A stretch of DNA of 64,000 nucleotides, taken from contig NZ_CP108032.1 in assembly GCF_036169555.1 (NCBI RefSeq), positions 4,960,001 to 5,024,000 of the forward strand, given 5' to 3'. Under the pieces are notes generated by a model that was not told the origin of the DNA, did no database searches, and worked only from the letters and a program-made list of their open reading frames with translations. Source of the DNA: Streptomyces sp. NBC_00306 (lineage in GTDB: Bacteria; Actinomycetota; Actinomycetes; Streptomycetales; Streptomycetaceae). How positions within the stretch are numbered: position 1 is the first letter of the stretch; every line of letters starts with the position of its first letter. Below are positions 1 through 64,000 of the stretch, piece by piece. Position numbers and translations under genes: made by a program.

Positions 1-573
1 GTCGCCGAACTCGCCCGCCGCGCCGAGAAGATCAGGCTCGGCCGCGGCACTGCCGACGGCGTCGAGTGCGGCCCGCTGGTCTCCCGGCAGCAGCTCGCGA
101 AGACCGAGGAGTACGTCGCGTCCGCCCTCTCCGAGGGCGCGGTACTGCGTGCCGGCGGCCGGCGCCCCGAGGGCGAGGACCAGGAGGGCTTCTTCTACCG
201 GCCCACCGTCCTCGACCAGTGCCACCGCGAGATGCGCGTGGTCAGGGAGGAGGTCTTCGGCCCCGTCCTGACCGTCGAGACCTTCCGTACCGAGGACGAG
301 GCCGTCGCCCTCGCCAACGACACCGAGTACGGACTGGCCGGCGCGGTGTGGACCACCGACGCGGGCCGCGCCCGGCGCGTCGCAGGTCGGCTGCGCCACG
401 GCACCGTCTGGATCAACGACTTCCACCCCTACCTCCCGCAGGCGGAGTGGGGCGGCTTCGGCAAGAGCGGCATCGGGCGCGAGCTCGGTCCCGCCGGACT
501 CGCCGAGTACCGCGAGTCCAAGCACATCTACCAGAACCTCGCTCCGCGCCCCGTGCGCTGGTTCGCGGGCTGA
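1..573 (+). CDS. Aldehyde dehydrogenase family protein (betaine-aldehyde-dehydrogenase-like), C-terminal part
   Basis: The reading frame is open from base 1 and ends at a stop at 571-573, so only the last 190 residues are visible. They carry typical NAD(P)-dependent aldehyde dehydrogenase C-terminal motifs: EEVFGPVLTVETF, NDTEYGLAGAVWT and the closing block GGFGKSGIGRELG. The catalytic Cys and Glu would lie upstream of the window. The next gene is a GMC (choline-dehydrogenase-like) oxidoreductase 27 bp downstream, followed by a betaine ABC importer. The inferred job is therefore oxidation of betaine aldehyde to glycine betaine, or of a related aldehyde, in the cytoplasm. The family is certain; the substrate is inferred only from context. 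Confidence 0.9.
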   Translation, partial: VAELARRAEKIRLGRGTADGVECGPLVSRQQLAKTEEYVASALSEGAVLRAGGRRPEGEDQEGFFYRPTVLDQCHREMRVVREEVFGPVLTVETFRTEDEAVALANDTEYGLAGAVWTTDAGRARRVAGRLRHGTVWINDFHPYLPQAEWGGFGKSGIGRELGPAGLAEYRESKHIYQNLAPRPVRWFAG

Positions 574-600
574 CGAGGGACGAGGAGCACCAAGAACACC

Positions 601-2139
601 ATGCCTGAGTACGACTATGTCGTGATCGGGGGCGGCACGGCCGGATCGGTCATCGCCTCCCGTCTCACGGAGAACCCGGATGTCACCGTCGCCGTCATCG
701 AGGGCGGCCCGAGCGACGTCGGACGCGACGACGTCCTGACCCTGCGGCGCTGGATGGGCCTGCTGGGCGGCGAACTCGACTACGACTACCCCACCACCGA
801 ACAGCCCCAGGGCAACTCCCACATCCGGCACAGCCGGGCCCGGGTGCTCGGCGGCTGCTCGTCGCACAACACCCTCATCGCCTTCAAGCCGCTGCCGTCC
901 GACTGGGACGAGTGGGAGACGGCGGGCGCCAAGGGCTGGGGCGCGGTGCCCATGGAGGCGTACTTCGCCCGGCTGCGGAACAACATCGTTCCCGTCGACG
1001 AGGCGGACCGTAACGCCATCGCCCGCGACTTCGTCGACGCCGCCCAGGCCGCCATCGGCGTCCCGCGCGTCGAGGGCTTCAACAAGAAGCCGTTCCACGA
1101 GGGCGTCGGCTTCTTCGACCTGGCGTACCACCCGGAGAACAACAAGCGGTCGTCCGCCTCCGTCGCCTATCTGCACCCCTTCCTGGACCGCCCCAACCTC
1201 CACATCGCGCTGGAGACCTGGGCGTACCGGCTGGAGCTGGACGGTCCCCGCACCTTTGACGGCGGGAACCCCAGGGCGACCGGTGTGCACGTACGGACGA
1301 AGGACGGCGAGGAGCAGCTCGTCACCGCCCGCCGTGAAGTCCTCGTCTGCGCGGGCGCGGTGGACACTCCGCGACTGCTGCTGCACTCCGGCATCGGCCC
1401 GAAGGCCGACCTGGAGGCGCTCGGCATCCCCGTCGTGCACGACCTGCCGGGCGTGGGCGAGAACCTGCTCGACCACCCCGAGTCGGTGATCGTCTGGGAG
1501 ACCGACGGGCCGATCCCGGAGAACTCCGCGATGGACAGCGACGCCGGACTGTTCGTCCGCCGCGACCCGCGCGCCAGGACGCCCGACCTGATGTTCCACT
1601 TCTACCAGATCCCGTTCACGGACAATCCGGAGCGGCTCGGCTACGAACGGCCCCCGCACGGGGTATCGATGACGCCGAACATCCCCAAGCCCCACAGCCG
1701 CGGCCGGCTGTACCTGACCAGCGCCGACCCCGAGGTCAAGCCCGCGCTGGACTTCCGGTACTTCACGGACGAGGACGACTACGACGCGCGCACCCTCGTC
1801 GACGGCATCAGGATCGCCCGCGAGATCGCCCGGACCGAGCCCCTGGCCCACTGGCTCAAGCGCGAGGTCTGCCCCGGACCCGAGGTCACCGGGGACGAGG
1901 AGCTGAGCGAGTACGCGCGCAAGGTCGCCCACACCGTCTACCACCCGGCCGGCACCTGCCGGATGGGTGCGCAGGACGACGAACTGGCCGTGGTGGACCC
2001 GGAGCTGAGGATCCGGGGCCTGGACGGCATCCGGATCGCCGACGCGTCCGTCTTTCCGACCATGCCGTCCGTCAACCCCATGATCGGGGTGCTGATGGTC
2101 GGCGAGAAATGCGCCGAGCTTCTGGGAGGTACCGCCTGA
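601..2139 (+). CDS. GMC-family FAD oxidoreductase, choline-dehydrogenase-like
   Basis: 512 residues. The N-terminal Rossmann motif [16 protein letters not shown] binds [16 protein letters not shown] is the GMC signature 1 region. [17 protein letters not shown] is signature 2. Near the C-terminus [12 protein letters not shown] carries the catalytic His region, followed by [17 protein letters not shown]. Family members oxidise alcohols to aldehydes with FAD. With an aldehyde dehydrogenase just upstream and a betaine importer downstream, choline to betaine aldehyde is the most likely reaction. A GAGGAG-type ribosome binding site precedes the ATG. The stop codon overlaps the next start as TGATG, so translation is probably coupled. 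Other polyol or alcohol substrates cannot be excluded. Confidence 0.88.
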
Positions 2140-3182
2140 TGAGTACGCCGCCCGTCTTCTCCGTCAGCGATCTGTGGAAGGTCTTCGGGCCCAAGGCGGA
2201 CCGCATACCCGGTTCGGAGCTCGCCGAGCTCCCGCCGGCCGAACTGCGCGAACGCACCGGCTGTACCGCGGCCGTGCGCGATGTCTCCTTCGACGTCCGC
2301 AAGGGCGAGGTCTTCGTCGTCATGGGCCTGTCCGGCTCCGGCAAGTCGACGCTCGTGCGCTGTCTGACCCGGCTCGTCGAGCCGACGTCGGGCTCGATCG
2401 CCATCGACGGCGAGGACGTCCTGTCGATGGACCGGGCACGGCTGCGCGAACTGCGCCGCCACCGCGCCTCCATGGTCTTCCAGCACTTCGGTCTGCTGCC
2501 GCACCGGTCGGTGCTCGACAACGTGGCGTACGGCCTGGAGATCCAGGGCGTCCCGCGGGCGGAACGACGGGCGAAGGCGGCGGAGTTCGTCGCCAAGGTG
2601 GGCCTCGACGGCATGGAGAGCCGCCGGCCCGCTCAGCTCTCCGGCGGTCAGCAGCAGCGTGTGGGGCTCGCCCGCGCGCTCGCCGTCGACCCCGAAGTCC
2701 TGCTGTTCGACGAGCCGTTCAGTGCGCTCGACCCGCTGATCCGCCGTGACATGCAGGAGGAGGTCGTACGGCTGCACCGCGAGGAGGGCCGCACGATGGT
2801 CTTCATCACGCACGACCTGAGCGAGGCGCTGAAGCTGGGCGACCGCATCGCGCTGATGCGGGACGGCCGGATCGTGCAGCTGGGCACCCCGGAGGAGATC
2901 GTCGGCTCGCCCGCGGACGACTATGTACGGGACTTCGTCCGTGACGTGCCCCGCGAGCAGATCATGACCGTGCGCACGGCGATGCGGCCCGCTCTCGCCG
3001 ACGAGACCGAGGAGGGGCCGGCCATCGGTCCCGACGCCACGGTCTTCGAGGCCATCGAGGCGGTGGCGCGCAGCGGCGCGAGCGCCCGCGTGATGCAGGA
3101 CGGCCGCTGTCTGGGCGTCGTGGACCACGCGGCACTGCTCAATGTGGTGGCCGGTGTGCCCGCGGCGAAGGCGGCGGCGTGA
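2139..3182 (+). CDS. Glycine betaine/proline ABC transporter ATP-binding protein (ProV/OpuAA type)
   Basis: 347 residues. Walker A is GLSGSGKST, the signature is [15 protein letters not shown], and Walker B is [13 protein letters not shown], followed by an H-loop in FITHDLSEA. The region after about residue 270 is a CBS-type regulatory domain ([14 protein letters not shown] ... [13 protein letters not shown]), as in osmoregulated betaine importers. A longer start at 2109 is possible in frame but lies inside the upstream gene; the ATG at 2139 overlaps its stop as TGATG and gives the normal N-terminus [17 protein letters not shown]. It energises import through the permease and binding protein encoded next. 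Confidence 0.93.
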
Positions 3183-3327
3183 TGAGTCCCTGCGCTTTCG
3201 ACGGGCGCACCCTGTCCTGCTCCTCGGCTTCCGGGGTCTTCCGGGCCTCGGTGGCCTGCCGGAACTCCCGGGCCTCCCGGTCCTCGGCGGTCTGCCGTAG
3301 CGCCGGCGGCCGTGGGCGGTGGTCGGC

Positions 3328-5289
3328 ATGACCGCCGTCACCACCGGACAGGACGTCACCGCCGTCGCCGGCGGGCGCCGCTTGCTCGAAGGCCGCGGAC
3401 GCCACCTGGCCATGGCAGCCGGCGTCGTCGTCCTGCTGATCGCCGGAGCCCTTCTGCTCGGCGGCGGCAGCTGGCCCGCGTCCCTCGCCGTCGACCTGTC
3501 CGGCCCGCTCGGCCGGGCCAGCGACTGGATCGTCGACAACCGCGACAGCCACCCGGTCTTCCTGTACTTCTTCGGGCACATCAGCAACGCCGTCGTCCTT
3601 TCCGTGCGCGCGGTCTATCTGCTGCTGCTCGCCGCCGGATGGGCGGGCGTCACCGCGGCGGCCGGCCTGATCGCCTGGCGGGTGGCCGGTCTGCGGCTCG
3701 CGCTGACCGCCGTCGCCGGCTTCGCCGTCTGCGGACTGCTCGGCATGTGGGTGCCGACCATGCAGACCCTCGCCCTGATGGTGGTCGCGGTCCTCGCGTC
3801 CGTCGTCGTGGGCGGGCTCATCGGCCTCGCTACCGGGCTGTCGGACCGGACGCACCGGGCGATGCGGCCGGTGCTCGACACCATGCAGGTGCTGCCGGCG
3901 TTCGCGTATCTGCTGCCGGTCGTGCTGGTCTTCGGTATCGGCGTGCCCGCGGCCGTCCTGGCGACCGTGGTCTACGCCGCTCCGCCGATGGCGCGTCTCA
4001 CCGCACTCGGGCTGCGCGGCGCCGACGCCGGCGTGCTGGAAGCGTCCGCCTCGATGGGCGCGACCGGACGGCAGCGGCTGCTGACCGCCCGGCTGCCGCT
4101 GGCCCGCAAGGAACTCCTCCTCGGCGTCAACCAGTCGATCATGATGGCGCTGTCGATGGCGGTCATCGCGTCCGTCATCGGCGCCGGCGGCCTCGGTGAC
4201 CGCGTCTACCAGGCGCTGGCCTCCGTCGACGTCGGTGCCGCGCTCGCTGCCGGCATCCCGATCGTCCTGCTGGCCGTCGTGCTGGACCGTACGACCGCTG
4301 CCGCCGGTGCCCGGGTGGGCGCCGCTCCCGACACCTCGGCGCTGCGCGGATGGCGCGGCTGGACGGTGGTCGGCGTTCTGCTGCTCGCCGTCGCCGTGGC
4401 CGGGCGGCTTGCGGAGCGGCTGTCCTGGCCGGAGAGCTGGGTCGTCGGTATCGCCGAGCCCGTCAACCGCGCGGTCGACTGGATGACCGCCCATCTGTAC
4501 TCGGGCGTCCCCGTCGTCGGCGGCACCGCCGACTGGGCCGCGCGCTTCACCGGCTGGGTGCTCGACCCCCTGCGGGACGGTCTCCAGGCGCTGCCCTGGT
4601 GGTCCGTACTCCTGCTGGTCGGTGCGCTCGCGCTGCTGATCGGCACCTGGCGCACCGCGCTGACGGCGGTCCTCGCCATGGCCGCCGTCGGCGTCCTCGG
4701 CGTGTGGGAGCCCTCCCTCGACACGCTCTCGCAGGTGCTCGCGGCCGTCGCCGTGACCCTGGTGCTGGGCTTCGCCGTCGCGATCGGCGCGGCACGCAGC
4801 GCACGGGTGGAGAGGCTGCTGCGGCCGGTGCTGGACGTGTTCCAGACCATGCCGCAGTTCGTCTATCTGATCCCGGTGGTCGCGCTGTTCGGTGTCGGCC
4901 GCGCCCCCGCGGCCGCGGCAGCCGTCGTGTACGCCCTGCCGGCCGTCGTCCGCATCACCACGCAGGGGCTGCGGGGTGTCGACCCCGTGGCCATGGAATC
5001 CGCCCGCTCGCTGGGCGCGACCGGCTGGCAGCAGCTGCGGCAGGTCCAACTGCCGCTCGCCCGCCCGGCCCTGCTGCTCGCCGTCAACCAGGGCGTCGTG
5101 CTGGTCCTCGCCGTCGTCATCATCGGCGGCCTGGTCGGCGGTGGCGCACTCGGCTACGACGTGGTGTTCGGCCTCGCCCAGGGCGACCTGGCGACCGGTC
5201 TGGTCGCGGGCGCCGCGATTGTCTGCCTGGGCCTGATGCTCGACCGGGTCACGCAGCCGACCGCCCGCCGCGCCGGAAAGGGGGCCTGA
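3328..5289 (+). CDS. Glycine betaine ABC transporter permease, two ProW-like units in one chain
   Basis: 653 residues, about twice the usual ProW length. Two homologous membrane units follow each other. Each has the pattern 'DTMQVLPAFAYLLPVVLVFG' or 'DVFQTMPQFVYLIPVVALFG' and then an EAA-type loop that contacts the ATPase (EASASMGATGRQRLL...LPLARKELLL and ESARSLGATGWQQLR...LPLARPALLL). The chain may therefore form the complete membrane pore as a pseudodimer. A GTG at 3319 is an alternative start. No clear Shine-Dalgarno site is seen at either; the 145-bp spacer from the ATPase gene is a low-complexity leucine/glycine-like tract (see findings). The binding-protein gene follows after 1 bp. Confidence 0.92.
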   Translation: MTAVTTGQDVTAVAGGRRLLEGRGRHLAMAAGVVVLLIAGALLLGGGSWPASLAVDLSGPLGRASDWIVDNRDSHPVFLYFFGHISNAVVLSVRAVYLLLLAAGWAGVTAAAGLIAWRVAGLRLALTAVAGFAVCGLLGMWVPTMQTLALMVVAVLASVVVGGLIGLATGLSDRTHRAMRPVLDTMQVLPAFAYLLPVVLVFGIGVPAAVLATVVYAAPPMARLTALGLRGADAGVLEASASMGATGRQRLLTARLPLARKELLLGVNQSIMMALSMAVIASVIGAGGLGDRVYQALASVDVGAALAAGIPIVLLAVVLDRTTAAAGARVGAAPDTSALRGWRGWTVVGVLLLAVAVAGRLAERLSWPESWVVGIAEPVNRAVDWMTAHLYSGVPVVGGTADWAARFTGWVLDPLRDGLQALPWWSVLLLVGALALLIGTWRTALTAVLAMAAVGVLGVWEPSLDTLSQVLAAVAVTLVLGFAVAIGAARSARVERLLRPVLDVFQTMPQFVYLIPVVALFGVGRAPAAAAAVVYALPAVVRITTQGLRGVDPVAMESARSLGATGWQQLRQVQLPLARPALLLAVNQGVVLVLAVVIIGGLVGGGALGYDVVFGLAQGDLATGLVAGAAIVCLGLMLDRVTQPTARRAGKGA

Positions 5290-5290
5290 C

Positions 5291-6259
5291 ATGGCCACTC
5301 GTCTACGCATCACCGCACTGGCCGCGGCGATCGGCCTGGTGGGCATCACCGGCTGCGGCGCGGCCGATATGACCAAGCAGGCGTCGCCGTACGCCGCCGC
5401 CCAGGGCGCGAAGACCGTCACGCTCTCCGTCCAGTCGTGGGTGGGTGCCCAGGCCAATGTGGCCGTGGCGTCGTATCTGCTCGAACACGAGCTGGGCTAC
5501 CGCGTGGACACCGTCCAGGTGGACGAGGTGCCGGCCTGGGACGCGCTCAGCCAGGGCCGGGTCGACGCCATCCTGGAGGACTGGGGCCACCCGGAGCAGG
5601 AGGACCGGTACGTCAAGGACAAGAAGACGATCGAGCCGGGCGGCGGTCTCGGCGTCACCGGTCACATCGGCTGGTTCGTCCCGACGTACTTCGCGAAGGC
5701 GCACCCCGATGTCACCGACTGGCGGAACCTCGACAAGTACGCCGACCAGCTCCGCACGGCGGAGAGCGGCGGCAAGGGCCAGCTGCTGGACGGATCGCCG
5801 TCGTACGTCACCAACGACAAGGCGCTGGTGGAGAACCTGAAGCTGGACTACCAGGTCGTCTTCGCCGGGTCCGAGGCCGCGCAGATCACCCAGATCAAGC
5901 AGTTCGCGAAGCAGAAGAAGCCCTTCCTCAGCTACTGGTACAAGCCGCAGTGGCTGTTCGAGAAGGTGCCGATGACCGAGGTGAAGCTGCCCGCGTACAA
6001 GGAGGGGTGTGACGCCGACCCGAAGAAGGTGGCCTGCGCCTATCCGCACACGCCGTTGCAGAAGTTCCTCAACAGCACGTTCTCGAAGAAGGGCGGCGAG
6101 GCGGCGGACTTCCTGAAGAAGTTCAACTGGACCACCGATCAGCAGAACGATGTGGCGCTGATGATCGCGGAACAGAAGCTGTCGCCGGAGGAAGCGGCCA
6201 AGAAGTGGGTCGAGAAGAACGAGGCGACCTGGCGGAAGTGGCTGCCGAAGAAGAAGTGA
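5291..6259 (+). CDS. Glycine betaine/choline-type substrate-binding lipoprotein (OpuAC family)
   Basis: 322 residues. A short signal peptide ends in the lipobox VGITGC, so the mature protein should be lipid-anchored outside the membrane. The OpuAC-type domain covers the rest, with aromatic clusters suited to a quaternary ammonium ligand (DWGHPEQED, GWFVPTYF, SYWYKPQWLF). It is the last gene of the importer operon, starting right after the permease stop. The gene ends just before a strong hairpin terminator. Exact ligand preference (betaine, choline, proline betaine) cannot be read from sequence alone. Confidence 0.92.
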   Translation: MATRLRITALAAAIGLVGITGCGAADMTKQASPYAAAQGAKTVTLSVQSWVGAQANVAVASYLLEHELGYRVDTVQVDEVPAWDALSQGRVDAILEDWGHPEQEDRYVKDKKTIEPGGGLGVTGHIGWFVPTYFAKAHPDVTDWRNLDKYADQLRTAESGGKGQLLDGSPSYVTNDKALVENLKLDYQVVFAGSEAAQITQIKQFAKQKKPFLSYWYKPQWLFEKVPMTEVKLPAYKEGCDADPKKVACAYPHTPLQKFLNSTFSKKGGEAADFLKKFNWTTDQQNDVALMIAEQKLSPEEAAKKWVEKNEATWRKWLPKKK

Positions 6260-6275
6260 TGTGACGTGGTGACGG

Positions 6276-6307
6276 CAGGACGGGCCCGCTCCGGCGGGCC
6301 CGTCCTG
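6276..6307 (+). terminator. Intrinsic-type terminator of the betaine operon
   Basis: A perfect 14-bp stem (CAGGACGGGCCCGC with its complement, loop TCCG) starts 16 bp after the stop codon of the binding-protein gene. It is followed by TTGTTGTGTGT on the + strand. The neighbour on the other side is convergent, so it may also stop transcription from the minus strand. Confidence 0.85.
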
Positions 6308-6384
6308 TTGTGTGTCGTGTCGTGGGGCCTGTCTTGGTGCTGCCGCGCCGCCCGTGCCGCCTGCGTGCCGTCGTCGCGTCCGTG

Positions 6385-7104
6385 TCAGCCCAGGAGCCGG
6401 TCCGCGATCCCCCTCACCTTCCGCATCGCCTCCTGCTGAAGCTGCGGGCCGAAGGTGATCCGGGTCGCGCCCAGGCGGCCCAGTTCCGCGAGCGCGGGGC
6501 CACCCGGGATCGGTGAGGCATTGATCGGGAGCGCGGTCTCGGCCCGCAGCAGCGGAAGGTGCTCCGGCGGGACGCCCAGCGGATACACGCAGTCCGCGCC
6601 GGCCTCCTCGTAGAGCCGGATCCGGCCGATCGCCTCGTCCGGGTCGGCGACGCCCCGCAGGAACGTGTCCATCCGGGCGTTGATGAACAGCGCGCCCCCG
6701 GCTGCCGCGCGGACCTCGGCCATCCAGTCGGCGTGCGGCCGCGGGTCCTTCAGCACCCCCGTGACCGGGTCGGAGTCCTCCAGATTGCAGCCGACCGCGC
6801 CCGTGTCGAGCACCCGGGCGACGAGTTCCTTCGGCGGCAGACCGTACCCGCCTTCGACGTCGGCGGAGACCGGAACGCTCACCGAGCGGGCGATACGGGT
6901 GACGGCGGCGAACATCTCGTCGGCCGGTGTATGCCCGTCCTCATAGCCGAGCGAGGCGGCGACGCCCGCGCTCGGGGTGGCGAGCGCGGGGAAGCCGGCG
7001 TCCGCGAAGACGCGGGCGGCGGCCGCGTCCCACGGGCCGGGGAGGACGAGCGGGTCGTCCGCCGCCCGGCCGTGGTGGAGTGCGCGGAAGGCCTCGACGG
7101 TCAT
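6385..7104 (-). CDS. Isocitrate lyase/PEP mutase superfamily protein
   Basis: 239 residues. The superfamily fold is indicated by the substrate region PGPWDAAAARVFADAGFPALATPSAGVAASLGYEDG and the metal-binding motif VSADVEGGYG. Family members make or break C-C or C-P bonds in oxaloacetate, methylisocitrate or phosphonopyruvate. The usual catalytic KKCGH loop of true isocitrate lyases is not seen and the chain is short, so isocitrate lyase itself is unlikely. It sits 12 bp downstream of an AhpD-like gene in the same direction, with GAGGAG before its ATG, so they form an operon. The specific reaction is unknown. Confidence 0.85.
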   Translation of the reverse strand: MTVEAFRALHHGRAADDPLVLPGPWDAAAARVFADAGFPALATPSAGVAASLGYEDGHTPADEMFAAVTRIARSVSVPVSADVEGGYGLPPKELVARVLDTGAVGCNLEDSDPVTGVLKDPRPHADWMAEVRAAAGGALFINARMDTFLRGVADPDEAIGRIRLYEEAGADCVYPLGVPPEHLPLLRAETALPINASPIPGGPALAELGRLGATRITFGPQLQQEAMRKVRGIADRLLG

Positions 7105-7116
7105 CTCGGCAGCTCC

Positions 7117-7617
7117 TCAGTGCTGGTACTGGCCGGGTGTGTAGTGGCCCGGCACGAGCCGGCAGGTCACGCCGAAGCGGTTCCAGGCGTTGATGACGGT
7201 GATCGCCGCGATCAGCTGGGCCAGTTCGGTCTCGTCGAACTCCTTCGCCGCCTTCGCGAACACCTCGTCCGGCACGAAACCGTCGGTGATGACCGTCACC
7301 GCCTCGGTGAGCTCGATCGCCGCGATCTCCTTCGCCGTGTAGAAGTGCTGCGACTCCTCCCAGGCGCCGAGCTGGATGATCCGCTCCGGCGACTCGCCCG
7401 CGGCGAGCGCGTCCTTGGAGTGCATGTCCAGGCAGAAGGCACAGTGGTTGAGCTGCGAGGCACGGATCTTGACGAGCTCCAGGACCACCGGGTCGACGCC
7501 CCGACGGGCCGCCGCGTCCAGCGAGACCATCGCCTTGTAGACCTCGGGAGCGAGCTTCGCGAGATCGAGGCGGGGAGCGTGTTCGGGCAGACGCGTGGTG
7601 GTCGTTTCACTGTTCAT
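7117..7617 (-). CDS. Carboxymuconolactone decarboxylase/AhpD-family protein
   Basis: 166 residues. The motif HCAFCLDMHSKDAL is the redox-active CxxC...H motif of AhpD-type alkylhydroperoxidases. The C-terminal half has the usual second helical repeat (LAQLIAAITVINAWNRFGV). Such proteins reduce peroxides or act as dithiol relays in the cytoplasm. The ATG has no Shine-Dalgarno site; a TAGATT hexamer 7 nt upstream suggests a leaderless transcript (see promoter entry). It leads an operon with the PEP-mutase-like gene and is divergent from a MocR regulator, which may control it. Confidence 0.88.
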   Translation of the reverse strand: MNSETTTTRLPEHAPRLDLAKLAPEVYKAMVSLDAAARRGVDPVVLELVKIRASQLNHCAFCLDMHSKDALAAGESPERIIQLGAWEESQHFYTAKEIAAIELTEAVTVITDGFVPDEVFAKAAKEFDETELAQLIAAITVINAWNRFGVTCRLVPGHYTPGQYQH

Positions 7618-7664
7618 GCCGTCGAATCTAGTCCGGCTGTGGCGCAGGAGTATGGTCCATTTAC
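7618..7664. promoter_or_regulatory. Divergent, probably leaderless promoter pair
   Basis: On the minus strand TAGATT (7630-7625) lies 7 nt before the ATG at 7617. On the plus strand TATGGT (7651-7656) lies 8 nt before the ATG at 7665. Both match the TANNNT -10 consensus at the distance expected when transcription starts at the start codon. No good -35 boxes were seen. The 47-bp gap is a natural place for the MocR-type regulator to act on both genes. Confidence 0.5.
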
Positions 7665-9062
7665 ATGACGGATTCCTGGTCCACTTTCGGCGCCGACCTG
7701 CATCTGGAGCTGCGCGGTACGGGCCTGCGCGCGGGCCTGATGGACGCCCTGCGGGAGGCCGTCCGCAGCGGGCGGCTCACCCCCGGGACCCGGCTGCCGT
7801 CCTCGCGATCGCTCGCCGCCGATCTGGGCATCGCCCGGAACACGGTCGCCGACGCCTACGTCGAGCTGGTCGCCGAAGGCTGGCTCACCGCCCAGCAGGG
7901 CTCGGGGACACGGGTCGCACGGCGGGCGGCGCCCCGGCGGCCCGCCGGGGTGGCGAGAACGCGCCCTGCCAGGCCCACGGCCCGCTACTCCCTGCGGGCG
8001 GGCAGCCCCGACCTCGCGTCGTTCCCGCGTGCGGAGTGGCTCAAGGCGGCCCGCCGTGCGATCACCGCCGCACCCCACGAGGCGTTCGGCTACGGCGATC
8101 CGCGAGGCCGGATCGAACTGCGGACCGTGCTCGCCGACTACCTGGCCCGGGCGCGTGGAGTCCGCGCCGATCCCGAACGGATCGTCATCTGCTCCGGTTT
8201 CGTGCACGGGCTGATGCTGATGGGGAAGGTGCTGCGCGCGCGGCGCGTACGCGAGGTCGCCGTCGAGTCCTACGGCCTCGACCTGCACTGGAACGTGCTG
8301 CGCGAGGCGGGGATGCGGACGCCCGCGCTGCCCTGCGACGAACTCGGCGCAGCCACCCCGCAGTTGGAGCGGATGCGGGGAGCGGGCGCGGTGCTGCTGA
8401 CACCGGCGCACCAGTTCCCGCTCGGGGTACCACTGCATCCCGACCGGCGCGCGGCCGTCGTCGACTGGGCCCGCGCGTCCGGCGGGGTGGTCCTCGAGGA
8501 CGACTACGACGGTGAGTTCCGCTACGACCGCCAGCCGGTGGGTGCGCTCCAAGGGCTGGATCCCGACCGGGTGGTCTACATGGGCACGGCGAGCAAGTCC
8601 CTGGTGCCGGGACTGCGACTGGGCTGGATGGTGCTGCCCGAGGAACTGGTGGGGGAGGTGGCCGAGGGGAAGGGGGCGACCGACTGGATGTGCGGCGTGC
8701 TCGACCAGCTGACGCTCGCCGAGTTCATCGCCTCCGGCGCGTACGACCGGCATGTGCGCGGGATGCGGCTGCGCTACCGCAGACGGCGGGACCAGCTGGT
8801 GGCCGCGCTGGCCGAGCGTGCTCCGGACATCAGCGTCAGCGGGATCGCGGCGGGACTGCACGCGGTGCTCGAACTCCCGGACGGCACCGAGCCGTCGGTC
8901 GTCCAGGCGGCCGGCTGGCAGGGCCTCTCGGTTTCGGGGCTGTCCTCCTTCCGGCACGAGGAGGTGACGTCGGGCAGGGACGCCCTGGTGGTGGGCTACG
9001 CGACGCCGCCGGACAGCGCGTGGGCGAACTCGCTGGACGCGCTGTGCAGGGTGCTTCCTTAG
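7665..9062 (+). CDS. MocR/PdxR-family transcriptional regulator (GntR DNA-binding plus aminotransferase-like domain)
   Basis: 465 residues. The N-terminal winged helix is GntR type (GLMDALREAVRSGRLTPG...LPSSRSLAADLGIARNTVADAY). From about residue 110 a fold-type I aminotransferase domain follows, with the conserved PLP region VYMGTASKSLVPGLRLGWM, whose Lys should form the internal aldimine. Such proteins use PLP as an effector, as with PdxR controlling vitamin B6 synthesis. No pdxST genes are nearby; the divergent neighbours are the AhpD-like and PEP-mutase-like genes, so these may be targets. Translation is probably leaderless from the ATG. Confidence 0.9.
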   Translation: MTDSWSTFGADLHLELRGTGLRAGLMDALREAVRSGRLTPGTRLPSSRSLAADLGIARNTVADAYVELVAEGWLTAQQGSGTRVARRAAPRRPAGVARTRPARPTARYSLRAGSPDLASFPRAEWLKAARRAITAAPHEAFGYGDPRGRIELRTVLADYLARARGVRADPERIVICSGFVHGLMLMGKVLRARRVREVAVESYGLDLHWNVLREAGMRTPALPCDELGAATPQLERMRGAGAVLLTPAHQFPLGVPLHPDRRAAVVDWARASGGVVLEDDYDGEFRYDRQPVGALQGLDPDRVVYMGTASKSLVPGLRLGWMVLPEELVGEVAEGKGATDWMCGVLDQLTLAEFIASGAYDRHVRGMRLRYRRRRDQLVAALAERAPDISVSGIAAGLHAVLELPDGTEPSVVQAAGWQGLSVSGLSSFRHEEVTSGRDALVVGYATPPDSAWANSLDALCRVLP

Positions 9063-9117
9063 GGCTGGGTTCCGGGCAGGGGGCGCCGTACGGGCGCGGG
9101 CGGGGTACGGATGCGGT

Positions 9118-9272
9118 GCGCACGACTGGTTCGGGCTCCCGGGTCGCGTGGACGGGACAGGACCGACGTACCGGGGCGGGGCGCACGACTGGTTCGGGCT
9201 CCCGGGCCGGGTGGACGGGACAGGACCGACGTAACGGCGCGGGGCGCACGGCTGGTTCGGGCTCTCGGACCG
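9118..9272. repeat. 63-bp tandem repeat, about 2.5 copies, between convergent genes
   Basis: Copies begin at 9121, 9184 and 9247, each opening with CACGACTGGTTCGGGCTC or a one-base variant (CACGGCTGG in the third). The period is exactly 63 bp, with few mismatches between the first two units. The array lies downstream of both the MocR gene and the EamA gene. On the minus strand the unit reads as an open 21-residue repeat, but there is no start signal, so coding is unlikely. It has GC-rich self-complementary stretches and may contribute to transcription termination. Confidence 0.8.
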
Positions 9273-9305
9273 GTCGCCGTACAGGGCGCGGGGTGCGCCG
9301 CGCGT

Positions 9306-10175
9306 TCAGGCTCCGCGCCCGGGCGGTGACGCCGGCTGTTCCGCCTTCTCGTCGGTTTCCGCCGGGGGCTCGCCGAACCTCGCCAGGGCCAGCGCACCCG
9401 CCACCGCCACCGCGAAGCCCAGGATCGCCAGCCATGCGAGCCCTTCCCGCGTGCGGTCGCCCAGCCACACCACACCCACCAGCGCCGGACCGATCGTCTC
9501 CCCGATCACCATGCCCGCGGTCGCCGTCGTCACCGAGCCGCGCTGGAGGGCCGATGTCAGCAACAGGAACGCCGTGCCGCCGCCGACCAGCAGGGCGTAG
9601 AGGGCGGGATTGGTCAGCACCTCGGGCAGGGCGACGGTGTCGATCAGCCGGACCGAGACCTCGACGACGCCGAAGCCCGACCCGGCACCGAGTCCGAGCA
9701 CCAGCGCGCGGGAGCGGTCCGGCAGCCGGCCGGCGAGCGCGCCGACGAGCAGGATGAGGACCGCGATGCCCAGCATCGCCCACTTCAGGGTCGTCGATCC
9801 GGTGCTCTCGCCCTCCGGACCGGAGGAGAGTCCCAGCATGGCGAGGCCCGCGACGACCACGCCCACCGCGGCCCATTCGGTGCCGCTCAGCCGGACGTGG
9901 AGCATCCGGGCCGCGACCACGGCGGTGACCGCGAGGCTCGCGGCGAGCGCCGCCCCCACCGCGTAGATGGGGAGGGAACGCAGGGCCAGGATCTGCAGGA
10001 CGAAGCCGAGGCCGTCGAGCGCGAGACCGACGACGTACCGCCACTGCCGCAGGGCACGCAGCAGCAGCGCCGGGTCGACACCGGAGCCGGTTCCCGGCTC
10101 CGCCGCGCGGGCGGCGACTGCCTGGAAAACGGAGGCCGTGCCGAAGCAGACCGCTGAGGCGAGAGCGCAGATCAT
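9306..10175 (-). CDS. EamA/DMT-type membrane transporter
   Basis: 289 residues from the ATG at 10175, consisting of about nine to ten hydrophobic segments. They start with MICALASAVCFGTASVFQAVAARA and include the paired halves typical of drug/metabolite transporters (LSGTEWAAVGVVVAGLAMLGL in the first half and ATAGMVIGETIGPALVGVVWLGD in the second). The C-terminus is charged (ETDEKAEQPASPP) and probably cytoplasmic. The frame stays open upstream to 10424, but that extension has no membrane character. The substrate is unknown. The gene stands alone, divergent from a small lipoprotein gene. Confidence 0.83.
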   Translation of the reverse strand: MICALASAVCFGTASVFQAVAARAAEPGTGSGVDPALLLRALRQWRYVVGLALDGLGFVLQILALRSLPIYAVGAALAASLAVTAVVAARMLHVRLSGTEWAAVGVVVAGLAMLGLSSGPEGESTGSTTLKWAMLGIAVLILLVGALAGRLPDRSRALVLGLGAGSGFGVVEVSVRLIDTVALPEVLTNPALYALLVGGGTAFLLLTSALQRGSVTTATAGMVIGETIGPALVGVVWLGDRTREGLAWLAILGFAVAVAGALALARFGEPPAETDEKAEQPASPPGRGA

Positions 10176-10329
10176 CCCAAAGAGCACAAAGTGACTGTAG
10201 ATGAGGAGGGTTGGTGGACCGGTCGTGGCGACCCGCGAGGCGGCCACTAGTCTGTCCGCGGCCCCCTCCGTGGGGCCGGTGGTACGAGGGTTTTCCAGTG
10301 GTACGAGGGTGAACGGGGGCGAGCGTCCG

Positions 10330-10605
10330 ATGGCGCGACGCAGGCTGAGGTCGAGCACGGTGGTGCTCGGTGGCATGGGAGTGCTCGCGGCGACGATCAC
10401 GTCCTGCGGCTCGGACCCGGACAAGCGGTGTGTCGACCCGGTGACCCAGGAGAAGCTCCCCAGCTACGAGTGCGACGACAGCAACGGCACCGGTCGCTAC
10501 TACTACGGCGGCAGCTACTCGTCCGGCAAGGCCGAGGGCGGCAGCTTCGACAAGGCGGCGGTCGACCGCGGCGGGTTCGGCTGCTCCGGCTCCGGCGGCG
10601 GCTGA
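10330..10605 (+). CDS. Small lipoprotein of unknown function
   Basis: 91 residues. MARRRLRSSTVVLGGMGVLAATITSCG is a signal peptide with a lipobox ending at Cys27. The mature part is short, with three further cysteines, acidic residues (ECDDSN) and a Tyr/Gly/Ser-rich tail (GRYYYGGSYSSG ... GGFGCSGSGGG). A longer frame from 10201 exists, but the ATG at 10330 follows a GGGGGCGAGCG purine-rich stretch and starts the signal peptide. It precedes a glutathionylspermidine-synthase-like gene, an order that recalls the ygiB-ygiC pair of enterobacteria. That link is positional inference, not sequence identity. Confidence 0.75.
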   Translation: MARRRLRSSTVVLGGMGVLAATITSCGSDPDKRCVDPVTQEKLPSYECDDSNGTGRYYYGGSYSSGKAEGGSFDKAAVDRGGFGCSGSGGG

Positions 10606-10795
10606 ACCCCGCCCGTAGCCGCCTCGGCTGCGGCGGCTGAGTCCCGCCCGAAGCTGCCCGCCGGCGGCTGAGTCCCGCCCGAAGCTGCCCGCCGGCGGCT
10701 GAGTTCCGCCCGAGGCTGCTCTGCTCCGGCGGTTGCCGAGCCCCGCCCGCAGCCGCCTCGGCTGCGGTGGCCGAGCCCCGCCCCCGTACTCCAGG
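10600..10795. repeat. 31-bp GC-rich tandem repeats with hairpins between lipoprotein and ligase genes
   Basis: CGGCGGCTGAGT begins at 10631, 10662 and 10693, giving a 31-bp period with three near-identical units. Related sequence (CCCCGCCC, AGCCGCCTCGGCTGCGG) flanks them on both sides. AGCCGCC and GGCGGCT arms can form hairpins. The tract fills most of the 201-bp gap between two co-directional genes, so it could attenuate or process a shared transcript. Just before the next gene lies a usable ribosome binding site (CCAGGAAGG). Confidence 0.75.
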
Positions 10796-10806
10796 AAGGC
10801 CGCGGA

Positions 10807-11988
10807 ATGCAGCGCCACACGATCGAACCCCGGCCCGGCTGGCAGGAGATCGTCGAGGAACAGGGTCTCGTCTACCCCCTCACCCGCTACCCCGACGGCT
10901 CGCTGCGCCCGTACTGGGACGAGAGCGCCTACTACGCGTTCTCCCTCCCCGAGGTCGAGGCGCTGGAGGAGGTCGTCGAGGAACTCCACACCATGTGCCT
11001 GGCGGCGGCCGCGCACATCGTCGAGCGTGACCGGTTCGCCGACCTCGGGATCACCGACGCCCGGCTGGCCTCCCTGATAGCCGAGTCCTGGCGCAGGCGC
11101 GATGAACTCCCCTCCGTCTACGGCCGGTTCGATCTGCGCTACGACGGCACGGGCCCGGCGAAGATGCTGGAGTACAACGCCGATACGCCCACCTCACTGG
11201 TGGAGGCCGCGAGCCCGCAGTGGTTCTGGATGGAGGACCGCTTCCCCGGGGCCGACCAGTGGAACTCGCTCCACGAGCGCCTCGTCGACGCCTGGAAGCG
11301 CCAGGCCCCGCTTCTGCCGCCCGGCCCGCTGCACTTCGTCCACTCCGACGGGGACGAGCTCGGCGAGGACCTGATGACCGTGGCGTATCTGCGCGAGACG
11401 GCTGAGCAGGCGGGGCTCGCCACCGAGGCGCTGTCCGTCGAACAGATCGGCTGGGACCGGCTGTCCGGCCGCTTCGTGGACGACCGGCTGCGCTTCATCC
11501 GCTCCTGCTTCAAGCTCTATCCCTGGGAGTGGCTGACCACCGACCGCTTCGGGCCCCAGGTCCTCGCGACCCTCGACAACGGCGGCGGCACCGGCACCAC
11601 CTGCTGGATAGAGCCCGCCTGGAAGATGCTTCTGTCGAACAAGGCGCTGCTCGCGATCCTCTGGGAGCTGTATCCCGGCCACCCGAACCTGCTGGCCGCC
11701 CATCTCGACGGCCCGCGCGAACTCGCGGACAGCCGCGGCTATGTCGCCAAGCCGCTGCTCGGCCGCGAGGGCGCGGGCGTCACGATCCACGAATCCGGCC
11801 TGGCTCCCGTCGTGCGCGACGAGCCGTGCTGCTACCAGGAGTTGGCCCCGCTGCCCTCCTTCGACGGCAACCGAGTGGTGCTCGGTGCCTGGGTCGTCGA
11901 GGGCGAGGCGGCGGGGCTCGGGATCCGGGAGTCCGCGGGGCTGGTCACGGACGAATACGCCCGCTTCCTTCCCCATGTGATCCTCTGA
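10807..11988 (+). CDS. Glutathionylspermidine synthase-like ATP-grasp ligase (YgiC/YjfC family)
   Basis: 393 residues. The family start MQRHTIEPRPGWQEIVEEQGLVY and the blocks YDGTGPAKMLEYNADTPTSLVEA, ALLAILWELYPGHPNLL and LLGREGAGVTIHESG match the ATP-grasp synthetase domain of glutathionylspermidine synthase without its amidase half. The pair with a small lipoprotein mirrors ygiB-ygiC. Streptomyces use mycothiol rather than glutathione, so the true substrate is probably a different peptide and amine. AGGAAGG lies just upstream of the ATG. The stop codon sits in a palindrome shared with the convergent rocD stop. Confidence 0.88.
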   Translation: MQRHTIEPRPGWQEIVEEQGLVYPLTRYPDGSLRPYWDESAYYAFSLPEVEALEEVVEELHTMCLAAAAHIVERDRFADLGITDARLASLIAESWRRRDELPSVYGRFDLRYDGTGPAKMLEYNADTPTSLVEAASPQWFWMEDRFPGADQWNSLHERLVDAWKRQAPLLPPGPLHFVHSDGDELGEDLMTVAYLRETAEQAGLATEALSVEQIGWDRLSGRFVDDRLRFIRSCFKLYPWEWLTTDRFGPQVLATLDNGGGTGTTCWIEPAWKMLLSNKALLAILWELYPGHPNLLAAHLDGPRELADSRGYVAKPLLGREGAGVTIHESGLAPVVRDEPCCYQELAPLPSFDGNRVVLGAWVVEGEAAGLGIRESAGLVTDEYARFLPHVIL

Positions 11989-12001
11989 CCCGGCGGGTCA
12001 G
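11985..12001. terminator. 17-bp palindrome spanning both convergent stop codons
   Basis: CTGACCCGGCGGGTCAG is a perfect inverted repeat with a 3-nt centre. It contains the TGA of the ligase gene (11986-11988) and the TGA of rocD on the other strand (12000-11998). A 7-bp stem is weak alone, but its placement suggests a shared transcription end. Confidence 0.45.
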
Positions 12002-13203
12002 GCGCTCAGCACGGCCCGCAGCTGGTCGAGGCCCCAGTCCAGGTCCTCTTTGCTGATCACCAGGGGCGGGGCGATGCGGATGGTGGAGCCGTGGGTGTCC
12101 TTGACCAGCACCCCGCGGTCCATCAGCTTCTCGGAGATCTCCCGGCCGGTGCCGTGGGCGGGGACGATGTCGACGCCCGCCCACAGTCCGCGTCCGCGGA
12201 CGGCCTCCACCGCTCCGGAGCCCGTCAACAGGCCCAGCTCGTGGTGGAGATGATCGCCCAGCTCGGTGGCGCGCTGCTGGTACTCGCCGGTGCGCAGCAT
12301 CGCGATCACCTCCAGGGCCACCGCGCACGCCAGCGGGTTGCCGCCGAACGTGGAGCCGTGCTCCCCGGGCCGGTACACGCCGAGGACGTCACGGGAGGAC
12401 ACGACCGCGGACACCGGCACCACACCGCCGCCCAGCGCCTTGCCGAGGACGTACATGTCCGGCACGACGCCCTCGTGCTCACAGGCGAAGGTCTTGCCGG
12501 TGCGGCCCAGGCCGGACTGGATCTCGTCGGCGATGAACAGGACGTTCCGCTCGGTGGTGAGCCGGCGGACACCGGCGAGGTAGCCGGGCGGCGGCACGAG
12601 CACGCCCGCCTCGCCCTGGATCGGCTCGAGCAGCACGGCCACGGTGTTGTCGGTGAGCGCCGCTTCCATCGCGGCGAGGTCGCCGTAGGGAACGATCTCG
12701 AAGCCGGGGGTGTACGGACCGAAGTCGGCCCGGGCCTCCGGGTCGGTCGAGAAACTGATCACCGTCGTCGTACGGCCGTGGAAGTTGTCGGCCGCGACGA
12801 CGATCTTCGCCGTGTTGTCCGGCACGCCCTTGACCCGGTAGCCCCACTTGCGGGCGGTCTTCACGGCGGTCTCCACCGCCTCGGCGCCGGTGTTCATCGG
12901 CAGCACCATCTCCATGCCGCACAGCTCCGTGAGCTGTGTGCAGAAGTCGGCGAACCGGTCGTGGTGGAAGGCGCGCGAGGTGAGGGTGACCCTCTCCAGC
13001 TGCGCCTTGGCCGCGTCGATCAGACGTCGGTTTCCGTGGCCGAAATTGAGCGCCGAATACCCGGCGAGCATGTCGAGATAACGGCGTCCCTCGACATCGG
13101 TCATCCACGCGCCGTCCGCCGAGGCGACGACGAGGGGAAGCGGGTGGTAGTTGTGCGCGCTGTGCGCCTCGGCGGAGGCAATGGCACTCATCGATACAGA
13201 CAC
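11998..13203 (-). CDS. rocD: Ornithine aminotransferase
   Basis: 401 residues, normal for ornithine-oxo-acid transaminase. It has the class III aminotransferase landmarks: MNTGAEAVETAVKTARKWGY, FHGRTTTVISFSTDPEA, ADEIQSGLGRTGKTFACEHE and the PLP-lysine region MYVLGKALGGGVVPVSA. The reaction converts L-ornithine and 2-oxoglutarate to glutamate semialdehyde and glutamate. The start is taken as the GTG at 13203, because GGAG (13212-13209 on this strand) sits 5 nt before it; the ATG at 13191 is an alternative. It is divergent from glyA across a 381-bp gap that holds the ZTP riboswitch. Confidence 0.92.
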   Translation of the reverse strand: MSVSMSAIASAEAHSAHNYHPLPLVVASADGAWMTDVEGRRYLDMLAGYSALNFGHGNRRLIDAAKAQLERVTLTSRAFHHDRFADFCTQLTELCGMEMVLPMNTGAEAVETAVKTARKWGYRVKGVPDNTAKIVVAADNFHGRTTTVISFSTDPEARADFGPYTPGFEIVPYGDLAAMEAALTDNTVAVLLEPIQGEAGVLVPPPGYLAGVRRLTTERNVLFIADEIQSGLGRTGKTFACEHEGVVPDMYVLGKALGGGVVPVSAVVSSRDVLGVYRPGEHGSTFGGNPLACAVALEVIAMLRTGEYQQRATELGDHLHHELGLLTGSGAVEAVRGRGLWAGVDIVPAHGTGREISEKLMDRGVLVKDTHGSTIRIAPPLVISKEDLDWGLDQLRAVLSA

Positions 13204-13401
13204 GGGATCTCCGTTCGGGTAGAGACAAGGCGTCCGGCCGGCACGGGGTGCGGGCTGGCGGCCGGAGGGGCCGGGGGACCGACAGCGGTTGTTGTCCAGT
13301 GGTTGTTTTTCCGTGGGCGTCCGCGTGATGCCCCTGTTTCTATCGTCGCTCGCATCATGGACGAAGAAACCTTGCTGTGGCGAGCGAGCATTAAGGTTGG
13401 T

Positions 13402-13492
13402 GGTACGCACGGCGACTGGCGAGCGGGGAACCGACCCCGAGGGAGTCGTGCGCGCAGGAGCAGACGAGGTGCCGCCCGCCTGGGTACCCCGG
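13402..13492 (+). ncRNA. ZTP riboswitch (pfl motif) upstream of glyA
   Basis: The conserved pfl-motif elements occur in the right order. GACTGGCGAG is at 13414, a GGGG/CCCC hairpin follows, GAGGGAGTCGTG closes the first domain at 13439-13450, and a 3' domain carries CCGCCTGGGT at 13476-13485. GGCG (13418-13421) can pair with CGCC (13477-13480) as the known pseudoknot. ZTP riboswitches sense the purine intermediates ZMP/ZTP, which accumulate when 10-formyl-tetrahydrofolate is low. They often precede glyA or folD in actinobacteria. Downstream, CCTCCGG at 13527 could mask the glyA Shine-Dalgarno CCGGAGG at 13573. The rest of the 13204-13584 gap shows no gene. Confidence 0.9.
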
Positions 13493-13584
13493 CGACCCAT
13501 TCCCCAGTGGGTGCCGCCCGCCCCTGCCTCCGGTGGGGGAGCCCGAGTCGCACCCCGGGACACCCAGTGACCCCGGAGGAAACC

Positions 13585-14847
13585 ATGACCCTGCCCCACC
13601 CCGCACTCTCCGCCACCGACCCGGAACTCGCCGCGCTCGTCGGAGCGGAGGAGCAGCTCCAGGCCGAAACCCTGCGCCTCATCCCCAGTGAGAACTACGT
13701 CTCCGCCGCCGTGCTGGAGGCCTCGGGCACGGTGCTCCAGAACAAGTACAGCGAGGGCTACGCCGGCCGCCGCTACTACGAGGGCCAGCAGGTCATCGAC
13801 CAGGTCGAGCGCCTCGCCGTCGCCCGCGCCAAGGCCCTCTTCGGCGTCGAACACGCCAACGTCCAGCCCTACTCCGGCTCCCCGGCCAACCTCGCGGTCT
13901 ACCTCGCCTTCGCGGACCCCGGGGACACCGTGATGGGCATGGCCCTGCCGATGGGCGGCCACCTCACCCACGGCTGGGGCGTCTCCGCGACCGGGAAGTG
14001 GTTCCGCGGTGTGCAGTACGGCGTACGCCAGGACACCGGCCTCATCGACTTCGACGAGGTGCGCGAACTCGCCCTGAAGGAACGCCCGAAGATCATCTTC
14101 TGTGGTGGTACCGCCCTGCCCCGCACGATCGACTTCCCGGCCTTCGCGGAGATCGCCCGCGAGTGCGGCGCCGTCCTGGTCGCCGATGTCGCCCATATCG
14201 CCGGCCTCATCGCGGGCGGCGCGCACCCCTCACCCGTGCCGCACGCCGACGTGATCTCCACGACCACCCACAAGACCCTGCGCGGGCCCCGCGGCGCCAT
14301 GCTGATGTCCCGCGAGGAGCACGCCAAGGCCCTGGACAAGGCGGTCTTCCCCGGTCTCCAGGGCGGCCCGCACAACCAGACCACCGCCGCCATCGCCGTC
14401 GCCCTCCACGAGGCGTCCCAGCCCTCCTTCCGCACCTACGCGCAGTCCGTCGTCGCCAACGCCCGGGCACTCGCCGAAGCCCTGCTCGACCGCGGCTTCG
14501 ACCTTGTCTCCGGCGGCACCGACAACCATCTGATCCTGATGGACCTCACGCCCAAGGAGGTGCCCGGCAAGGTGGCCGCCAAGGCCCTCGACCGGGCCGG
14601 GATCGTCGTCAACTACAACACCGTGCCGTACGACCCGAGGAAGCCGTTCGACCCCTCCGGCATCCGCATCGGCACCCCGTCCCTCACCTCGCGCGGTCTC
14701 GGCACCGAGCACATGGCGGCCGTCGCCGACTGGATCGACCGGGGCGTGACCGCGGCCGGCAAGGAGGACGAGCAAGCGCTGGCCACGATCCGCTCCGAGG
14801 TCGCCGAGCTGATGTCCGCCCACCCCGCACCCGGTCTGGCGGGCTGA
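13585..14847 (+). CDS. glyA: Serine hydroxymethyltransferase
   Basis: 420 residues. It is a clear GlyA protein: LIPSENYVSAAVLEASGTVLQNKYSEGYAGRRYYEG, TLTHGW-type substrate region (MGGHLTHGW), and the PLP-lysine motif STTTHKTLRGPRGAM. It converts serine and tetrahydrofolate to glycine and methylene-tetrahydrofolate. The ATG at 13585 has a strong GGAGGA site 4 nt before it; the longer open frame upstream is non-coding leader containing a ZTP riboswitch. Induction when formyl-folate is short would fit the enzyme's one-carbon supply role. It is convergent with the next gene. Confidence 0.95.
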   Translation: MTLPHPALSATDPELAALVGAEEQLQAETLRLIPSENYVSAAVLEASGTVLQNKYSEGYAGRRYYEGQQVIDQVERLAVARAKALFGVEHANVQPYSGSPANLAVYLAFADPGDTVMGMALPMGGHLTHGWGVSATGKWFRGVQYGVRQDTGLIDFDEVRELALKERPKIIFCGGTALPRTIDFPAFAEIARECGAVLVADVAHIAGLIAGGAHPSPVPHADVISTTTHKTLRGPRGAMLMSREEHAKALDKAVFPGLQGGPHNQTTAAIAVALHEASQPSFRTYAQSVVANARALAEALLDRGFDLVSGGTDNHLILMDLTPKEVPGKVAAKALDRAGIVVNYNTVPYDPRKPFDPSGIRIGTPSLTSRGLGTEHMAAVADWIDRGVTAAGKEDEQALATIRSEVAELMSAHPAPGLAG

Positions 14848-14887
14848 GTCCGGCCCCGCGCCGACCTCATCGGCCGCGATGATCCCG

Positions 14888-15628
14888 TCAGCCGTCCAGT
14901 AGTTGCTGCCGCGGTCCGGTCTCCCGCGTCCCGTCGCCCCGCCCGAACGGCGGGCGCCGGAGGCGGGAGACCACCGGACGCAGGACCAGCGCCAGCACCG
15001 CTCCGCCCACGAGCCCCGGTATCGCCCACCACCAGCCTTCGGTGCCGTCCGAGGTGCGCGCGGCCGCGGTCGGCGCCGCCGCCGACCCGGCGCCTGCCGC
15101 TTCCTCCGCGGGCTCCTCCGCGGGCCCCGGCGCCGGCTGCTGTTCCCCGTCCCGGGCCGGCGGGAACTGGGCCACTCCCGCCCCGCCGTTCTTCTCGCCC
15201 ATCAGGCCCAGCTTCGTGAACAGGGCGGTCAGTTCGGCCGGTTGCCGTGCCTGGTGCCAGTACCCCTGGCGCGTCTCCAGGTTCGTCGCCGTATGGATCC
15301 AGACCAGGCCCGCCCGGTCGCCCGGATAGACCTGGTCCACCCGCCACGGCTGCACGTCGTGGATCATCCAGGTCACAGTGATCTGCCGGGTCCCGAGCGC
15401 CATGTCCAGCGACGGCGGCCGGTCCGTCTGCCCCTTGGTCGGCCCCTCGCCCAGCAGCTTCAGCAGGCTGCCGTACTCCGCGTTGCTGCTGTAGAGCGAG
15501 GCGGTCTCGCCGCTCTCGGGCGAGGTGACCAGCACGCTCGTCGGGCCGCCGGCCACCGCGCTCGGAGCGAAGACCCAGCTCAGCGCCAGCACCGTCGCCA
15601 GCGCGGCAAGTCGTCGTAGCAGTCGCAT
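14888..15628 (-). CDS. Secreted, membrane-anchored protein of unknown function
   Basis: 246 residues. A signal peptide (MRLLRRLAALATVLALSWVFAPSAVAGG) is followed by an extracellular domain of about 130 residues (SVLVTSPESGETASLYSSNAEYGSL...). Then come an Ala/Pro/Glu-rich linker and one C-terminal membrane helix (WWWAIPGLVGGAVLALVL) with a basic tail. The topology is type I, with the domain outside. GGGGGAAG precedes the ATG at 15628. It follows the sigma and anti-sigma genes on the same strand, so it may feed an envelope signal into that system. No known domain was recognised. Confidence 0.82.
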   Translation of the reverse strand: MRLLRRLAALATVLALSWVFAPSAVAGGPTSVLVTSPESGETASLYSSNAEYGSLLKLLGEGPTKGQTDRPPSLDMALGTRQITVTWMIHDVQPWRVDQVYPGDRAGLVWIHTATNLETRQGYWHQARQPAELTALFTKLGLMGEKNGGAGVAQFPPARDGEQQPAPGPAEEPAEEAAGAGSAAAPTAAARTSDGTEGWWWAIPGLVGGAVLALVLRPVVSRLRRPPFGRGDGTRETGPRQQLLDG

Positions 15629-15727
15629 ACTTCCCCCAGCGACACCGGATACGGCCCCTCCGCACCGTGTCACCTCTGGTACACCGCCCGGCCCCGCCAG
15701 GTTCCCGTTCGCGGCCGGCCACTTTTC

Positions 15728-15855
15728 CCGGACACCCGGACCCCGGACACCCGGACCCCGGACCCTGGACCCCGGACCCCCGGACCCCGGACCCCCGGAC
15801 CCCGGACCCCGGACCCTGGACCCCGGACCCCCGACCCCGGACACCCGGAACCCCG
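15728..15855. repeat. About 17 copies of a CCCGGAC-type 7-8-mer between anti-sigma gene and secreted-protein gene
   Basis: The tract is a near-perfect run of CCCGGAC, with ACCCGGA, CCTGGAC and CCCCGGAC variants. On the minus strand, the strand transcribed by the flanking genes, it reads as repeated GTCCGGG/GTCCGGGG. This gives many guanine tracts that could fold into G-quadruplexes. It lies 100-227 nt upstream of the ATG at 15628 and 95 bp after the stop of the anti-sigma gene. The remaining sequence of this 321-bp gap shows no other gene. Confidence 0.85.
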
Positions 15856-15949
15856 CGCCCCCGGCACCCAGGGGCCTCCGCGGCAGCCGGCCCACGCCGG
15901 CCCGGCCCGCCCAGGGCGCACCGGCCCCAACCCGCCCCGACTCTGACCG

Positions 15950-16802
15950 CTACCCCGACCCGGAAGGCTCCCGCGGCTCCGCCGACTCCCACGCCCAGGC
16001 CACCGACTCCGCGATCTCCTTCGCCCGTGCCAGTGCCGCCACGCCCTCCAGCCGCAGCGTCGTCCGCCCGCCCGCGGACGTCCACAGCAGCGTCGGCCCC
16101 GCCGTCCGCTCGGCCTGTGTCCACTGCTCGCCGCGTGCGTCGGTCATCCCGAACCGCAGCAGATGCGACTCCTCGAACCACAGCCCCGTGCCGTCGGCCA
16201 GCGTCACCCACTCGGGCATCAGCCGCGCCTGCTTGGCATAACCGAGGTCCAGCGCCGCCGGGAACTGATCCAGCCGGACCGTCCGCCCCCGCTCCCTCCA
16301 GCACATCGAGATCACCGAGCGGCCCGCCGGCCCCGCCACGACCGAGACGGCGTCCGGTGTGCCCAGCCCGGGCGGCACCAGCGCCCGGAAACCCGCCCGC
16401 CGCTCGGCCTCGGCCTGCGGCACGGCCTCGGCGCACCACGGCGGCTGCGCGTCCCCCAGCGGCGGTGCCGACGGGTCGTACCGCACGTCCACCCCGCCGA
16501 AGCCGAACCAGTCCGCGACCGCCGCCCGCACCGGTGGCGTGAGCACCAGGACCACCAGCACCCCGGAGAGCACCACGGTCAGCGCGCGCCACCGGCGGTG
16601 TGTCCAGCCGCGCAGCCGCGTCCCGAGGCCGGCGGGAGCGGGCGTCGGCACCGCCTCGGCGAGGAGCTGCGCCAGCACCCGCTCCGCCATCGTCTCGCCG
16701 GACACGTCAGGGACCCGGATCCCGCGACCGGCCTCGCGCAGCTCCTCCGCCAGGGACTCCCGCTCCGCCTCCCGGCCGCCGCCCGCTCTCCCGCGCCCGT
16801 CC

Positions 16803-16810
<8 letters not shown>
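15950..16810 (-). CDS. Putative anti-sigma factor, single-pass membrane protein
   Basis: 286 residues. The N-terminal 60 residues are charged and cytoplasmic. One membrane helix (ALTVVLSGVLVVLVLTPPVRAAVADWF) follows, then an extracellular domain with two regions of defined secondary structure (PPWCAEAVPQAEAERRAGFRALVPPGLG ... LWFEESHLLRFGMTDARGEQWTQ). There is no HxxxCxxC zinc anti-sigma motif. The assignment rests on topology and on the 8-bp overlap of its ATG with the end of the sigma-factor gene. The longer start at 16819 would lie deeper in the sigma gene. The extracellular part may sense the cell-envelope state. Confidence 0.7.
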
Positions 16811-18477
<1,667 letters not shown>

Positions 18478-18484
18478 GACCGCC

Positions 18485-18512
18485 TCCCGCCACCGGCCGT
18501 CCGGTGGCGGGA
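18485..18512 (+). terminator. Hairpin terminator after trpS
   Basis: TCCCGCCACCGG and its exact complement enclose a 4-nt loop (CCGT). The 12-bp stem begins 8 bp after the trpS stop codon. No long U-tract follows, which is usual for Streptomyces. Confidence 0.8.
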
Positions 18513-18626
18513 CCTCGTGCCCGTGGCCGAGTGTGTCCAAGGCCTCTGGCCACACATGCGGTGGAGGCGCCACACTGGCGAGTGCGGACACAAACGACAA
18601 CTGAGACGACATGTGAGGAGAACGAC

Positions 18627-19223
18627 GTGGGGACCGTAACGCTCGGCGTTTCGATCGCGGTCCCGGAGCCTTACGGCAGCCTGCTCCAGGAGCTGCGCGC
18701 GGGCTTCGGGGATCCCGCCGCGCACGGCATTCCCACGCACGTCACCCTGCTGCCGCCCACCGAGGCCGACCCGGCGACCCTGCCGGCGATCGAGGCGCAC
18801 CTCACCGAGGTCGCGACGGCGAGCAGGCCGTTCCCGATGCGGCTGTCCGGCACGGGCACGTTCCGGCCGCTCTCGCCCGTCGTCTTCGTCCAGATCGCCG
18901 AGGGCGCCGCGGCCTGCTCCTGGCTCCAGAAGCGGGTGCGGGACGCCTCCGGTCCGCTGGTGCGCGAGCTCCAGTTCCCGTACCACCCGCACGTCACCGT
19001 CGCGCACGGCATCGCGGAAGAGGCGATGGACCGGGCGTACGCGGAGCTGGCCGACTTCGAGGCCGCCTGGACCTGTGCCTCCTTCGCGCTGTACGAGCAG
19101 GGCCAGGACGGCGTGTGGCGCAAGCTCCACGAGTACGCCTTCGGGGGCGGCATCGCCTCCGTGCCCGCCCAGTGCGCTCCGGTGGACGAGCCGGCGACGG
19201 CTCCCTCGGCCGCCACGTCCTGA
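18627..19223 (+). CDS. 2'-5' RNA ligase superfamily protein
   Basis: 198 residues from a GTG with GAGGAG 6 nt upstream. It has the two HxT motifs of the 2H phosphoesterase superfamily: HVTLLPP near residue 38 and HVTVAHG near residue 120, about 80 residues apart as expected. Family members act as cyclic phosphodiesterases or 2'-5' RNA ligases. The physiological RNA or nucleotide substrate is unknown. The C-terminal 30 residues are Ala/Pro-rich. The longer frame from 18504 has no start signal. It is convergent with the DprE2 gene. Confidence 0.85.
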   Translation: MGTVTLGVSIAVPEPYGSLLQELRAGFGDPAAHGIPTHVTLLPPTEADPATLPAIEAHLTEVATASRPFPMRLSGTGTFRPLSPVVFVQIAEGAAACSWLQKRVRDASGPLVRELQFPYHPHVTVAHGIAEEAMDRAYAELADFEAAWTCASFALYEQGQDGVWRKLHEYAFGGGIASVPAQCAPVDEPATAPSAATS

Positions 19224-19272
19224 CCCGGCCGCCCCGCCGTTCCGCCCTGACGAAGCCCCGCAGGCGCTCCGC

Positions 19273-20028
19273 TCACAGCGGCAGTCGGCGGAACAGCGGG
19301 CGCGGCACATGCCGCAGCGCCGACATCACCAGCCGCAGAGCTCCGGGCACCCACACCGTCTCCGCCCTGCGCCGCAGCCCCTGCTCGACGGCCAGCGCGA
19401 CGGCCTCGGGCGTGGTGGCCAGCGGCGCCTCGGGCAGGCCGGCCGTCATCCTCGTCCTGACGAAGCCCGGGCGTACGGCCATCACATGGACCCCGGTCCC
19501 GTACATCGCGTCCCCCAGTCCCTGGGTGAAGACGTCCAGGCCGGCCTTGCTGGAGCCGTAGATGAAGTTGGCGCGGCGGGCCCGCTCGCCGGCCACCGAG
19601 GAGAGGACCACCAGGGAGCCGTGCCCCTGGTTCTGCAGCGCGGCCGCGCACACGAGTCCGGCCGAGACGGCGCCCGTGTAGTTGGTCTGCGCGACCCGGA
19701 CCGCCGCCGGCGGGTCGGCCTCGTCGTTCGCCTGGTCGCCGAGGACGCCGAAGGCGAGCAGCACCATGTCGATGTCGCCCTCCGCGAAGACCTTGCCCAG
19801 CACCTGTTCGTGCAGGGCGGGGTCGAGGGCGTCGAAGGCGACGGTGCGGACGTCGGCGCCGAGCCGGCGCAGTCCGTCCGCGGCGGCTTCGAGGTCGGGG
19901 GAGGGGCGGCCCGCCAGCCAGACCGTACGGGTGCGCCGGGCGATCAGCCGGCGGGCCACGGCCTGGCCGATCTCCGAGGTGCCGCCGAGGACGAGCAGGG
20001 ACTGCGGTGCGCCGAAGGCGTCCTTCAT
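19273..20028 (-). CDS. dprE2: Decaprenylphospho-beta-D-erythro-pentofuranosid-2-ulose 2-reductase (DprE2-like SDR)
   Basis: 251 residues. It is a short-chain dehydrogenase with cofactor motif VLGGTSEIGQAVA, active-site Ser in VVLSSVAGERARR and catalytic YGSSKAG. The sequence MKDAFGAPQSLLVLGGTSEIG and the end VWVPGALRLVMSALRHVPRPLFRRLPL resemble mycobacterial DprE2 (Rv3791). In mycobacteria it reduces the 2-keto lipid made by DprE1 to decaprenylphosphoryl-arabinose, using NADH. It lies directly downstream of dprE1 with a 97-bp G-rich gap. Activity in this organism is inferred from the complete gene set. Confidence 0.9.
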   Translation of the reverse strand: MKDAFGAPQSLLVLGGTSEIGQAVARRLIARRTRTVWLAGRPSPDLEAAADGLRRLGADVRTVAFDALDPALHEQVLGKVFAEGDIDMVLLAFGVLGDQANDEADPPAAVRVAQTNYTGAVSAGLVCAAALQNQGHGSLVVLSSVAGERARRANFIYGSSKAGLDVFTQGLGDAMYGTGVHVMAVRPGFVRTRMTAGLPEAPLATTPEAVALAVEQGLRRRAETVWVPGALRLVMSALRHVPRPLFRRLPL

Positions 20029-20125
20029 GAGCAGTGCTCCTTACGAGCGGTGGAGAGCCCCGGCTGGTGGACCGGGGGCGGGAGTCGGGGGGCGAGGCGG
20101 AGCCGGGCCGGGGGCGGGGGCAGGG

Positions 20126-21508
20126 TCAGAGCGTGAGGCGGCGTGAGAGGTCGGAGGCGAACACGCCGTGGGGGTCCAGCCGAGCGCGCAGCGCGCGGAA
20201 GTCGGCCAGCCGCGGGTACATGCCGGCCAGCAGCTCCGGCCGCAGCCGGGAGTCCTTGGCGAGATAGACCCGTCCGCCCGCCCCGGCGACCTCGTCGTCG
20301 AGTTCGTCCAGGAAGGCGCCGAGGCCGGGCAGATCCGCGGGGATGTCGAGCGCGAGCGTCCAGCCGGCCATCGGGAAGGACAGCCACCCGGCGTCCCCCT
20401 CGCCGAACCGTTTGAGCACCGCGAGGAACGAGGGGCAGCCGCGCCGTGCGATCCGCCGCACAATCCGGCGCAGCGTCTCCTCCTGCCCGTGCCCGAGCAC
20501 GAACTGGTACTGCACGAATCCGCCGCGGCCGTAGATCCGGTTCCAGTGCGGTACGCCGTCCAGCGGATGGAAGAAGGAGGAGAGCTTCTGCAGCTCACCG
20601 AGGCGGAGCCGGGGCGCCCTGCGGAACCAGAGCTCGTTGAAGAGGCCGACCGTGGCGCGGGTGAGCAGGCCGGGCGGTACGAAGCGGGGCGGGCCGGGCA
20701 GCCGTCCGGGGCGGAACGCGAGCGGTGCGCGGCGGGCGCGTGCGGGCAATGCGTCCAGCGGGGCGTGCTCGCCGCGGGTGAGCACGGAGCGTCCCAGTGC
20801 CCGGCCGCGGGCGAGCAGGTCGATCCAGGCGACCGAGTAGCGGTAGCGGTGGTCGGTGGCGGTGAGCCGGGCCATCAAGTCGTCCAGATCGGCGGCCCGT
20901 TCGGTGTCGACGGACATCAGCGACGTCTCGACGGGGTGCAGCCGGAGGGTCGCCGAGAGGATCACCCCCGTCAGGCCCATACCGCCCGCGGTCGCGTCGA
21001 AGAGTTCGGTGCCGGGCCGCACCGTGTGGACCGCGCCGTCCGCGGTGAGCAGGTCCGCCGCGTCGACATGGCGGGCGAAGGAGCCGCTGACGTGGTGGTT
21101 CTTGCCGTGGATATCGGCGCCGATCGCTCCGCCGACCGTGACCTGCCGGGTCCCCGGCGTCACCGGTACGAACCAGCCGAGCGGCAGCAGCACCTCCATC
21201 AGCCGGTGCAGGCTCACCCCCGCGTCGCACACCACGACACCCGTGTCGGCGTCGACGGAGCGGATGCGGTCCAGGGCGGTCATGTCGAGGACCGAGCCGC
21301 CCGCGTTCTGCGCCGCGTCGCCGTACGCCCTGCCGAGCCCGCGGGCGATCCCGCCGCGGGTGCCCCAGTCCCGTACGGCCGCGGCGGCCTCGTCGGCGGT
21401 GCGTGGCCGCAGCACGAACGCGGTCGTCGGGGCCGTACGCCCCCAGCCGGTGACGGACACGAAGGTGCCACCGGGACCGGCGGCGGAAGGACGGGTGTCG
21501 GCAGCCAT
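20126..21508 (-). CDS. dprE1: Decaprenylphosphoryl-beta-D-ribose oxidase (DprE1-like FAD enzyme)
   Basis: 460 residues, close to mycobacterial DprE1 (461). The FAD-binding region includes RGLGRAYGDAAQNAGG and GGAIGADIHGKNHHVSGSF. The substrate domain carries the catalytic Lys in YLAKDSR at residue 418, the same number as in M. tuberculosis. It oxidises the ribose C2 of decaprenylphosphoryl-ribose. The residue matching the benzothiazinone-reactive Cys387 is Ala386 (motif WTLALDIP against WNICVDFP). The ATG has no strong Shine-Dalgarno site; a TATACG hexamer 9 nt upstream may be its -10. It is divergent from the PAP2/UbiA genes of the same pathway. Confidence 0.92.
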   Translation of the reverse strand: MAADTRPSAAGPGGTFVSVTGWGRTAPTTAFVLRPRTADEAAAAVRDWGTRGGIARGLGRAYGDAAQNAGGSVLDMTALDRIRSVDADTGVVVCDAGVSLHRLMEVLLPLGWFVPVTPGTRQVTVGGAIGADIHGKNHHVSGSFARHVDAADLLTADGAVHTVRPGTELFDATAGGMGLTGVILSATLRLHPVETSLMSVDTERAADLDDLMARLTATDHRYRYSVAWIDLLARGRALGRSVLTRGEHAPLDALPARARRAPLAFRPGRLPGPPRFVPPGLLTRATVGLFNELWFRRAPRLRLGELQKLSSFFHPLDGVPHWNRIYGRGGFVQYQFVLGHGQEETLRRIVRRIARRGCPSFLAVLKRFGEGDAGWLSFPMAGWTLALDIPADLPGLGAFLDELDDEVAGAGGRVYLAKDSRLRPELLAGMYPRLADFRALRARLDPHGVFASDLSRRLTL

Positions 21509-21659
21509 ACCCCGGACCGTATAGCCGTAAATGCCCTGTTTTCCGCAGACCTAACGGACGCGCCGAAATGGGTGATTAAACGAGTGTCATCAAAGATGAG
21601 CGTGAAACTCGGCCGGTCGCCGAGAAGAGTCCCCCCTGGCTCAGGAGAAGGGGTGGCGA

Positions 21660-22241
21660 ATGAGATACGTCGACTGCGCGGCCGCCGACCGAAGGCTGTT
21701 GGCAGCGATGCGCGCGTACGGGGGACGACCGGGCGTCGCGGTCGCCGTACGCGCGCTCTCCCTCGCCGGGGAGCACGCCGCGCTGTGGCTCGCCGCCGGT
21801 CTCACCGGCGCGGCGGCCGACCCGGAACGGCGCGGGCGCTGGCTGCGCGCCACGGCCGTGGTCGGCGGGGCCCACCTGGCGAGCATGGGCGTCAAACACG
21901 TCGTCCGCAGGCCCCGCCCCGAACTCCCCTCGCACCGCCCCCTCGTGCACACCCTGGGCCGGCACTCCTTCCCCAGCTCGCACGCCGCGTCGGCCGCGGC
22001 CGCCGCCGTGGCCTTCGGCGCACTGCTCCCCGCGGCCCGCCGGCTGGCGCCACCGCTGGCCGCCGCGATGTGCGTCTCGCGCCTGGTCGCCGGGGTCCAC
22101 TACCCGACGGACATCGCGGCGGGCGCGGTACTCGGCGGGCTGGCCGCGCGCGCCGGGGCCCGGTGGGCGGGCGGCGCCGTGTCGCCCGGCTTCACGGGGG
22201 CCCGCGCCGCCGGACGTCCGAGGGGCCGGTGCCATGTCTGA
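21660..22241 (+). CDS. PAP2-superfamily phosphatase, probable decaprenylphosphoryl-5-phosphoribose phosphatase
   Basis: 193 residues with about five membrane segments. All three PAP2 signature motifs are present: KHVVRRPRPELP, FPSSHAASA and SRLVAGVHYPTDIAAG. In mycobacteria a PAP2 protein (Rv3807c) next to the UbiA enzyme is the proposed phosphatase that removes the 5-phosphate of the lipid-linked phosphoribose. The same adjacency here (overlap of 8 bp with the UbiA gene) supports that role. GGAGAAGGGG precedes the ATG. It faces dprE1 across a 151-bp gap. Confidence 0.88.
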   Translation: MRYVDCAAADRRLLAAMRAYGGRPGVAVAVRALSLAGEHAALWLAAGLTGAAADPERRGRWLRATAVVGGAHLASMGVKHVVRRPRPELPSHRPLVHTLGRHSFPSSHAASAAAAAVAFGALLPAARRLAPPLAAAMCVSRLVAGVHYPTDIAAGAVLGGLAARAGARWAGGAVSPGFTGARAAGRPRGRCHV

Positions 22242-23175
22242 GCCCGGTACCGCGCTGCTGGAGCGGCCCCGGAAACCGTCGCCGCCGCGGGCCGTGAGCC
22301 TGCCGGTCGGACTGCTCAGGACCGCCCGGCCCCGGCAGTGGATCAAGAACGTGCTCGTGGTGGCCGCGCCCGCCGCCGCCGGTGAACTGGACTCCCCGCA
22401 CGCGGCCGGACAACTGGCCGTCGTCTTCGTCCTGTTCACCGCCGCCGCGGCAGCGGTCTATCTGATCAACGACGCCCGGGACGCGGACGCCGACCGTGCC
22501 CATCCGGTGAAGTGCCGCCGCCCCGTCGCGGCGGGCGAGGTCCCGGTGCCCGTCGCGTACACCGTGGGCGCCGTGCTCGCCGGCACCGCCGTCGGCGGAG
22601 CCGCTGCCCTGTGCACCCCCATGACCGGCGCCCTGCTGACCGCGTATCTCTCGATGCAACTCGCCTACTGCATCTGGCTCAAGCACGTGCTCGTCGTCGA
22701 CCTGGCCGTCGTCACCACCGGGTTCCTGATGCGCGCGATGATCGGCGGGGTCGCGCTCGGCATCCCGCTCTCGCGCTGGTTCCTGATCACCACCGGCTTC
22801 GGCGCCCTGTTCATGGTCGCGGCGAAGCGCTACTCCGAAGCCGTGCAGCTGGCCGACAGCAAGGGCGCGACCCGGGCGCTGCTCACCGAGTACACGACCG
22901 GCTATCTGCGCTTCGTCTGGCAGCTCGCCGCCGGTGTCGCCGTCCTCGCCTACTGCCTGTGGGCCCTGGAGAGCGGCGGTGTGGCCGCTTCGGCGCTGCT
23001 GCCCTGGCGGCAGCTGTCGATGATCGCCTTCATCATGGCGGTGCTGCGGTACGCGGTCTTCGCCGACCGCGGCACGGCCGGCGCACCCGAGGACGTGGTG
23101 CTGCGGGACCGGCCGCTGGCCGTCATCGGCCTGGTGTGGGCCGCGATGTACGGACTGGCGGTCGCCGACCTGTGA
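22234..23175 (+). CDS. Decaprenyl-phosphate phosphoribosyltransferase (UbiA family)
   Basis: 313 residues with nine or so membrane helices. The UbiA metal-diphosphate motif is NDARDADADRAHPVKCRRP, very like the motif of mycobacterial Rv3806c. The enzyme would transfer phosphoribose from PRPP to a polyprenyl phosphate on the cytoplasmic side of the membrane. A second Asp-rich region lies in AAKRYSEAVQLADSKG. It overlaps the PAP2 gene upstream by 8 bp and the GtrA gene downstream by 4 bp, so the three are translated together. Confidence 0.92.
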   Translation: MSEPGTALLERPRKPSPPRAVSLPVGLLRTARPRQWIKNVLVVAAPAAAGELDSPHAAGQLAVVFVLFTAAAAAVYLINDARDADADRAHPVKCRRPVAAGEVPVPVAYTVGAVLAGTAVGGAAALCTPMTGALLTAYLSMQLAYCIWLKHVLVVDLAVVTTGFLMRAMIGGVALGIPLSRWFLITTGFGALFMVAAKRYSEAVQLADSKGATRALLTEYTTGYLRFVWQLAAGVAVLAYCLWALESGGVAASALLPWRQLSMIAFIMAVLRYAVFADRGTAGAPEDVVLRDRPLAVIGLVWAAMYGLAVADL

Positions 23176-23597
23176 AACGCGTCCCCTGGCCGGAGGCGGC
23201 CTCGTTCATCCTCGTCGGAGGGGGTGCGTACGCGGCCGACGTGGCGCTCTTCACCCTGCTGCGCGGCCCCGGCGACTGGGGACCCCTGACCGCGAAGTCG
23301 GTCTCGTTCCTCGCCGGCTGCACGGTCGCCTACCTCGGCAACGCCTTCGGGACCTACCGGCGCCGGAGCCTGCGCCTGCGGGAGTACGCCGCATTCTTCG
23401 GCGTCAATGTCGCCGGCGCGGTCGTCCAACTGCTCTGCCTCGCGGTCTCGCACCACGGCCTCGGTCTGACCTCGGCGCGCGCGGACCTCGTCTCCGGGCT
23501 CGGTGTCGGGATGGTCCTGGCCACCTGCCTGCGATTCTGGGGGGCCCGGACGCTGGTGTTCCGCGTGGAGGGTAGGCGTACGCCATGGACTGGCTGA
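23172..23597 (+). CDS. GtrA-family membrane protein (candidate DPA flippase)
   Basis: 141 residues from a GTG overlapping the UbiA stop. Four hydrophobic helices with the GtrA features FILVGGGAYAADVALFTLL, KSVSFLAGCTVAYLGNAFGTYRR and LRFWGARTLVF. In mycobacteria the GtrA protein Rv3789 is linked to decaprenylphosphoryl-arabinose translocation or to recruitment of the arabinosyl machinery. Position within this operon supports a similar role. The coding frame continues far upstream without a start signal, so the coupled GTG is preferred. Confidence 0.88.
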   Translation: MKRVPWPEAASFILVGGGAYAADVALFTLLRGPGDWGPLTAKSVSFLAGCTVAYLGNAFGTYRRRSLRLREYAAFFGVNVAGAVVQLLCLAVSHHGLGLTSARADLVSGLGVGMVLATCLRFWGARTLVFRVEGRRTPWTG

Positions 23598-24517
23598 CCA
23601 AGCTCCCCGTCATCGGGCCCCTGATGGCCCGGCTGATGCAGACCCACGCCTGGCGCTCGTACGAGACGCTCGACCGGGTGCACTGGGCCCGGCTGGCCGC
23701 CGCGATCACCTTCATCAGCTTTCTGGCCCTCTTCCCGCTGATCACCGTGGCCGCGGCGATCGGTGCCGCCCTGCTCAGCAAGGAGCAGCTGGGCAAGCTG
23801 GAGGACAAGATCGGTGACCAGGTCCCCGGCATCTCCGACCAGCTCGACATCAACGCGCTGGTCGACAACGCGGGCACGGTCGGACTGGTCGCGGGCGCGC
23901 TGCTGCTGCTCACCGGTATCGGCTGGGTCGGCTCGCTGCGGGACTGTCTGCGGGCCGTGTGGGAGGTGGACGACGAGGACGACGACAACCCCGTCGTCCG
24001 CAAGGTCAAGGACGGCGTCGTGCTCCTCGGCCTCGGCGCGACCGCCCTCGCCTCCTTCGCCGCGTCGGCGCTCGGGTCCACGACCGTCGGCTGGACGGCG
24101 AAGCAGATCGGTATCGAGGACGGCGGCGCCGAGGGCGTGCTGCTTCAGGTCGCCGCCATCGCCATCGCCGGCGTCGCCAACTTCCTGCTGCTGCTCTACC
24201 TGCTGACGCTGCTTCCGGGAGTGCACCCTCCGCGCCGTCGCCTGGTGGTCGCCGGGCTCATCGGCGCGATCGGCTTCGAACTGCTGAAGCTGCTGCTCAG
24301 CGGCTACATCCAGGGTGTCGCGTCGAGGAGTATGTACGGCGCCTTCGGCGTCCCCATCGCCCTGCTGCTGTGGATCAACTTCTCGGCGAAGCTGCTCCTG
24401 TTCTGCGCCGCGTGGACCGCGACGCCGAGCAAGGAGCAGTCACCTGCCGCAGAGTCGTCCTCCTCAGAGGGTCCCGGCGGCGCCGCTACCGACGGCGCAG
24501 CGGCCACTGGCGGTTGA
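23585..24517 (+). CDS. YihY/virulence factor BrkB family membrane protein
   Basis: 310 residues. Six membrane helices are visible: AAITFISFLALFPLITVAAAIGAALL, VGLVAGALLLLTGIGWVGSL, VVLLGLGATALASFAASALG, VAAIAIAGVANFLLLLYLLTLLPG, VVAGLIGAIGFELLKLLLSGYIQG and IALLLWINFSAKLLLFCAAW. These match the BrkB/YihY family. The C-terminal tail is short and Ser/Gly/Ala-rich. The function of the family is unsettled. It overlaps the GtrA gene by 13 bp, and its 3' end overlaps the convergent carboxypeptidase gene by 32 bp. Co-transcription with the DPA-type genes suggests a cell-envelope role. Confidence 0.88.
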   Translation: MDWLTKLPVIGPLMARLMQTHAWRSYETLDRVHWARLAAAITFISFLALFPLITVAAAIGAALLSKEQLGKLEDKIGDQVPGISDQLDINALVDNAGTVGLVAGALLLLTGIGWVGSLRDCLRAVWEVDDEDDDNPVVRKVKDGVVLLGLGATALASFAASALGSTTVGWTAKQIGIEDGGAEGVLLQVAAIAIAGVANFLLLLYLLTLLPGVHPPRRRLVVAGLIGAIGFELLKLLLSGYIQGVASRSMYGAFGVPIALLLWINFSAKLLLFCAAWTATPSKEQSPAAESSSSEGPGGAATDGAAATGG

Positions 24518-25694
24518 CCAGGAAGACCCCCGCCGCCAGCACCACGAGCAGACCGCCGACCACGGCGAGGGCCGTACCGACGCCGCCGGAGCCCTCGTCC
24601 GCAGCGGCGGAGGCCTTCGCGGGTGCGCCGTTGCTCGCGGGCTCGACCTGGGGGGAGTCCTCGGGGGCGGCGGACCTCGGCGGGACCAGTTCACCGACGG
24701 GCCGGACCTTCCCGGCCGCCGCGAAGCCCCAGTCGAGCAGCCGTCCGGCCTCCTTGTAGACGGCCTGGCTCTCCTCGGAGTCCGGGTTCATGACGGTGAC
24801 GAGCAGCACCTTGCCGTTGCGCTCGGCGACACCGGTGAACGTGGCACCGGCGTGCGTGGTGTTGCCGTTCTTGACCCCCGCCATGCCCTGGTACGGGGAG
24901 ACCCCGGACTCGCCGGTGAGCAGCCGGTTGGTGTTCTGGATCTCGAAGTAGTCGCGCTTGCCCGCCGTGACCCCGCCGGGGAACTTGGCGCGTGCCGTGG
25001 AGCAGTACTCGCGGAAGTCCTTCTTCTGCATCCCGCTGCGGGCGATGAGCGTGAGGTCGTACGCGGACGAGACCTGGCCCTCGGCGTCGTAGCCGTCGGG
25101 CGAGACGACGTGGGTGTCGAGCGCCTGGAGCTCGTCGGCGTGCGCCTGCATGTCCTCGACGGTCTTGGGGACACCGCCGTTCATCGCGGACAGGACGTGC
25201 ACCGCGTCGTTGCCGGAGCGCAGGAAGACGCCGAGCCACAGGTCGTGCACCGTGTACGCGTGCTCCTCCTTGACCCCGACGAGGCTGCTGCCCTCGCCGA
25301 CGTCCGCGAGCTCGGCCTGGGTGACCTTGTGCGCCTCGGTCTTGGGGAGCTTCGGCAGCACGGTGTCGGCGAAGAGCATCTTGAGCGTGGACGCCGGGGG
25401 CAGCCGCCAGTGCGCGTTGTGCGAGGCGAGGACGTCGCCGCTCTCCGCGTCCGCGACGATCCAGGACCGGCCGGTGACCTCGTTCGGCAGCACGGGTGCG
25501 CCCGGTCCGAGGCTGACCTGGGTGCCCGCCCTGCCGAGCTGCGGGCCGCCGACGGTCGACATGGAGGCCGGCGGATTCGGCTGCTTCCTGGTGGCCTTGC
25601 CGTCGGTGGTGCCGGCCGAGGCGGGCACGGCGAGGAGCACGGGCAGCAACGAGGCGGCGGTGACCGTCAGCGCGGTCTTCTTCAGAGCGGACAC
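24486..25694 (-). CDS. D-alanyl-D-alanine carboxypeptidase (low-molecular-mass PBP, S11 family)
   Basis: 402 residues from a GTG. A signal peptide (VSALKKTALTVTAASLLPVLLAVPASAG) and a C-terminal membrane helix (VGTALAVVGGLLVVLAAGVFLV) place the enzyme outside, anchored at its end. Active-site motifs are S102-T-L-K105 and S160-G-N162; the third motif reads K275-N-G277 instead of KTG. It trims the terminal D-Ala of peptidoglycan stem peptides. No Shine-Dalgarno site is seen, but TACGTT lies 7 nt before the GTG, so the mRNA may be leaderless. The frame extends to 25895 without other good starts. Confidence 0.9.
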   Translation of the reverse strand: MSALKKTALTVTAASLLPVLLAVPASAGTTDGKATRKQPNPPASMSTVGGPQLGRAGTQVSLGPGAPVLPNEVTGRSWIVADAESGDVLASHNAHWRLPPASTLKMLFADTVLPKLPKTEAHKVTQAELADVGEGSSLVGVKEEHAYTVHDLWLGVFLRSGNDAVHVLSAMNGGVPKTVEDMQAHADELQALDTHVVSPDGYDAEGQVSSAYDLTLIARSGMQKKDFREYCSTARAKFPGGVTAGKRDYFEIQNTNRLLTGESGVSPYQGMAGVKNGNTTHAGATFTGVAERNGKVLLVTVMNPDSEESQAVYKEAGRLLDWGFAAAGKVRPVGELVPPRSAAPEDSPQVEPASNGAPAKASAAADEGSGGVGTALAVVGGLLVVLAAGVFLVNRQWPLRRR

Positions 25695-25701
25695 AGACGA
25701 G

Positions 25702-25707
25702 AACGTA
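25702..25707 (-). promoter_or_regulatory. Candidate -10 box for the carboxypeptidase gene
   Basis: TACGTT on the minus strand lies 7 nt upstream of the GTG at 25694. It fits the TANNNT consensus and the spacing of a leaderless transcript. No convincing -35 was found. Confidence 0.4.
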
Positions 25708-25815
25708 CAGGGAGCTACAGAAAATATGCTTATCGTCCCGGAGGCGCGCCGGGAAGACCGCCAGGACAGCCCACCCCGGAGAACCCGGCCGGACCACGCC
25801 CGCGATACTGGGTGC

Positions 25816-26067
25816 ATGAAGCTCAGCCGCCCCGTCTCCTGGTTCCTGCTCGCTTTCGGGGTGTGGAGCTGGTTCATCTGGGTCACCTTCGTCAAAAACC
25901 TGTGGGCGGACGGCAGCGGTCTCGCCTTCGACGACGCGGGTGACCCGACGGCTTACTTCTGGGTGCATCTGCTGCTCGCCTTGACGTCCTTGCTTCTGGG
26001 GACGGTCGTCGGAGTGATCGGGTTGCGTGCGGTCCGCGCTTTGCGGCGCGAGGCACACAAGGGATAG
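25816..26067 (+). CDS. Small two-helix membrane protein (SCO4848-like)
   Basis: 83 residues. Two membrane helices (VSWFLLAFGVWSWFIWVTFVKNLW and AYFWVHLLLALTSLLLGTVVGVIGLRAVRAL) with a short loop between them and a basic C-terminus. From memory it resembles the conserved Streptomyces membrane protein SCO4848. Function unknown. It is divergent from the D,D-carboxypeptidase gene and 11 bp upstream of the metallophosphoesterase gene, with which it probably forms an operon. Confidence 0.82.
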   Translation: MKLSRPVSWFLLAFGVWSWFIWVTFVKNLWADGSGLAFDDAGDPTAYFWVHLLLALTSLLLGTVVGVIGLRAVRALRREAHKG

Positions 26068-26078
26068 AGGAGCAGTCC

Positions 26079-27401
26079 GTGGTCGTGGTCTTCGTGCTGG
26101 TGGCGATCGCGGTGATCGCCCTGCTCGCGGGCGTGCACCGCTATGTGTGGAGCAGGCTCGTGCGCGACACGACCGCGGGCCGGGGCCGTGCACGCCGCAT
26201 CGGCACCGTTGTGATGTGGGTGCTCCCGCTGCTGTCCCTGGGCGCGCTGATGTCCGGGCGCGCCGGGGCGCCGCTGTGGCTGGAGAGCGTCCTCGCGTGG
26301 CCGGGCTATCTGTGGCTGGCGGTGCTGCTGTACCTGGTGCTGGCGCTGCTGGTGGGCGAGGTCGTACGGGCCGTGTGGCTGCGCCGGGGCTCGCCGTCGC
26401 CGGCGGAGCCGGCCGTGGCCGCGCCCGAGCCGTCGCTGCACACCGTTCCCGCGGGCGCCGCCGACGCGCCGGCACCGGAGTCCGGTACCGCCGCGCCGAA
26501 CGGCCCCGCGGCCGAGACGCCCGCAGCGCAGTCCACGAGCTCCGCGGACGAGCCCACCGGGCCCGCGCAACGGCAGGTCTCCCGGCGACTGTTCGTCTCG
26601 CGGGTCGTGGGCGGTGGAGCCGCCGCGGCCGCTCTCGGGACCGTCGGTTACGGGACGTACGGAGTACTGCGCGGCCCGCGGGTCACCCGGGTGACCGTGC
26701 CGCTGGCCAAGCTGCCCCGCGGTGTCCACGGCTTCAGGATCGCCGTCGTCAGCGACATCCACCTCGGACCCGTCCTCGGACGGGCCCACACGCAGCGCAT
26801 CGTCGACACCATCAACCGCACGTCACCCGATCTGGTCGCCGTCGTCGGCGACCTGGTGGACGGCAGCGTGGCCGACCTCGGCCCCGCCGCCGAACCGCTC
26901 GCGCAGCTCAAGGCCCGGCACGGCTCCTTCTTCGTGACCGGCAACCACGAGTACTTCTCCGGCGCCGGCGAATGGGTCGACCACGTCCGTGAACTTGGGC
27001 TGCGCCCCCTGGAGAACCAGCGCGTCGAGATCGCGGGCTTCGACCTCGCCGGGGTCAACGACGTCGCGGGCGAGAGCGAGGGCGACGGGCCGGACTTCGG
27101 CAAGGCGCTCGGCGACCGGGACCGCAGCCGCGCGTCCGTCCTCCTCGCGCACCAGCCGGTGGTCATCCACGACGCCGTCGAGCACGGCGTCGACCTCCAG
27201 CTCTCCGGCCACACCCACGGCGGTCAGCTGTGGCCCGGCAACTACCTGGCCGAGCTCGCCAATCCGACCGTCGCCGGGCTGGAGCGCTACGGCGACACGC
27301 AGCTGTACGTGACCCGGGGCGCGGGTGCCTGGGGCCCGCCGGTGCGGGTCGGGGCGCCCTCCGACATCACGGTCGTCCAGCTCGCGTCCCGGCAGGCGTA
27401 G
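26079..27401 (+). CDS. Membrane-anchored metallophosphoesterase
   Basis: 440 residues from a GTG with GAGGAG 6 nt upstream. The first 110 residues hold about three membrane helices; a Pro/Ala-rich linker follows. A further hydrophobic segment with an RR motif (SRRLFVSRVVGGGAAAAALGTVG, near residues 168-190) precedes the calcineurin-like domain. Metal-binding motifs are VVSDIHLGP, GDLVDG, GNHEYF and SGHTHGGQLW, so the catalytic set is complete. The domain probably faces outside. The substrate is unknown; homologues act on phospholipid or UDP-sugar phosphoesters. Confidence 0.88.
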   Translation: MVVVFVLVAIAVIALLAGVHRYVWSRLVRDTTAGRGRARRIGTVVMWVLPLLSLGALMSGRAGAPLWLESVLAWPGYLWLAVLLYLVLALLVGEVVRAVWLRRGSPSPAEPAVAAPEPSLHTVPAGAADAPAPESGTAAPNGPAAETPAAQSTSSADEPTGPAQRQVSRRLFVSRVVGGGAAAAALGTVGYGTYGVLRGPRVTRVTVPLAKLPRGVHGFRIAVVSDIHLGPVLGRAHTQRIVDTINRTSPDLVAVVGDLVDGSVADLGPAAEPLAQLKARHGSFFVTGNHEYFSGAGEWVDHVRELGLRPLENQRVEIAGFDLAGVNDVAGESEGDGPDFGKALGDRDRSRASVLLAHQPVVIHDAVEHGVDLQLSGHTHGGQLWPGNYLAELANPTVAGLERYGDTQLYVTRGAGAWGPPVRVGAPSDITVVQLASRQA

Positions 27402-27409
27402 CCTCCGGC

Positions 27410-29041
27410 TCAGCCGGCCCCGGCGCCCTGACCGGGTGCGCTGTCCCGGCCCGCTCCCGTCTCCTTCACGCCGACGTCCTTCGTCCCCGCCCCGGTGTAC
27501 GGCTCCACCGCCGAGCTGGGCGCGGGCGTGGCCGCCCCTGTCGCCGCCGGGAGTTCGACGTTCACCGTCAGCCCCTCGCCCGGCGCGGTCAGCACCGTCA
27601 CCGCGCCGCCGTGCGCGGTGACCACCGCCTGCACGATCGCCATGCCGAGACCGCTGCCCGGCGGCCGCCGCGACGACGCGTCGGCCTCGCCCGCGGCCCG
27701 GAAGAAGCGGTCGAAGACACGGTCCGCGTCCGCGGCCGCCATGCCCGGTCCCTCGTCCTCGACCCTCAGCCGCACGGCGCCCGGGCCGCGTCCGTCGTCC
27801 TCCTCCCGCCTCAGCTCCACCGTGACCGGCGCATCGTCCGGCGTATGGGCGCGCACATTGGCCAGCAGATTGCCGATGACCTGGCGCAGTCCCGCCTCGT
27901 CGCCCCGTACGGTCACCGACCCCTCGGCCCGCACGGTGAGCGGACGTTCCGGCTGCTGTGCCCGCAGGTCGTCCGCCGCGTCGCGCACCAGCCGGCTCAT
28001 GTCGACCGTGCACATCCGCGGCCGCGGCTGCTGATCCAGCCGGGCCAGGGTGAGCAGCTCCTCGACGAGCCGGCCCATCCGGTCCGCCTCGGCCGTCATC
28101 CGGGCGAGCGCCCGGGTCCGGTCGGCGGGTTCGCGCAGCATCCCCTTGTCGTAGAGCTGGAGATAGCCGCGGATCGCGGCGAGCGGGGTCCGCAGCTCGT
28201 GCGAGGCGTCGGCGACGAACCGGCGCAGCTGGGCGGCGCTGTGCTCGCGGGTCTCGAAGGCCGATTCCACCTGGTGGAGCATGGAGTTGAGGGCGACCCG
28301 CAGCTGTTCCGTCTCCGTGACGGGATCGCGGCCCGCGGGCACCCGACGGGTCAGATCGCCCTCCGCGATCGCCGAGGCCGTCTCCACCATGTCCTCCAGC
28401 GGCCGCAGCCGGTGCTGCGCGCCGAGCATGGTCAGCAGCGCGAGCAGCACCAACAGGAAGGTGCCGAAGGCGAGATCGAGCTTCAGCGCCTTCTTGACGC
28501 CGGAGTGCACGGCGCCCGTGTCGGTGGCCATCAGGACGATCGTGCCGTCGGCGAGGCGGGACCCGACCGCGCGGTGCGGATCGCCGCCCACCCGCACGTC
28601 GTGCACCGCGGCGGAGTCGGCGTAGGCGACCGGATCGCGGACGGCATCGGCGAGTTCGACCTGCCGACGGGTCGGCGGGATCTTCGCCAGGGCGATGGGC
28701 CGGTGCTGTGCGTCGAGGGCGACGAAGACCGTCTCCGAGCCCGGGAGCGGGCTCCGCTCGCCGTTCACCGGCGCGAACTCCTCCATGAGGGCGCTGATCG
28801 CGCTGAGCGAGTCGACCTCCTTCTGGGTGAATCCGGTGCGCTGGATGGCATTGCGGCTGCCGAGCAGTTCGTTGTCCACCCGGTCGAGCAGATAGTGCCG
28901 CATGCCCATGAGACTGACGGCGGTGGCGGCCGCTATGCCGAGGGCGAGCAGGGCGACGTTGACGATCGTGAGCTTGGCGCGCAGCGAGTGGATGCCGTGG
29001 CGCCGGGTGTGCCGGGCCCCCGCCCGCAGCAGGCGCCTCAT
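27410..29041 (-). CDS. Two-component sensor histidine kinase (OmpR partner class)
   Basis: 543 residues. An N-terminal helix (KLTIVNVALLALGIAAATAVSLM) and a second near residue 200 enclose an extracellular sensor domain. Then come a HAMP domain (MVETASAIAEGDLTRRVP), the phosphoacceptor motif DASHELRTPLAAIRGYL, the N box NLLANVRAHTP, the G1 box EDEGPGM and the G2 box GSGLGMAIV. The C-terminal 50 residues are low-complexity. It overlaps its response regulator gene by 4 bp, so the two form a system. The stimulus is unknown. The MMPL transporter gene upstream of the pair, divergently transcribed, is a plausible target. Confidence 0.93.
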   Translation of the reverse strand: MRRLLRAGARHTRRHGIHSLRAKLTIVNVALLALGIAAATAVSLMGMRHYLLDRVDNELLGSRNAIQRTGFTQKEVDSLSAISALMEEFAPVNGERSPLPGSETVFVALDAQHRPIALAKIPPTRRQVELADAVRDPVAYADSAAVHDVRVGGDPHRAVGSRLADGTIVLMATDTGAVHSGVKKALKLDLAFGTFLLVLLALLTMLGAQHRLRPLEDMVETASAIAEGDLTRRVPAGRDPVTETEQLRVALNSMLHQVESAFETREHSAAQLRRFVADASHELRTPLAAIRGYLQLYDKGMLREPADRTRALARMTAEADRMGRLVEELLTLARLDQQPRPRMCTVDMSRLVRDAADDLRAQQPERPLTVRAEGSVTVRGDEAGLRQVIGNLLANVRAHTPDDAPVTVELRREEDDGRGPGAVRLRVEDEGPGMAAADADRVFDRFFRAAGEADASSRRPPGSGLGMAIVQAVVTAHGGAVTVLTAPGEGLTVNVELPAATGAATPAPSSAVEPYTGAGTKDVGVKETGAGRDSAPGQGAGAG

Positions 29042-29724
29042 GCGAGTCCGTATCCGATGCCTCGGCGGGTGGTGATCAGTGGCGGACCGAGCGGGTCGAG
29101 CTTGCGGCGCAGATAGCTGATGTACGTCTCCACCACCGTCGATTCCGCCTGGTGCTCGTACTGCCAGACGTGGCGCAGCAGTTGGTCCTTGGGGACGATG
29201 CGGCCCCCGTTGCGGACGAGGAAGCGCAGCAGCGCGTACTCGGTGGGGGTGAGCTGCACCGAGCGGCCGGCCCGGCGTACGGCGCAGGTCGCGTCGTCCA
29301 GTTCCAGGTCCCCGTAGCGCAGCGGCGGCCGTACCGGCAGCACGTCGGCGGGCCGGGTGCGGCGCAGGACGGCGCTGATCCGGGCCACCACCTCGTCGAC
29401 GTTGAAGGGCTTGGTGATGTAGTCGTCGCCGTAGCCGAGGGCGCCCACGATCTCCGCCGGGGCGTCCCGCGCGGTGACGAAGACGACGGCCGTCTCGGGG
29501 TACCGCTCGCGCAACTCGCGTGCCAGCACCCGGCCGTCGCCGTCCGGAAGCATCACATCGAGCAGCGCCACATCGGGGCGCGTCTGTCCGGCCGACTGCC
29601 GCGCCTGCCGTACGCTTCCCGCCGTAATCACCTCAAAACGGTGGTAACGCAGTGCGATGGCGAGGACGTCGGCGATGCTCGGCTCGTCCTCGACGACCAG
29701 CACGGTCGCTCCCTCGTGGTCCAT
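29038..29724 (-). CDS. OmpR-family response regulator
   Basis: 228 residues. The receiver domain has EDEPS acidic residues, the phosphorylation site in VALLDVMLPDGDG, a conserved Thr/Ala in FVTARD and Lys in YITKPF. The C-terminal winged helix is Trans_reg_C (LTPTEYALLRFLVRNGGRIVPKDQLLRHVW...ESTVVETYISYLRRKLDP). It is translated ahead of the coupled kinase gene. Its promoter must lie in the 150-bp gap shared with the divergent MMPL gene. Confidence 0.94.
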   Translation of the reverse strand: MDHEGATVLVVEDEPSIADVLAIALRYHRFEVITAGSVRQARQSAGQTRPDVALLDVMLPDGDGRVLARELRERYPETAVVFVTARDAPAEIVGALGYGDDYITKPFNVDEVVARISAVLRRTRPADVLPVRPPLRYGDLELDDATCAVRRAGRSVQLTPTEYALLRFLVRNGGRIVPKDQLLRHVWQYEHQAESTVVETYISYLRRKLDPLGPPLITTRRGIGYGLA

Positions 29725-29874
29725 GACCTCAGTATCGGCGCGAACCCCGTGCGGGGGGCGGGCCGCTGTCTTGGAGTTCCTTGAGAGTCATGGCCGCGCC
29801 GCACCACGGACCGGGTCCGCGGTCGATTCTGAAGTCCGGCCCGGGGGAGACGGATCGACGAAGGGGCAGAGATC

Positions 29875-32355
29875 GTGGCGGCATTGGCGCGGTGGTGCTA
29901 CCGGCACCGGCTGGTGGTCGTGGTGCTGTGGGTGGGGTTGCTGTTCGGCCTGGGGGCGGCCGGCAGCACGGCGGGCACCGACTACTCGGACAACTTCAGC
30001 CTCCCGGACACCGACTCCAAGCAGGCACTCGACCTGATGGTCGAGGCCTTCCCGCAGCGCTCCGGCGACCCCAACACCGTGGTGTGGCGGGTCTCCGAGG
30101 GTTCGGTGCGCGATGCGGCGGTACGGGAGCGGCTCGACCCCGCGCTCAAGGAGATCGCGGGCATGAAGGGGGTCGGCGAGGTCGCCAGCCCCTACACCGG
30201 GGCGGGCGCGGCCCAGATCAGCGAGGACGGGCGCACGGCCTACGCGCAGGTGACCTTCGCCGAACAGGCCAACGCCGTACCGAAGGAGCTGGTCCAGGAC
30301 GTCGTCGACACCGCGGGCGAGGCCCGCCGGGACGGCCTCCAGGTCGAACTCGGCGGGCAGGCGATCACCCGGATCCAGGAACCGCCGACCGGCACGGCCG
30401 AACTCGTCGGCCTCGGCGCCGCGGCGATCGTCCTGTTCCTCGCTTTCGGCTCGCTCTTCGCGATGTCCCTCCCGCTGGTCGTGGCCGTGTTCGGCGTCGG
30501 CACCGGAATGCTGTCGACGACGCTGCTCAGCCATGTCACGGACGTACCCGAAGTGGCGCCGCTGCTCGGCTCGTTGATCGGCCTCGGGGTCGGCATCGAC
30601 TACGCCCTGTTCATCGTCACGCGCCACCGCAAGGGTGTGCTGCGGGGTATGGACCCCGAGGAAGCGGCGGTCACCGCGCTCAACACCTCCGGCCGCGCGG
30701 TGCTGTTCGCGGGCGGCACGGTCTGCATCGCGCTCGCCGGCATGCTCGTGATGAACATGCGCTTTCTCGACGGCGTCGTGATCGCCACCTCACTCACGGT
30801 CGTCCTCAGCGTGCTGGCGGCCGTGACGCTGCTGCCGGCCCTGCTCGGCGTGCTGGGCGAGCGGGTGCTGAGCCGGCGGCAGCGCCGGCGGCTCGCGGCC
30901 GAGGGTCCCGAGCCGGTCGAGGCCCGCGGCGCGGCCGCCCGCTGGTCCATGTCCGTGCAGAAGCGCCCGAAGTCCATCGCGCTGGTCGCGGTCGTCGTGA
31001 TGGCCGCGCTCGCCGTTCCGGTGCTGTCGCTCCGCCTCGGCGCGACCGACCAGGGCAACCACCAGGAGGACACCACCACGCGCGAGGCGTACGACCTGCT
31101 GGCCGAGGGCTTCGGCCCCGGCTTCAACGGGCCGCTCCAACTGGTGGCCGAGGACGCCGGACCGGCCGCGGTCCAGGCGCTCGTGGAACGGGTGCGCGCC
31201 ACGGAGGGGGTCGCCCAGGTGGCCGCGATGCCCTCCCCGCCCGGCTCCGACGTGACGGTGATCAACGTCGTACCGACGACCTCACCGCAGTCCGAGGCGA
31301 CGGACCGGCTGATCGACACCTTGCGCGACGAGGTCGTCCCGCAGTCCGGCGAGACGGTCCATGTCGGCGGAGTCACCGCGGTCTTCAAGGACTTCGCGGC
31401 CGTGACCGGCGACCGGCTGCCCTACTTCATCGGGGCGATCATCGCGCTGGGCTTCCTGCTGCTGCTCATCGCTTTCCGCTCCCTGGTCGTCCCGCTCACC
31501 GCCGCCGTGATGAACCTGATCGCGGCCGCCGCGTCCTTCGGCGTCCTGGTCGCCGTCTTCCAGTGGGGCTGGGGAGCGGAGGCTCTCGGCGTCGGCAAGG
31601 AGGGCCCGATCACCGCGTTCCTGCCGGTCATCATGCTGTCCCTGCTCTTCGGCCTCTCGATGGACTACCAGGTGTTCCTGGTCAGCCGGATGCACGAGGA
31701 ATGGGTGCACACGAAGGACAACGCACGGGCCGTCCGGGTCGGTCTCGCCGAGACCAGCCGGGTCATCAACTGCGCCGCCCTGATCATGATCTGCGTCTTC
31801 AGCGCCTTCGTCCTCAGCGGCGACATGGAGGGCGCCATGGCCGGCATCGGGCTGGCGGCGGCCGTGGCCCTGGACGCTTTCATCCTGCGCACCGCGCTGG
31901 TACCGGCCGCGATGCATCTGCTCGGGCGCTCCAACTGGTGGCTGCCCGCGGGCCTGGAGAAGCGGCTGCCCCATCTCGCGGTGGAACCCAAGGAAGAGGC
32001 TCAGGAGCCCGGCCCGGTCCACGCGGACGGCCGGGAGACGGAATCCGCCGTGCCCGGTCCCCGAGTCGGGGCGCCGGTCGAGGAGTCCGGGTCGGTCGTG
32101 TACGGATTCGTCCGTGCACCGGACGGCGAAGCCGTCGCGGACGTGGTGCTCACCCTCGTCTCGACGGGAGGACGCCAGGTCGACCGGGTCACGTCCCTGG
32201 CCGACGGCTCGTACATCCTGTCCGCGCCGTCGGGCGGCGCCTACCTGCTGGCCGTGACCGCGGGTGCGCACGAACCCTGGGCGCGCCACATCATGATCGG
32301 CGGCGATGCGCTGGTCCACGACGTGGTGCTGACGGAGGTGGGCGCGAGCCGCTGA
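29875..32355 (+). CDS. MMPL/RND-family transporter with a C-terminal carboxypeptidase-regulatory-like domain
   Basis: 826 residues from a GTG with AAGGGG 8 nt upstream. Two halves of six membrane helices, each after a large extracellular loop, as in mycobacterial MmpL proteins. The proton-relay region GLGVGIDYALFIVTRHRKG and its counterpart GLSMDYQVFLVSRMHEEW carry the Asp-Tyr pairs. After residue 735 an extra domain starts (GSVVYGFVRAPDGEAVADVVLTL...DGSYILSAPSGGAYLLAV). It looks like a beta-sandwich carboxypeptidase regulatory-like unit. Lipid or glycolipid export is usual for the family. It is divergent from the two-component genes and ends at a terminator shared with a TetR gene. Confidence 0.9.
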   Translation: MAALARWCYRHRLVVVVLWVGLLFGLGAAGSTAGTDYSDNFSLPDTDSKQALDLMVEAFPQRSGDPNTVVWRVSEGSVRDAAVRERLDPALKEIAGMKGVGEVASPYTGAGAAQISEDGRTAYAQVTFAEQANAVPKELVQDVVDTAGEARRDGLQVELGGQAITRIQEPPTGTAELVGLGAAAIVLFLAFGSLFAMSLPLVVAVFGVGTGMLSTTLLSHVTDVPEVAPLLGSLIGLGVGIDYALFIVTRHRKGVLRGMDPEEAAVTALNTSGRAVLFAGGTVCIALAGMLVMNMRFLDGVVIATSLTVVLSVLAAVTLLPALLGVLGERVLSRRQRRRLAAEGPEPVEARGAAARWSMSVQKRPKSIALVAVVVMAALAVPVLSLRLGATDQGNHQEDTTTREAYDLLAEGFGPGFNGPLQLVAEDAGPAAVQALVERVRATEGVAQVAAMPSPPGSDVTVINVVPTTSPQSEATDRLIDTLRDEVVPQSGETVHVGGVTAVFKDFAAVTGDRLPYFIGAIIALGFLLLLIAFRSLVVPLTAAVMNLIAAAASFGVLVAVFQWGWGAEALGVGKEGPITAFLPVIMLSLLFGLSMDYQVFLVSRMHEEWVHTKDNARAVRVGLAETSRVINCAALIMICVFSAFVLSGDMEGAMAGIGLAAAVALDAFILRTALVPAAMHLLGRSNWWLPAGLEKRLPHLAVEPKEEAQEPGPVHADGRETESAVPGPRVGAPVEESGSVVYGFVRAPDGEAVADVVLTLVSTGGRQVDRVTSLADGSYILSAPSGGAYLLAVTAGAHEPWARHIMIGGDALVHDVVLTEVGASR

Positions 32356-32385
32356 GGCGGGCCCCGGCTCCACGCCCGGCGGTCG

Positions 32386-32419
32386 GGTGAACACCCCGGC
32401 TCCGGCCGGGGTGTTCGCC
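32386..32419. terminator. Bidirectional hairpin terminator between MMPL and TetR genes
   Basis: GAACACCCCGGC (32389-32400) pairs perfectly with 32405-32416 across a TCCG loop. The stem extends three more pairs with one G-U. It lies 34 bp after the MMPL stop and 8 bp from the convergent TetR stop. Confidence 0.8.
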
Positions 32420-32426
32420 GCTCGCG

Positions 32427-33128
32427 CTACCGCTTGCGGGCGGCGACCGTCTCCGCCATCCCCGGCAGGAAGTCCGTGAGCAGCTCGTGCACCTCCCGTA
32501 CGAGGGGCCGCAGCACCCGGAAGCGGGCGAGCGCGACACCACGGGTGGTGAGCCGGGCCCCGCGTTCGGCCAGCCGTCGGCTGCGCTCGCGGCCCTCGGA
32601 ACGGTCGAAGACCCAGTACAGGACCAGGCCCATCTGCGACAGCCACATCAACTCGGGCAGGATGTCGACCAGGTCGTCGGCCACCTTCGCCTTCGACCCG
32701 GCGAGCACATCGCGGTGGACCGCGATGGCCGACTCCCGCGCATGCTCCGACTCGGGGGAGAAGGGGCTCAGTGGGCTCTCCGGGTCGGCGGCGTTCTTGA
32801 AGAACTGCGCGGCGAACTCGTGGTACGGCGCCGCGATGTCCAGCCAGGCGGTGAGCACCCCCGCGAGCCGGGCCTCCAGATCGGTCTCGTTGTCCAGCAC
32901 GGGCCGGACCGCCGCCTGGTGCTCGGCCGCGATCCGGTCGTAGAACCCCTGGACGAGGTGCTCCTTGGAGGAGAAGTAGTAGTACGCGTTCCCCACGGAG
33001 ACCCCGGCCTCCTTGGCGATGGCCCGCATGGTCGTCTTGTCGTAACCGCGCTCCTGGAAGAGCCGGAGCGCGGTTTCGAGGATGAGCGTGCGGGTCTGCT
33101 CGCTCTTGGGGGCCTTCACTTCAGTCAC
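32427..33128 (-). CDS. TetR/AcrR-family transcriptional regulator
   Basis: 233 residues from the GTG at 33128. The N-terminal helix-turn-helix is TRTLILETALRLFQERGYDKTTMRAIAKEAGVSVGNAYYYFSSKEHLVQGFYD. The C-terminal ligand domain is of unknown specificity. The frame extends upstream to 33506 without a start signal. TAGGCT lies 8 nt before the GTG, so the gene may also have its own leaderless promoter. It is the last gene of a three-gene minus-strand row headed by two 14-bp palindromes near 34 kb, which are its probable operators. Confidence 0.9.
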   Translation of the reverse strand: MTEVKAPKSEQTRTLILETALRLFQERGYDKTTMRAIAKEAGVSVGNAYYYFSSKEHLVQGFYDRIAAEHQAAVRPVLDNETDLEARLAGVLTAWLDIAAPYHEFAAQFFKNAADPESPLSPFSPESEHARESAIAVHRDVLAGSKAKVADDLVDILPELMWLSQMGLVLYWVFDRSEGRERSRRLAERGARLTTRGVALARFRVLRPLVREVHELLTDFLPGMAETVAARKR

Positions 33129-33139
33129 GGTGTCCGAGC

Positions 33140-33550
33140 CTAACCGGGGACGGAGCACCGGTCGTCGCAGGCCTGCGTACCGGAGGGTGTGCCCGAGGCG
33201 GTGGCCTCGCGGTACTTGGCCGCGGCGAGCATCGTGACGCGGACGAAGGGGGCGCCGGCCGGAGTGGCCAGCCAGTGGGCCTTCGGCCGGTGCTCGGCCA
33301 GTGCCCACAGGCACACGATCCAGGCACCGGCCCCCGTGAAGACCTGCCCCCGGTCTCCCAGGACGGTGATCTCCCGGCGGGTGCGCTCGTGGTCGAGCCG
33401 CGGGTACCGGCGCCGGGCCTCGTGCGACCCGGCGGGCACCAGGTCCAGCGGTACGAGCTGGCGCTGGCGCTGGAGCCAGTGCCGCAGATGGACGCAGAGG
33501 GAGCACTGGGCGTCGTACAGGACGGTCAGTCTCCGGACCGGGACCCCCAT
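33140..33550 (-). CDS. DCC-family thiol-disulfide oxidoreductase-like protein
   Basis: 136 residues. The N-terminus LTVLYDAQCSLCVHLRHWL holds the DxxCxxC motif that defines the DCC (DUF393) family, a thioredoxin-like group. The rest is typical of the family (SHEARRRYPRL, GDRGQVFTGAGAWIVCLWAL). The redox partner is unknown. Its ATG (33550) lies 5 bp after the stop of the upstream membrane-protein gene, so the two are one operon, followed by the TetR gene. A longer frame to 33592 overlaps the upstream gene and is less likely. Confidence 0.85.
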   Translation of the reverse strand: MGVPVRRLTVLYDAQCSLCVHLRHWLQRQRQLVPLDLVPAGSHEARRRYPRLDHERTRREITVLGDRGQVFTGAGAWIVCLWALAEHRPKAHWLATPAGAPFVRVTMLAAAKYREATASGTPSGTQACDDRCSVPG

Positions 33551-33555
33551 GGCAC

Positions 33556-33999
33556 TCACGCTCCGGCGGGACCGGCGGCGGGTGCGGCCCACGGCCCCTT
33601 GTCGGCGGGACCGGTCCAGCCCTGCGGCGGCACCGGCGGCACCTGCTCGCGCTCCATGATCCCGCGCCGGCGGATCTTGTTGAGGACGTAGACGTTTCCG
33701 AGGTGCATCACGCCGAGGACGAGGAGGACGACGCCGATCTTCACCGAGAGCGCCTCGAAGAGTCCGCGGGCGTCGGCCACCGCGTCGGCGGCCTTGAGGT
33801 AGAGGGCGACGAAGCCCAGGTTCACCAGATAGAAGCCGACCACCAGCAGGTGGTTCACGGCATCGGCGAGCTTCTCGTTCCCGTGCAGTACGTCGGCCAG
33901 GAAGATCCGTCCGTTCCGGCTCAGTGTGCGGGCCACCCAGACGGTGAGCGCGACGCTGATCAGCAGATAGACGATGTACGCGACAACAGTGAGGTCCAT
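33556..33999 (-). CDS. Conserved membrane protein of unknown function
   Basis: 147 residues. Three membrane helices: VVAYIVYLLISVALTVWVARTL, VNHLLVVGFYLVNLGFVALYL and LSVKIGVVLLVLGVMHLGNVYVL. They are followed by a charged, Pro-rich cytoplasmic tail (IRRRGIMEREQVPPVPPQGWTG). No known family was recognised with certainty. The ATG has a strong AAGGAGG site that directly abuts a 14-bp palindrome in the leader. It heads the operon with the DCC protein and the TetR regulator, so it is the likely main target of that regulator. Confidence 0.85.
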   Translation of the reverse strand: MDLTVVAYIVYLLISVALTVWVARTLSRNGRIFLADVLHGNEKLADAVNHLLVVGFYLVNLGFVALYLKAADAVADARGLFEALSVKIGVVLLVLGVMHLGNVYVLNKIRRRGIMEREQVPPVPPQGWTGPADKGPWAAPAAGPAGA

Positions 34000-34011
34000 C
34001 CCCACCCCTCC

Positions 34012-34025
34012 TTGAACGTGTTCAA
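34012..34025 (-). promoter_or_regulatory. Proximal 14-bp operator in the leader, abutting the Shine-Dalgarno site
   Basis: TTGAACGTGTTCAA (+ strand) is a perfect palindrome of the form TNNAACNNGTTNNA. It lies about 11-24 nt after the predicted transcription start, and the AAGGAGG ribosome binding site begins within its last bases. Its near-copy is 46 bp upstream. A TetR-family dimer is the likely ligand. Confidence 0.8.
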
Positions 34026-34042
34026 AAGGCTGGACAGGAAGG

Positions 34043-34071
34043 ACTGTAGACCTGTTTTTGAACATGTTCAA
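34043..34071 (-). promoter_or_regulatory. Sigma-70-type promoter with distal operator over the -35 box
   Basis: On the minus strand, TTGAAC (34071-34066) is followed after exactly 17 nt by TACAGT (34048-34043). The palindrome TTGAACATGTTCAA (34058-34071) contains the whole -35 box. A repressor bound there would block RNA polymerase directly. This promoter drives the membrane protein, DCC protein and TetR genes. Confidence 0.8.
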
Positions 34072-34150
34072 GCGAGTTCGCGGTGCCGTCGGGGACGTAC
34101 CTCCGGCGTAGGTGTCGCCCCGGCGCGGTCCGACCCGCCACACTGTCCGG

Positions 34151-35581
34151 ATGGCATCCGTACCTCTCAGCAAGGGCGCCAACATCCCGGTCGCCGCTGC
34201 CGCTGTCCGCGCCGTGCTCAGCTGGACCCCGGGGGCCGGGACACCCGACGCAGACGCCTCCGCGCTGCTCCTCACCGAGGGCGGACGGGTGCGCGACGAC
34301 GGGGACTTCGTCTTCTACAACCAGCCGCGGCACTCCTCCGGCGCCGTGCGGCACCAGGGCAAGCGGGACGGGACCGACACCGTCGAGGTCGACCTCTCGT
34401 CACTCGAAGCCTGCGTCGACCGCGTCGTGCTCAGTGCGTCCGCCGACGGCGGCACCTTCGGCCAGTTGCGCGGACTGCGGCTGCTGCTGCTCGACGCGGC
34501 GAGCGGCACCGAGCTGGCGCGGTTCGACATCACGGCCGGGGCGGAGACGGCCCTGGTCGCCGGGGAGCTCTACCGGCGGGCGGGAGCGTGGAAGTTCCGG
34601 GCGGTGGGCCAGGGTTACGCGGCCGGACTGGCGGGTCTGGCCACCGACTACGGCATCACCGTGGACGACGCACCCTCGCCGGTTCCGCCCGCGCCGGTCC
34701 CGCAGCCGCCCGCGCGTATGCCGCAGGCGCCCGTCCCGCAGCCGCCCGCCCCACAGGCGCCCGTCCCGCCCCCGCCTGTCGCGCCGCCGCCCACCCTCAC
34801 GCAGGACGCCCGGTCGGACAGGGGCGAGGAGCAACTCCCCGTCGACATGCGCAAGCGGCTGTCCCTGCGCAAGCAGCAGGTCGCCGTCAGCCTGAGCAAG
34901 CACGGCGCCGCCGGCGCCACCGCGCGGGTGATCCTGGTGCTGGACGCCTCCGGCTCGATGGCGATGCTGTACTCCCGGGGCGTCGTCGCCGACGTGGTGG
35001 AGCGGATGGCCGCCGTCGCGGCTCAGCTCGACGACGACGGCGAGATGCAGGCATGGACCTTCGCCACCCACCCGGCCCGGCTCCCCGACCTGACCGTCGC
35101 CGGTCTGCCTCAGTGGCTCCAACTGCATGTCCGGGGCGGCGAGATGAGCCTGTTCGGCCGCCCGAAGAAGCCGAAGAAGGGCATGCTGCCGGGCCAGGTC
35201 GACATGCGGCTGGTCGGCATCCAGAACGAGGAGCAGAAGGTCATCGCCGAGGTCCGGGACTACGTCCGGGCCAATCCCGCCCAGGCTCCGACCCTCGTGC
35301 TGTTCTTCTCGGACGGCGGTGTCTACCGCAACGCCGAGATCGAGCGTGAGCTGCGGGCGGCCGTCGAGGAGCCCGTCTTCTGGCAGTTCGTCGGCCTCGG
35401 GAAATCCGACTACGGGGTCCTGGAACGGTTCGACACCCTCCCCGGCCGCCGCGTGGACAACGTCGGCTTCTTCGCCGTCGACGACATCGCGGTCGTCTCG
35501 GACCCCGAGCTGTACGACAGGCTGCTCACCGAGTTCCCCTCCTGGCTCACGGCGGCCCGCCGGGCGGGCATCATCGGCTGA
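34151..35581 (+). CDS. TerD domain and von Willebrand factor A domain fusion protein
   Basis: 476 residues. Residues 1-172 are a TerD-like tellurium-resistance domain (LSKGANIPV...[19 protein letters not shown]...[11 protein letters not shown]...[15 protein letters not shown]). A Pro-rich linker (175-215) follows. Residues 258-476 are a VWA domain with the metal-ion site D265-A-S-G-S269 ([10 protein letters not shown]). Ter-type proteins bind calcium and are linked to stress or phage responses; VWA domains mediate metal-dependent protein contacts. The ATG at 34151 is preferred over 34112. The last base of its stop region overlaps the ATG of the acetyltransferase gene. Confidence 0.9.
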
Positions 35582-36153
35582 TGAACCACACGATCACCGT
35601 CCGGCCCGTGACCGTCACCGAGTGGCCCGACGTGGAAGAACTCCTGAGCGCACGCGGCTCGGTCAAGGGCTGCTGGTGCATGTTCTTCCGGCAGACCCCG
35701 CAGGAGCGCCGTGAGACCGAGTGGGGCGAGGGCAACCGCCGTGCGCTGCGCGCCCTCGTCGACGACGGAGCCCGTCCGGGCCTGGTCGCCCGCCGGGACG
35801 GCACCCCCGTCGGCTGGGTCTCCGTCGCACCGCGTACGGAGTACTCCCGCCTCGACCGCTCCCAGGTCAGCAAACCGGTCGACGACGTCCCGGTGTGGGC
35901 GCTGGTCTGTCTGTACGTCGGCAGGGAGCACCGCGGTACGGGCGTGGCGCGCGAACTGGTCCGCGGGGCCGTCTCGTTCGCCCGCGACAACGGTGCACGG
36001 ACGGTGGAGGCCTATCCCGTGGACGACACGATGGGCCCGGTGGGAGCCGACGAGGCGTTCCACGGCCTGGTCTCGCTGCTGACCGCCGAGGGATTCACCG
36101 AGGTGGCCCGGCGCGCCCCGAAGCGCCCGGTGATGCGGCGTCAACTGACGTGA
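35581..36153 (+). CDS. GNAT-family N-acetyltransferase
   Basis: 190 residues. The acetyl-CoA region is visible as VWALVCLYVGREHRGTGVARELVRGAVSFARDNGARTVEAYP, with the V/I-x-x-x-x-R-G-x-G-V/A P-loop. An N-terminal CxxCMFF segment (KGCWCMFFRQTPQERRE) is typical of a subgroup of actinobacterial GNATs. The acceptor is unknown. Its ATG overlaps the stop of the TerD-VWA gene (ATGA), so translation is coupled. Confidence 0.88.
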   Translation: MNHTITVRPVTVTEWPDVEELLSARGSVKGCWCMFFRQTPQERRETEWGEGNRRALRALVDDGARPGLVARRDGTPVGWVSVAPRTEYSRLDRSQVSKPVDDVPVWALVCLYVGREHRGTGVARELVRGAVSFARDNGARTVEAYPVDDTMGPVGADEAFHGLVSLLTAEGFTEVARRAPKRPVMRRQLT

Positions 36154-36176
36154 CCCGCTCCGTCAAAGACCCGCCC

Positions 36177-36206
36177 GGTGGTCACCGGCCCCCGCCGATG
36201 ACCACC
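36177..36206. terminator. Hairpin between convergent GNAT and membrane-protein genes
   Basis: GGTGGTCA and TGACCACC form an 8-bp perfect stem around a 14-nt GC-rich loop, 24 bp after the GNAT stop and 14 bp from the convergent stop. Confidence 0.55.
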
Positions 36207-36219
36207 CCGGTGCGGAGCA

Positions 36220-36765
36220 CTACATGCTGCTCAGCGACCGCGCGTAGTTGATCTGGCCCATCACCTGCTGGAACGTGCCCGGGTGCTGCGCCGGGATCAT
36301 CGTCGAGTGGTGCTTGCCCGCGCTCGTCACCGTGACCTGGATGAAGCCCGTCGTCGTCTTCTCCTTCATCAGGAGGAAGAGCAGACCCAGCAGACAGAAG
36401 ATGAAGAACACGATCGCCAGCACGATCGCGTGCGTCGGCATCTTCTCCTCGGTGCGGGACATGTCCGTCGCGTTCCACACCGCACCCCGCAGCGGCAGCG
36501 TGCCCGCCGGGGTGACGATCGAGTCGCCCATCACCGTGATGTCACCGATCGAGACCAGCGGCGTGCCGCCCATCGGCACCGGGTTGACCGGCACCGGGAC
36601 ACCCGCGGGCTGCGTCTGCGAGTAGGCAGGGGTGTCGTTCGGGCCCGGATAGCCGTACCCGGGTGCGGCGTTGGGGTAGCCGTAGGCCGGCGTCCCCGGC
36701 GGCTGCGTCGGGCCCCACTTGTACTCGGGCTCTCCGTCCGCTGCGTACGGATTGGGCTCGGTCAT
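36220..36765 (-). CDS. Single-pass membrane protein with Tyr/Pro/Gly-rich N-terminus
   Basis: 181 residues. The first 60 residues are rich in Pro, Tyr and Gly (TPAYGYPNAAPGYGYPGP). A small domain follows (PLVSIGDITVMGDSIVTPAGTLPLRGAVWN). One membrane helix (AIVLAIVFFIFCLLGLLFLLM) precedes a C-terminal part (TTTGFIQVTVTSAGKHHSTMIP...FQQVMGQINYARSL). No function was recognised. The gene lies alone downstream of the sdh operon terminator on the same strand. Confidence 0.82.
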   Translation of the reverse strand: MTEPNPYAADGEPEYKWGPTQPPGTPAYGYPNAAPGYGYPGPNDTPAYSQTQPAGVPVPVNPVPMGGTPLVSIGDITVMGDSIVTPAGTLPLRGAVWNATDMSRTEEKMPTHAIVLAIVFFIFCLLGLLFLLMKEKTTTGFIQVTVTSAGKHHSTMIPAQHPGTFQQVMGQINYARSLSSM

Positions 36766-36848
36766 AATTCTCGTCCCCGCTTTCGAGCTTCATGTCAGAC
36801 GTCCCACGATCCTGCCAGGTATCGCCGCGCTCGGTGAAGCCCGTACGG

Positions 36849-36888
36849 CGAAGGGCCCCGCGTCCCGGGCGGGATGCGGGGCCCTTCG
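36849..36888 (-). terminator. Terminator of the sdh operon
   Basis: A perfect 13-bp stem (CGAAGGGCCCCGC and complement) encloses a 14-nt loop. It lies 43 bp downstream of the sdhB stop codon on the minus strand and upstream of the next gene in that direction. Confidence 0.8.
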
Positions 36889-36930
36889 TACCGAATCGGT
36901 GCAACCGGCGTGACCGGTGCGACCCGTGGG

Positions 36931-37698
36931 TCAGAAGCGGCGTGTGATGAGCGCCCGCTTCACCTCCTGGATCGCCTTGGTGACCTCGATACCGCGCGGG
37001 CAGGCGTCCGTGCAGTTGAACGTGGTGCGGCAACGCCACACGCCGTCCTTGTCGTTGAGGATCTCCAGACGCTGCTCCCCGGCCTCGTCACGCGAGTCGA
37101 AGATGAAGCGGTGCGCGTTGACGATCGCCGCCGGGCCGAAGTACTGGCCGTCGTTCCAGAACACCGGGCACGAGGACGTGCACGCGGCGCACAGGATGCA
37201 CTTGGTCGTGTCGTCGAAGCGCTCGCGGTCCTCGGCGGTCTGCAGACGCTCGCGCGTCGGCTCGTTGCCGCTGGTGATCAGGAACGGCATCACGTCGCGG
37301 TACGCCTGGAAGAACGGCTCCATGTCCACGACCAGGTCCTTGAGGACCGTCAGGCCCTTTATGGCCTCGACCGTGATGGGCTTCTCCGGGTTGATGTCCT
37401 TGATCAGCGTCTTGCAGGCGAGCCTGTTCTTGCCGTTGATCCGCATCGCGTCGGAGCCGCAGATACCGTGCGCGCAGGAGCGGCGGAAGGTCAGCGAACC
37501 GTCGACGTCCCACTTGATCTTGTGCAGCGCGTCGAGGACACGCTCCTTGGGATCGATGTCGATCCGGAAGTCCTGCCACTCCGCGTCCGCCGCCACCTCG
37601 GGGTTGAAGCGGCGGATCCGGAACGTGACGGAGATGAGGTGCGACGAGGCGGAGTCCGCCTCGAACGCCTCCAGCTTGTCCAATGTGGGGGTAGCCAT
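36931..37698 (-). CDS. sdhB: Succinate dehydrogenase iron-sulfur subunit
   Basis: 255 residues. The N-terminal ferredoxin domain binds [2Fe-2S] through SCAHGICGSDAMRINGKNRLAC. The C-terminal domain binds [4Fe-4S] and [3Fe-4S] through CILCAACTSSCP and CRTTFNCTDACPRG. It passes electrons from SdhA to the membrane anchors. Its ATG overlaps the sdhA stop (TGATG). It is the last gene of sdhCDAB and is followed by a terminator. Confidence 0.97.
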   Translation of the reverse strand: MATPTLDKLEAFEADSASSHLISVTFRIRRFNPEVAADAEWQDFRIDIDPKERVLDALHKIKWDVDGSLTFRRSCAHGICGSDAMRINGKNRLACKTLIKDINPEKPITVEAIKGLTVLKDLVVDMEPFFQAYRDVMPFLITSGNEPTRERLQTAEDRERFDDTTKCILCAACTSSCPVFWNDGQYFGPAAIVNAHRFIFDSRDEAGEQRLEILNDKDGVWRCRTTFNCTDACPRGIEVTKAIQEVKRALITRRF

Positions 37699-39458
37699 CA
37701 GTACTTACGCTCCATCGGCTGGTAGCGGGTCTGGACGACCGGCTTGTAGTCGAGACGGACGGTCTCGGAGCCGTCGTCGCCGACCTCGCGGTACGCCATG
37801 GTGTGGCGCATGAAGTTGACGTCGTCGCGGTTCGGGTAGTCCTCGCGGTAGTGACCGCCGCGGGACTCCTTGCGGGCCAGCGCCGAGACGGCCATGACCT
37901 CGGCCAGGTCGAGCAGGTTGCCCAGCTCGACGGCTTCCAGCAGGTCCGTGTTGAAGCGCCGGCCCTTGTCCTGGATGGACACGTTCCGGTAGCGGGCCTG
38001 CAGCTCGCCGATCTTCTCGACCGCGGTCTTGATCGTCTGCTCGGTGCGGAACACCATGACGTTGGCGTCCATGGTCTCCTGCAGCTCGCGGCGGATGTCC
38101 GCCACCCGCTCGTTGCCGGTGGAGTTGCGCAGCCGCTCGACCTGGGCCTCGACGAGCGAGGCGGGGTTCTCCGGGAGCTCGACGAAGTCGTGCTTGGCGG
38201 AGTACTCCGCGGCGGCGATGCCCGAGCGCTTGCCGAAGACGTTGATGTCGAGCAGCGAGTTGGTGCCGAGGCGGTTGGCGCCGTGCACGGAGACGCAGGC
38301 CACCTCGCCGGCGGCGTACAGACCCGGCACGACCGTGGTGTTGTCCGCGAGGACCTCACCCTGGACGTTGGTCGGGATGCCGCCCATGGCGTAGTGCGCG
38401 GTCGGCTGGATCGGGATCGGGTCCGTGTAGGGCTCGATACCGAGGTAGGTCCGCGCGAACTCGGTGATGTCCGGGAGCTTGGCGTCCAGCTGCTCCGGCG
38501 GCAGGTGGGTCAGGTCCAGGTAGACGTGGTCGCCCTCGGGACCGCACCCGCGCCCTTCCCGGATCTCGGTGTAGATCGAGCGCGAGACGACGTCACGCGA
38601 GGCGAGGTCCTTCATGACGGGCGCGTACTTCTCCATGAAGCGCTCGCCGTCCTTGTTGCGGAGGATGCCGCCCTCACCACGGGCGCCCTCCGTCAGCAGG
38701 ATGCCCATGCGCCAGATGCCCGTCGGGTGGAACTGGAAGAACTCCATGTCCTCCAGCGGCAGACCGCGCCGGTAGCAGGCCGCCTGGCCGTCACCGGTGA
38801 GGGTGTGCGCGTTGGAGGTCACCTTGAAGAACTTGCCGGTGCCGCCGGAGGCGTAGATCACGGCCTTCGCCTGGAAGATGTGGATCTCGCCGGTGGCCAG
38901 TTCGTAGGCGACCACACCGGCCGACTTCTTGAGACCGGTCTCAGGGTCCTCGGTGATCAGCTGGTCCAGGACGTAGAACTCGTTGAAGAACTCCACGCCC
39001 TCCTTGACGCAGTTCTGGTACAGCGTCTGGAGGATCATGTGACCGGTGCGGTCCGCGGCGTAGCAGGACCGGCGGACCGGGGCCTCGCCGTGGTTGCGCG
39101 AGTGGCCGCCGAAGCGCCGCTGGTCGATGGTGCCGTTCGGGGTCCGGTTGAACGGCAGACCCATCTTCTCCAGGTCGAGGACCGCGTCGATGGCCTCCTT
39201 CGCCAGGATCTCGGCGGCGTCCTGGTCGACCAGGTAGTCACCGCCCTTGACCGTGTCGAAGGTGTGCCACTCCCAGTTGTCCTCTTCCACGTTGGCGAGC
39301 GCGGCGGCCATGCCGCCCTGCGCGGCGCCCGTGTGGGAGCGGGTCGGGTAGAGCTTGGTCAGCACGGCGGTGCGGCTGCGCTTGGTCGACTCGATGGCCG
39401 CGCGCATTCCGGCGCCGCCGGCGCCGACGATGACGGTGTCGTACTTGTGGATCTTCAT
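37698..39458 (-). CDS. sdhA: Succinate dehydrogenase flavoprotein subunit
   Basis: 586 residues. The Rossmann motif is VIVGAGGAGMRAAIES, and the FAD is expected to be covalently bound by the His of RSHTGAAQGGMAAAL. HGANRLGTNSLLDINVFG and the C-terminal KSRGGHYREDYPNRDD are typical SdhA features. It oxidises succinate to fumarate. The ATG at 39458 gives the normal N-terminus MKIHKYDTVIVG; the longer open frame overlaps sdhD. It sits 20 bp after sdhD and overlaps sdhB by 1 bp. Confidence 0.97.
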   Translation of the reverse strand: MKIHKYDTVIVGAGGAGMRAAIESTKRSRTAVLTKLYPTRSHTGAAQGGMAAALANVEEDNWEWHTFDTVKGGDYLVDQDAAEILAKEAIDAVLDLEKMGLPFNRTPNGTIDQRRFGGHSRNHGEAPVRRSCYAADRTGHMILQTLYQNCVKEGVEFFNEFYVLDQLITEDPETGLKKSAGVVAYELATGEIHIFQAKAVIYASGGTGKFFKVTSNAHTLTGDGQAACYRRGLPLEDMEFFQFHPTGIWRMGILLTEGARGEGGILRNKDGERFMEKYAPVMKDLASRDVVSRSIYTEIREGRGCGPEGDHVYLDLTHLPPEQLDAKLPDITEFARTYLGIEPYTDPIPIQPTAHYAMGGIPTNVQGEVLADNTTVVPGLYAAGEVACVSVHGANRLGTNSLLDINVFGKRSGIAAAEYSAKHDFVELPENPASLVEAQVERLRNSTGNERVADIRRELQETMDANVMVFRTEQTIKTAVEKIGELQARYRNVSIQDKGRRFNTDLLEAVELGNLLDLAEVMAVSALARKESRGGHYREDYPNRDDVNFMRHTMAYREVGDDGSETVRLDYKPVVQTRYQPMERKY

Positions 39459-39478
39459 TGGTCTCGTCAGCCCCGGCT

Positions 39479-39955
39479 TTAGCGGATGTTCGGGTCGAAG
39501 GTGAAGATCACCAGCGTGCCCAGAAGGATGGTGAACACCGTGGCGGTGTACAGCAGGCCCTTGAGCCACAGACGCGTGTTCGGGCGTTCGGCGTAGTCAT
39601 TGATGACAGTACGCAGACCGTTTGCGCCGTGCAGCATGGCGAGCCACAGCATCAGCAGATCCCAGACCTGCCAGAACGGGGACGCCCAGCGGCCGGCCAC
39701 GAAGGCGAAGCCGATCTTGGAGACGCCGCCGTCCAGCACCAGCTGGATCAGGAGGTGGCCGATGACCAGGACGACCAGCACGACGCCGGACAGACGCATG
39801 AAGAGCCAGGCGGCCATCTCGAAGTTGCCGCGGGTGGAGCTGGGGGTGCGGCCCGTGCGCCGGCGCGGCGCCTCGATGTACGGCGCCGGGTTGTCGGCGC
39901 TGTAGAGGCTCTCGCCCTCGACGGGGCCGATCGTGGAAGAGGTGTCAGCGGACAT
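39479..39955 (-). CDS. sdhD: Succinate dehydrogenase membrane anchor subunit
   Basis: 158 residues. Three membrane helices: WLFMRLSGVVLVVLVIGHLLIQL, VWDLLMLWLAMLHGANGLRTVI and LLYTATVFTILLGTLVIF. The His residues in the first and second helices are candidates for haem ligation or quinone contact. The N-terminal 50 residues are hydrophilic (TPSSTRGNFEMAAW). It anchors SdhAB to the membrane with SdhC. It is 8 bp from the sdhC stop and upstream of sdhA. Confidence 0.92.
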   Translation of the reverse strand: MSADTSSTIGPVEGESLYSADNPAPYIEAPRRRTGRTPSSTRGNFEMAAWLFMRLSGVVLVVLVIGHLLIQLVLDGGVSKIGFAFVAGRWASPFWQVWDLLMLWLAMLHGANGLRTVINDYAERPNTRLWLKGLLYTATVFTILLGTLVIFTFDPNIR

Positions 39956-39963
39956 GTCTGGCG

Positions 39964-40344
39964 TCAGCTCCCGAAGACTTCACGAACGGCGTGGCCGAGC
40001 ACCGGGTACAGGGCACCCACCATCAGCACGAACCAGATGGCCATCACGCTCCAGAGCATCTGCTTCTGGTAGCGCGGGCCCTTGGACCAGAAGTCCACGG
40101 CGATGACACGCAGCCCGTTCAGCGCATGGAAGAGAATCGCGGCCACGAGGCCGTATTCGAGCAGCGCGACGATAGGCGTCTTGTACGTGGCAACCACGTC
40201 GTCGTACGCCTCGGGCGAGACGCGGACGAGAGCGGTGTCCAGCACGTGTACGAACAGGAAGAAGAAGATGAGGACGCCGGTGACTCGATGAGCCACCCAT
40301 GACCACATTCCTTCCCGGCCGCGGTACAGCGTTCCAGCCGGCAC
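39964..40344 (-). CDS. sdhC: Succinate dehydrogenase cytochrome b556 subunit
   Basis: 126 residues from the GTG at 40344, preceded by GGAGGG at 7 nt. Three helices: VTGVLIFFFLFVHVLDTAL, PIVALLEYGLVAAILFHALNGLRVIAVDFW and LWSVMAIWFVLMVGALYPVLG. The motif HRVTGV and HALNGLR are characteristic of SdhC and supply haem/quinone His and Arg residues. It is the first gene of the operon. The frame extends to 40497 without a good start. Confidence 0.93.
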   Translation of the reverse strand: MPAGTLYRGREGMWSWVAHRVTGVLIFFFLFVHVLDTALVRVSPEAYDDVVATYKTPIVALLEYGLVAAILFHALNGLRVIAVDFWSKGPRYQKQMLWSVMAIWFVLMVGALYPVLGHAVREVFGS

Positions 40345-40432
40345 GGAAGAACCCTCCGGGAGCGGGGATTGGGGCCTGCCGGCTTGGGGTTGTCGGTCTG
40401 GCCCGGCCGGGTACGGTCCACCGGCCCCGGCC

Positions 40433-40438
40433 ATCGTA
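40433..40438 (-). promoter_or_regulatory. Candidate -10 box of the sdh operon
   Basis: TACGAT on the minus strand lies 88 nt before the sdhC GTG. A convincing -35 box is not seen. Upstream, ATCAAACA occurs twice with a 12-bp period (40481 and 40493), which could be an activator or repressor site. Confidence 0.3.
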
Positions 40439-40512
40439 GCGACGACTTGTCGGTTCGTTCGCCCGGGGTCGGCCGGTGTGATCAAACAGGCAATCAAACA
40501 GCCTCGTACGGG

Positions 40513-41226
40513 CTACCGGGAAGCCCCTGCGACGTCTGATTCAGGATGGTTGGCCACTACATGTGTCAGTCGGGAGCGCGCGAGGCCTCGCAGCTCCTCC
40601 GCGGCGACGGCCCGCTCCTCGTCCGGTTCGTGCGTCAGACGGGTGCGGATCCCGGCCAGCAGGTGGTCCAGGTACTCGTCGGGACCGTAGGCGTCGAGAC
40701 AGATCACGAAGGCGTGGCCGAAACGGCTCTCGTACGCGGCGTGGCCCGCGGCCAGCGCGGTGTGCGCGGCCTGGGGCGCCCCCGGGTGCAGCCCGGCGGA
40801 GCACTCGTCGGCGAGAGCTTCGGTGACGTCGGAGGGCCGCAGGTCGTAGCCGGCCTCGTCGGCCGCGGCGAGCAGGGACGCCAGGTCGGGGTAGGGGCGG
40901 TGGGCGGCCATCCGCTGGGCCCAGCGCCGACTGGCGCAGCAGGCGAGCAGGGTGGCGACGGCGGCGCTCTCGGGCGCGGTGTTGAAGTGCTCCAGGCCGG
41001 GTGTGCCGCTCCGTTGGCCGGGCAGCGGGGACCGTATGGCAGAAGGGGCGAGCGCGCCAAGAGTGTGGTGGAGTGTCGGCGGTCGCTTCGGGAGGCCGGC
41101 GTGGGATTCGCTGGACAGCGTGGGCTCCTCGAACAGAACAGCGGGACCGCTGGGAAGGGAGGGGTGGATGAGTCGTAACGCTATCGACGCGTGCGAGGAG
41201 CTGTCCGACGGATGCGCGATTTTCAC
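40513..41226 (-). CDS. OHCU decarboxylase-like protein (UraD family)
   Basis: 237 residues as annotated. From about residue 75 it matches 2-oxo-4-hydroxy-4-carboxy-5-ureidoimidazoline decarboxylase: GLEHFNTAPESAAVATLLACCASRRWAQRMAAHRPYPDLASLLAAADEA and HAAYESRFGHAFVICL. That enzyme makes S-allantoin in urate breakdown. The first 75 residues are unlike the family. No ATG, GTG or TTG occurs in frame between the GTG at 41226 and the conserved domain, so either the N-terminus is extended or a non-canonical start is used. No other urate genes are nearby, so the pathway link is inferred. Confidence 0.72.
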   Translation of the reverse strand: MKIAHPSDSSSHASIALRLIHPSLPSGPAVLFEEPTLSSESHAGLPKRPPTLHHTLGALAPSAIRSPLPGQRSGTPGLEHFNTAPESAAVATLLACCASRRWAQRMAAHRPYPDLASLLAAADEAGYDLRPSDVTEALADECSAGLHPGAPQAAHTALAAGHAAYESRFGHAFVICLDAYGPDEYLDHLLAGIRTRLTHEPDEERAVAAEELRGLARSRLTHVVANHPESDVAGASR

Positions 41227-41309
41227 CCGGACGGGAGAGTTTCAGCTCATGTGATGGACGATGCAGGGGGTGCTTCGCCGTGGTTACGCTGCATATGGGA
41301 GGTATCCGA

Positions 41310-42908
41310 GTGATAGTGCACCCTGGGCGCGCCCGGACCGCCGGCGTCATGGTCGCCGTGGCCGCGGCCCTGTCGATGACCGTGACCGGCTGTTCCAGTG
41401 ACGATTCCGCCGATACGGGCGGTGACGGTGGTCCCCGGGCGAAACCCGCCGCGCCCACTCCCTCGCCGACCCGGTCGTACCCCCTCTCCACGGCGCCCGC
41501 GACCATCCCCTCCGTACGGCAGCACGACGCCGCCCGTGGTCCGGGCTGGAAGCCCGGACCCGCCGCCGGGATCGTCGTCGCGAAGGGCAGCGAGGCACTG
41601 GCCGACGAGGCCAGGCTGCTGGCCGGCGAGCTGAAGATCGCCTACCGGGGAGCCGTCGCCGCAGGTCCGGGTGATGTCGAACTGGTACTGGCCCCCTCGC
41701 AGACGGGCGGAGCGGAGTCGTACACCGTCCGGACCGGCGGCGGAAAGGTGCGCATATCCGGGCCGGACCAGTCCGGCGTCTTCTACGGCACCCGCACCCT
41801 CAAGCAGGCGGTGCGCTCCGGCGGGGTGATGCCGGAAGGGCTCGTCCAGGACCGCCCCGACCGGCCGCAGCGCGGACTGATGGTGGACATCGCCCGCAAG
41901 AGCTTCACCGCGGACTGGATCGAGGACCGGCTGCGGGAGATGGCCGACCTCAAGCTCAACCAGCTGGGCCTGCACTTCTCGGACGACCAGGGATTCCGTA
42001 TCGAGTCGGACACCCACCCCGAGATCGTCTCGCAGGAGCACCTCACGAAGGACCAGGTCAGGAAGATCCTCGCGCTGGCGTCCTCGCTGCACATCCAGGT
42101 CGTGCCCGAGATCGACTCACCGGGGCATCTGGGCGCGGTGCTGGCGGCGTATCCCCAGCTCCAGCTGAGGGACGTGGGCGGCCGGACGGTGCGCGGAGCG
42201 ATCGACATCGGGAACCCGGAGTCGGCGCGGCTCGTGGACGAGCTGCTGCGCGAGTACGCCGATCTCTTCGGCGGCAGGTTCTGGCATCTGGGCGGTGACG
42301 AGTACCAGGCCCTCGTGCGCGAGAACCCGGAGGCGTCCTTCCCGCAGCTCGCGGCACTCGCCCGGGAGCAGTACGGCCCCGAGGGCCGGGTCCAGGACCT
42401 GGCGACGGACTGGGTGAACGACCGCGCGGCGGTCGTGCGGCCGCTCGGCCTCCGGCCCAAGGCCTGGAACGACGGCTTCTTCCGGGGCGGGTCCGTCTCC
42501 GTGGACAAGGACGTCGAGGTCGCGTACTGGACCGGCAAGGAGATCGGCGCGCGGCCGCCGGAGGAGTATCTGGCCGAGGGCCGCAAGCTCCTGAACCTCA
42601 ACGACGAGTACATGTACTACGTGCTCGGCGAGCCCAATGACTTCACCTACCCGACGGGCAAGCGGATCTACGAGCAGTGGACGCCGTTCGTGCTCCGCGG
42701 CACCGAGCCGGTGCCGGAGAAGTACTCGAAGCAGATCGTCGGCGGCCAGTTCGCCGTCTGGTGTGATCTCGCACAGGCGCAGACGCAGGCCCAGGTCGCG
42801 AGCGGTATCCGGATGCCCCTGCGGGCGACGGCCCAGAAGCTGTGGGTGCCGGGCGCTCCGACGGCGAGCTGGGCCGACTTCCAGAACCTGGCGAACCGGC
42901 TCGGCTGA
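41310..42908 (+). CDS. Secreted beta-N-acetylhexosaminidase lipoprotein (GH20)
   Basis: 532 residues from a GTG with GGGAGG 6 nt upstream; that site makes 41310 a better start than the ATG at 41295 or the GTG at 41280. A signal peptide ends in the lipobox MTVTGCSS. A GH20b-like domain (AGIVVAKGSEALADEARLLAGELK...GVFYGTRTLKQAV) precedes the catalytic barrel, which starts RGLMVDIARKSFTADWI. The catalytic pair is D330-E331 in WHLGGDEYQ. It removes terminal N-acetylhexosamine from chitin fragments or wall material outside the cell. It is divergent from the UraD-like gene. Confidence 0.93.
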   Translation: MIVHPGRARTAGVMVAVAAALSMTVTGCSSDDSADTGGDGGPRAKPAAPTPSPTRSYPLSTAPATIPSVRQHDAARGPGWKPGPAAGIVVAKGSEALADEARLLAGELKIAYRGAVAAGPGDVELVLAPSQTGGAESYTVRTGGGKVRISGPDQSGVFYGTRTLKQAVRSGGVMPEGLVQDRPDRPQRGLMVDIARKSFTADWIEDRLREMADLKLNQLGLHFSDDQGFRIESDTHPEIVSQEHLTKDQVRKILALASSLHIQVVPEIDSPGHLGAVLAAYPQLQLRDVGGRTVRGAIDIGNPESARLVDELLREYADLFGGRFWHLGGDEYQALVRENPEASFPQLAALAREQYGPEGRVQDLATDWVNDRAAVVRPLGLRPKAWNDGFFRGGSVSVDKDVEVAYWTGKEIGARPPEEYLAEGRKLLNLNDEYMYYVLGEPNDFTYPTGKRIYEQWTPFVLRGTEPVPEKYSKQIVGGQFAVWCDLAQAQTQAQVASGIRMPLRATAQKLWVPGAPTASWADFQNLANRLG

Positions 42909-42976
42909 GCCGGGCGGCGGCGCCGCGGGTCGCTTGCCGCGCTGTCCGTCGCGCTGTCCGTGATGGGGTGCGTCGC

Positions 42977-43012
42977 GGTGTGGGCCCGCCCGGGGGTGTG
43001 CGGGCCCACACC
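42977..43012 (+). terminator. Terminator of the hexosaminidase gene
   Basis: GGTGTGGGCCCGC and its exact complement form a 13-bp stem with a 10-nt loop, 69 bp after the stop codon. It is the main feature in the first half of the 425-bp gap 42909-43333. Confidence 0.8.
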
Positions 43013-43291
43013 ACGGTCCCCGGCCTCCCCGCGGGCCCAACCGGGCGCCCTGCAAGCCGAGTTCCGGGTGCGCAGAATGTAACAGAGGTGTGGCGCAAAT
43101 GTGTGCGAGTGGCGCGGAATTGATGGTGGGTCCGTCAGAGCCGCTCATGACCGCACAACCGTGGCGGCGGGACCACCGGACGGAGTACTTTGCGCCAAGC
43201 GGCCCGAACACGGCTTCGGGAGACTTCTCCTCCGATCCCTGGAAGGACGGGGTTTCCCGCTTCGTCGCAGTGACGCAATTGAGCCACGGGG

Positions 43292-43313
43292 CGCAGTAAG
43301 AGGAAGTACTGCG
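43292..43313. promoter_or_regulatory. Inverted repeat upstream of a hypothetical gene, possible operator
   Basis: CGCAGTA and TACTGCG are exact complements separated by 8 nt. The element ends 20 nt before the GTG at 43334, so it would lie in the leader or over the promoter start. No known regulator motif was recognised. The rest of the gap (43013-43291) shows no gene. Confidence 0.45.
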
Positions 43314-43333
43314 TCCGCGATGGGAGGCGTCCG

Positions 43334-43918
43334 GTGGCGTCGAAGTGCCTGAGAGAGCTGATCGCACAGGCCGATGAGAGAGGCCTGGCCGCGAGCGGGC
43401 TCGCATGCCTGGACCGCTGTCTGCCGCTGCTCGCGTCCGAGAGCGAGGTGCTGCGTCCGCTGTGGGCGGGTCTGGTGGACGGCGCGGAGGACTGGTCCGT
43501 ACGGCTGGGTGCCGCCAGGGAAGCGATGGAGAGCGAGACCGTCAGCGACGAAGCGGCCGTTCTCGTACGCCAGATGCTCGGTGCCGCGCCGTCCGAGTGG
43601 GAGCGGGAGCCGCTGCGCGAATGGGCGGACGACTGTTCCGTCGCCGCGCTGGAGCTCCATCACCGCTTCGACGCATCGCCGGCCGAGGGGGAACCGGAGG
43701 CGGCCGATGTCGTCGAGGTCCTCAAGAGCTGCCGCGAGGGCGAGCCGACGAGCGCCGGGCCCCTGGTGGCCGGGGAGGTGCGCCGGCAGATCCAGGTCCT
43801 GGAGATTCTCGCCGAGGGCGAGGGCGGCGTCGGACTGCGGCAGGCGCTGGACGTGTCGACCGAGGGGCAGCGGATCCTGCGTGCGGTCGTCTCCCGCCGT
43901 GCCCGTGTGCAGCGGTGA
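43334..43918 (+). CDS. Hypothetical cytoplasmic protein, acidic and helical
   Basis: 194 residues from a GTG with GGGAGG 6 nt upstream. No signal peptide or membrane segment. The sequence is leucine- and glutamate-rich and probably all-helical (CLRELIAQADERGLAASGLACLDRCLPLLASESEVLRPLW). Four Cys residues are scattered without a metal-site pattern. I do not recognise the family. It stands alone between two terminators and upstream of a sigma-factor gene. Confidence 0.8.
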   Translation: MASKCLRELIAQADERGLAASGLACLDRCLPLLASESEVLRPLWAGLVDGAEDWSVRLGAAREAMESETVSDEAAVLVRQMLGAAPSEWEREPLREWADDCSVAALELHHRFDASPAEGEPEAADVVEVLKSCREGEPTSAGPLVAGEVRRQIQVLEILAEGEGGVGLRQALDVSTEGQRILRAVVSRRARVQR

Positions 43919-43969
43919 GAGCCGGGAACCAGCTGCTCTGAGCGTGGGCGGGACGGGTGCGGTGGAAGG

Positions 43970-44011
43970 ACGACCGGGGCCGCCACCCCCCACAGGAGAG
44001 GCCCCGGTCGT
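43970..44011 (+). terminator. Terminator after the hypothetical gene
   Basis: ACGACCGGGGCC and its exact complement form a 12-bp stem with an 18-nt loop, 51 bp after the stop codon. The sequence from there to the sigma-factor gene (44208) contains no further gene. Confidence 0.75.
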
Positions 44012-44207
44012 CGTCCGCCGGGGTTGCATAGCCACCCCGTACTTCTCTCAGCGCCGGGCGGGCGTTTTCTGTCACACGGCGCCGGTCGCCAATTGTTGCA
44101 AGTTGTACAAGGCATGGACGCGACCCCCCGGAACGACGTAGCGTGCTGATTCGCGCACGGGGGCGCGGCAGTGATGACCAGCTGCGATTCGGAACAAGGT
44201 TGAGGTA

Positions 44208-44984
44208 GTGCTGGGGGACGACGCGGAGCTGACCGCCGCGGTGCTCGCGGCACAGGACGGGGACGAAGGCGCCTTCCGGACTGTGTACCGCGCCGTGCAC
44301 CCGCGGCTGCTCGGCTATGTACGGACGCTCGTCGGCGAACCCGAGGCCGAGGACGTCGCATCCGAGGCGTGGCTCCAGATCGCCCGCGACCTGGACCGGT
44401 TCAGCGGCGACGCGGACCGGTTCCGTGGATGGGCCGCCCGAATAGCCCGCAACCGCGCGCTCGACCACATCCGGATGCGGGGCAGGCGCCCGGCCGTCGG
44501 CGGCGACGAGAGCGAACTGAGCGGCAGGCCGGCGGAGTCGGACACCGCCGACGAGGCCATGGAAGCCCTGGCCACCGGGTCCACCATGGCCCTCATCGCG
44601 CAACTGCCCCAGGACCAGGCCGAGGCCGTCGTCCTGCGGGTGGTCGTCGGGCTGGACGCCAAGAGCGCCGCCAAGACGCTGGGCAAACGGCCCGGAGCCG
44701 TCCGCACCGCGGCGCACCGCGGGCTCAAGCGGCTGGCCGAGCTGCTCGGCGCGGAGAGCCTGGAGGGTCTGGGGGCTGCGGATTACGAGGACCCCGAGAG
44801 CGTGGGCGCCGTTGCGAACGCGTACGGTGCTGTCGCCGACGCGGACGCCGTGAACACGGTCGCGGGCCCCGCCGAACGCGCCGCGGATCTGAACGGCGTA
44901 CCTCCGCAGCGCAGTCTCCGGCCCGGTGCCACGGCACCCGCCGGTGTGACGCATTCGCGGCCGCGGACGCAGAAGGACATGTGA
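44208..44984 (+). CDS. ECF-type RNA polymerase sigma factor
   Basis: 258 residues from a GTG. Region 2 is FRTVYRAVHPRLLGYVRTLVGEPEAEDVASEAWLQIARDLDRF...FRGWAARIARNRALDHIR. Region 4 is ALIAQLPQDQAEAVVLRVVVGLDAKSAAKTLGKRPGAVRTAAHRGLKRLAELL. About 75 extra C-terminal residues are Ala/Asp/Pro-rich and of unknown use. AAGGTTGAGG precedes the start. The stop overlaps the ATG of the next gene (TGATG), which encodes a membrane protein and probable anti-sigma factor. Confidence 0.92.
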   Translation: MLGDDAELTAAVLAAQDGDEGAFRTVYRAVHPRLLGYVRTLVGEPEAEDVASEAWLQIARDLDRFSGDADRFRGWAARIARNRALDHIRMRGRRPAVGGDESELSGRPAESDTADEAMEALATGSTMALIAQLPQDQAEAVVLRVVVGLDAKSAAKTLGKRPGAVRTAAHRGLKRLAELLGAESLEGLGAADYEDPESVGAVANAYGAVADADAVNTVAGPAERAADLNGVPPQRSLRPGATAPAGVTHSRPRTQKDM

Positions 44985-45994
44985 TGGCCGACGAGCGGTA
45001 CGAGTGGCTTGACAGGAAAGCGGCGGAACAGCTGTTGCGCGGCGAGCCGGTCAGGACGTCGGACGAGCACGCCCGTGAACAGGCCGCGCAACTGTCCCGG
45101 GCCCTCTTCGCAGCGGGCAGGCCGGAGGTCCCCGTCCATCCCGAGGACGGTGAAATGCCGGGTGAGGCCGCCGCGCTGGCGGCCTTTCGCAAGAGCAGGG
45201 CGGACGCCGAGGCGGGCGACGCGCTCGGGACGGTACGCCTCGCCCCCTCGCCGTGCGCCGCGCTCGGCGTGCGGCTGCGCCGGCCCGTGCGGTTCGGTAT
45301 CGCGGCGCTCGTCGCGGGCTGCGCGCTCGGCGGTGTCGCGGTCGCGGCCGGCACCGGTCTGCTGCCGACTCCCTTCGGCGGCGGGACCCCTCTCCCCGCG
45401 TCCTCCGTCTCGGCGGCGGAGACACCCGGACCGGTACTGAGCGAGTCGCCCGACGGCGCGGTTGGCTCGCCCATGCAGTCGCCCGATCCGGTGACCTCGC
45501 CCTCGGCCCCTCCGGCGGAGAGCGGCGGCCCCGTGAAGGACCCGGACCCGACGGGCACCACCACCGGACCGGGCGGCGAGCCGTCCGGCCGGCCGGAGGA
45601 CGGCAAGGAAGACGCCAAGAGCAAGCGGCGGGCCGAGCTGTACCGCAGGACGGTCGCGGCCTGCCTCGACTACCGCAAGGGCACGCTCCCGGCCGAGCAC
45701 CGCAAGAAGCTGGAGATCGCGGCCAAGGGGCCGGGCGGGGTCGAGCGGTTCTGCGCCGAACTGCTGAACCGTGACGCGAAGAGCGGCGGCAGCGACCACG
45801 GCGGCAGCGACGGCGGCGGCGGGGACAACGACGACGACAAGGGCGACGGCGGCGGTGACGGCTCGGACTCCGACGGCCGGCCGCACGGATCCAAGCCGCC
45901 CGTCTCCTGGACACCGCCGCAGCAGGGCACCCCGCGCACCGCGTCCGAAAATGGCCCCCTGCCGTCCGTGGACACGCTCGGCTCTCTCTTCTGA
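44984..45994 (+). CDS. Putative anti-sigma factor, single-pass membrane protein
   Basis: 336 residues. The N-terminal 95 residues are hydrophilic and cytoplasmic (RYEWLDRKAAEQLLRGEPV...). One membrane helix (FGIAALVAGCALGGVAVAAGTGLL) follows. The outer part has a Pro/Ser/Gly-rich stretch, a helical segment (AKSKRRAELYRRTVAACLDYRKGTLPAEHRKKLEIAA) and an Asp/Gly-rich tail (GGGGDNDDDKGDGGGDGSDSD) that might bind cations. No zinc anti-sigma motif is seen. The role is inferred from translational coupling to the sigma gene and from topology. Confidence 0.75.
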   Translation: MADERYEWLDRKAAEQLLRGEPVRTSDEHAREQAAQLSRALFAAGRPEVPVHPEDGEMPGEAAALAAFRKSRADAEAGDALGTVRLAPSPCAALGVRLRRPVRFGIAALVAGCALGGVAVAAGTGLLPTPFGGGTPLPASSVSAAETPGPVLSESPDGAVGSPMQSPDPVTSPSAPPAESGGPVKDPDPTGTTTGPGGEPSGRPEDGKEDAKSKRRAELYRRTVAACLDYRKGTLPAEHRKKLEIAAKGPGGVERFCAELLNRDAKSGGSDHGGSDGGGGDNDDDKGDGGGDGSDSDGRPHGSKPPVSWTPPQQGTPRTASENGPLPSVDTLGSLF

Positions 45995-46124
45995 ACAGGC
46001 GTTTTCCGCCCGCGCCCACGCGGTGTGACATTTTTTGAGCCGTTGACGCAGTAGAGAGTGAGCCGACTGGTCATCGGCCGCGCCCGAGCCGGGGTTCCCC
46101 CCGTACCTACGGCTGGGCGCACAT

Positions 46125-46163
46125 GGCGCGGGCGGGACACGTTCCCCCGGTCCCGCCCGCGCC
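46125..46163. terminator. Strong hairpin between convergent genes
   Basis: GGCGCGGGCGGGAC and its exact complement form a 14-bp stem with an 11-nt loop. It lies between the stop of the anti-sigma gene (45994) and the convergent L,D-transpeptidase stop (46193), so it can serve both. Confidence 0.82.
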
Positions 46164-46192
46164 ACTCACTCCTCCTGACGGCCCCGGCCGTC

Positions 46193-47062
46193 TCACCAGT
46201 GGATGACGACCTTGTCGCCGATGCGGACCTGCGCGAACAGCGAGGCGATCGCTCCCTTGTCCCGGACGTTGGCGCAGCCGTGGGACGCGCCGTTGTAGCC
46301 GCGGGCCGCGAAGTCCGCCGAGTAGTGCACCGCCTGGCCCCCGCTGAAGAACATCGCGTACGGCATCGGCGTGTGGTAGATCGTCGAGACGTGGTCCCTC
46401 GACTTGGCGAAGACACCGAAGGTGCCCTCGCGGGTCGGTGTGTACTGGGACCCGAAGCGCACGTCCATCGTGGACCGCACCGTGCCGTCGACCACCCAGG
46501 ACAGCGTGCGGCTCGTCTTGCTGATGCACATCACGCGGCCGGTCAGACAGCGCGGGTCGAGCTTGGCCGAGGGCTTGTTGACCTTCCGGCCCGCCAACTC
46601 GTCGCTCGTCGGCTTCTTCGTCATCCCGAGCACCTTCTGCCAGGTCACGGTGTCCGTGTCACCGGTGACCGGCAGTCCGCGCTTGGTCTGGAAGCCCTTC
46701 ACCGCATCGGCGGTGACCGAGCCGTACGTGCCGGTCGGGGTGTCGTCGAACCAGCCGATCTGGGCGAGCCTGGCCTGGAGCTCGCGTACCTTGGCGCCCT
46801 TGGAGCCGCGGGCCATCAGCACCTCGGCGGGCTCGGCGCTCGCGCTCGGAGAGGCGGGCTTCTGCGTCTGCTTCGGCTTCCCGGACGGCGTGGCCGGTGA
46901 CGGACGGGTCGGTGCGGGTGTCGCCTCCGGCGCGGGCGCCGAGCTGCCCGGCTTGCCGTCCGACCCGGGCCGGTCGGGCACGGCGGCCTGGGCGGTGCAG
47001 CCGACGGTCACCGCGAGTACGGCGGCCGCGGCGATGGTTCTGCCGATGGTGTTCCGAAGCAT
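46193..47062 (-). CDS. L,D-transpeptidase lipoprotein with peptidoglycan-binding domain
   Basis: 289 residues. The ATG at 47062 follows GGGGGG and opens a signal peptide ending in the lipobox VTVGC. After a Pro/Ser/Lys-rich linker, residues about 95-160 form a peptidoglycan-binding domain (GAKVRELQARLAQIGWFDDTPTGTYGSVTADAVKGFQTKRGLPVTG). The C-terminal YkuD domain has the catalytic motif SHGCANVR. It would make 3-3 cross-links or attach proteins to peptidoglycan outside the membrane. Confidence 0.92.
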   Translation of the reverse strand: MLRNTIGRTIAAAAVLAVTVGCTAQAAVPDRPGSDGKPGSSAPAPEATPAPTRPSPATPSGKPKQTQKPASPSASAEPAEVLMARGSKGAKVRELQARLAQIGWFDDTPTGTYGSVTADAVKGFQTKRGLPVTGDTDTVTWQKVLGMTKKPTSDELAGRKVNKPSAKLDPRCLTGRVMCISKTSRTLSWVVDGTVRSTMDVRFGSQYTPTREGTFGVFAKSRDHVSTIYHTPMPYAMFFSGGQAVHYSADFAARGYNGASHGCANVRDKGAIASLFAQVRIGDKVVIHW

Positions 47063-47251
47063 GTCGCCCCCCTGTGTCATCTGTGCATGCTGAGATGGAT
47101 TCCCGCTCTGCTCGGTTGCGCAATCACACGCATCATGGGGAGAAGGCTGTGAGCAAGGTCCCACCGGACGGCTCTCGAACCGTCGCGGACCCGCCGCTAC
47201 AGTCCGTCGCGAGTACGGTTACCGGCGAGTAGCTCCAGCGGAGGCACAGAC

Positions 47252-48832
<1,581 letters not shown>

Positions 48833-48851
48833 TTCCGTGATGCGAAACGCC

Positions 48852-48889
48852 GAGGCGGAGTGTCGTACCCGTGTGCGAGACTCCGCCTC
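48852..48889 (+). promoter_or_regulatory. Perfect 10-bp inverted repeat abutting the lysE start codon
   Basis: GAGGCGGAGT (48852-48861) pairs with ACTCCGCCTC (48880-48889), with an 18-nt loop. The right arm ends at the base before the ATG at 48890. It may terminate the mutase transcript or act as an operator/leader hairpin for the exporter gene. No Shine-Dalgarno site is present in the correct place. Confidence 0.6.
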
Positions 48890-49549
48890 ATGTTGGGTGT
48901 CACCGATCTGCCGACCTACCTCGCCGGCCTTGTCCTGATCATTCTGCTGCCGGGACCGAACTCGCTGTACGTGCTCTCCGTCGCCGCGCGCCGTGGTGTG
49001 CGGACGGGATACCGTGCCGCCGCCGGTGTGTGGTGCGGCGACACCGTACTGATGGTGCTGTCGGCAGCGGGCGTGGCCTCGCTGCTCCAGGCCAACGCCG
49101 TGCTGTTCGGCATCGTGAAGTTCGCCGGCGCCGGCTATCTGACGTGGCTCGCGATCGGGATGCTGCGCGCGGCCTGGTCGATGTGGCGTACGCGCCGTGA
49201 GCGGGCGGTGGAGCGCGAGGCGGCTTCCCCGGACGCGGCGGCCGACTCCGAGCGGCCCTTCCGCAGGGCGCTGGTGATCAGCCTGTTCAACCCGAAGGCG
49301 ATCCTCTTCTTCATCGCCTTCTTCGTCCAGTTCGTCGACCCCGCGTACGCCTACCCCGCGCTGTCCTTCGTGGTCCTCGGCGCGCTCGCGCAGGTGGCGA
49401 GCTTCCTCTATCTGACCCTGCTGATCTTCACCGGCACCCATCTCGCGGAGGCCTTCCGCCGCCGCAAGCGGCTCTCCGCGGGAGCCACCTCGGCGGCGGG
49501 CGCCCTGTTCCTCGGCTTCGCGGTGAAGCTCTCGCTCAGCAGCAGCTGA
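48890..49549 (+). CDS. LysE/RhtB-family amino-acid exporter
   Basis: 219 residues with about six membrane helices. The N-terminal family signature is LIILLPGPNSLYVLSVAARRGVRTGYRAAAGVWCGD. The second half has SLFNPKAILFFIAFFVQFVDP. These are typical of LysE translocators. A hydrophilic loop (RTRRERAVEREAASPDAAADSE) separates the halves. The start is the ATG at 48890 rather than a frame opening at 48860; there is no ribosome binding site, so a leaderless message is possible. The substrate is unknown. Confidence 0.88.
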   Translation: MLGVTDLPTYLAGLVLIILLPGPNSLYVLSVAARRGVRTGYRAAAGVWCGDTVLMVLSAAGVASLLQANAVLFGIVKFAGAGYLTWLAIGMLRAAWSMWRTRRERAVEREAASPDAAADSERPFRRALVISLFNPKAILFFIAFFVQFVDPAYAYPALSFVVLGALAQVASFLYLTLLIFTGTHLAEAFRRRKRLSAGATSAAGALFLGFAVKLSLSSS

Positions 49550-49565
49550 CAGCGTTACCGGGCGA

Positions 49566-50024
49566 TCAGTGGTGCCAGGCCTTTCCGTCCACGTTGTGGA
49601 TCATCCGCTGGAGCACCTTGAGGGTGCGGACGTACTCCTCGTCCGTGATGCCGTCGTGGATCTTCGCCCGTACGCCCTGCTGACGCACGGCCGCCTTGGC
49701 CCGCAGCGCCTCGCCCTCGGGGGTGTTGTGCAGCAGCCCGTCCTCGCCGAGGGCGACGAGGCGGCGACCGATCAAAGCCTCGACCTCGTCGTCCATGCGG
49801 ACGGTCCCCACCGCGAGATAGCCCTGGAGGAACGCGACCAGCTCGGTGCGGTCCCGTCCGGCGGGCGAATCGGCGAGCTGGTTGAGGACCCACCACTGGG
49901 GCTGGGTGAGCCCGAGCTCGCCGAGAACGCCGCGGATATGGCCCACCACCGCCTCGTGGGCGGCCCAGCTCCAGTAGCCGATCGGCTGGCGTACAAGTCC
50001 GGTGTCATCGTGTGAATAGCGCAT
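49566..50024 (-). CDS. MarR-family winged-helix regulator
   Basis: 152 residues. Helices and wing match MarR: EAVVGHIRGVLGELGLTQPQWWVLNQLADSPAGRDRTELVAFLQGYL...LIGRRLVALGEDGLLHNTPEGEALR. The ATG at 50024 is preferred; a TTG at 50045 would extend into the operator. TACGGT lies 6 nt upstream, so translation is probably leaderless. It lies downstream of the FAD monooxygenase gene on the same strand and likely controls itself through two palindromes at its promoter. Confidence 0.82.
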   Translation of the reverse strand: MRYSHDDTGLVRQPIGYWSWAAHEAVVGHIRGVLGELGLTQPQWWVLNQLADSPAGRDRTELVAFLQGYLAVGTVRMDDEVEALIGRRLVALGEDGLLHNTPEGEALRAKAAVRQQGVRAKIHDGITDEEYVRTLKVLQRMIHNVDGKAWHH

Positions 50025-50061
50025 ACGGTGACCGTAGAAACTCAAGCGTGCTTGAGGTCAA
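50024..50061 (-). promoter_or_regulatory. Promoter of the MarR gene with two stacked palindromes
   Basis: On the minus strand, TTGACC (50061-50056) and TACGGT (50036-50031) are separated by 19 nt. CTCAAGCGTGCTTGAG (50041-50056) is a perfect 16-bp palindrome in the spacer. TACGGTGACCGTA (50024-50036) is a second perfect palindrome covering the -10 and the first base of the start codon. The first is a likely MarR operator. It also covers the stop codon of the upstream monooxygenase gene. Confidence 0.72.
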
Positions 50062-51490
50062 GGCCTCCGTGGGCACCGGCCCGGCGCAGCCATGCGGCCA
50101 GTCCCGCCGTGTCCTCGCCGGCCCAGCCGATGTAGCCGTCGGGCCGGACCAGGAAGAGGCCCTTGCCGTACGGCTCGTACGCGTCGATCCGGTGGCAGCG
50201 CACCACATCGCCGTCCCCTGACGGGAGTCCGGCGTCCGTGCCGACGGCGAGCAGGGTGAAGTGCGGGCCGCGGAACAGGTCGAAGATCCGGCGGCCGTCC
50301 GGCAGCGGGCCGTCCGGCGCCCGGTCGCCCGCCTCCAGCGCGCCCGCGGACCCCGCGGCGAGCGGCCCGCCGCGATAGCCGAGCCCCAGTTGCATGGTGG
50401 CCTCACCGCGCCGGGCCTCGCCGCGGTGAATACGCGTCGACAGGCCGAGCATCTGCGCGGCCACGGGCAGTCGCTCCTCCTCGTAGCTGTCGAGCAGCTC
50501 CTCGGGTGCGCCGTGGAGCAGTACCTGGCCGAGCTTCCAGCCGAGGTTGTACGCGTCCTGGACGCTGGTGTTGAGGCCCTGCCCACCGGCCGGTGAGTGC
50601 ACATGGGCGGCGTCGCCCGCCAGGAAGACCCGCCCTTCGCGGAAGCGCTCCGCCAGGGCGGCGCGCGGCCGGAAGTCCGACGACCAGCGCACGTCGGTGA
50701 CGTCGTCCGTGGTCAGATGGGTGCGGGCGGCGATCAACTCCCGTACGCCCGCGGGGGAGATGTCGGGCTCCGACTCCGAGAACCGGCCCGTGACCTGGAA
50801 GTCATCCGTCCCCGGCAGAGGGCAGACGGCGAGGAACGCGGCCCCGTCGCCCGGAAAGACATGCCAGTTCAGGCGGTCGAGCGCGGGGATGCGGACGTCC
50901 GCGACGAGCATCGGGGCGGGATCGACGCTCTCGCCGGTCATCGGGATGCCGAGGATGCGACGGACGAGACTGCGGCCCCCGTCGGCGGCGACCGCGTAGT
51001 CCGCCCGGACGGTGCCCGTCGTCAGCTCGGCCGTCACGCCGTCCTCGTCCTGGGTGAGGGCGGTGAGGGCTGCGCCGAAGGTGACCGTGCCGCCGAGTTC
51101 CGTGAGCCGGCTGTGCAGGATCTGCTGGGTGCGCCACTGGGGGAGCAGCCAGGGTTCGCCGTAGGGAGCGGCCTCCGTGGGCCCCGGGCGCTCGAACATG
51201 TCGTGCTCGCCGCGTCGTTCGCCGTTCTCCCAGAGCATTCCGACCGGCGCCCTGCCGCCCGCGTCGAGGACCGCGTCCACGACCCCGAGGTCGTCGAGGA
51301 CCTCCAGGGTGCGGGGCTGGAGGCCCTTGCCGCGGGAGCCGGGGAAGAGGGTGTCGGACTGCTCCACGACGAGCGTGCGGACGCCGCGGCGTGCGAGGTC
51401 ACAGGCGAGGGCGAGCCCGGTGGGGCCGGCGCCGACGACGAGCACCTGGGCGTCCGCGGTCCCGCCGTCCTTAACGCTGTTAAGTTCCAT
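50042..51490 (-). CDS. FAD-dependent monooxygenase (PheA/TfdB-type aromatic hydroxylase family)
   Basis: 482 residues. FAD motifs are VLVVGAGPTGLALACDLARRG (GxGxxG), the DG motif in YAVAADGGRSLVRRILGI, and GDAAHVHSPAGGQGLNTSVQDAYNLGWKL. A thioredoxin-like C-terminal part (FTLLAVGTDAGLP...YIGWAGEDTAGLAAWLRRAG) is typical of the family. It hydroxylates an aromatic compound using NAD(P)H. The ATG at 51490 has no Shine-Dalgarno site; codons 2-7 coincide with a TetR-type operator. It is divergent from a TetR gene that probably represses it. Confidence 0.9.
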   Translation of the reverse strand: MELNSVKDGGTADAQVLVVGAGPTGLALACDLARRGVRTLVVEQSDTLFPGSRGKGLQPRTLEVLDDLGVVDAVLDAGGRAPVGMLWENGERRGEHDMFERPGPTEAAPYGEPWLLPQWRTQQILHSRLTELGGTVTFGAALTALTQDEDGVTAELTTGTVRADYAVAADGGRSLVRRILGIPMTGESVDPAPMLVADVRIPALDRLNWHVFPGDGAAFLAVCPLPGTDDFQVTGRFSESEPDISPAGVRELIAARTHLTTDDVTDVRWSSDFRPRAALAERFREGRVFLAGDAAHVHSPAGGQGLNTSVQDAYNLGWKLGQVLLHGAPEELLDSYEEERLPVAAQMLGLSTRIHRGEARRGEATMQLGLGYRGGPLAAGSAGALEAGDRAPDGPLPDGRRIFDLFRGPHFTLLAVGTDAGLPSGDGDVVRCHRIDAYEPYGKGLFLVRPDGYIGWAGEDTAGLAAWLRRAGAHGGLDLKHA

Positions 51491-51526
51491 GCATGCAGAG
51501 TGAACTTAACAGCGTTAAGTTGTCAA
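51470..51526. promoter_or_regulatory. Mirrored pair of TetR operators over the monooxygenase promoter and first codons
   Basis: Two 15-bp palindromes, CTTAACGCTGTTAAG (51470-51484) and CTTAACAGCGTTAAG (51505-51519), are mirror images; their 18-bp extended arms are exact reverse complements with a 14-nt centre. On the minus strand TTGACA (51526-51521) and CACTCT (51502-51497) form a promoter with an 18-nt spacer that contains the second palindrome. The first palindrome is coding sequence of the monooxygenase (codons 2-7). The TetR gene starts 23 bp away on the other side. Confidence 0.8.
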
Positions 51527-51548
51527 GGGGGTGTGGGAGGGTGGGCGC

Positions 51549-52172
51549 GTGGCTACGGAACGACTCGACCGGATCCGGGTGGCGCGCACCGCTCTGCGCC
51601 TGCTCAACGAGGTGGGCCTCGAAGGACTGACCCTGCGCGGGATCGCCAAGGAGCTCGACGTCAAAGCCCCGGCGCTGTACTGGCACTTCAAGGACAAGCA
51701 GGCGCTGCTCGACGAGATGGCCACGGAGATGCTCCGCCGCATGACGGCGGACCTCGCCCAGGCGCCCCCGCCGGCGGACTGGCGCGAGGCGTACGCGGCG
51801 GCGATGCGGGGGCTGCGGTCACACCTCCTGCGCTACCGCGACGGTGCGCGTGTCTACAGCGGCACGCACTTCACGGACCTGAGCTACGCGGCTCCGATGG
51901 AGGCCCAGCTGCGGACGCTCACCGAGGCGGGATTCACGCCGGGGGCGGCGGCACGGGCGTGGCAGACCGGGTACAGCTACACGATCGGTTACGTGATCGA
52001 GGAACAGGCGACGGGGGAGGGGTACGACCTGGGCGCGCGGGAGGAGCGCCTGTCGGAGTACCCGCTGGCAGCGCAGGCGGGTGAGGAACTGTTCGGGTCC
52101 CGGGACGAGGGCTTCGAAAGCGGCCTGGCGGCGCTGGTGTCGGGGGTGGGCGCGGTGCTGGGCCCGGGGTGA
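51549..52172 (+). CDS. TetR-family regulator (TetR_C type)
   Basis: 207 residues from a GTG at 51549, with GGGAGGG about 9 nt upstream. The helix-turn-helix is RIRVARTALRLLNEVGLEGLTLRGIAKELDVKAPALYWHFKDKQALLDEMA, close to classical TetR. The ligand domain contains HFTDLSYAAPMEAQL and GYSYTIGYVIEEQA, as in tetracycline-repressor-like proteins. The adjacent 15-bp operators TTAACNNNGTTAA fit this class. It should repress the divergent FAD monooxygenase gene and itself; the inducer is probably the enzyme's substrate. Confidence 0.9.
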   Translation: MATERLDRIRVARTALRLLNEVGLEGLTLRGIAKELDVKAPALYWHFKDKQALLDEMATEMLRRMTADLAQAPPPADWREAYAAAMRGLRSHLLRYRDGARVYSGTHFTDLSYAAPMEAQLRTLTEAGFTPGAAARAWQTGYSYTIGYVIEEQATGEGYDLGAREERLSEYPLAAQAGEELFGSRDEGFESGLAALVSGVGAVLGPG

Positions 52173-52293
52173 ACGGGCGCGGTCGAGCGGGCGTGGCATC
52201 GCGCGATGGTGGTGCCCGCCGGCAGCGGGCGGCCGGGCCGGCGGGTTTCGCCACCCGCGCAAGTCCGCGTGTCGGCGATGCTCACCCGCAGGG

Positions 52294-52319
52294 CGGCGGG
52301 CCGTGGACCCGGCCCGCCG
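52294..52319. terminator. Hairpin between convergent TetR and polysialyltransferase genes
   Basis: CGGCGGGCC and its exact complement form a 9-bp stem with an 8-nt loop, 34 bp before the polysialyltransferase stop codon. Confidence 0.65.
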
Positions 52320-52352
52320 GGTGACCGCGGGCTCCGCCCGCCCCCCGGCTCC

Positions 52353-53678
52353 CTATCCCAGCGCCAGCTTCTTCAGGCGGCGTGCCTTGCGCGCCACCCT
52401 CCGCACCGCCGCGTGCCGCGGTACCGGGATACCTCCCGGCAGGCCCAGCACCGTCAGGCGGCGGCGCTTGAAGTAGCGCCACGTCCGTCCGTTCAGGCTG
52501 CCGCCGAGGTACCGCTCCGCCGCCGGGCGCAGGTCGGACCTGATCTGCGGCTGCATCGCGAAACCGACCGCGCTCAGCAGCCCGGTCACCTCCTCGTCCG
52601 CGGCCTTCGGTGTACCGGCCTCGCCCTCCGCCAGGTCCGGCACCAGCGCGTCGACGACCGTCAGCGGGATCCGGTTGCTGTTCTGGTACGGCGTGAGACG
52701 GTCCAGCAGCGGCTCCGTACCGACCCGGGCCACCGGAATGCCGTAGAACGTGCTCGCCGTGAACAGAGCAGTCGAGAAACAGCCCGCCACCAGCGCGGGG
52801 CGCAGCTGCCGGTAGAGCACCTCCGCCAGCACCGGCCGGTCCAGCACGGTGAGTTCCGCGTCCAGCGCCACCGCCTCCCTCTCCAGCGTCCGGGTCCAGG
52901 ACGCCGGTGCCGTGGGGTGCGGTTTGAAGACGATCCGGCGGTGGCCGAGCGCGACCGCGCCCCGCACCATCCGTACGTGCAGGGCCTCTTCCTCCGCCGG
53001 TGTGATGATGCCGAGCGCCGCGAGGTACTGGCCGAGCAGCAGCGCCGCGCCCTCGCCGACCGCTGCCTGCGCCGGTGACTCCTCGACGCCGTCGGACAGT
53101 TCGGCGATGACCTTGACGAACGCCTCGGTCGCGACGACCAGCGGCTTCACCCCGAACTCCGAGAGCAGCAACGGCTTCAGACCCGGCACCAGGTCCAGGT
53201 GGAACAGGGTGCGCACCCGCTCGCCCACCAGCGGGTCGATCTTGCTGCGGGTGGGGCCGTAGCTCATCAGCCCGTCCGCGTAGACGTCCAGCGCCGCGTC
53301 GGGGAAGAGCTGGGCGATCGCGAGGGCCGGCGTGACCTGGATCGACTCGACCGCGAGCTCGATCCGGTCGTCGCCGAGGTCCCACAGCATGCGCAGATAC
53401 CGCTCCCACAGCGGCCCGTCGTCCGGGCGCGGCGACCAGCCGCCGGGGTGGAAGGGCGAGATCGCCTCGTTCCAGGAGATCACCCCGTCGAAGCGCCCGC
53501 GCAGCCGCTCGAATCCCGGCATGGTGTCGAGCGAGGGCGAAGTCTCCGGCGTCGTGGCGTTGTTGGCGACCAGCAGCAGCCGCCGGTCCGCGGCCGGGAA
53601 GCAGCCGCTGTCGATCGCCGCGGACAGCGTTGCCGCACCGTACAGCGAGGAGGCGTAGAAGATCTGGGTCGTGGGCAT
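52353..53678 (-). CDS. Polysialyltransferase-family glycosyltransferase
   Basis: 441 residues. It matches the bacterial alpha-2,8-polysialyltransferase family: a D/E-D/E-G-like motif in VYADGLMSYGP (D135-G136), the HP motif in FKPHPTAP (H254-P255), and the Ser-Thr motif in GCFSTALF (S302-T303). No membrane segment is seen; a basic C-terminus (RRVARKARRLKKL) may bind the membrane surface. With a CMP-sugar synthetase and a NeuB-type synthase nearby, it probably polymerises a Kdn or sialic-acid-like polymer onto a wall lipid. Its ATG overlaps the GT2 stop by 1 bp. Confidence 0.88.
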   Translation of the reverse strand: MPTTQIFYASSLYGAATLSAAIDSGCFPAADRRLLLVANNATTPETSPSLDTMPGFERLRGRFDGVISWNEAISPFHPGGWSPRPDDGPLWERYLRMLWDLGDDRIELAVESIQVTPALAIAQLFPDAALDVYADGLMSYGPTRSKIDPLVGERVRTLFHLDLVPGLKPLLLSEFGVKPLVVATEAFVKVIAELSDGVEESPAQAAVGEGAALLLGQYLAALGIITPAEEEALHVRMVRGAVALGHRRIVFKPHPTAPASWTRTLEREAVALDAELTVLDRPVLAEVLYRQLRPALVAGCFSTALFTASTFYGIPVARVGTEPLLDRLTPYQNSNRIPLTVVDALVPDLAEGEAGTPKAADEEVTGLLSAVGFAMQPQIRSDLRPAAERYLGGSLNGRTWRYFKRRRLTVLGLPGGIPVPRHAAVRRVARKARRLKKLALG

Positions 53679-54691
53679 CAGGCCGCGGCCTCCGAGGAGA
53701 GGGGGGAGGGACGGCGACGGAGCCTGCGCAGACGCGAGGCGCGTTCGGTGTCCATCGAGTCGAGCGCTTCCTTCAAAATGTCCTGCGGCATCCGTTTCAG
53801 TGCGGCCGCGCTCATCCCACGCAATTTCCGTGCCACCGCGGGCTCGAACCTCTCCACCGATCCCAGGTGATGAGAAATGACCGCACAGTATGTCCGCACT
53901 GCTTTGGGAAGAAGTCGCGCGGAATCCGGATCCTGCGCCGTTTCTTCGAGTACCTGGTCGAATGCCCGGATGAAATCCAGCTGCCGAATGTCACCGATTT
54001 GTGTCAGGGACGATGCGACGCCGCGTCGGTAGAAGATGCCCAGGTGGCTGATCACCGCGAACGTCTCCGCCTCGCGGTGCAGCCGCCAGATCCACGGCCG
54101 GTCCTCTGCGGTGCGCAGACCGTGGGTGAAGTGCAGCAGCCCGCGGTCGGCCAGCCGGCGGTGGTACATCCCGGCCCACGCGAAGGGGTAGTCCACGCCG
54201 GTCGAGCGGTCGGCGGGCAGGATCGCGTCGCGCGGCCGCAGCACCTCGCCCCGCCGGCCGACGGGGACGCGGTGGACCGTACGGGCCCTGGCCGTGCACT
54301 GCACATGGTCGGTGCGCACGAAGTCGCAGCCCAGGTCCTCCATGGCGGTGAGCAGATGCTCGAAGTGGCCCGGGGCGAGCCAGTCGTCGCCGTCCAGGAA
54401 GGCCAGATACTCCCCGTGCGCCGCGTCGAGACCGGTGTTGCGGGCGGTGGCGAGACCGCCGTTCTGTTCGTGTCTGATCAGCCGCGCCCCGGGCACCTCC
54501 CGCTCCGCGCGCTCGAGGATCTCCGGAGTCCCGTCCTTCGAACAGTCGTCGACGAGGAGGAATTCGAAGTCCTCGCGGGCGTTCGCCTGCAGGCTTCTGA
54601 GGGTGTCGGGCGCGTATGTCTGCACGTTGTAGAACGGCACGATGACGGAGAGCTTGACCACCCCCGTGAGGCTAGGGGCGGAAACCGGCAT
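53678..54691 (-). CDS. Family 2 glycosyltransferase
   Basis: 337 residues. The GT-A domain is clear: VKLSVIVPFYNVQTYAPDTLRSL, FEFLLVDDCSKDGTPEIL, NGGLATARNTGLDAAHGEYLAFLDGDDW (DxD motif in DGDD) and TAEDRPWIWRLHREA. The C-terminal half is helical. The start is uncertain: ATG 54691 is used, with a GGGGAC site upstream; a GTG at 54661 would give MVKLSVIVP. It is coupled to the polysialyltransferase gene and divergent from the next gene, so it probably makes a linkage or backbone sugar of the same polymer. Confidence 0.9.
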   Translation of the reverse strand: MPVSAPSLTGVVKLSVIVPFYNVQTYAPDTLRSLQANAREDFEFLLVDDCSKDGTPEILERAEREVPGARLIRHEQNGGLATARNTGLDAAHGEYLAFLDGDDWLAPGHFEHLLTAMEDLGCDFVRTDHVQCTARARTVHRVPVGRRGEVLRPRDAILPADRSTGVDYPFAWAGMYHRRLADRGLLHFTHGLRTAEDRPWIWRLHREAETFAVISHLGIFYRRGVASSLTQIGDIRQLDFIRAFDQVLEETAQDPDSARLLPKAVRTYCAVISHHLGSVERFEPAVARKLRGMSAAALKRMPQDILKEALDSMDTERASRLRRLRRRPSPLSSEAAA

Positions 54692-54835
54692 TCGTTCTGT
54701 CCCCGGCAAGGATGAAAGGTGAACAGAAGGCGACGGTGCGGTTGATCCGCTGTTTCCCGGGCGCTTTCGCCAACCGTAGACGCGCTGTTAACCATCTGTT
54801 GTGGTCGAGTTGGGCCGTCAAACGGAATGCCTTTC

Positions 54836-54841
54836 TAACGT
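54836..54841 (+). promoter_or_regulatory. Candidate -10 box for a leaderless transcript
   Basis: TAACGT lies 7 nt before the GTG at 54849, and no Shine-Dalgarno site is present. The arrangement fits a leaderless message reading into the sugar-activation genes. The -35 is unclear. Confidence 0.4.
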
Positions 54842-54848
54842 CCTCGGC

Positions 54849-56174
54849 GTGCCATCAAGTACCAGTGAGGCCGTACGGGTCGCCGTACTCGCCGATTCAG
54901 ACACCCGGTGGAAATGGGGCGCGCTCACCGCGCGCCGTACAACCCCGAACGACACCCCCGACTCCGTCGAGCTGAGCGGCTTTCTGCTGCGCGGCCGGGC
55001 CACTCCCACGGCCCGCCAGCTCGCCGAGGTCGGTGTGCAGGTGGACGAGTTGCGCGAGGTCACGGCGAACGAGTTCCTGCACGCCGTCGAGGACGACTCG
55101 TACGACGTGATCGTGCTCGCCCTCGTCGGCGGTGCCGTCCAGGCCCTGCTGCACGGGCTGGCAGCGCTGAAGATGCCGCTGCGCCCGGTCGTCGTCACCG
55201 GGTACGTGGGCGTCGTCTACGAGAAGCTCGCCGACGGACTGCTGCTGCGGCACGGCGCCGACGTCGTCCTCGCCAACTCCCGTCACGACGTGGACCGTTT
55301 CCGCGCGGTGTACGAGGGCGTGGGCGCCGACGCCTCGTCCGTCACCGAGGCCGCGCTGCCCTTCCTCGGCGGGACGCCCTACCGGCCCGAGGCGGGCCGC
55401 GACACGGTCGTCTTCGCCGCCCAGCCCTCCGTCCCGGAGTCCCGCGCCCACCGCACCCACCTGCTGCGACGGCTCGTCGAGCACGCCCGTCTGCACCCCG
55501 GCCGCGAAGTGCTGCTGAAACTGCGCTCCCGTCCGGGCGAGCACACGACGCACCTCGAAGAGCTTCCGTACCAGAAGCTCGCCGAGAAGCTGCCCGGCGG
55601 TCTCCCGCCCAACTTCCGTCTGGTGTACGGGAACATGGGCGAGGTCTTGGACCGCGCCGACCTGCTGGTGACCGTCTCCTCGACGGCCGCGCTGGAGTCG
55701 CTGCACCGCGGGATACCGACGGCGATCCTCACCGACCTCGGTGTGCGCGAAGCCCTCGGCAACCACCACTTCCTCGGCTCCGGCCTGCTCACCTCGTGGG
55801 ACCGCCTCGACGGCGGCCACCGCCCTGTGCCCGACCCGGACTGGCTGTCCCGGCAGGGCGTCGCCGCCGACGGGACGTACGACTCCGCCTTCGACGCGGC
55901 CCGTGAACGCGTCGCCCTGCTGCTGGAGAAGCCCGAACTCCCGCCGATCACGCCGTACTACACCCCCGCGACGGCACCCGGATATCTGCCCGGCATCCTC
56001 GCCCGCCACCACCTCGGTGCCGACGGCACCCCGCTCCAGGGCGCGGCGAGGACCACCGAGATCAGCGGCGTCCGGCGTGTGGTGCGCGACGCCGTACGGG
56101 GGGTGGCGCGCGGCGCGTACCGCCACGGCGTGCAGCGCGTCGCCCCCGTCCTCCGCCGGATGGGCCGGCTGTGA
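54849..56174 (+). CDS. Putative glycosyltransferase-like protein of the wall-polymer locus (DUF6716-like)
   Basis: 441 residues from a GTG. No membrane helices. The fold looks GT-B-like: VAVLADSDTRWKWGALTARR at the start, ALVGGAVQALLHGLAAL, and a late block LVTVSSTAALESLHRGIPTAILTDLGVREALGNHHFLGSGLL that resembles the donor site of capsule transferases. A basic C-terminus (RRVVRDAVRGVARGAYRHGVQRVAPVLRR) may bind membrane. The name DUF6716 is from memory. It leads the row with the CMP-sugar synthetase and NeuB-type genes, and its stop is 50 bp before the synthetase start. Confidence 0.75.
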   Translation: MPSSTSEAVRVAVLADSDTRWKWGALTARRTTPNDTPDSVELSGFLLRGRATPTARQLAEVGVQVDELREVTANEFLHAVEDDSYDVIVLALVGGAVQALLHGLAALKMPLRPVVVTGYVGVVYEKLADGLLLRHGADVVLANSRHDVDRFRAVYEGVGADASSVTEAALPFLGGTPYRPEAGRDTVVFAAQPSVPESRAHRTHLLRRLVEHARLHPGREVLLKLRSRPGEHTTHLEELPYQKLAEKLPGGLPPNFRLVYGNMGEVLDRADLLVTVSSTAALESLHRGIPTAILTDLGVREALGNHHFLGSGLLTSWDRLDGGHRPVPDPDWLSRQGVAADGTYDSAFDAARERVALLLEKPELPPITPYYTPATAPGYLPGILARHHLGADGTPLQGAARTTEISGVRRVVRDAVRGVARGAYRHGVQRVAPVLRRMGRL

Positions 56175-56224
56175 CCCACGAGAGCAGCGGCGCACACCCG
56201 CAACCGACGTACCCAGGAGCCCAG

Positions 56225-57565
56225 ATGACCGTTCTCGCCGTGATCCCCGCCCGAGGCGGCTCGAAAGGCGTACCGGCCAAGAATCTGGCGCCGGTGGGCG
56301 GAGTGCCGCTGGTGGCGCGGGCCGTGCGCGAGAGCCTCGCCGCCCGGCTGGTGACCGATGTCGTGGTCTCCACGGACGACCCGGACATCGCGGCGGCGGC
56401 CCGGAGCGCGGGCGCCGAGGTGGTCCTGCGGCCGGCCGCGATCGCCGGCGACACCGCCACCAGCGAGGCCGCCGTCCTGCACGCCATGGACGCCTTCGAG
56501 GCGATGAACGGCGTCCAGGTCGACGTGGTCCTGCTTGTCCAGTGCACCAGCCCCTTCCTGAGCCGCCAGGACATCGAGGGCGTGGCCGCCGCGGTCGCCG
56601 AGCGCGGCGCGGACAGCGCGGTCACCGTGGCCCCCTTCCACGGCTTCGTCTGGCGCGAGGACGCCGAGGAGCCGGTCGGCACCACGGGTGAACAGGCAGG
56701 GAACGCGGGCGAGTACGGGGCCGTGCGCCCCGCCGTCGGCGCACAGCCCACCGGCGCCGCCACCGCACTGCTCGCCGGCACCGCCCCCGGCGGCCGCGGC
56801 GTCAACCACGACTCGTCCTTCCGCCCGCGCCGCCAGGACCGCCCGCAGGACTTCCTGGAGACGGGCGCCGCGTACGCCATGGCCGCCACCGCCTTCCGCG
56901 AGGCCGGACACCGCTTCTTCGGCCGCACCGCCCTCGTCCGCACCGACCCCGCCCGGGTCCTCGAAGTGGACGACCCCCACGATCTCGAGCGCGCCCGTGC
57001 GCTCGCCCCGCTCCTCGACACCCCCGCGCTGCCCACGCGTGAGGACGTCGACGCCGTCGTCCTCGACTTCGACGGCACCCAGACCGACGACCGGGTCCAC
57101 ATCGACGCGGAGGGCCGGGAGATCGTCTCGGTGCACCGCGGCGACGGCCTCGGCATCGCGCATCTGCGCAACGCCGGTCTGCCCCTGCTCATCCTGTCCA
57201 CCGAGCAGAACCCGGTGGTCGCGGCGCGCGCCCGCAAGCTCAGGATCCCCGTCCTGCACGGCGTCGACCGCAAGGACCTCGCCCTCAAGCAGTGGTGCGA
57301 GGACCAGGGGATCGCGCCCGAACGCGTGCTCTACGTCGGCAACGACGTCAACGATCTTCCGTGCTTCGACCTCGCCGGCTGGCCCGTTGCCGTCGCGAGC
57401 GCTCACGGATCCGTACGCGCCGCCGCGCGTGCCGTCACTACCACCCGCGGCGGTGAGGGGGCGATCCGTGAGATCGCCGCCTGGCTTCTCGGCCCGACCC
57501 TTCTCCACACCCCAGCAGGCAGTCCCCCAGCCCCTGCCACGTCCCACAACACCCCCGAGAGTTAA
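56225..57565 (+). CDS. Acylneuraminate cytidylyltransferase fused to a HAD phosphatase
   Basis: 446 residues. Residues 1-235 are CMP-sialic-acid-synthetase-like: VIPARGGSKGVPAKNLAPVGG, STDDPDIA, LLVQCTSPFL and RPRRQDRPQDFLETGAAYAM. An Ala/Gly-rich insertion at about 149-191 interrupts the domain. Residues 275-430 are a HAD phosphatase with D281-F-D283-G-T, LSTEQNP, the Lys of GVDRKDLALKQW and GNDVNDLPCF. The fusion could dephosphorylate a 9-phosphate sugar and activate it with CTP. ATG 56225 is preferred because AGGAG lies 5 nt upstream; a GTG at 56171 overlaps the previous stop. Confidence 0.9.
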   Translation: MTVLAVIPARGGSKGVPAKNLAPVGGVPLVARAVRESLAARLVTDVVVSTDDPDIAAAARSAGAEVVLRPAAIAGDTATSEAAVLHAMDAFEAMNGVQVDVVLLVQCTSPFLSRQDIEGVAAAVAERGADSAVTVAPFHGFVWREDAEEPVGTTGEQAGNAGEYGAVRPAVGAQPTGAATALLAGTAPGGRGVNHDSSFRPRRQDRPQDFLETGAAYAMAATAFREAGHRFFGRTALVRTDPARVLEVDDPHDLERARALAPLLDTPALPTREDVDAVVLDFDGTQTDDRVHIDAEGREIVSVHRGDGLGIAHLRNAGLPLLILSTEQNPVVAARARKLRIPVLHGVDRKDLALKQWCEDQGIAPERVLYVGNDVNDLPCFDLAGWPVAVASAHGSVRAAARAVTTTRGGEGAIREIAAWLLGPTLLHTPAGSPPAPATSHNTPES

Positions 57566-57578
57566 GGATCTTCCCCCC

Positions 57579-58502
57579 ATGAGCACGTCCCGTCTGCGTA
57601 CCCTCGGCACCAGGACCGCCGGGCCGGGCCACCCCGTCTACGTCACGGGTGAGATCGGCATCAACCACAACGGCGACCTCGACAACGCGTTCGCGCTCAT
57701 CGACGCCGCGGCCGACGCCGGCTGCGACGCGGTCAAGTTCCAGAAGCGCACGCCGGAGATCTGCACGCCGCGCGACCAGTGGGACATCGAGCGCGACACC
57801 CCCTGGGGCCGGATGACGTACATCGACTACCGCCACCGCGTGGAGTTCGGCGAGGACGAGTACCGCCGGATCGACGAGCACTGCAAGAAGCGGGGCATCG
57901 ACTGGTTCGCCTCCCCGTGGGACACCGAGGCCGTCGCCTTCCTGGAGAAGTTCGACGTCCCGGCGCACAAGGTCGCCTCCGCGTCCCTCACCGACGACGA
58001 GCTGCTGCGCGCCCTGCGCGGCACCGGCAAGACGGTCATTCTCTCCACCGGCATGTCGACGCCGCGGCAGATCCGCCACGCGGTGGAGGTGCTCGGCAGC
58101 GACAACATCCTGCTCTGCCACGCCACGTCGACGTACCCGGCGAAGGCCGAGGAGCTCAACCTGCGCGTGATCAACACGCTCCAGGCGGAGTACCCGAACG
58201 TCCCGATCGGCTACTCCGGCCACGAGACGGGTCTCCAGACCACGCTGGCCGCGGTCGCACTCGGCGCCGCGTTCGTCGAGCGCCACATCACGCTCGACCG
58301 CGCCATGTGGGGCTCCGACCAGGCGGCCTCCGTCGAGCCGGGCGGCCTCCAGCGCCTGGTCCGCGACATCCGCACGATCGAGACCGCGCTGGGCGACGGC
58401 GTCAAGAAGGTCTACGACTCCGAGCTCGCCCCGATGAAGAAGCTGCGCCGGGTCGCGGGCGTCGTCGCCGAGGGGGGCGACCGCGAGCCCGCGGCGGTCT
58501 GA
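57579..58502 (+). CDS. NeuB-type sialic acid/Kdn synthase without SAF domain
   Basis: 307 residues. The NeuB barrel is clear: YVTGEIGINHNGDLDNAFALIDAAADAGCDAVKFQKR, KVASASLTDDELLRAL, GYSGHETGLQTTLAAVALGAAFVERHITLDRAMWGSDQAASVEP. It condenses PEP with a hexose derivative (ManNAc, or mannose-6-phosphate for Kdn-9-phosphate). The usual C-terminal antifreeze-like (SAF) domain of NeuB is missing; the chain ends soon after the barrel. AAGGA lies 10 nt before the ATG, 13 bp after the upstream stop. A Kdn-type product fits the phosphatase fused to the neighbouring synthetase. Confidence 0.9.
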   Translation: MSTSRLRTLGTRTAGPGHPVYVTGEIGINHNGDLDNAFALIDAAADAGCDAVKFQKRTPEICTPRDQWDIERDTPWGRMTYIDYRHRVEFGEDEYRRIDEHCKKRGIDWFASPWDTEAVAFLEKFDVPAHKVASASLTDDELLRALRGTGKTVILSTGMSTPRQIRHAVEVLGSDNILLCHATSTYPAKAEELNLRVINTLQAEYPNVPIGYSGHETGLQTTLAAVALGAAFVERHITLDRAMWGSDQAASVEPGGLQRLVRDIRTIETALGDGVKKVYDSELAPMKKLRRVAGVVAEGGDREPAAV

Positions 58503-58912
58503 CACCCGACCGCCGTCGCCCCGGGGGCGCACGCACCGCTCCTGTCACCCGCACGACGGGGTGACCCGAGGTGCAGCCGACCCCGGGGGCGCCGGCCCTT
58601 CGGCCGTGGGCCGGCGGCCGGGGCGCCCGGTCGCGGGGCCGGGCGCTCCTGGCCGTGACCCGCTGCACGGCCCGCCCGGGCCGCGGCCGTGACCCGCTCG
58701 ACGGCCACCCCGGACCTGCGGTCGTGGCCGGGGGCACCGGCCCGCACGCCCGCCCCGCACTCCGTCCGACCCGGCCCCCGGGAACTCCCGCCCGCCCCGC
58801 ACTCCGCCCCCGGAAGCTCCCGCCCCGCACTCCGCCCACCCGGAACTTCCGTCCACCAGGTATCGCCGTCCGCCCGGAACTCCCGACCACCCGGATCACG
58901 AGGTGACCCACA
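58503..58912. repeat. 410-bp non-coding gap with degenerate GC-rich repeats
   Basis: Between 58747 and 58900 the motif CCGCCCCGCACTCCG recurs about three times (near 58750, 58793 and 58826), followed each time by CCCGGAAC/GCTCCCG-like sequence. Earlier, GGCCGTGACCCGCT occurs twice (58650 and 58685 regions). No promoter, start signal or conserved gene was seen inside. The next gene has its own ribosome binding site at the end of the tract. Confidence 0.7.
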
Positions 58913-59983
58913 GTGAATCTCGCCTTCGTCGAGAGTCCGGTCCAGCTCCTGAACGTCCTGGAGTGGGCCCACGCCCGGCCCGGTGCGCCGCCGGACGTGG
59001 TGCCGGAGGGCCTGGGGCGGCGGGGTGACCGCGGGGCCGAGCTGACCGTGGTCGTCCTCTCGCCCACCGATCCCATGTCGCGCGGCCAGCTGCGCCGGAT
59101 GGCGGAGCTGGCCCGTGACGAGGGATTCACGGTCCGCTGGCAGGAGGCCCGCGGCGGGACCGGTGCGCCGCTGAAGACCGTGCGCCGGCTCGCCCCGATG
59201 CTGCACCGCGCGGAACGCATCGTCATAGGCGACCCCTTCTCGCGCTACGTGCAGCTGCTGCTCACCCTGGTCGGAGGCAAGGATCTGACCGTCGTCGACG
59301 ACGGCACCGCCACGATGGAGTTCGTGGCCCAGCTCGCCAGCGGCGAGAAGCTCGTGCGCTGGCACCGTCGCGGCAGGCGCGGTCCGCGCGAGATGGTCCT
59401 CGCGCCCGTGACGTTCCTGGCCCGCCGCCGGCTCACCCCGTCGCGGTCCCGCCGGGTCGAGGTGTTCACCTCGATGCCGGTCGAGCCGCCGCCGGGGATC
59501 ACCGTCACCCCCAACCTCTTCGGCTGGACCCGCGCCCGCTTCGGCCCGCCGAAGATCACCCGAGGCGCCGACCTGGTCGGAACGTCGCTGGTGGAGACGG
59601 GGGTGGTCGACCCCGACCAGTACGTGGAGGCCGTCACCGCGCTGGCCCGCACCCACGGCGCCACGCGCTACTTCGCACACCGGCGGGAGAGCTCCGACAA
59701 GCTGCACCGGCTCGCGGTGGAGACCGGCCTGGAGATCGTCCGGCCCGATCTGCCGCTGGAGCTGATCGCCCGCAGGGGCCCGATCGGCGCCACGGTCCTC
59801 AGTTTTCCCTCGACCGTGGTGCACACCCTTCCGCTGGCCCTCGCGGGCACCGGCATCCGGGTGGCGGTCTGCGACATCTCCCCGGAATGGCTCAGGGACA
59901 GCGCCTCGCCCCGCGCACAGGGATTCCTCGCCGGGGTCACGGGCACCGCACGGGATGTCCAGCGGCTGCCCGCACCGGCCTGA
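58913..59983 (+). CDS. Putative sialyl/polysialyltransferase-like protein of the wall-polymer locus
   Basis: 356 residues from a GTG preceded by GAGGTG. It begins with FVESPVQLLNVLEWA, recalling GT52 and related capsule transferases (ESPxQLLN). It has a D-D-G motif in VVDDGTATMEF (D129-D130-G131), a late His region (YFAHRRESSDKLHRL) and a Ser-Thr motif in VLSFPSTVVHTLPLAL. These are the three sites typical of bacterial sialyltransferase-like GT-B enzymes. A direct family assignment needs a profile search. It follows the NeuB-type gene after a repeat-rich gap. Confidence 0.72.
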   Translation: MNLAFVESPVQLLNVLEWAHARPGAPPDVVPEGLGRRGDRGAELTVVVLSPTDPMSRGQLRRMAELARDEGFTVRWQEARGGTGAPLKTVRRLAPMLHRAERIVIGDPFSRYVQLLLTLVGGKDLTVVDDGTATMEFVAQLASGEKLVRWHRRGRRGPREMVLAPVTFLARRRLTPSRSRRVEVFTSMPVEPPPGITVTPNLFGWTRARFGPPKITRGADLVGTSLVETGVVDPDQYVEAVTALARTHGATRYFAHRRESSDKLHRLAVETGLEIVRPDLPLELIARRGPIGATVLSFPSTVVHTLPLALAGTGIRVAVCDISPEWLRDSASPRAQGFLAGVTGTARDVQRLPAPA

Positions 59984-59989
59984 CACCAT

Positions 59990-60008
59990 GATCCTCCGCC
60001 GGAGGATC
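59990..60008 (+). terminator. 19-bp palindrome after the wall-polymer genes
   Basis: GATCCTCCG and CGGAGGATC flank a single C; as RNA it folds with a 7-bp stem and 5-nt loop. It begins 7 bp after the stop codon. The palindrome could also be a protein-binding site. Confidence 0.5.
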
Positions 60009-60153
60009 GCTTCAGGTCCGGTTGAGGTACGGTCGAAAAGGGTGCGTGAGCTTACCCACACACGTGGGCAACCATGCACCTCGGGGCCACCTTTCCTTCC
60101 CCTATCGGGTTGAACTTTTGTTGATCAGTGGTCAGTTGGCCCCCGCCTGGGCA

Positions 60154-60159
60154 TACCCT
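60154..60159 (+). promoter_or_regulatory. Candidate -10 box of the amidohydrolase gene (leaderless)
   Basis: TACCCT lies 7 nt before the GTG at 60167 with no ribosome binding site between. It matches TANNNT. No clear -35. Confidence 0.4.
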
Positions 60160-60166
60160 TCAACAG

Positions 60167-61402
60167 GTGAACCAACTGATGTCCCGTGAGTCCGAAGCAG
60201 ACCTGCCCGGGGGAGACGCACTGCCCGGCACGCTGTCCGAAGCGCTGCGTGCCGAGCTGATCGCCTTCCGCCGGGACATGCACATGCACCCGGAGCTCGG
60301 CAACCAGGAGTTCCGTACGACCGCCGCCATCAAGGCACGCCTGGAGAAGGCGGGCCTGAAGCCGCGCGTACTGGCCGTCGGCACCGGACTCATCTGTGAC
60401 ATCGGCACCGGGGACGAGACACGGCCGCTGCTGGGCATCCGCGCGGACATCGACGCTCTTCCCATCCCCGACACCAAGATCGGCGTGCCCTACCGCTCCA
60501 CCGTCCCCGACCGCGCACATGCCTGCGGTCACGATGTGCACACCACCGCCGTTCTCGGCGCGGGCCTGGTGCTGGCCGACCTGGACCGGCAGGGGCTGCT
60601 CCCGCAGCCGGTGCGGCTGATCTTCCAGCCCGCCGAGGAAGTGCTGCCGGGCGGTGCGCCGGACGCCATCGAGTCGGGTGTCCTGGACGGCGTCGGGAAG
60701 ATCATCGGCGTGCACTGCGACCCCAAGGTCGACGCGGGAGTCATCGGGCTGCGGCCCGGACCCATCACCTCCGCCTGCGACCGGCTGGAGGTCACGCTCG
60801 ACGGCCCCGGCGGCCACACCGCCCGTCCGCATCTGACCACCGATCTCGTCACCGCGGCCGCGAAGGTCGTCACCGAGGTCCCGGCCCTGCTCGCCCGCCG
60901 GGTCGACGCGCGCTCCGGCCTCGCGGTCACCTGGGGCCGTATCGAGGCGGGCCACGCCTGCAACGTCATCCCGCAGCACGCCGAACTGTCCGGCACCGTC
61001 CGCTGCCTGGACCTGCCGGGCTGGCGCGCGGCCCCCGACCTGGTGCACGCGGCCATCGACGAGATCGCCACGCTCCACCGGGCCAAGTCCGAGATCAACT
61101 ACATCCGCGGTGTGCCGCCGGTGGTCAACGACCCGGCGGTGACCGAACTGCTGCGGGACGCGCAGACCGCGCGCCGCGGATCGTATGCGATCGAGGACAC
61201 CGAACAGAGCCTGGGCGGCGAGGACTTCTCCTGGTACCTGGAGCACGTCCCCGGCGCGATGGCCCGGCTCGGTGTGCGGACGCCCGGTGACACCACCCGG
61301 CGCGACCTGCACCGCGGCGACTTCGACGCCGACGAGTTGGCGATCGACGTCGGCGTCGAGCTGTTCACGGCGGCGGCTCTGCTCGACGTCGGACGGGAGT
61401 AG
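60167..61402 (+). CDS. M20-family amidohydrolase/peptidase
   Basis: 411 residues from a GTG; an ATG at 60179 is an alternative. Metal and catalytic motifs of the M20D group are present: IAFRRDMHMHPELGNQEFRT, GIRADIDALPI, HACGHDVHTTAVLG, IFQPAEEVLPGGA and LGGEDFSWYLEHVPG. Members hydrolyse N-acyl amino acids, indole-acetyl-amino acids or similar amides in the cytoplasm. The substrate is unknown. It stands alone ahead of a nucleoside-type ABC importer, with which it may not share function. Confidence 0.9.
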   Translation: MNQLMSRESEADLPGGDALPGTLSEALRAELIAFRRDMHMHPELGNQEFRTTAAIKARLEKAGLKPRVLAVGTGLICDIGTGDETRPLLGIRADIDALPIPDTKIGVPYRSTVPDRAHACGHDVHTTAVLGAGLVLADLDRQGLLPQPVRLIFQPAEEVLPGGAPDAIESGVLDGVGKIIGVHCDPKVDAGVIGLRPGPITSACDRLEVTLDGPGGHTARPHLTTDLVTAAAKVVTEVPALLARRVDARSGLAVTWGRIEAGHACNVIPQHAELSGTVRCLDLPGWRAAPDLVHAAIDEIATLHRAKSEINYIRGVPPVVNDPAVTELLRDAQTARRGSYAIEDTEQSLGGEDFSWYLEHVPGAMARLGVRTPGDTTRRDLHRGDFDADELAIDVGVELFTAAALLDVGRE

Positions 61403-61542
61403 CGCCCGCCCGACGTCGCCGCCCGGCCGTGTGCGACGGCCGGGCGTACGCTGCACTGGAGTACGTCGCGTGTCGATCAATGCGGCGCGCACCAAGCCGA
61501 TGGCCGGTTCGCGACGATCCGATAACGACTGATGAACAGGTC

Positions 61543-61570
61543 TTTAACTGACATCTACGCGCGTTACGAT
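61543..61570 (+). promoter_or_regulatory. Candidate promoter of the BMP importer operon
   Basis: TTTAAC (61543-61548) and TACGAT (61565-61570) are separated by 16 nt. The expected start is near 61577, about 50 nt before the GTG, leaving a leader with the AAGGAG ribosome binding site. Confidence 0.5.
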
Positions 61571-61627
61571 CGCCGCGAAACCAGCGCCGGAAGTGGCGCT
61601 TTCGGTCAGGTTTTAAGGAGCCCCCCA

Positions 61628-62671
61628 GTGCGCCGGATCACCAGGATCGCCACCGTGGGCCTTGCGTCCACGGCTCTCGCACTGTCCGTCACCGCATGTG
61701 GCGGCAAATCGTCCTCGGACGCTGCCGAGGACAGCAGCAGCGCCGCCATCGCGTACGACATCGGTGGCCGCGGCGACCAGTCGTTCAACGACGCCGCGTA
61801 CGCCGGCCTCGCGAAGGCCGAGAAGGACCTCGACATCAAGGGGACCGAGGCCGAGCCGAGCGAGGGAGAGGGCGACCCGGACAAGGTCCAGCGCCTCACC
61901 GAGCTGGCCCGCGCCGGCAACAACCCCGTGATCGGTGTCGGCTTCGCGTACGCCCCGGCCATCGCCGAGGTCGCGCCGAAGTTCCCGAAGACCACCTTCG
62001 GCCTCATCGACGACACCTCGAAGACCGGCAAGAACATCGCCAACCTGGTCTTCAACGAGGAGCAGGGCTCCTACCTGGCCGGCGTCGCCGCCGCCAAGGT
62101 GACGAAGACCAACACCGTCGGCTTCATCGGTGGTGTCGAGACCCCGCTGATCAAGAAGTTCGAGGCGGGCTTCGTCCAGGGCGTCAAGGACACCAACAAG
62201 GGCGTCAACGTCAAGGTCCAGTACCTGACCCAGCCGCCGGACTTCGGTGGCTTCTCCAAGCCCGACCTCGGCAAGGCCGCCGCGCAGGGCCAGCTCGACG
62301 CGGGCGCCGACGTGATCTACGCCGCCGCCGGTCTCGCCGGCTCGGGCTCGATCGAGGCCACCGCCAAGGCGAAGAAGTGGGCCATCGGCGTCGACTCGGA
62401 CCAGTACAACCAGAAGGGTCTCGCGCCCTACAAGAACTACATCCTCACCTCGGTGACCAAGGATGTCGCGGGCTCCGTCTACAACCTGATCAAGTCGGTC
62501 AAGGACGGCAAGCCGCAGTCCGGTGAGATCCGCTACGGCCTCGACAAGGACGGCGTCGGCCTGGCGAAGTCCAACCCGGCCTACACGAAGCTGACCGATG
62601 TGACCGCCGCGGTCGACAAGGCCCGCGCCGACATCATCGCCGGCACGGTCAAGGTCAAGACCGCTCCGTAA
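61628..62671 (+). CDS. BMP-family (PnrA-like) substrate-binding lipoprotein of an ABC importer
   Basis: 347 residues from a GTG with AAGGAG 8 nt upstream. A signal peptide ends in the lipobox SVTACGG. The mature protein is a Bmp/PnrA-type binding protein: IAYDIGGRGDQSFNDAAYAGLAKAEKDLDI, GVGFAYAPAIAEVAPKFPKTTFGLIDD, GSYLAGVAAAKVTKTNTVGFIGGVETPLIKKFEAGFVQGV and DVIYAAAGLAGSGSIEA. Such proteins bind purine or pyrimidine nucleosides. The ABC ATPase gene follows after 206 bp. The frame extends to 61532 without a start signal. Confidence 0.93.
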   Translation: MRRITRIATVGLASTALALSVTACGGKSSSDAAEDSSSAAIAYDIGGRGDQSFNDAAYAGLAKAEKDLDIKGTEAEPSEGEGDPDKVQRLTELARAGNNPVIGVGFAYAPAIAEVAPKFPKTTFGLIDDTSKTGKNIANLVFNEEQGSYLAGVAAAKVTKTNTVGFIGGVETPLIKKFEAGFVQGVKDTNKGVNVKVQYLTQPPDFGGFSKPDLGKAAAQGQLDAGADVIYAAAGLAGSGSIEATAKAKKWAIGVDSDQYNQKGLAPYKNYILTSVTKDVAGSVYNLIKSVKDGKPQSGEIRYGLDKDGVGLAKSNPAYTKLTDVTAAVDKARADIIAGTVKVKTAP

Positions 62672-62707
62672 TCGCCGGTCGGAAACCTTTCCGTCCGCGG
62701 GCCCGGA

Positions 62708-62727
62708 GGGGCGGTGCACACCGCCCC
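62708..62727 (+). other. Intercistronic hairpin between binding-protein and ATPase genes
   Basis: GGGGCGG and CCGCCCC pair around TGCACA (inner bases can extend the pairing), 36 bp after the lipoprotein stop. It could stabilise the lipoprotein mRNA end or partly terminate, giving more binding protein than ATPase, as is common in such operons. Confidence 0.5.
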
Positions 62728-62877
62728 CCGGGCCCCGGGCCGGGTTCCGGCCACGGGTTTTCATCATTCGGCAGCGCTACGCGCGTAGAGCCCTCTCCGG
62801 CGCGATAACTTCGCCCCTGCCCCCGAACCCCCCTCCGCCCTGCCTCCCTGCTCCTTTCCCGCCAAGGAGAGTGCGTC

Positions 62878-64000
62878 ATCAACGCGTCCAGCCCTCCTGC
62901 CGCCGTAGAACTGCGCGGCATCACCAAGCGCTTCCCGGGTGTCGTCGCCAACCACGACATCGACATCACCGTCCACAAGGGCACCGTGCACGCCCTCGTC
63001 GGTGAGAACGGCGCCGGTAAGTCGACCCTGATGAAGATCCTTTACGGCATGCAGAAGCCGGACGAGGGCACCATCACCATCGACGGCTCCCAGGCCACCT
63101 TCTCCAGCCCCGCCGACGCCATCGCGCGCGGAATCGGCATGGTGCACCAGCACTTCATGCTGGCCGACAACCTCACCGTGCTGGAGAACGTCGTTCTCGG
63201 GGGCGAGAAGCTCTACGGCATCGGCGCCAAGGCGCGCAAGAAGATCAAGGAGCTGTCGCAGGCGTACGGGCTCAACGTCCGCCCCGACGTCCTGGTCGAA
63301 CAGCTCGGTGTCGCCGACCGGCAGCGTGTGGAGATCCTCAAGGTCCTCTACCGCGGGGCGCACACCCTCATCCTCGACGAGCCGACCGCCGTGCTCGTGC
63401 CGCAGGAGGTCGACGCGCTCTTCGCGAACCTGCGCGAGCTCAAGGCCGAGGGCCTGACCGTCATCTTCATCTCCCACAAGCTCGGCGAAGTCCTCTCCGT
63501 GGCCGACGAGATCACGGTCATCCGCCGCGGCACCACGGTCGGCACCGCCGACCCGAGGAGCACCACGACCAAGCAGCTCGCCGAGCTGATGGTCGGCAGC
63601 GAACTTCCGTCGCCGGAGACCCGTGAGTCCACGGTGACCGATGTCCCGATGCTGACCGTGGACAGTCTGCGGCTCACCGCGACCGACCCCGACGGCGTCG
63701 TGCGCGAGGTCCTCGACGGCATCAACTTCACCATCCACCAAGGCGAGGTGATGGGCATCGCCGGCGTCGAGGGCAACGGGCAGACCGAGCTCATCGAGGC
63801 CCTGATGGGTATGCGCGACCCCGACGGCGGTGTGATCACGCTCGGCAAGAACGACATCTCGCACGCGCCCACGCGCAAGCGCCGCGAGGACGGCATCGGT
63901 TACATCCCCGAGGACCGCCACCGGCACGGGCTGCTGCTGGAGTCCCCGCTGTGGGAGAACCGCATCCTCGGCCATGTCACCGAGCGCCCCAACAGCAAGC
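62878..64000 (+). CDS. Nucleoside-type ABC transporter ATP-binding protein (two ATPase domains), N-terminal part, ATC start
   Basis: At least 374 residues, running out of the window. The first ATPase domain has Walker A LVGENGAGKST (residues 40-50), Q-loop MVHQHFML, a degenerate signature VADRQRVEILKVLYRG, and Walker B TLILDEPTAVL. A second domain starts after residue 255 (EVLDGINFTIHQGEVMGIAGVEGNGQTELIEALMG). This is the RbsA-like class that pairs with BMP binding proteins. No ATG, GTG or TTG lies in frame between the stop at 62806 and a GTG at 62986, which is too close to Walker A. AAGGAGA (62864-62870) is 7 nt before an ATC at 62878, which is therefore the probable start. Confidence 0.88.
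   Translation, partial: MNASSPPAAVELRGITKRFPGVVANHDIDITVHKGTVHALVGENGAGKSTLMKILYGMQKPDEGTITIDGSQATFSSPADAIARGIGMVHQHFMLADNLTVLENVVLGGEKLYGIGAKARKKIKELSQAYGLNVRPDVLVEQLGVADRQRVEILKVLYRGAHTLILDEPTAVLVPQEVDALFANLRELKAEGLTVIFISHKLGEVLSVADEITVIRRGTTVGTADPRSTTTKQLAELMVGSELPSPETRESTVTDVPMLTVDSLRLTATDPDGVVREVLDGINFTIHQGEVMGIAGVEGNGQTELIEALMGMRDPDGGVITLGKNDISHAPTRKRREDGIGYIPEDRHRHGLLLESPLWENRILGHVTERPNSK

Follow-up and report, generated by a model that had tools for sequence, protein, structure and literature searches.

The six divergently arranged genes at positions 52353–59983 of the window (the entire 64,000-nucleotide stretch of Streptomyces sp. NBC_00306 DNA that was analysed) probably constitute the core gene set for teichulosonic acid synthesis in Streptomyces, in the complete scheme outlined below. 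The locus is a Streptomyces copy of the known gene cluster for an acidic wall polymer containing Kdn, a sugar resembling sialic acid, and is largely ordinary; because it is already known, the value of the present analysis lies in two gene assignments, namely that of a DUF6716 protein to the NeuE family and that of a polysialyltransferase-like predicted fold to a second protein, designated gtX here. Candidate exporters elsewhere in the genome are likewise new. We also put forward, tentatively and at somewhat less than an even chance, that the Streptomyces wall polymer is made by a stripped-down version of the Escherichia coli K1 capsule machine, consisting of a NeuE-family primer enzyme, a NeuS-type polymerase and, in gtX, a third CMP-nonulosonate transferase of a family unnamed in the libraries searched, with a polysialyltransferase fold and no detectable sequence similarity. 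If true, this would provide a harmless and genetically tractable test bed for the unsolved role of NeuE.

The minus strand carries the gene for a polysialyltransferase-family protein (polyST, 52353–53678; PF07388, E 1.2e-30, 107.6 bits against a cut-off of 23.3) and that for a GT2 glycosyltransferase (53678–54691; PF00535, E 1.3e-34), the reading frame of which reaches upstream to a TTG at 54709 and the stop codon of which overlaps the polyST start by one base (TGATG). Beyond the divergent promoter region (54698–54848), the plus strand encodes the DUF6716 protein (54849–56174; PF20471, E 3.9e-109, 365.2 bits against a cut-off of 27), a neuA-type cytidylyltransferase fused to a KdsC-type HAD domain (56171–57565; PF02348, E 1.9e-22), a NeuB-family synthase (57579–58502; PF03102, E 3.5e-82) and gtX (58913–59983), a GT-B protein by its predicted fold and without a family in Pfam or NCBIfam. 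The DUF6716 gene and neuA overlap by four bases (GTGA). Pfam matches and predicted folds bear out the inventory of an earlier note on this DNA, which listed a NeuB-type synthase, a CMP-sugar synthetase fused to a phosphatase, a polysialyltransferase, a GT2 enzyme and two further GT-B-like proteins.

Of 80 Streptomyces loci, 78 preserve both the order and the orientation of the divergent six-gene set, L013 and L036 stopping at contig ends, and so common an arrangement is not due to chance. Among 197 genomes of the order, 176, all of one genus, have gtX. NeuB and DUF6716 are both present in 10/10 gtX-positive genomes tested; of five Streptomyces genomes that lack gtX, none has NeuB and four have no DUF6716 above the cut-off, the fifth (G411, assembled in 630 contigs) keeping DUF6716 close to the end of a contig. 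At locus L145, a gtX-DUF6716-NeuB-NeuA-DUF6716 row sits approximately 3 kb from an LCP gene.

We predict that polyST belongs to the GT38-type polysialyltransferase family and acts as an inverting CMP-Kdn chain transferase. Its profile matches the solved Mannheimia polysialyltransferase SiaD (5wcn/5wc6; E 1.1e-6), it is the only protein of the genome to match PF07388, and it has the HP motif (H254-P255) in addition to A134-D135-G136 and S302-T303. At the first of these sites, D/E-D/E-G, the second acid and the glycine are retained and the first acid is replaced by alanine, as in all 79 aligned rows (some of them second-copy genes). In 9/80 loci, the core-position polyST reads YAEG, and eight of these nine have no HP near the expected place; the gene is, therefore, not always intact. 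The presence of alpha-Kdn in a Promicromonospora teichulosonic acid, reported in the available text of PMC6801904, fits an inverting enzyme using CMP-Kdn. The GT2 protein is predicted to be a hexose (galactose) transferase; a mutant of SCO4878 is on record with lowered actinorhodin production (PMC6585502), and the Kdn polymer may thus touch antibiotic output.

The roles of the 54849–56174 and 58913–59983 proteins had been described as unsettled, and rightly so. A profile search has since placed the former in PF20471 (DUF6716) and thereby, by sequence family, in the NeuE family: in E. coli K1, the gene that occupies the neuE position is annotated as DUF6716 and matches PF20471 at 2.8e-15 (56.6 bits, cut-off 27). 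For gtX, the same kind of search gave no family at E 0.01 in either Pfam or NCBIfam, and the predicted fold (AlphaFold2, mean pLDDT 82.7) resembles a polysialyltransferase. We predict that gtX is a CMP-Kdn transferase with this fold, which would work like a GT38 polysialyltransferase without being filed as a GT38 member, and that the DUF6716 protein acts in the polymerase complex as the Kdn transferase that builds the primer or acceptor. For the DUF6716 protein, the model is of lower confidence (pLDDT 71) and, among known structures, most resembles UDP-GlcNAc 2-epimerases (Z up to 16.6); hhalign gave no link between this protein and the polyST profile (probability 1.5%). DUF6716 also occurs outside the pathway, three Streptomyces genomes having a second copy with no NeuA or NeuB nearby.

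Whether NeuE is a primer enzyme or a scaffold is a puzzle of K1 capsule synthesis, and a serious, if less probable, reading of the DUF6716 protein is that of a non-catalytic scaffold tying the polymerase to the membrane and the exporter. The accessible part of PMC2408645 describes K1 NeuE as an accessory membrane protein that is not strictly needed for synthesis, may be structural and can be dispensed with when NeuS is overproduced; the DUF6716 protein has no HP motif, and its model ends in a low-confidence helix (residues 408–440), at the place compared with the C-terminal membrane anchor of NeuE. Against this stand the GT-B fold and the invariance of D18, Q192, R226, T275 and S277-S278-T279 in 80/80 loci, with D18, Q192, R226, T275 and S278 retained in K1 NeuE, together with the conservation of DUF6716 alongside NeuA/NeuB at L142, L143 and L144, where polyST was not found within the 19 kb examined; moreover, a priming sialyltransferase role for NeuE has been proposed by others (PMC5517516, as far as its text was available). 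We prefer the transferase reading of the DUF6716 protein. In the 78 complete Streptomyces loci, its neighbours are a polysialyltransferase and a nonulosonate pathway, which offers a NeuE test bed where the gene can be deleted and assayed safely. That gtX is instead a GT-B enzyme acting on a different sugar, or a tailoring enzyme resembling an epimerase, seems fairly unlikely to us. Such a role would agree with the lack of a sequence family, with the reading HR in place of HP and with the mixed GT-B matches from Foldseek, which ranked a GT80 sialyltransferase first (E 1.7e-5), followed by UDP-GlcNAc 2-epimerases and MurG, and did not list the Mannheimia haemolytica polysialyltransferase (MhPST) among its top 50. 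Re-examination of Foldseek's candidates with VIA-align, however, aligned the gtX model to MhPST (5wcn) at Z 20.3 (rmsd 5.0, 313 residues), 5.5 above the second-best protein (GT80 2zwi, Z 14.8) and 6 above the epimerases. The motifs D129-D130-G131, H256-R257-R258 and S300-T301, invariant in 77/77 loci, follow an MhPST-like order with spacings of 126 and 44 (138 and 48 in MhPST, 119 and 48 in the neighbouring polyST), residue equivalence being judged by motif order rather than superposition; the catalytic-motif roles given in the consulted part of PMC5517516 are those of E152/E153, H291, K293 and S339/T340. Finally, gtX adjoins NeuA/NeuB in the 78 complete loci and at L145. The argument for a Kdn transferase depends on a single model and on this re-examination of the Foldseek candidates, because sequence profiles give no link to polyST (hhalign probability 0.3%, and gtX falls outside PF07388). 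If this reading is correct, the bacterial sialyltransferases would gain a new branch in gtX.

The identity of the sugar as Kdn specifically, over other nonulosonates, is supported but not proven. We predict that the 57579–58502 protein is a Kdn-9-phosphate synthase and that the 56171–57565 protein is a bifunctional CMP-Kdn synthetase (approximately residues 20–160) and Kdn-9-phosphate phosphatase (KdsC-type HAD domain, approximately residues 291–440). A different product, such as Neu5Ac, might be read from the top NCBIfam models of NeuB (N-acetylneuraminate synthase TIGR03569, 250.7 bits, under the curated cut-off of 399.65) and of the cytidylyltransferase (PseF, 108.2 bits, also under its cut-off), and from one UDP-HexNAc 2-epimerase (PF02350, E 1.1e-86) found in the genome; this enzyme, however, is encoded at 2.68 Mb, some 2.3 Mb from the locus, a Pfam search assigned none of the six proteins to a NeuC, aminotransferase or N-acetyltransferase family, and NeuB, the only PF03102 match in the entire genome, has no SAF domain detectable by profile search (E 0.001). 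The HAD domain is closely similar to 3mmz, a HAD protein of solved structure (E 6.6e-88), and is also related to 3e81; it scores 76.4 bits against the NCBI Kdn-9-phosphate phosphatase model NF058599 (cut-off 180) and higher, at 93.8 bits, against KdsC, likewise under the cut-off. A Glu/Lys pair is found in 67/67 loci readable by a pattern script, out of 80, at positions that align with Arg/Asp and Arg/Ala in two KdsC proteins and that we take to be the Kdn-9-phosphate specificity determinants Glu56/Lys67. Since, in addition, the S. coelicolor polymer is reported to contain Kdn, in the literature as far as it was available, we consider a nonulosonic acid other than Kdn quite improbable; a NeuB lacking SAF, combined with the Glu/Lys phosphatase pair, might serve as a genomic marker of Kdn pathways. 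As to export, the earlier note saw no ABC exporter in the row and placed this function elsewhere. A search for a linked polysaccharide export permease was indeed negative, two Wzm queries and KpsM giving no match in the 80 loci (E 1e-4) or in the window (E 1e-3); this absence would suit a Wzx/Wzy-type flippase route, which is nevertheless unlikely, given that the genome has two unlinked Wzm/Wzt-like pairs as candidates, that at L144, from a distant relative in another family, NeuB-DUF6716 has a Wzm/Wzt pair no more than 3 kb away, and that a polyST-type chain enzyme suggests, by analogy with K1, growth before export. The two permeases of Wzm type, encoded at 3.14 and 7.02 Mb, score 59.2 and 74.6, far below the NCBIfam cut-off of 380, and the ATPase at 3.14 Mb is 35% identical to K1 KpsT over 209 residues. 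Wzm occurs in 20/20 genomes tested, including five without the cluster, and is, therefore, not tied to the Kdn polymer. Wzt/KpsT queries also match ABC ATPases of the window at 62.9 kb (beside a BMP gene) and 2.3 kb and, in up to 62/80 loci, ATPases that adjoin the BMP gene on its right; with 22–28% identity over the long matches, we read these as uptake ATPases.

The divergent promoter appears to contain a putative PhoP operator of 11-nt spaced direct repeats similar to the PHO-box consensus GTTCACC (given in the part of PMC4415409 consulted). The best three-unit site, at 54765–54797 (+), is continued by two weaker units to 54819; its score of 15/21 is reached by 11 of 3000 base shuffles and by 5 of 369 window tiles, one of which is the site itself. 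Across 82 intergenic regions, the mean score is 14.8 at 11-nt spacing versus 11.5–12.6 for seven other spacings, and the promoter region has conserved columns.

In the pathway that we infer, including its substrate specificities, the division of labour among transferases, a cytoplasmic location and the choice of exporter and ligase, NeuB would convert mannose-6-phosphate and PEP to Kdn-9-phosphate, which the HAD domain of the fused enzyme would dephosphorylate and the cytidylyltransferase domain would turn into CMP-Kdn for use by three GT-B proteins. The DUF6716 protein would prime a lipid-linked acceptor with its first Kdn or keep the polymerase on that acceptor; polyST, coupled to GT2, would build a chain in which Kdn alternates with a GT2-added hexose (galactose in S. 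coelicolor); and gtX would add a further Kdn as linker, branch or cap. The finished chain would leave through an unlinked Wzm/Wzt ABC transporter, and an LCP ligase, whose gene lies elsewhere, would join it to peptidoglycan. PhoP would turn on transcription under phosphate starvation, such that a phosphate-free polymer could replace phosphate-rich ones.

Original work on the S. coelicolor teichulosonic acid region SCO4873–SCO4882 was reportedly published by Ostash in 2014. That region is cited, in the available text of PMC13011467, as comprising teichulosonic acid genes and PhoP targets, with which the PHO-box-like repeats found here agree; the literature, as far as seen, gives the polymer composition as Gal/Kdn. 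By gene order and gene labels, the six genes are supported as the counterpart of SCO4877–SCO4882 (polyST, SCO4877; GT2, SCO4878; DUF6716, SCO4879; neuA-HAD, SCO4880; NeuB, SCO4881; gtX, SCO4882), which is consistent with the close counterparts that the earlier note placed among the S. coelicolor Kdn genes. The consulted parts of PMC2267785 and PMC8269224 label SCO4877–SCO4882 as hypothetical, glycosyltransferase, conserved hypothetical, two sugar-acid genes and hypothetical; because they disagree on SCO4880 (putative transferase versus sialic acid synthase), NeuA and NeuB are assigned to SCO4880 and SCO4881 via collinearity. Apparent differences from the S. coelicolor region are the genes for a flavin monooxygenase and a TetR protein to the left of the six genes (50042–52172) and the single PF07388 gene of the present genome.

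Compared with the M. haemolytica polysialyltransferase (GT38, 5wcn), polyST is a sequence relative in which A-D-G replaces E-E-G, whereas gtX matches in predicted fold and motif order, with HR replacing HP and no sequence similarity found. In the neuB-neuA-neuC-neuE-neuS set of E. coli K1 (UTI89, group 2 capsule), NeuB, a two-domain NeuA, DUF6716/NeuE and PF07388/NeuS have counterparts; since the 54849–56174 protein shares its Pfam family with the gene at the neuE position, the Streptomyces locus holds NeuB, NeuA, NeuE and NeuS types without a linked NeuC. Unlike K1, it also has no linked KpsMT, its NeuB lacks the SAF domain (PF08666) carried by K1 NeuB, and its NeuA is fused to a HAD phosphatase rather than to a GDSL esterase. 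The Streptomyces locus has GT2 and gtX in addition, and its product is presumably a wall polymer, in contrast to the capsule of E. coli K1.

Six genes occupy positions 52353-59983 of the window, which itself spans 4,960,001-5,024,000 of a genome consisting of a single 8.5-Mb contig. Two lie on the minus strand, encoding a polysialyltransferase-family protein (polyST, 52353-53678, PF07388) and a GT2 glycosyltransferase (53678-54691), and four on the plus strand, encoding a DUF6716 protein (54849-56174, PF20471), a CMP-sugar synthetase/HAD fusion (56171-57565), NeuB (57579-58502), and a protein here called gtX (58913-59983). The earlier note had read this stretch as a wall-glycopolymer locus. 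All six genes are indeed present, in the same order and orientation, in 78 of 80 Streptomyces loci (retrieved with the DUF6716 protein as the best 80 among 560 or more matches), with the other two (L013 and L036) stopping at contig ends. The locus type is already known, and it is kept across most of the genus sample. GT2 and polyST share the junction TGATG, and DUF6716 overlaps the fusion gene at GTGA; each pair is therefore probably translationally coupled. The spacing between NeuB and gtX is 410 bases in the window, with imperfect GC-rich repeats inside, and has a median of 11 bases across 78 loci (150 or fewer in 74). These direct repeats, at 58651-58894, have units of 19-40 nt.

Within the order, gtX was found in 176 of 197 genomes, every one in the window's genus. 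NeuB is missing from all five listed same-genus genomes that lack gtX, and DUF6716 over cut-off from four of them; both were found in all ten gtX-positive genomes. Phylum-wide, 9 of 296 genomes have gtX and 12 have DUF6716 over cut-off. Only two of the gtX matches fall outside the genus, one at 29% identity (G031) and one weak and partial, with an internal stop (G151).

The six genes are collinear with SCO4877-SCO4882 of Streptomyces coelicolor, part of a region (SCO4873-SCO4882) cited as teichulosonic acid genes and as a PhoP target (PMC13011467), and the proposal of a Kdn or sialic-acid-like polymer is upheld. This region is named in citing papers found by literature search. A phosphate-starvation table lists SCO4873 and SCO4877 as hypothetical, SCO4878 as a putative glycosyltransferase, SCO4879 as conserved hypothetical, SCO4880 as a putative transferase, and SCO4881 as putative polysaccharide biosynthesis related (PMC2267785). 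A second table lists SCO4877, SCO4878 (GT2), SCO4879, SCO4880, and SCO4882 (PMC8269224), but labels SCO4880 a sialic acid synthase, in conflict with the first. Collinearity with the window makes SCO4880 the predicted NeuA and SCO4881 the predicted NeuB. The S. lividans counterpart is reported as raised under phosphate stress (PMC8003754), and a polymer of Gal and Kdn with up to seven repeats is described in a research paper (PMC11481543) and a review (PMC7831098); gene names sought in a KDN capsule paper were not found there, nor was the polymer in a glycan NMR review. We regard it as quite probable that the six genes form the core of the Streptomyces teichulosonic (Kdn) acid pathway, as the counterpart of SCO4877-SCO4882; the Wzm exporter matches that fall under cut-off and the conflicting SCO4880 labels lower this probability slightly.

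The divergent promoter (54698-54848) holds three copies resembling the PHO-box repeat consensus GTTCACC (PMC4415409) at 11-nt spacing, scoring 15/21. This score was reached by 11 of 3000 base shuffles and by 5 of 369 same-length window tiles, one of which is the site itself, so that from the window alone the site is suggestive. Across 82 intergenic regions (the window, 79 fetched loci, L086, and L087, the last being the window's own DNA again, which is thus counted twice), the mean best score was 14.8 at spacing 11 versus 11.5-12.6 at seven other spacings. Scores of at least 16 occurred in 22 of the 82 regions versus none of 1640 shuffles, both sets of shuffles preserving base composition only. 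A PhoP operator, here predicted from the sequence pattern, would be expected to show this preference for 11-nt spacing.

NeuB is encoded by a single-copy gene and has no SAF domain, unlike the NeuB of E. coli K1; the cluster contains no NeuC, and the one UDP-HexNAc 2-epimerase of the genome lies 2.3 Mb away. The fusion enzyme combines a cytidylyltransferase with a HAD domain of KdsC type that is closely related to 3mmz, a protein of solved structure. Another solved protein, 3e81, is one we take to be the Bacteroides Kdn-9-P phosphatase, and its Glu and Lys at positions 56 and 67 presumably set Kdn specificity; the PDB listing labels it acylneuraminate cytidylyltransferase. The HAD domain keeps this Glu/Lys pair, versus Arg/Asp and Arg/Ala in two KdsC proteins, and the pair recurs in each of the 67 loci, out of 80, that the pattern read. 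A literature search found no paper on the specificity residues. Counting against Kdn, the phosphatase scored under the curated Kdn-9-phosphatase cut-off. Kdn is likely, not proven, as the sugar of this locus.

Two transferases had been left without settled roles, and a profile search assigned one of them: the 54849-56174 protein belongs to DUF6716, while the 58913-59983 protein, gtX, matched no Pfam or NCBIfam family. A control search also found PF20471 in E. coli; in the K1 capsule cluster of UTI89, a gene that carries the annotation DUF6716 and matches PF20471 (E 2.8e-15) sits between neuC and the gene for the polysialyltransferase, the place given for neuE (PMC2408645; PMC5517516). By profile and position, DUF6716 is the NeuE family, whose member NeuE is described in the same sources both as a putative primer enzyme and as an accessory membrane protein. 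The structure model is modest (pLDDT 71) and gives a generic GT-B fold only, with no sialyltransferase in the top rows listed; sequence comparison with solved structures gave chance-level matches, and profile-profile comparison found no link among gtX, DUF6716, and polyST. The name DUF6716 was not found in an open-access literature search. NeuA, NeuB, and DUF6716 remain together in four distant relatives (L142-L145) and are joined by polyST and GT2 in a fifth (L146). Three Streptomyces genomes (L147-L149; about 8.6-10.3 kb) carry an additional DUF6716 gene that shares 52-55% identity with that of the window, and the 19 kb around it gave no match to exporter queries or to any of the remaining five genes of the cluster; the family is therefore judged, from gene context, to extend beyond the nonulosonate pathway.

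For gtX, sequence comparison with solved structures returned chance-level matches and no relative. An AlphaFold2 model built on 47 Streptomyces sequences (mean pLDDT 82.7) was searched with Foldseek. The first hit was a GT80 sialyltransferase, epimerases and MurG followed closely, and the Mannheimia haemolytica polysialyltransferase MhPST (GT38, 5wcn) was absent from the top 50. Structural alignment with VIA-align, run on Foldseek's top 1000 candidates, placed MhPST first (Z 20.3, 313 residues, rmsd 5.0) and its second entry next (20.2), followed by GT80 (14.8), an epimerase (14.2), and numerous GT-B proteins at about 13. Residues D129-D130-G131, H256-R257-R258, and S300-T301 are invariant in all 77 loci left for gtX by the gene-pattern readout (79 for polyST and 80 for DUF6716, ORFs outside set length limits being dropped). 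MhPST motifs are E152-E153-G, H291-P-K293, and S339/T340 (PMC5517516), and gtX, unlike MhPST with its HP motif, carries Arg in place of that Pro. On this model, gtX is likely polysialyltransferase-like in mechanism, and we do not class it as a GT38 member.

By sequence, the polyST itself is related to MhPST (E 1.1e-6). In a likely scheme, DUF6716 would prime the chain, the coupled polyST and GT2 would act in alternation to build it, and gtX would add a special Kdn. The alpha-Kdn of a Promicromonospora teichulosonic acid (PMC6801904) would, by analogy, agree with inverting enzymes. In 9 of 80 loci (L015, L019, L021, L022, L027, L029, L030, L034, and L037), the polyST in core position (beside GT2, minus strand) reads YAEG for YADG; eight of these lack HP near the expected place, and in seven another polyST, one that keeps YADG and HP, lies at a distance of about 1.5-5.4 kb (L027 and L037 are short contigs). 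The YAEG protein appears to have decayed or been re-purposed, with the paralogue as replacement.

Further features were recorded. To the left of the cluster, at 50042-52172, are a flavin monooxygenase (NF004832 over cut-off, rifampin monooxygenase matches weaker) and a divergent TetR regulator. At 19273-23175, Pfam families mark a short-chain dehydrogenase, an FAD-binding oxidase whose end is of ALO type, and a UbiA prenyltransferase; we take this trio to be similar to DprE2/DprE1/UbiA, the set that serves lipid-linked pentofuranose. One extended cluster (L012:179-7412) has an extra GT2 and polyST, an acyltransferase, and a TPR protein that includes a polysaccharide pyruvyl transferase domain; a wall polymer of Promicromonospora is reported to contain pyruvylated Kdn (PMC6801904).

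For ABC export permeases, a search for a linked exporter bore out the statement that the row encodes none: the 80 loci contain no relative of Wzm or KpsM. Matches to ABC2-type permeases number 22 in the genome, and five of these, picked by eye, were scanned against NCBIfam. For two of the five, located at 3.14 and 7.02 Mb, Wzm was the best match, each time with a score far below cut-off. Each is followed by an ABC ATPase gene; the 3.14-Mb ATPase shares 35% identity with KpsT, and the two pairs resemble each other (permeases 64%, ATPases 76% identical). Wzm occurs in 20 of 20 genomes tested, cluster present or not, and co-occurrence therein gave no discrimination. The best hint for a Wzm/Wzt export route is L144, where such a pair adjoins NeuAB-DUF6716. 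The 4.567-Mb permease, top ABC2 match by Pfam score, was dropped, its best NCBIfam match being DrrB-type efflux, itself under cut-off. ATPases right of the BMP gene (62 loci, union of three queries; all 63 Wzt-query pieces begin within 2.5 kb of a BMP match) were rejected as exporter parts and read as uptake ATPases.

The analysis gives the two formerly unassigned genes a better-founded hypothesis and names a few candidate exporters. We tentatively suggest, at somewhat less than even weight (lowered slightly since MhPST was missing from Foldseek's own listing), that the locus is a stripped-down K1-type machine, with a NeuE-family primer and a NeuS-type polymerase, to which gtX adds a third CMP-nonulosonate transferase of polysialyltransferase fold.
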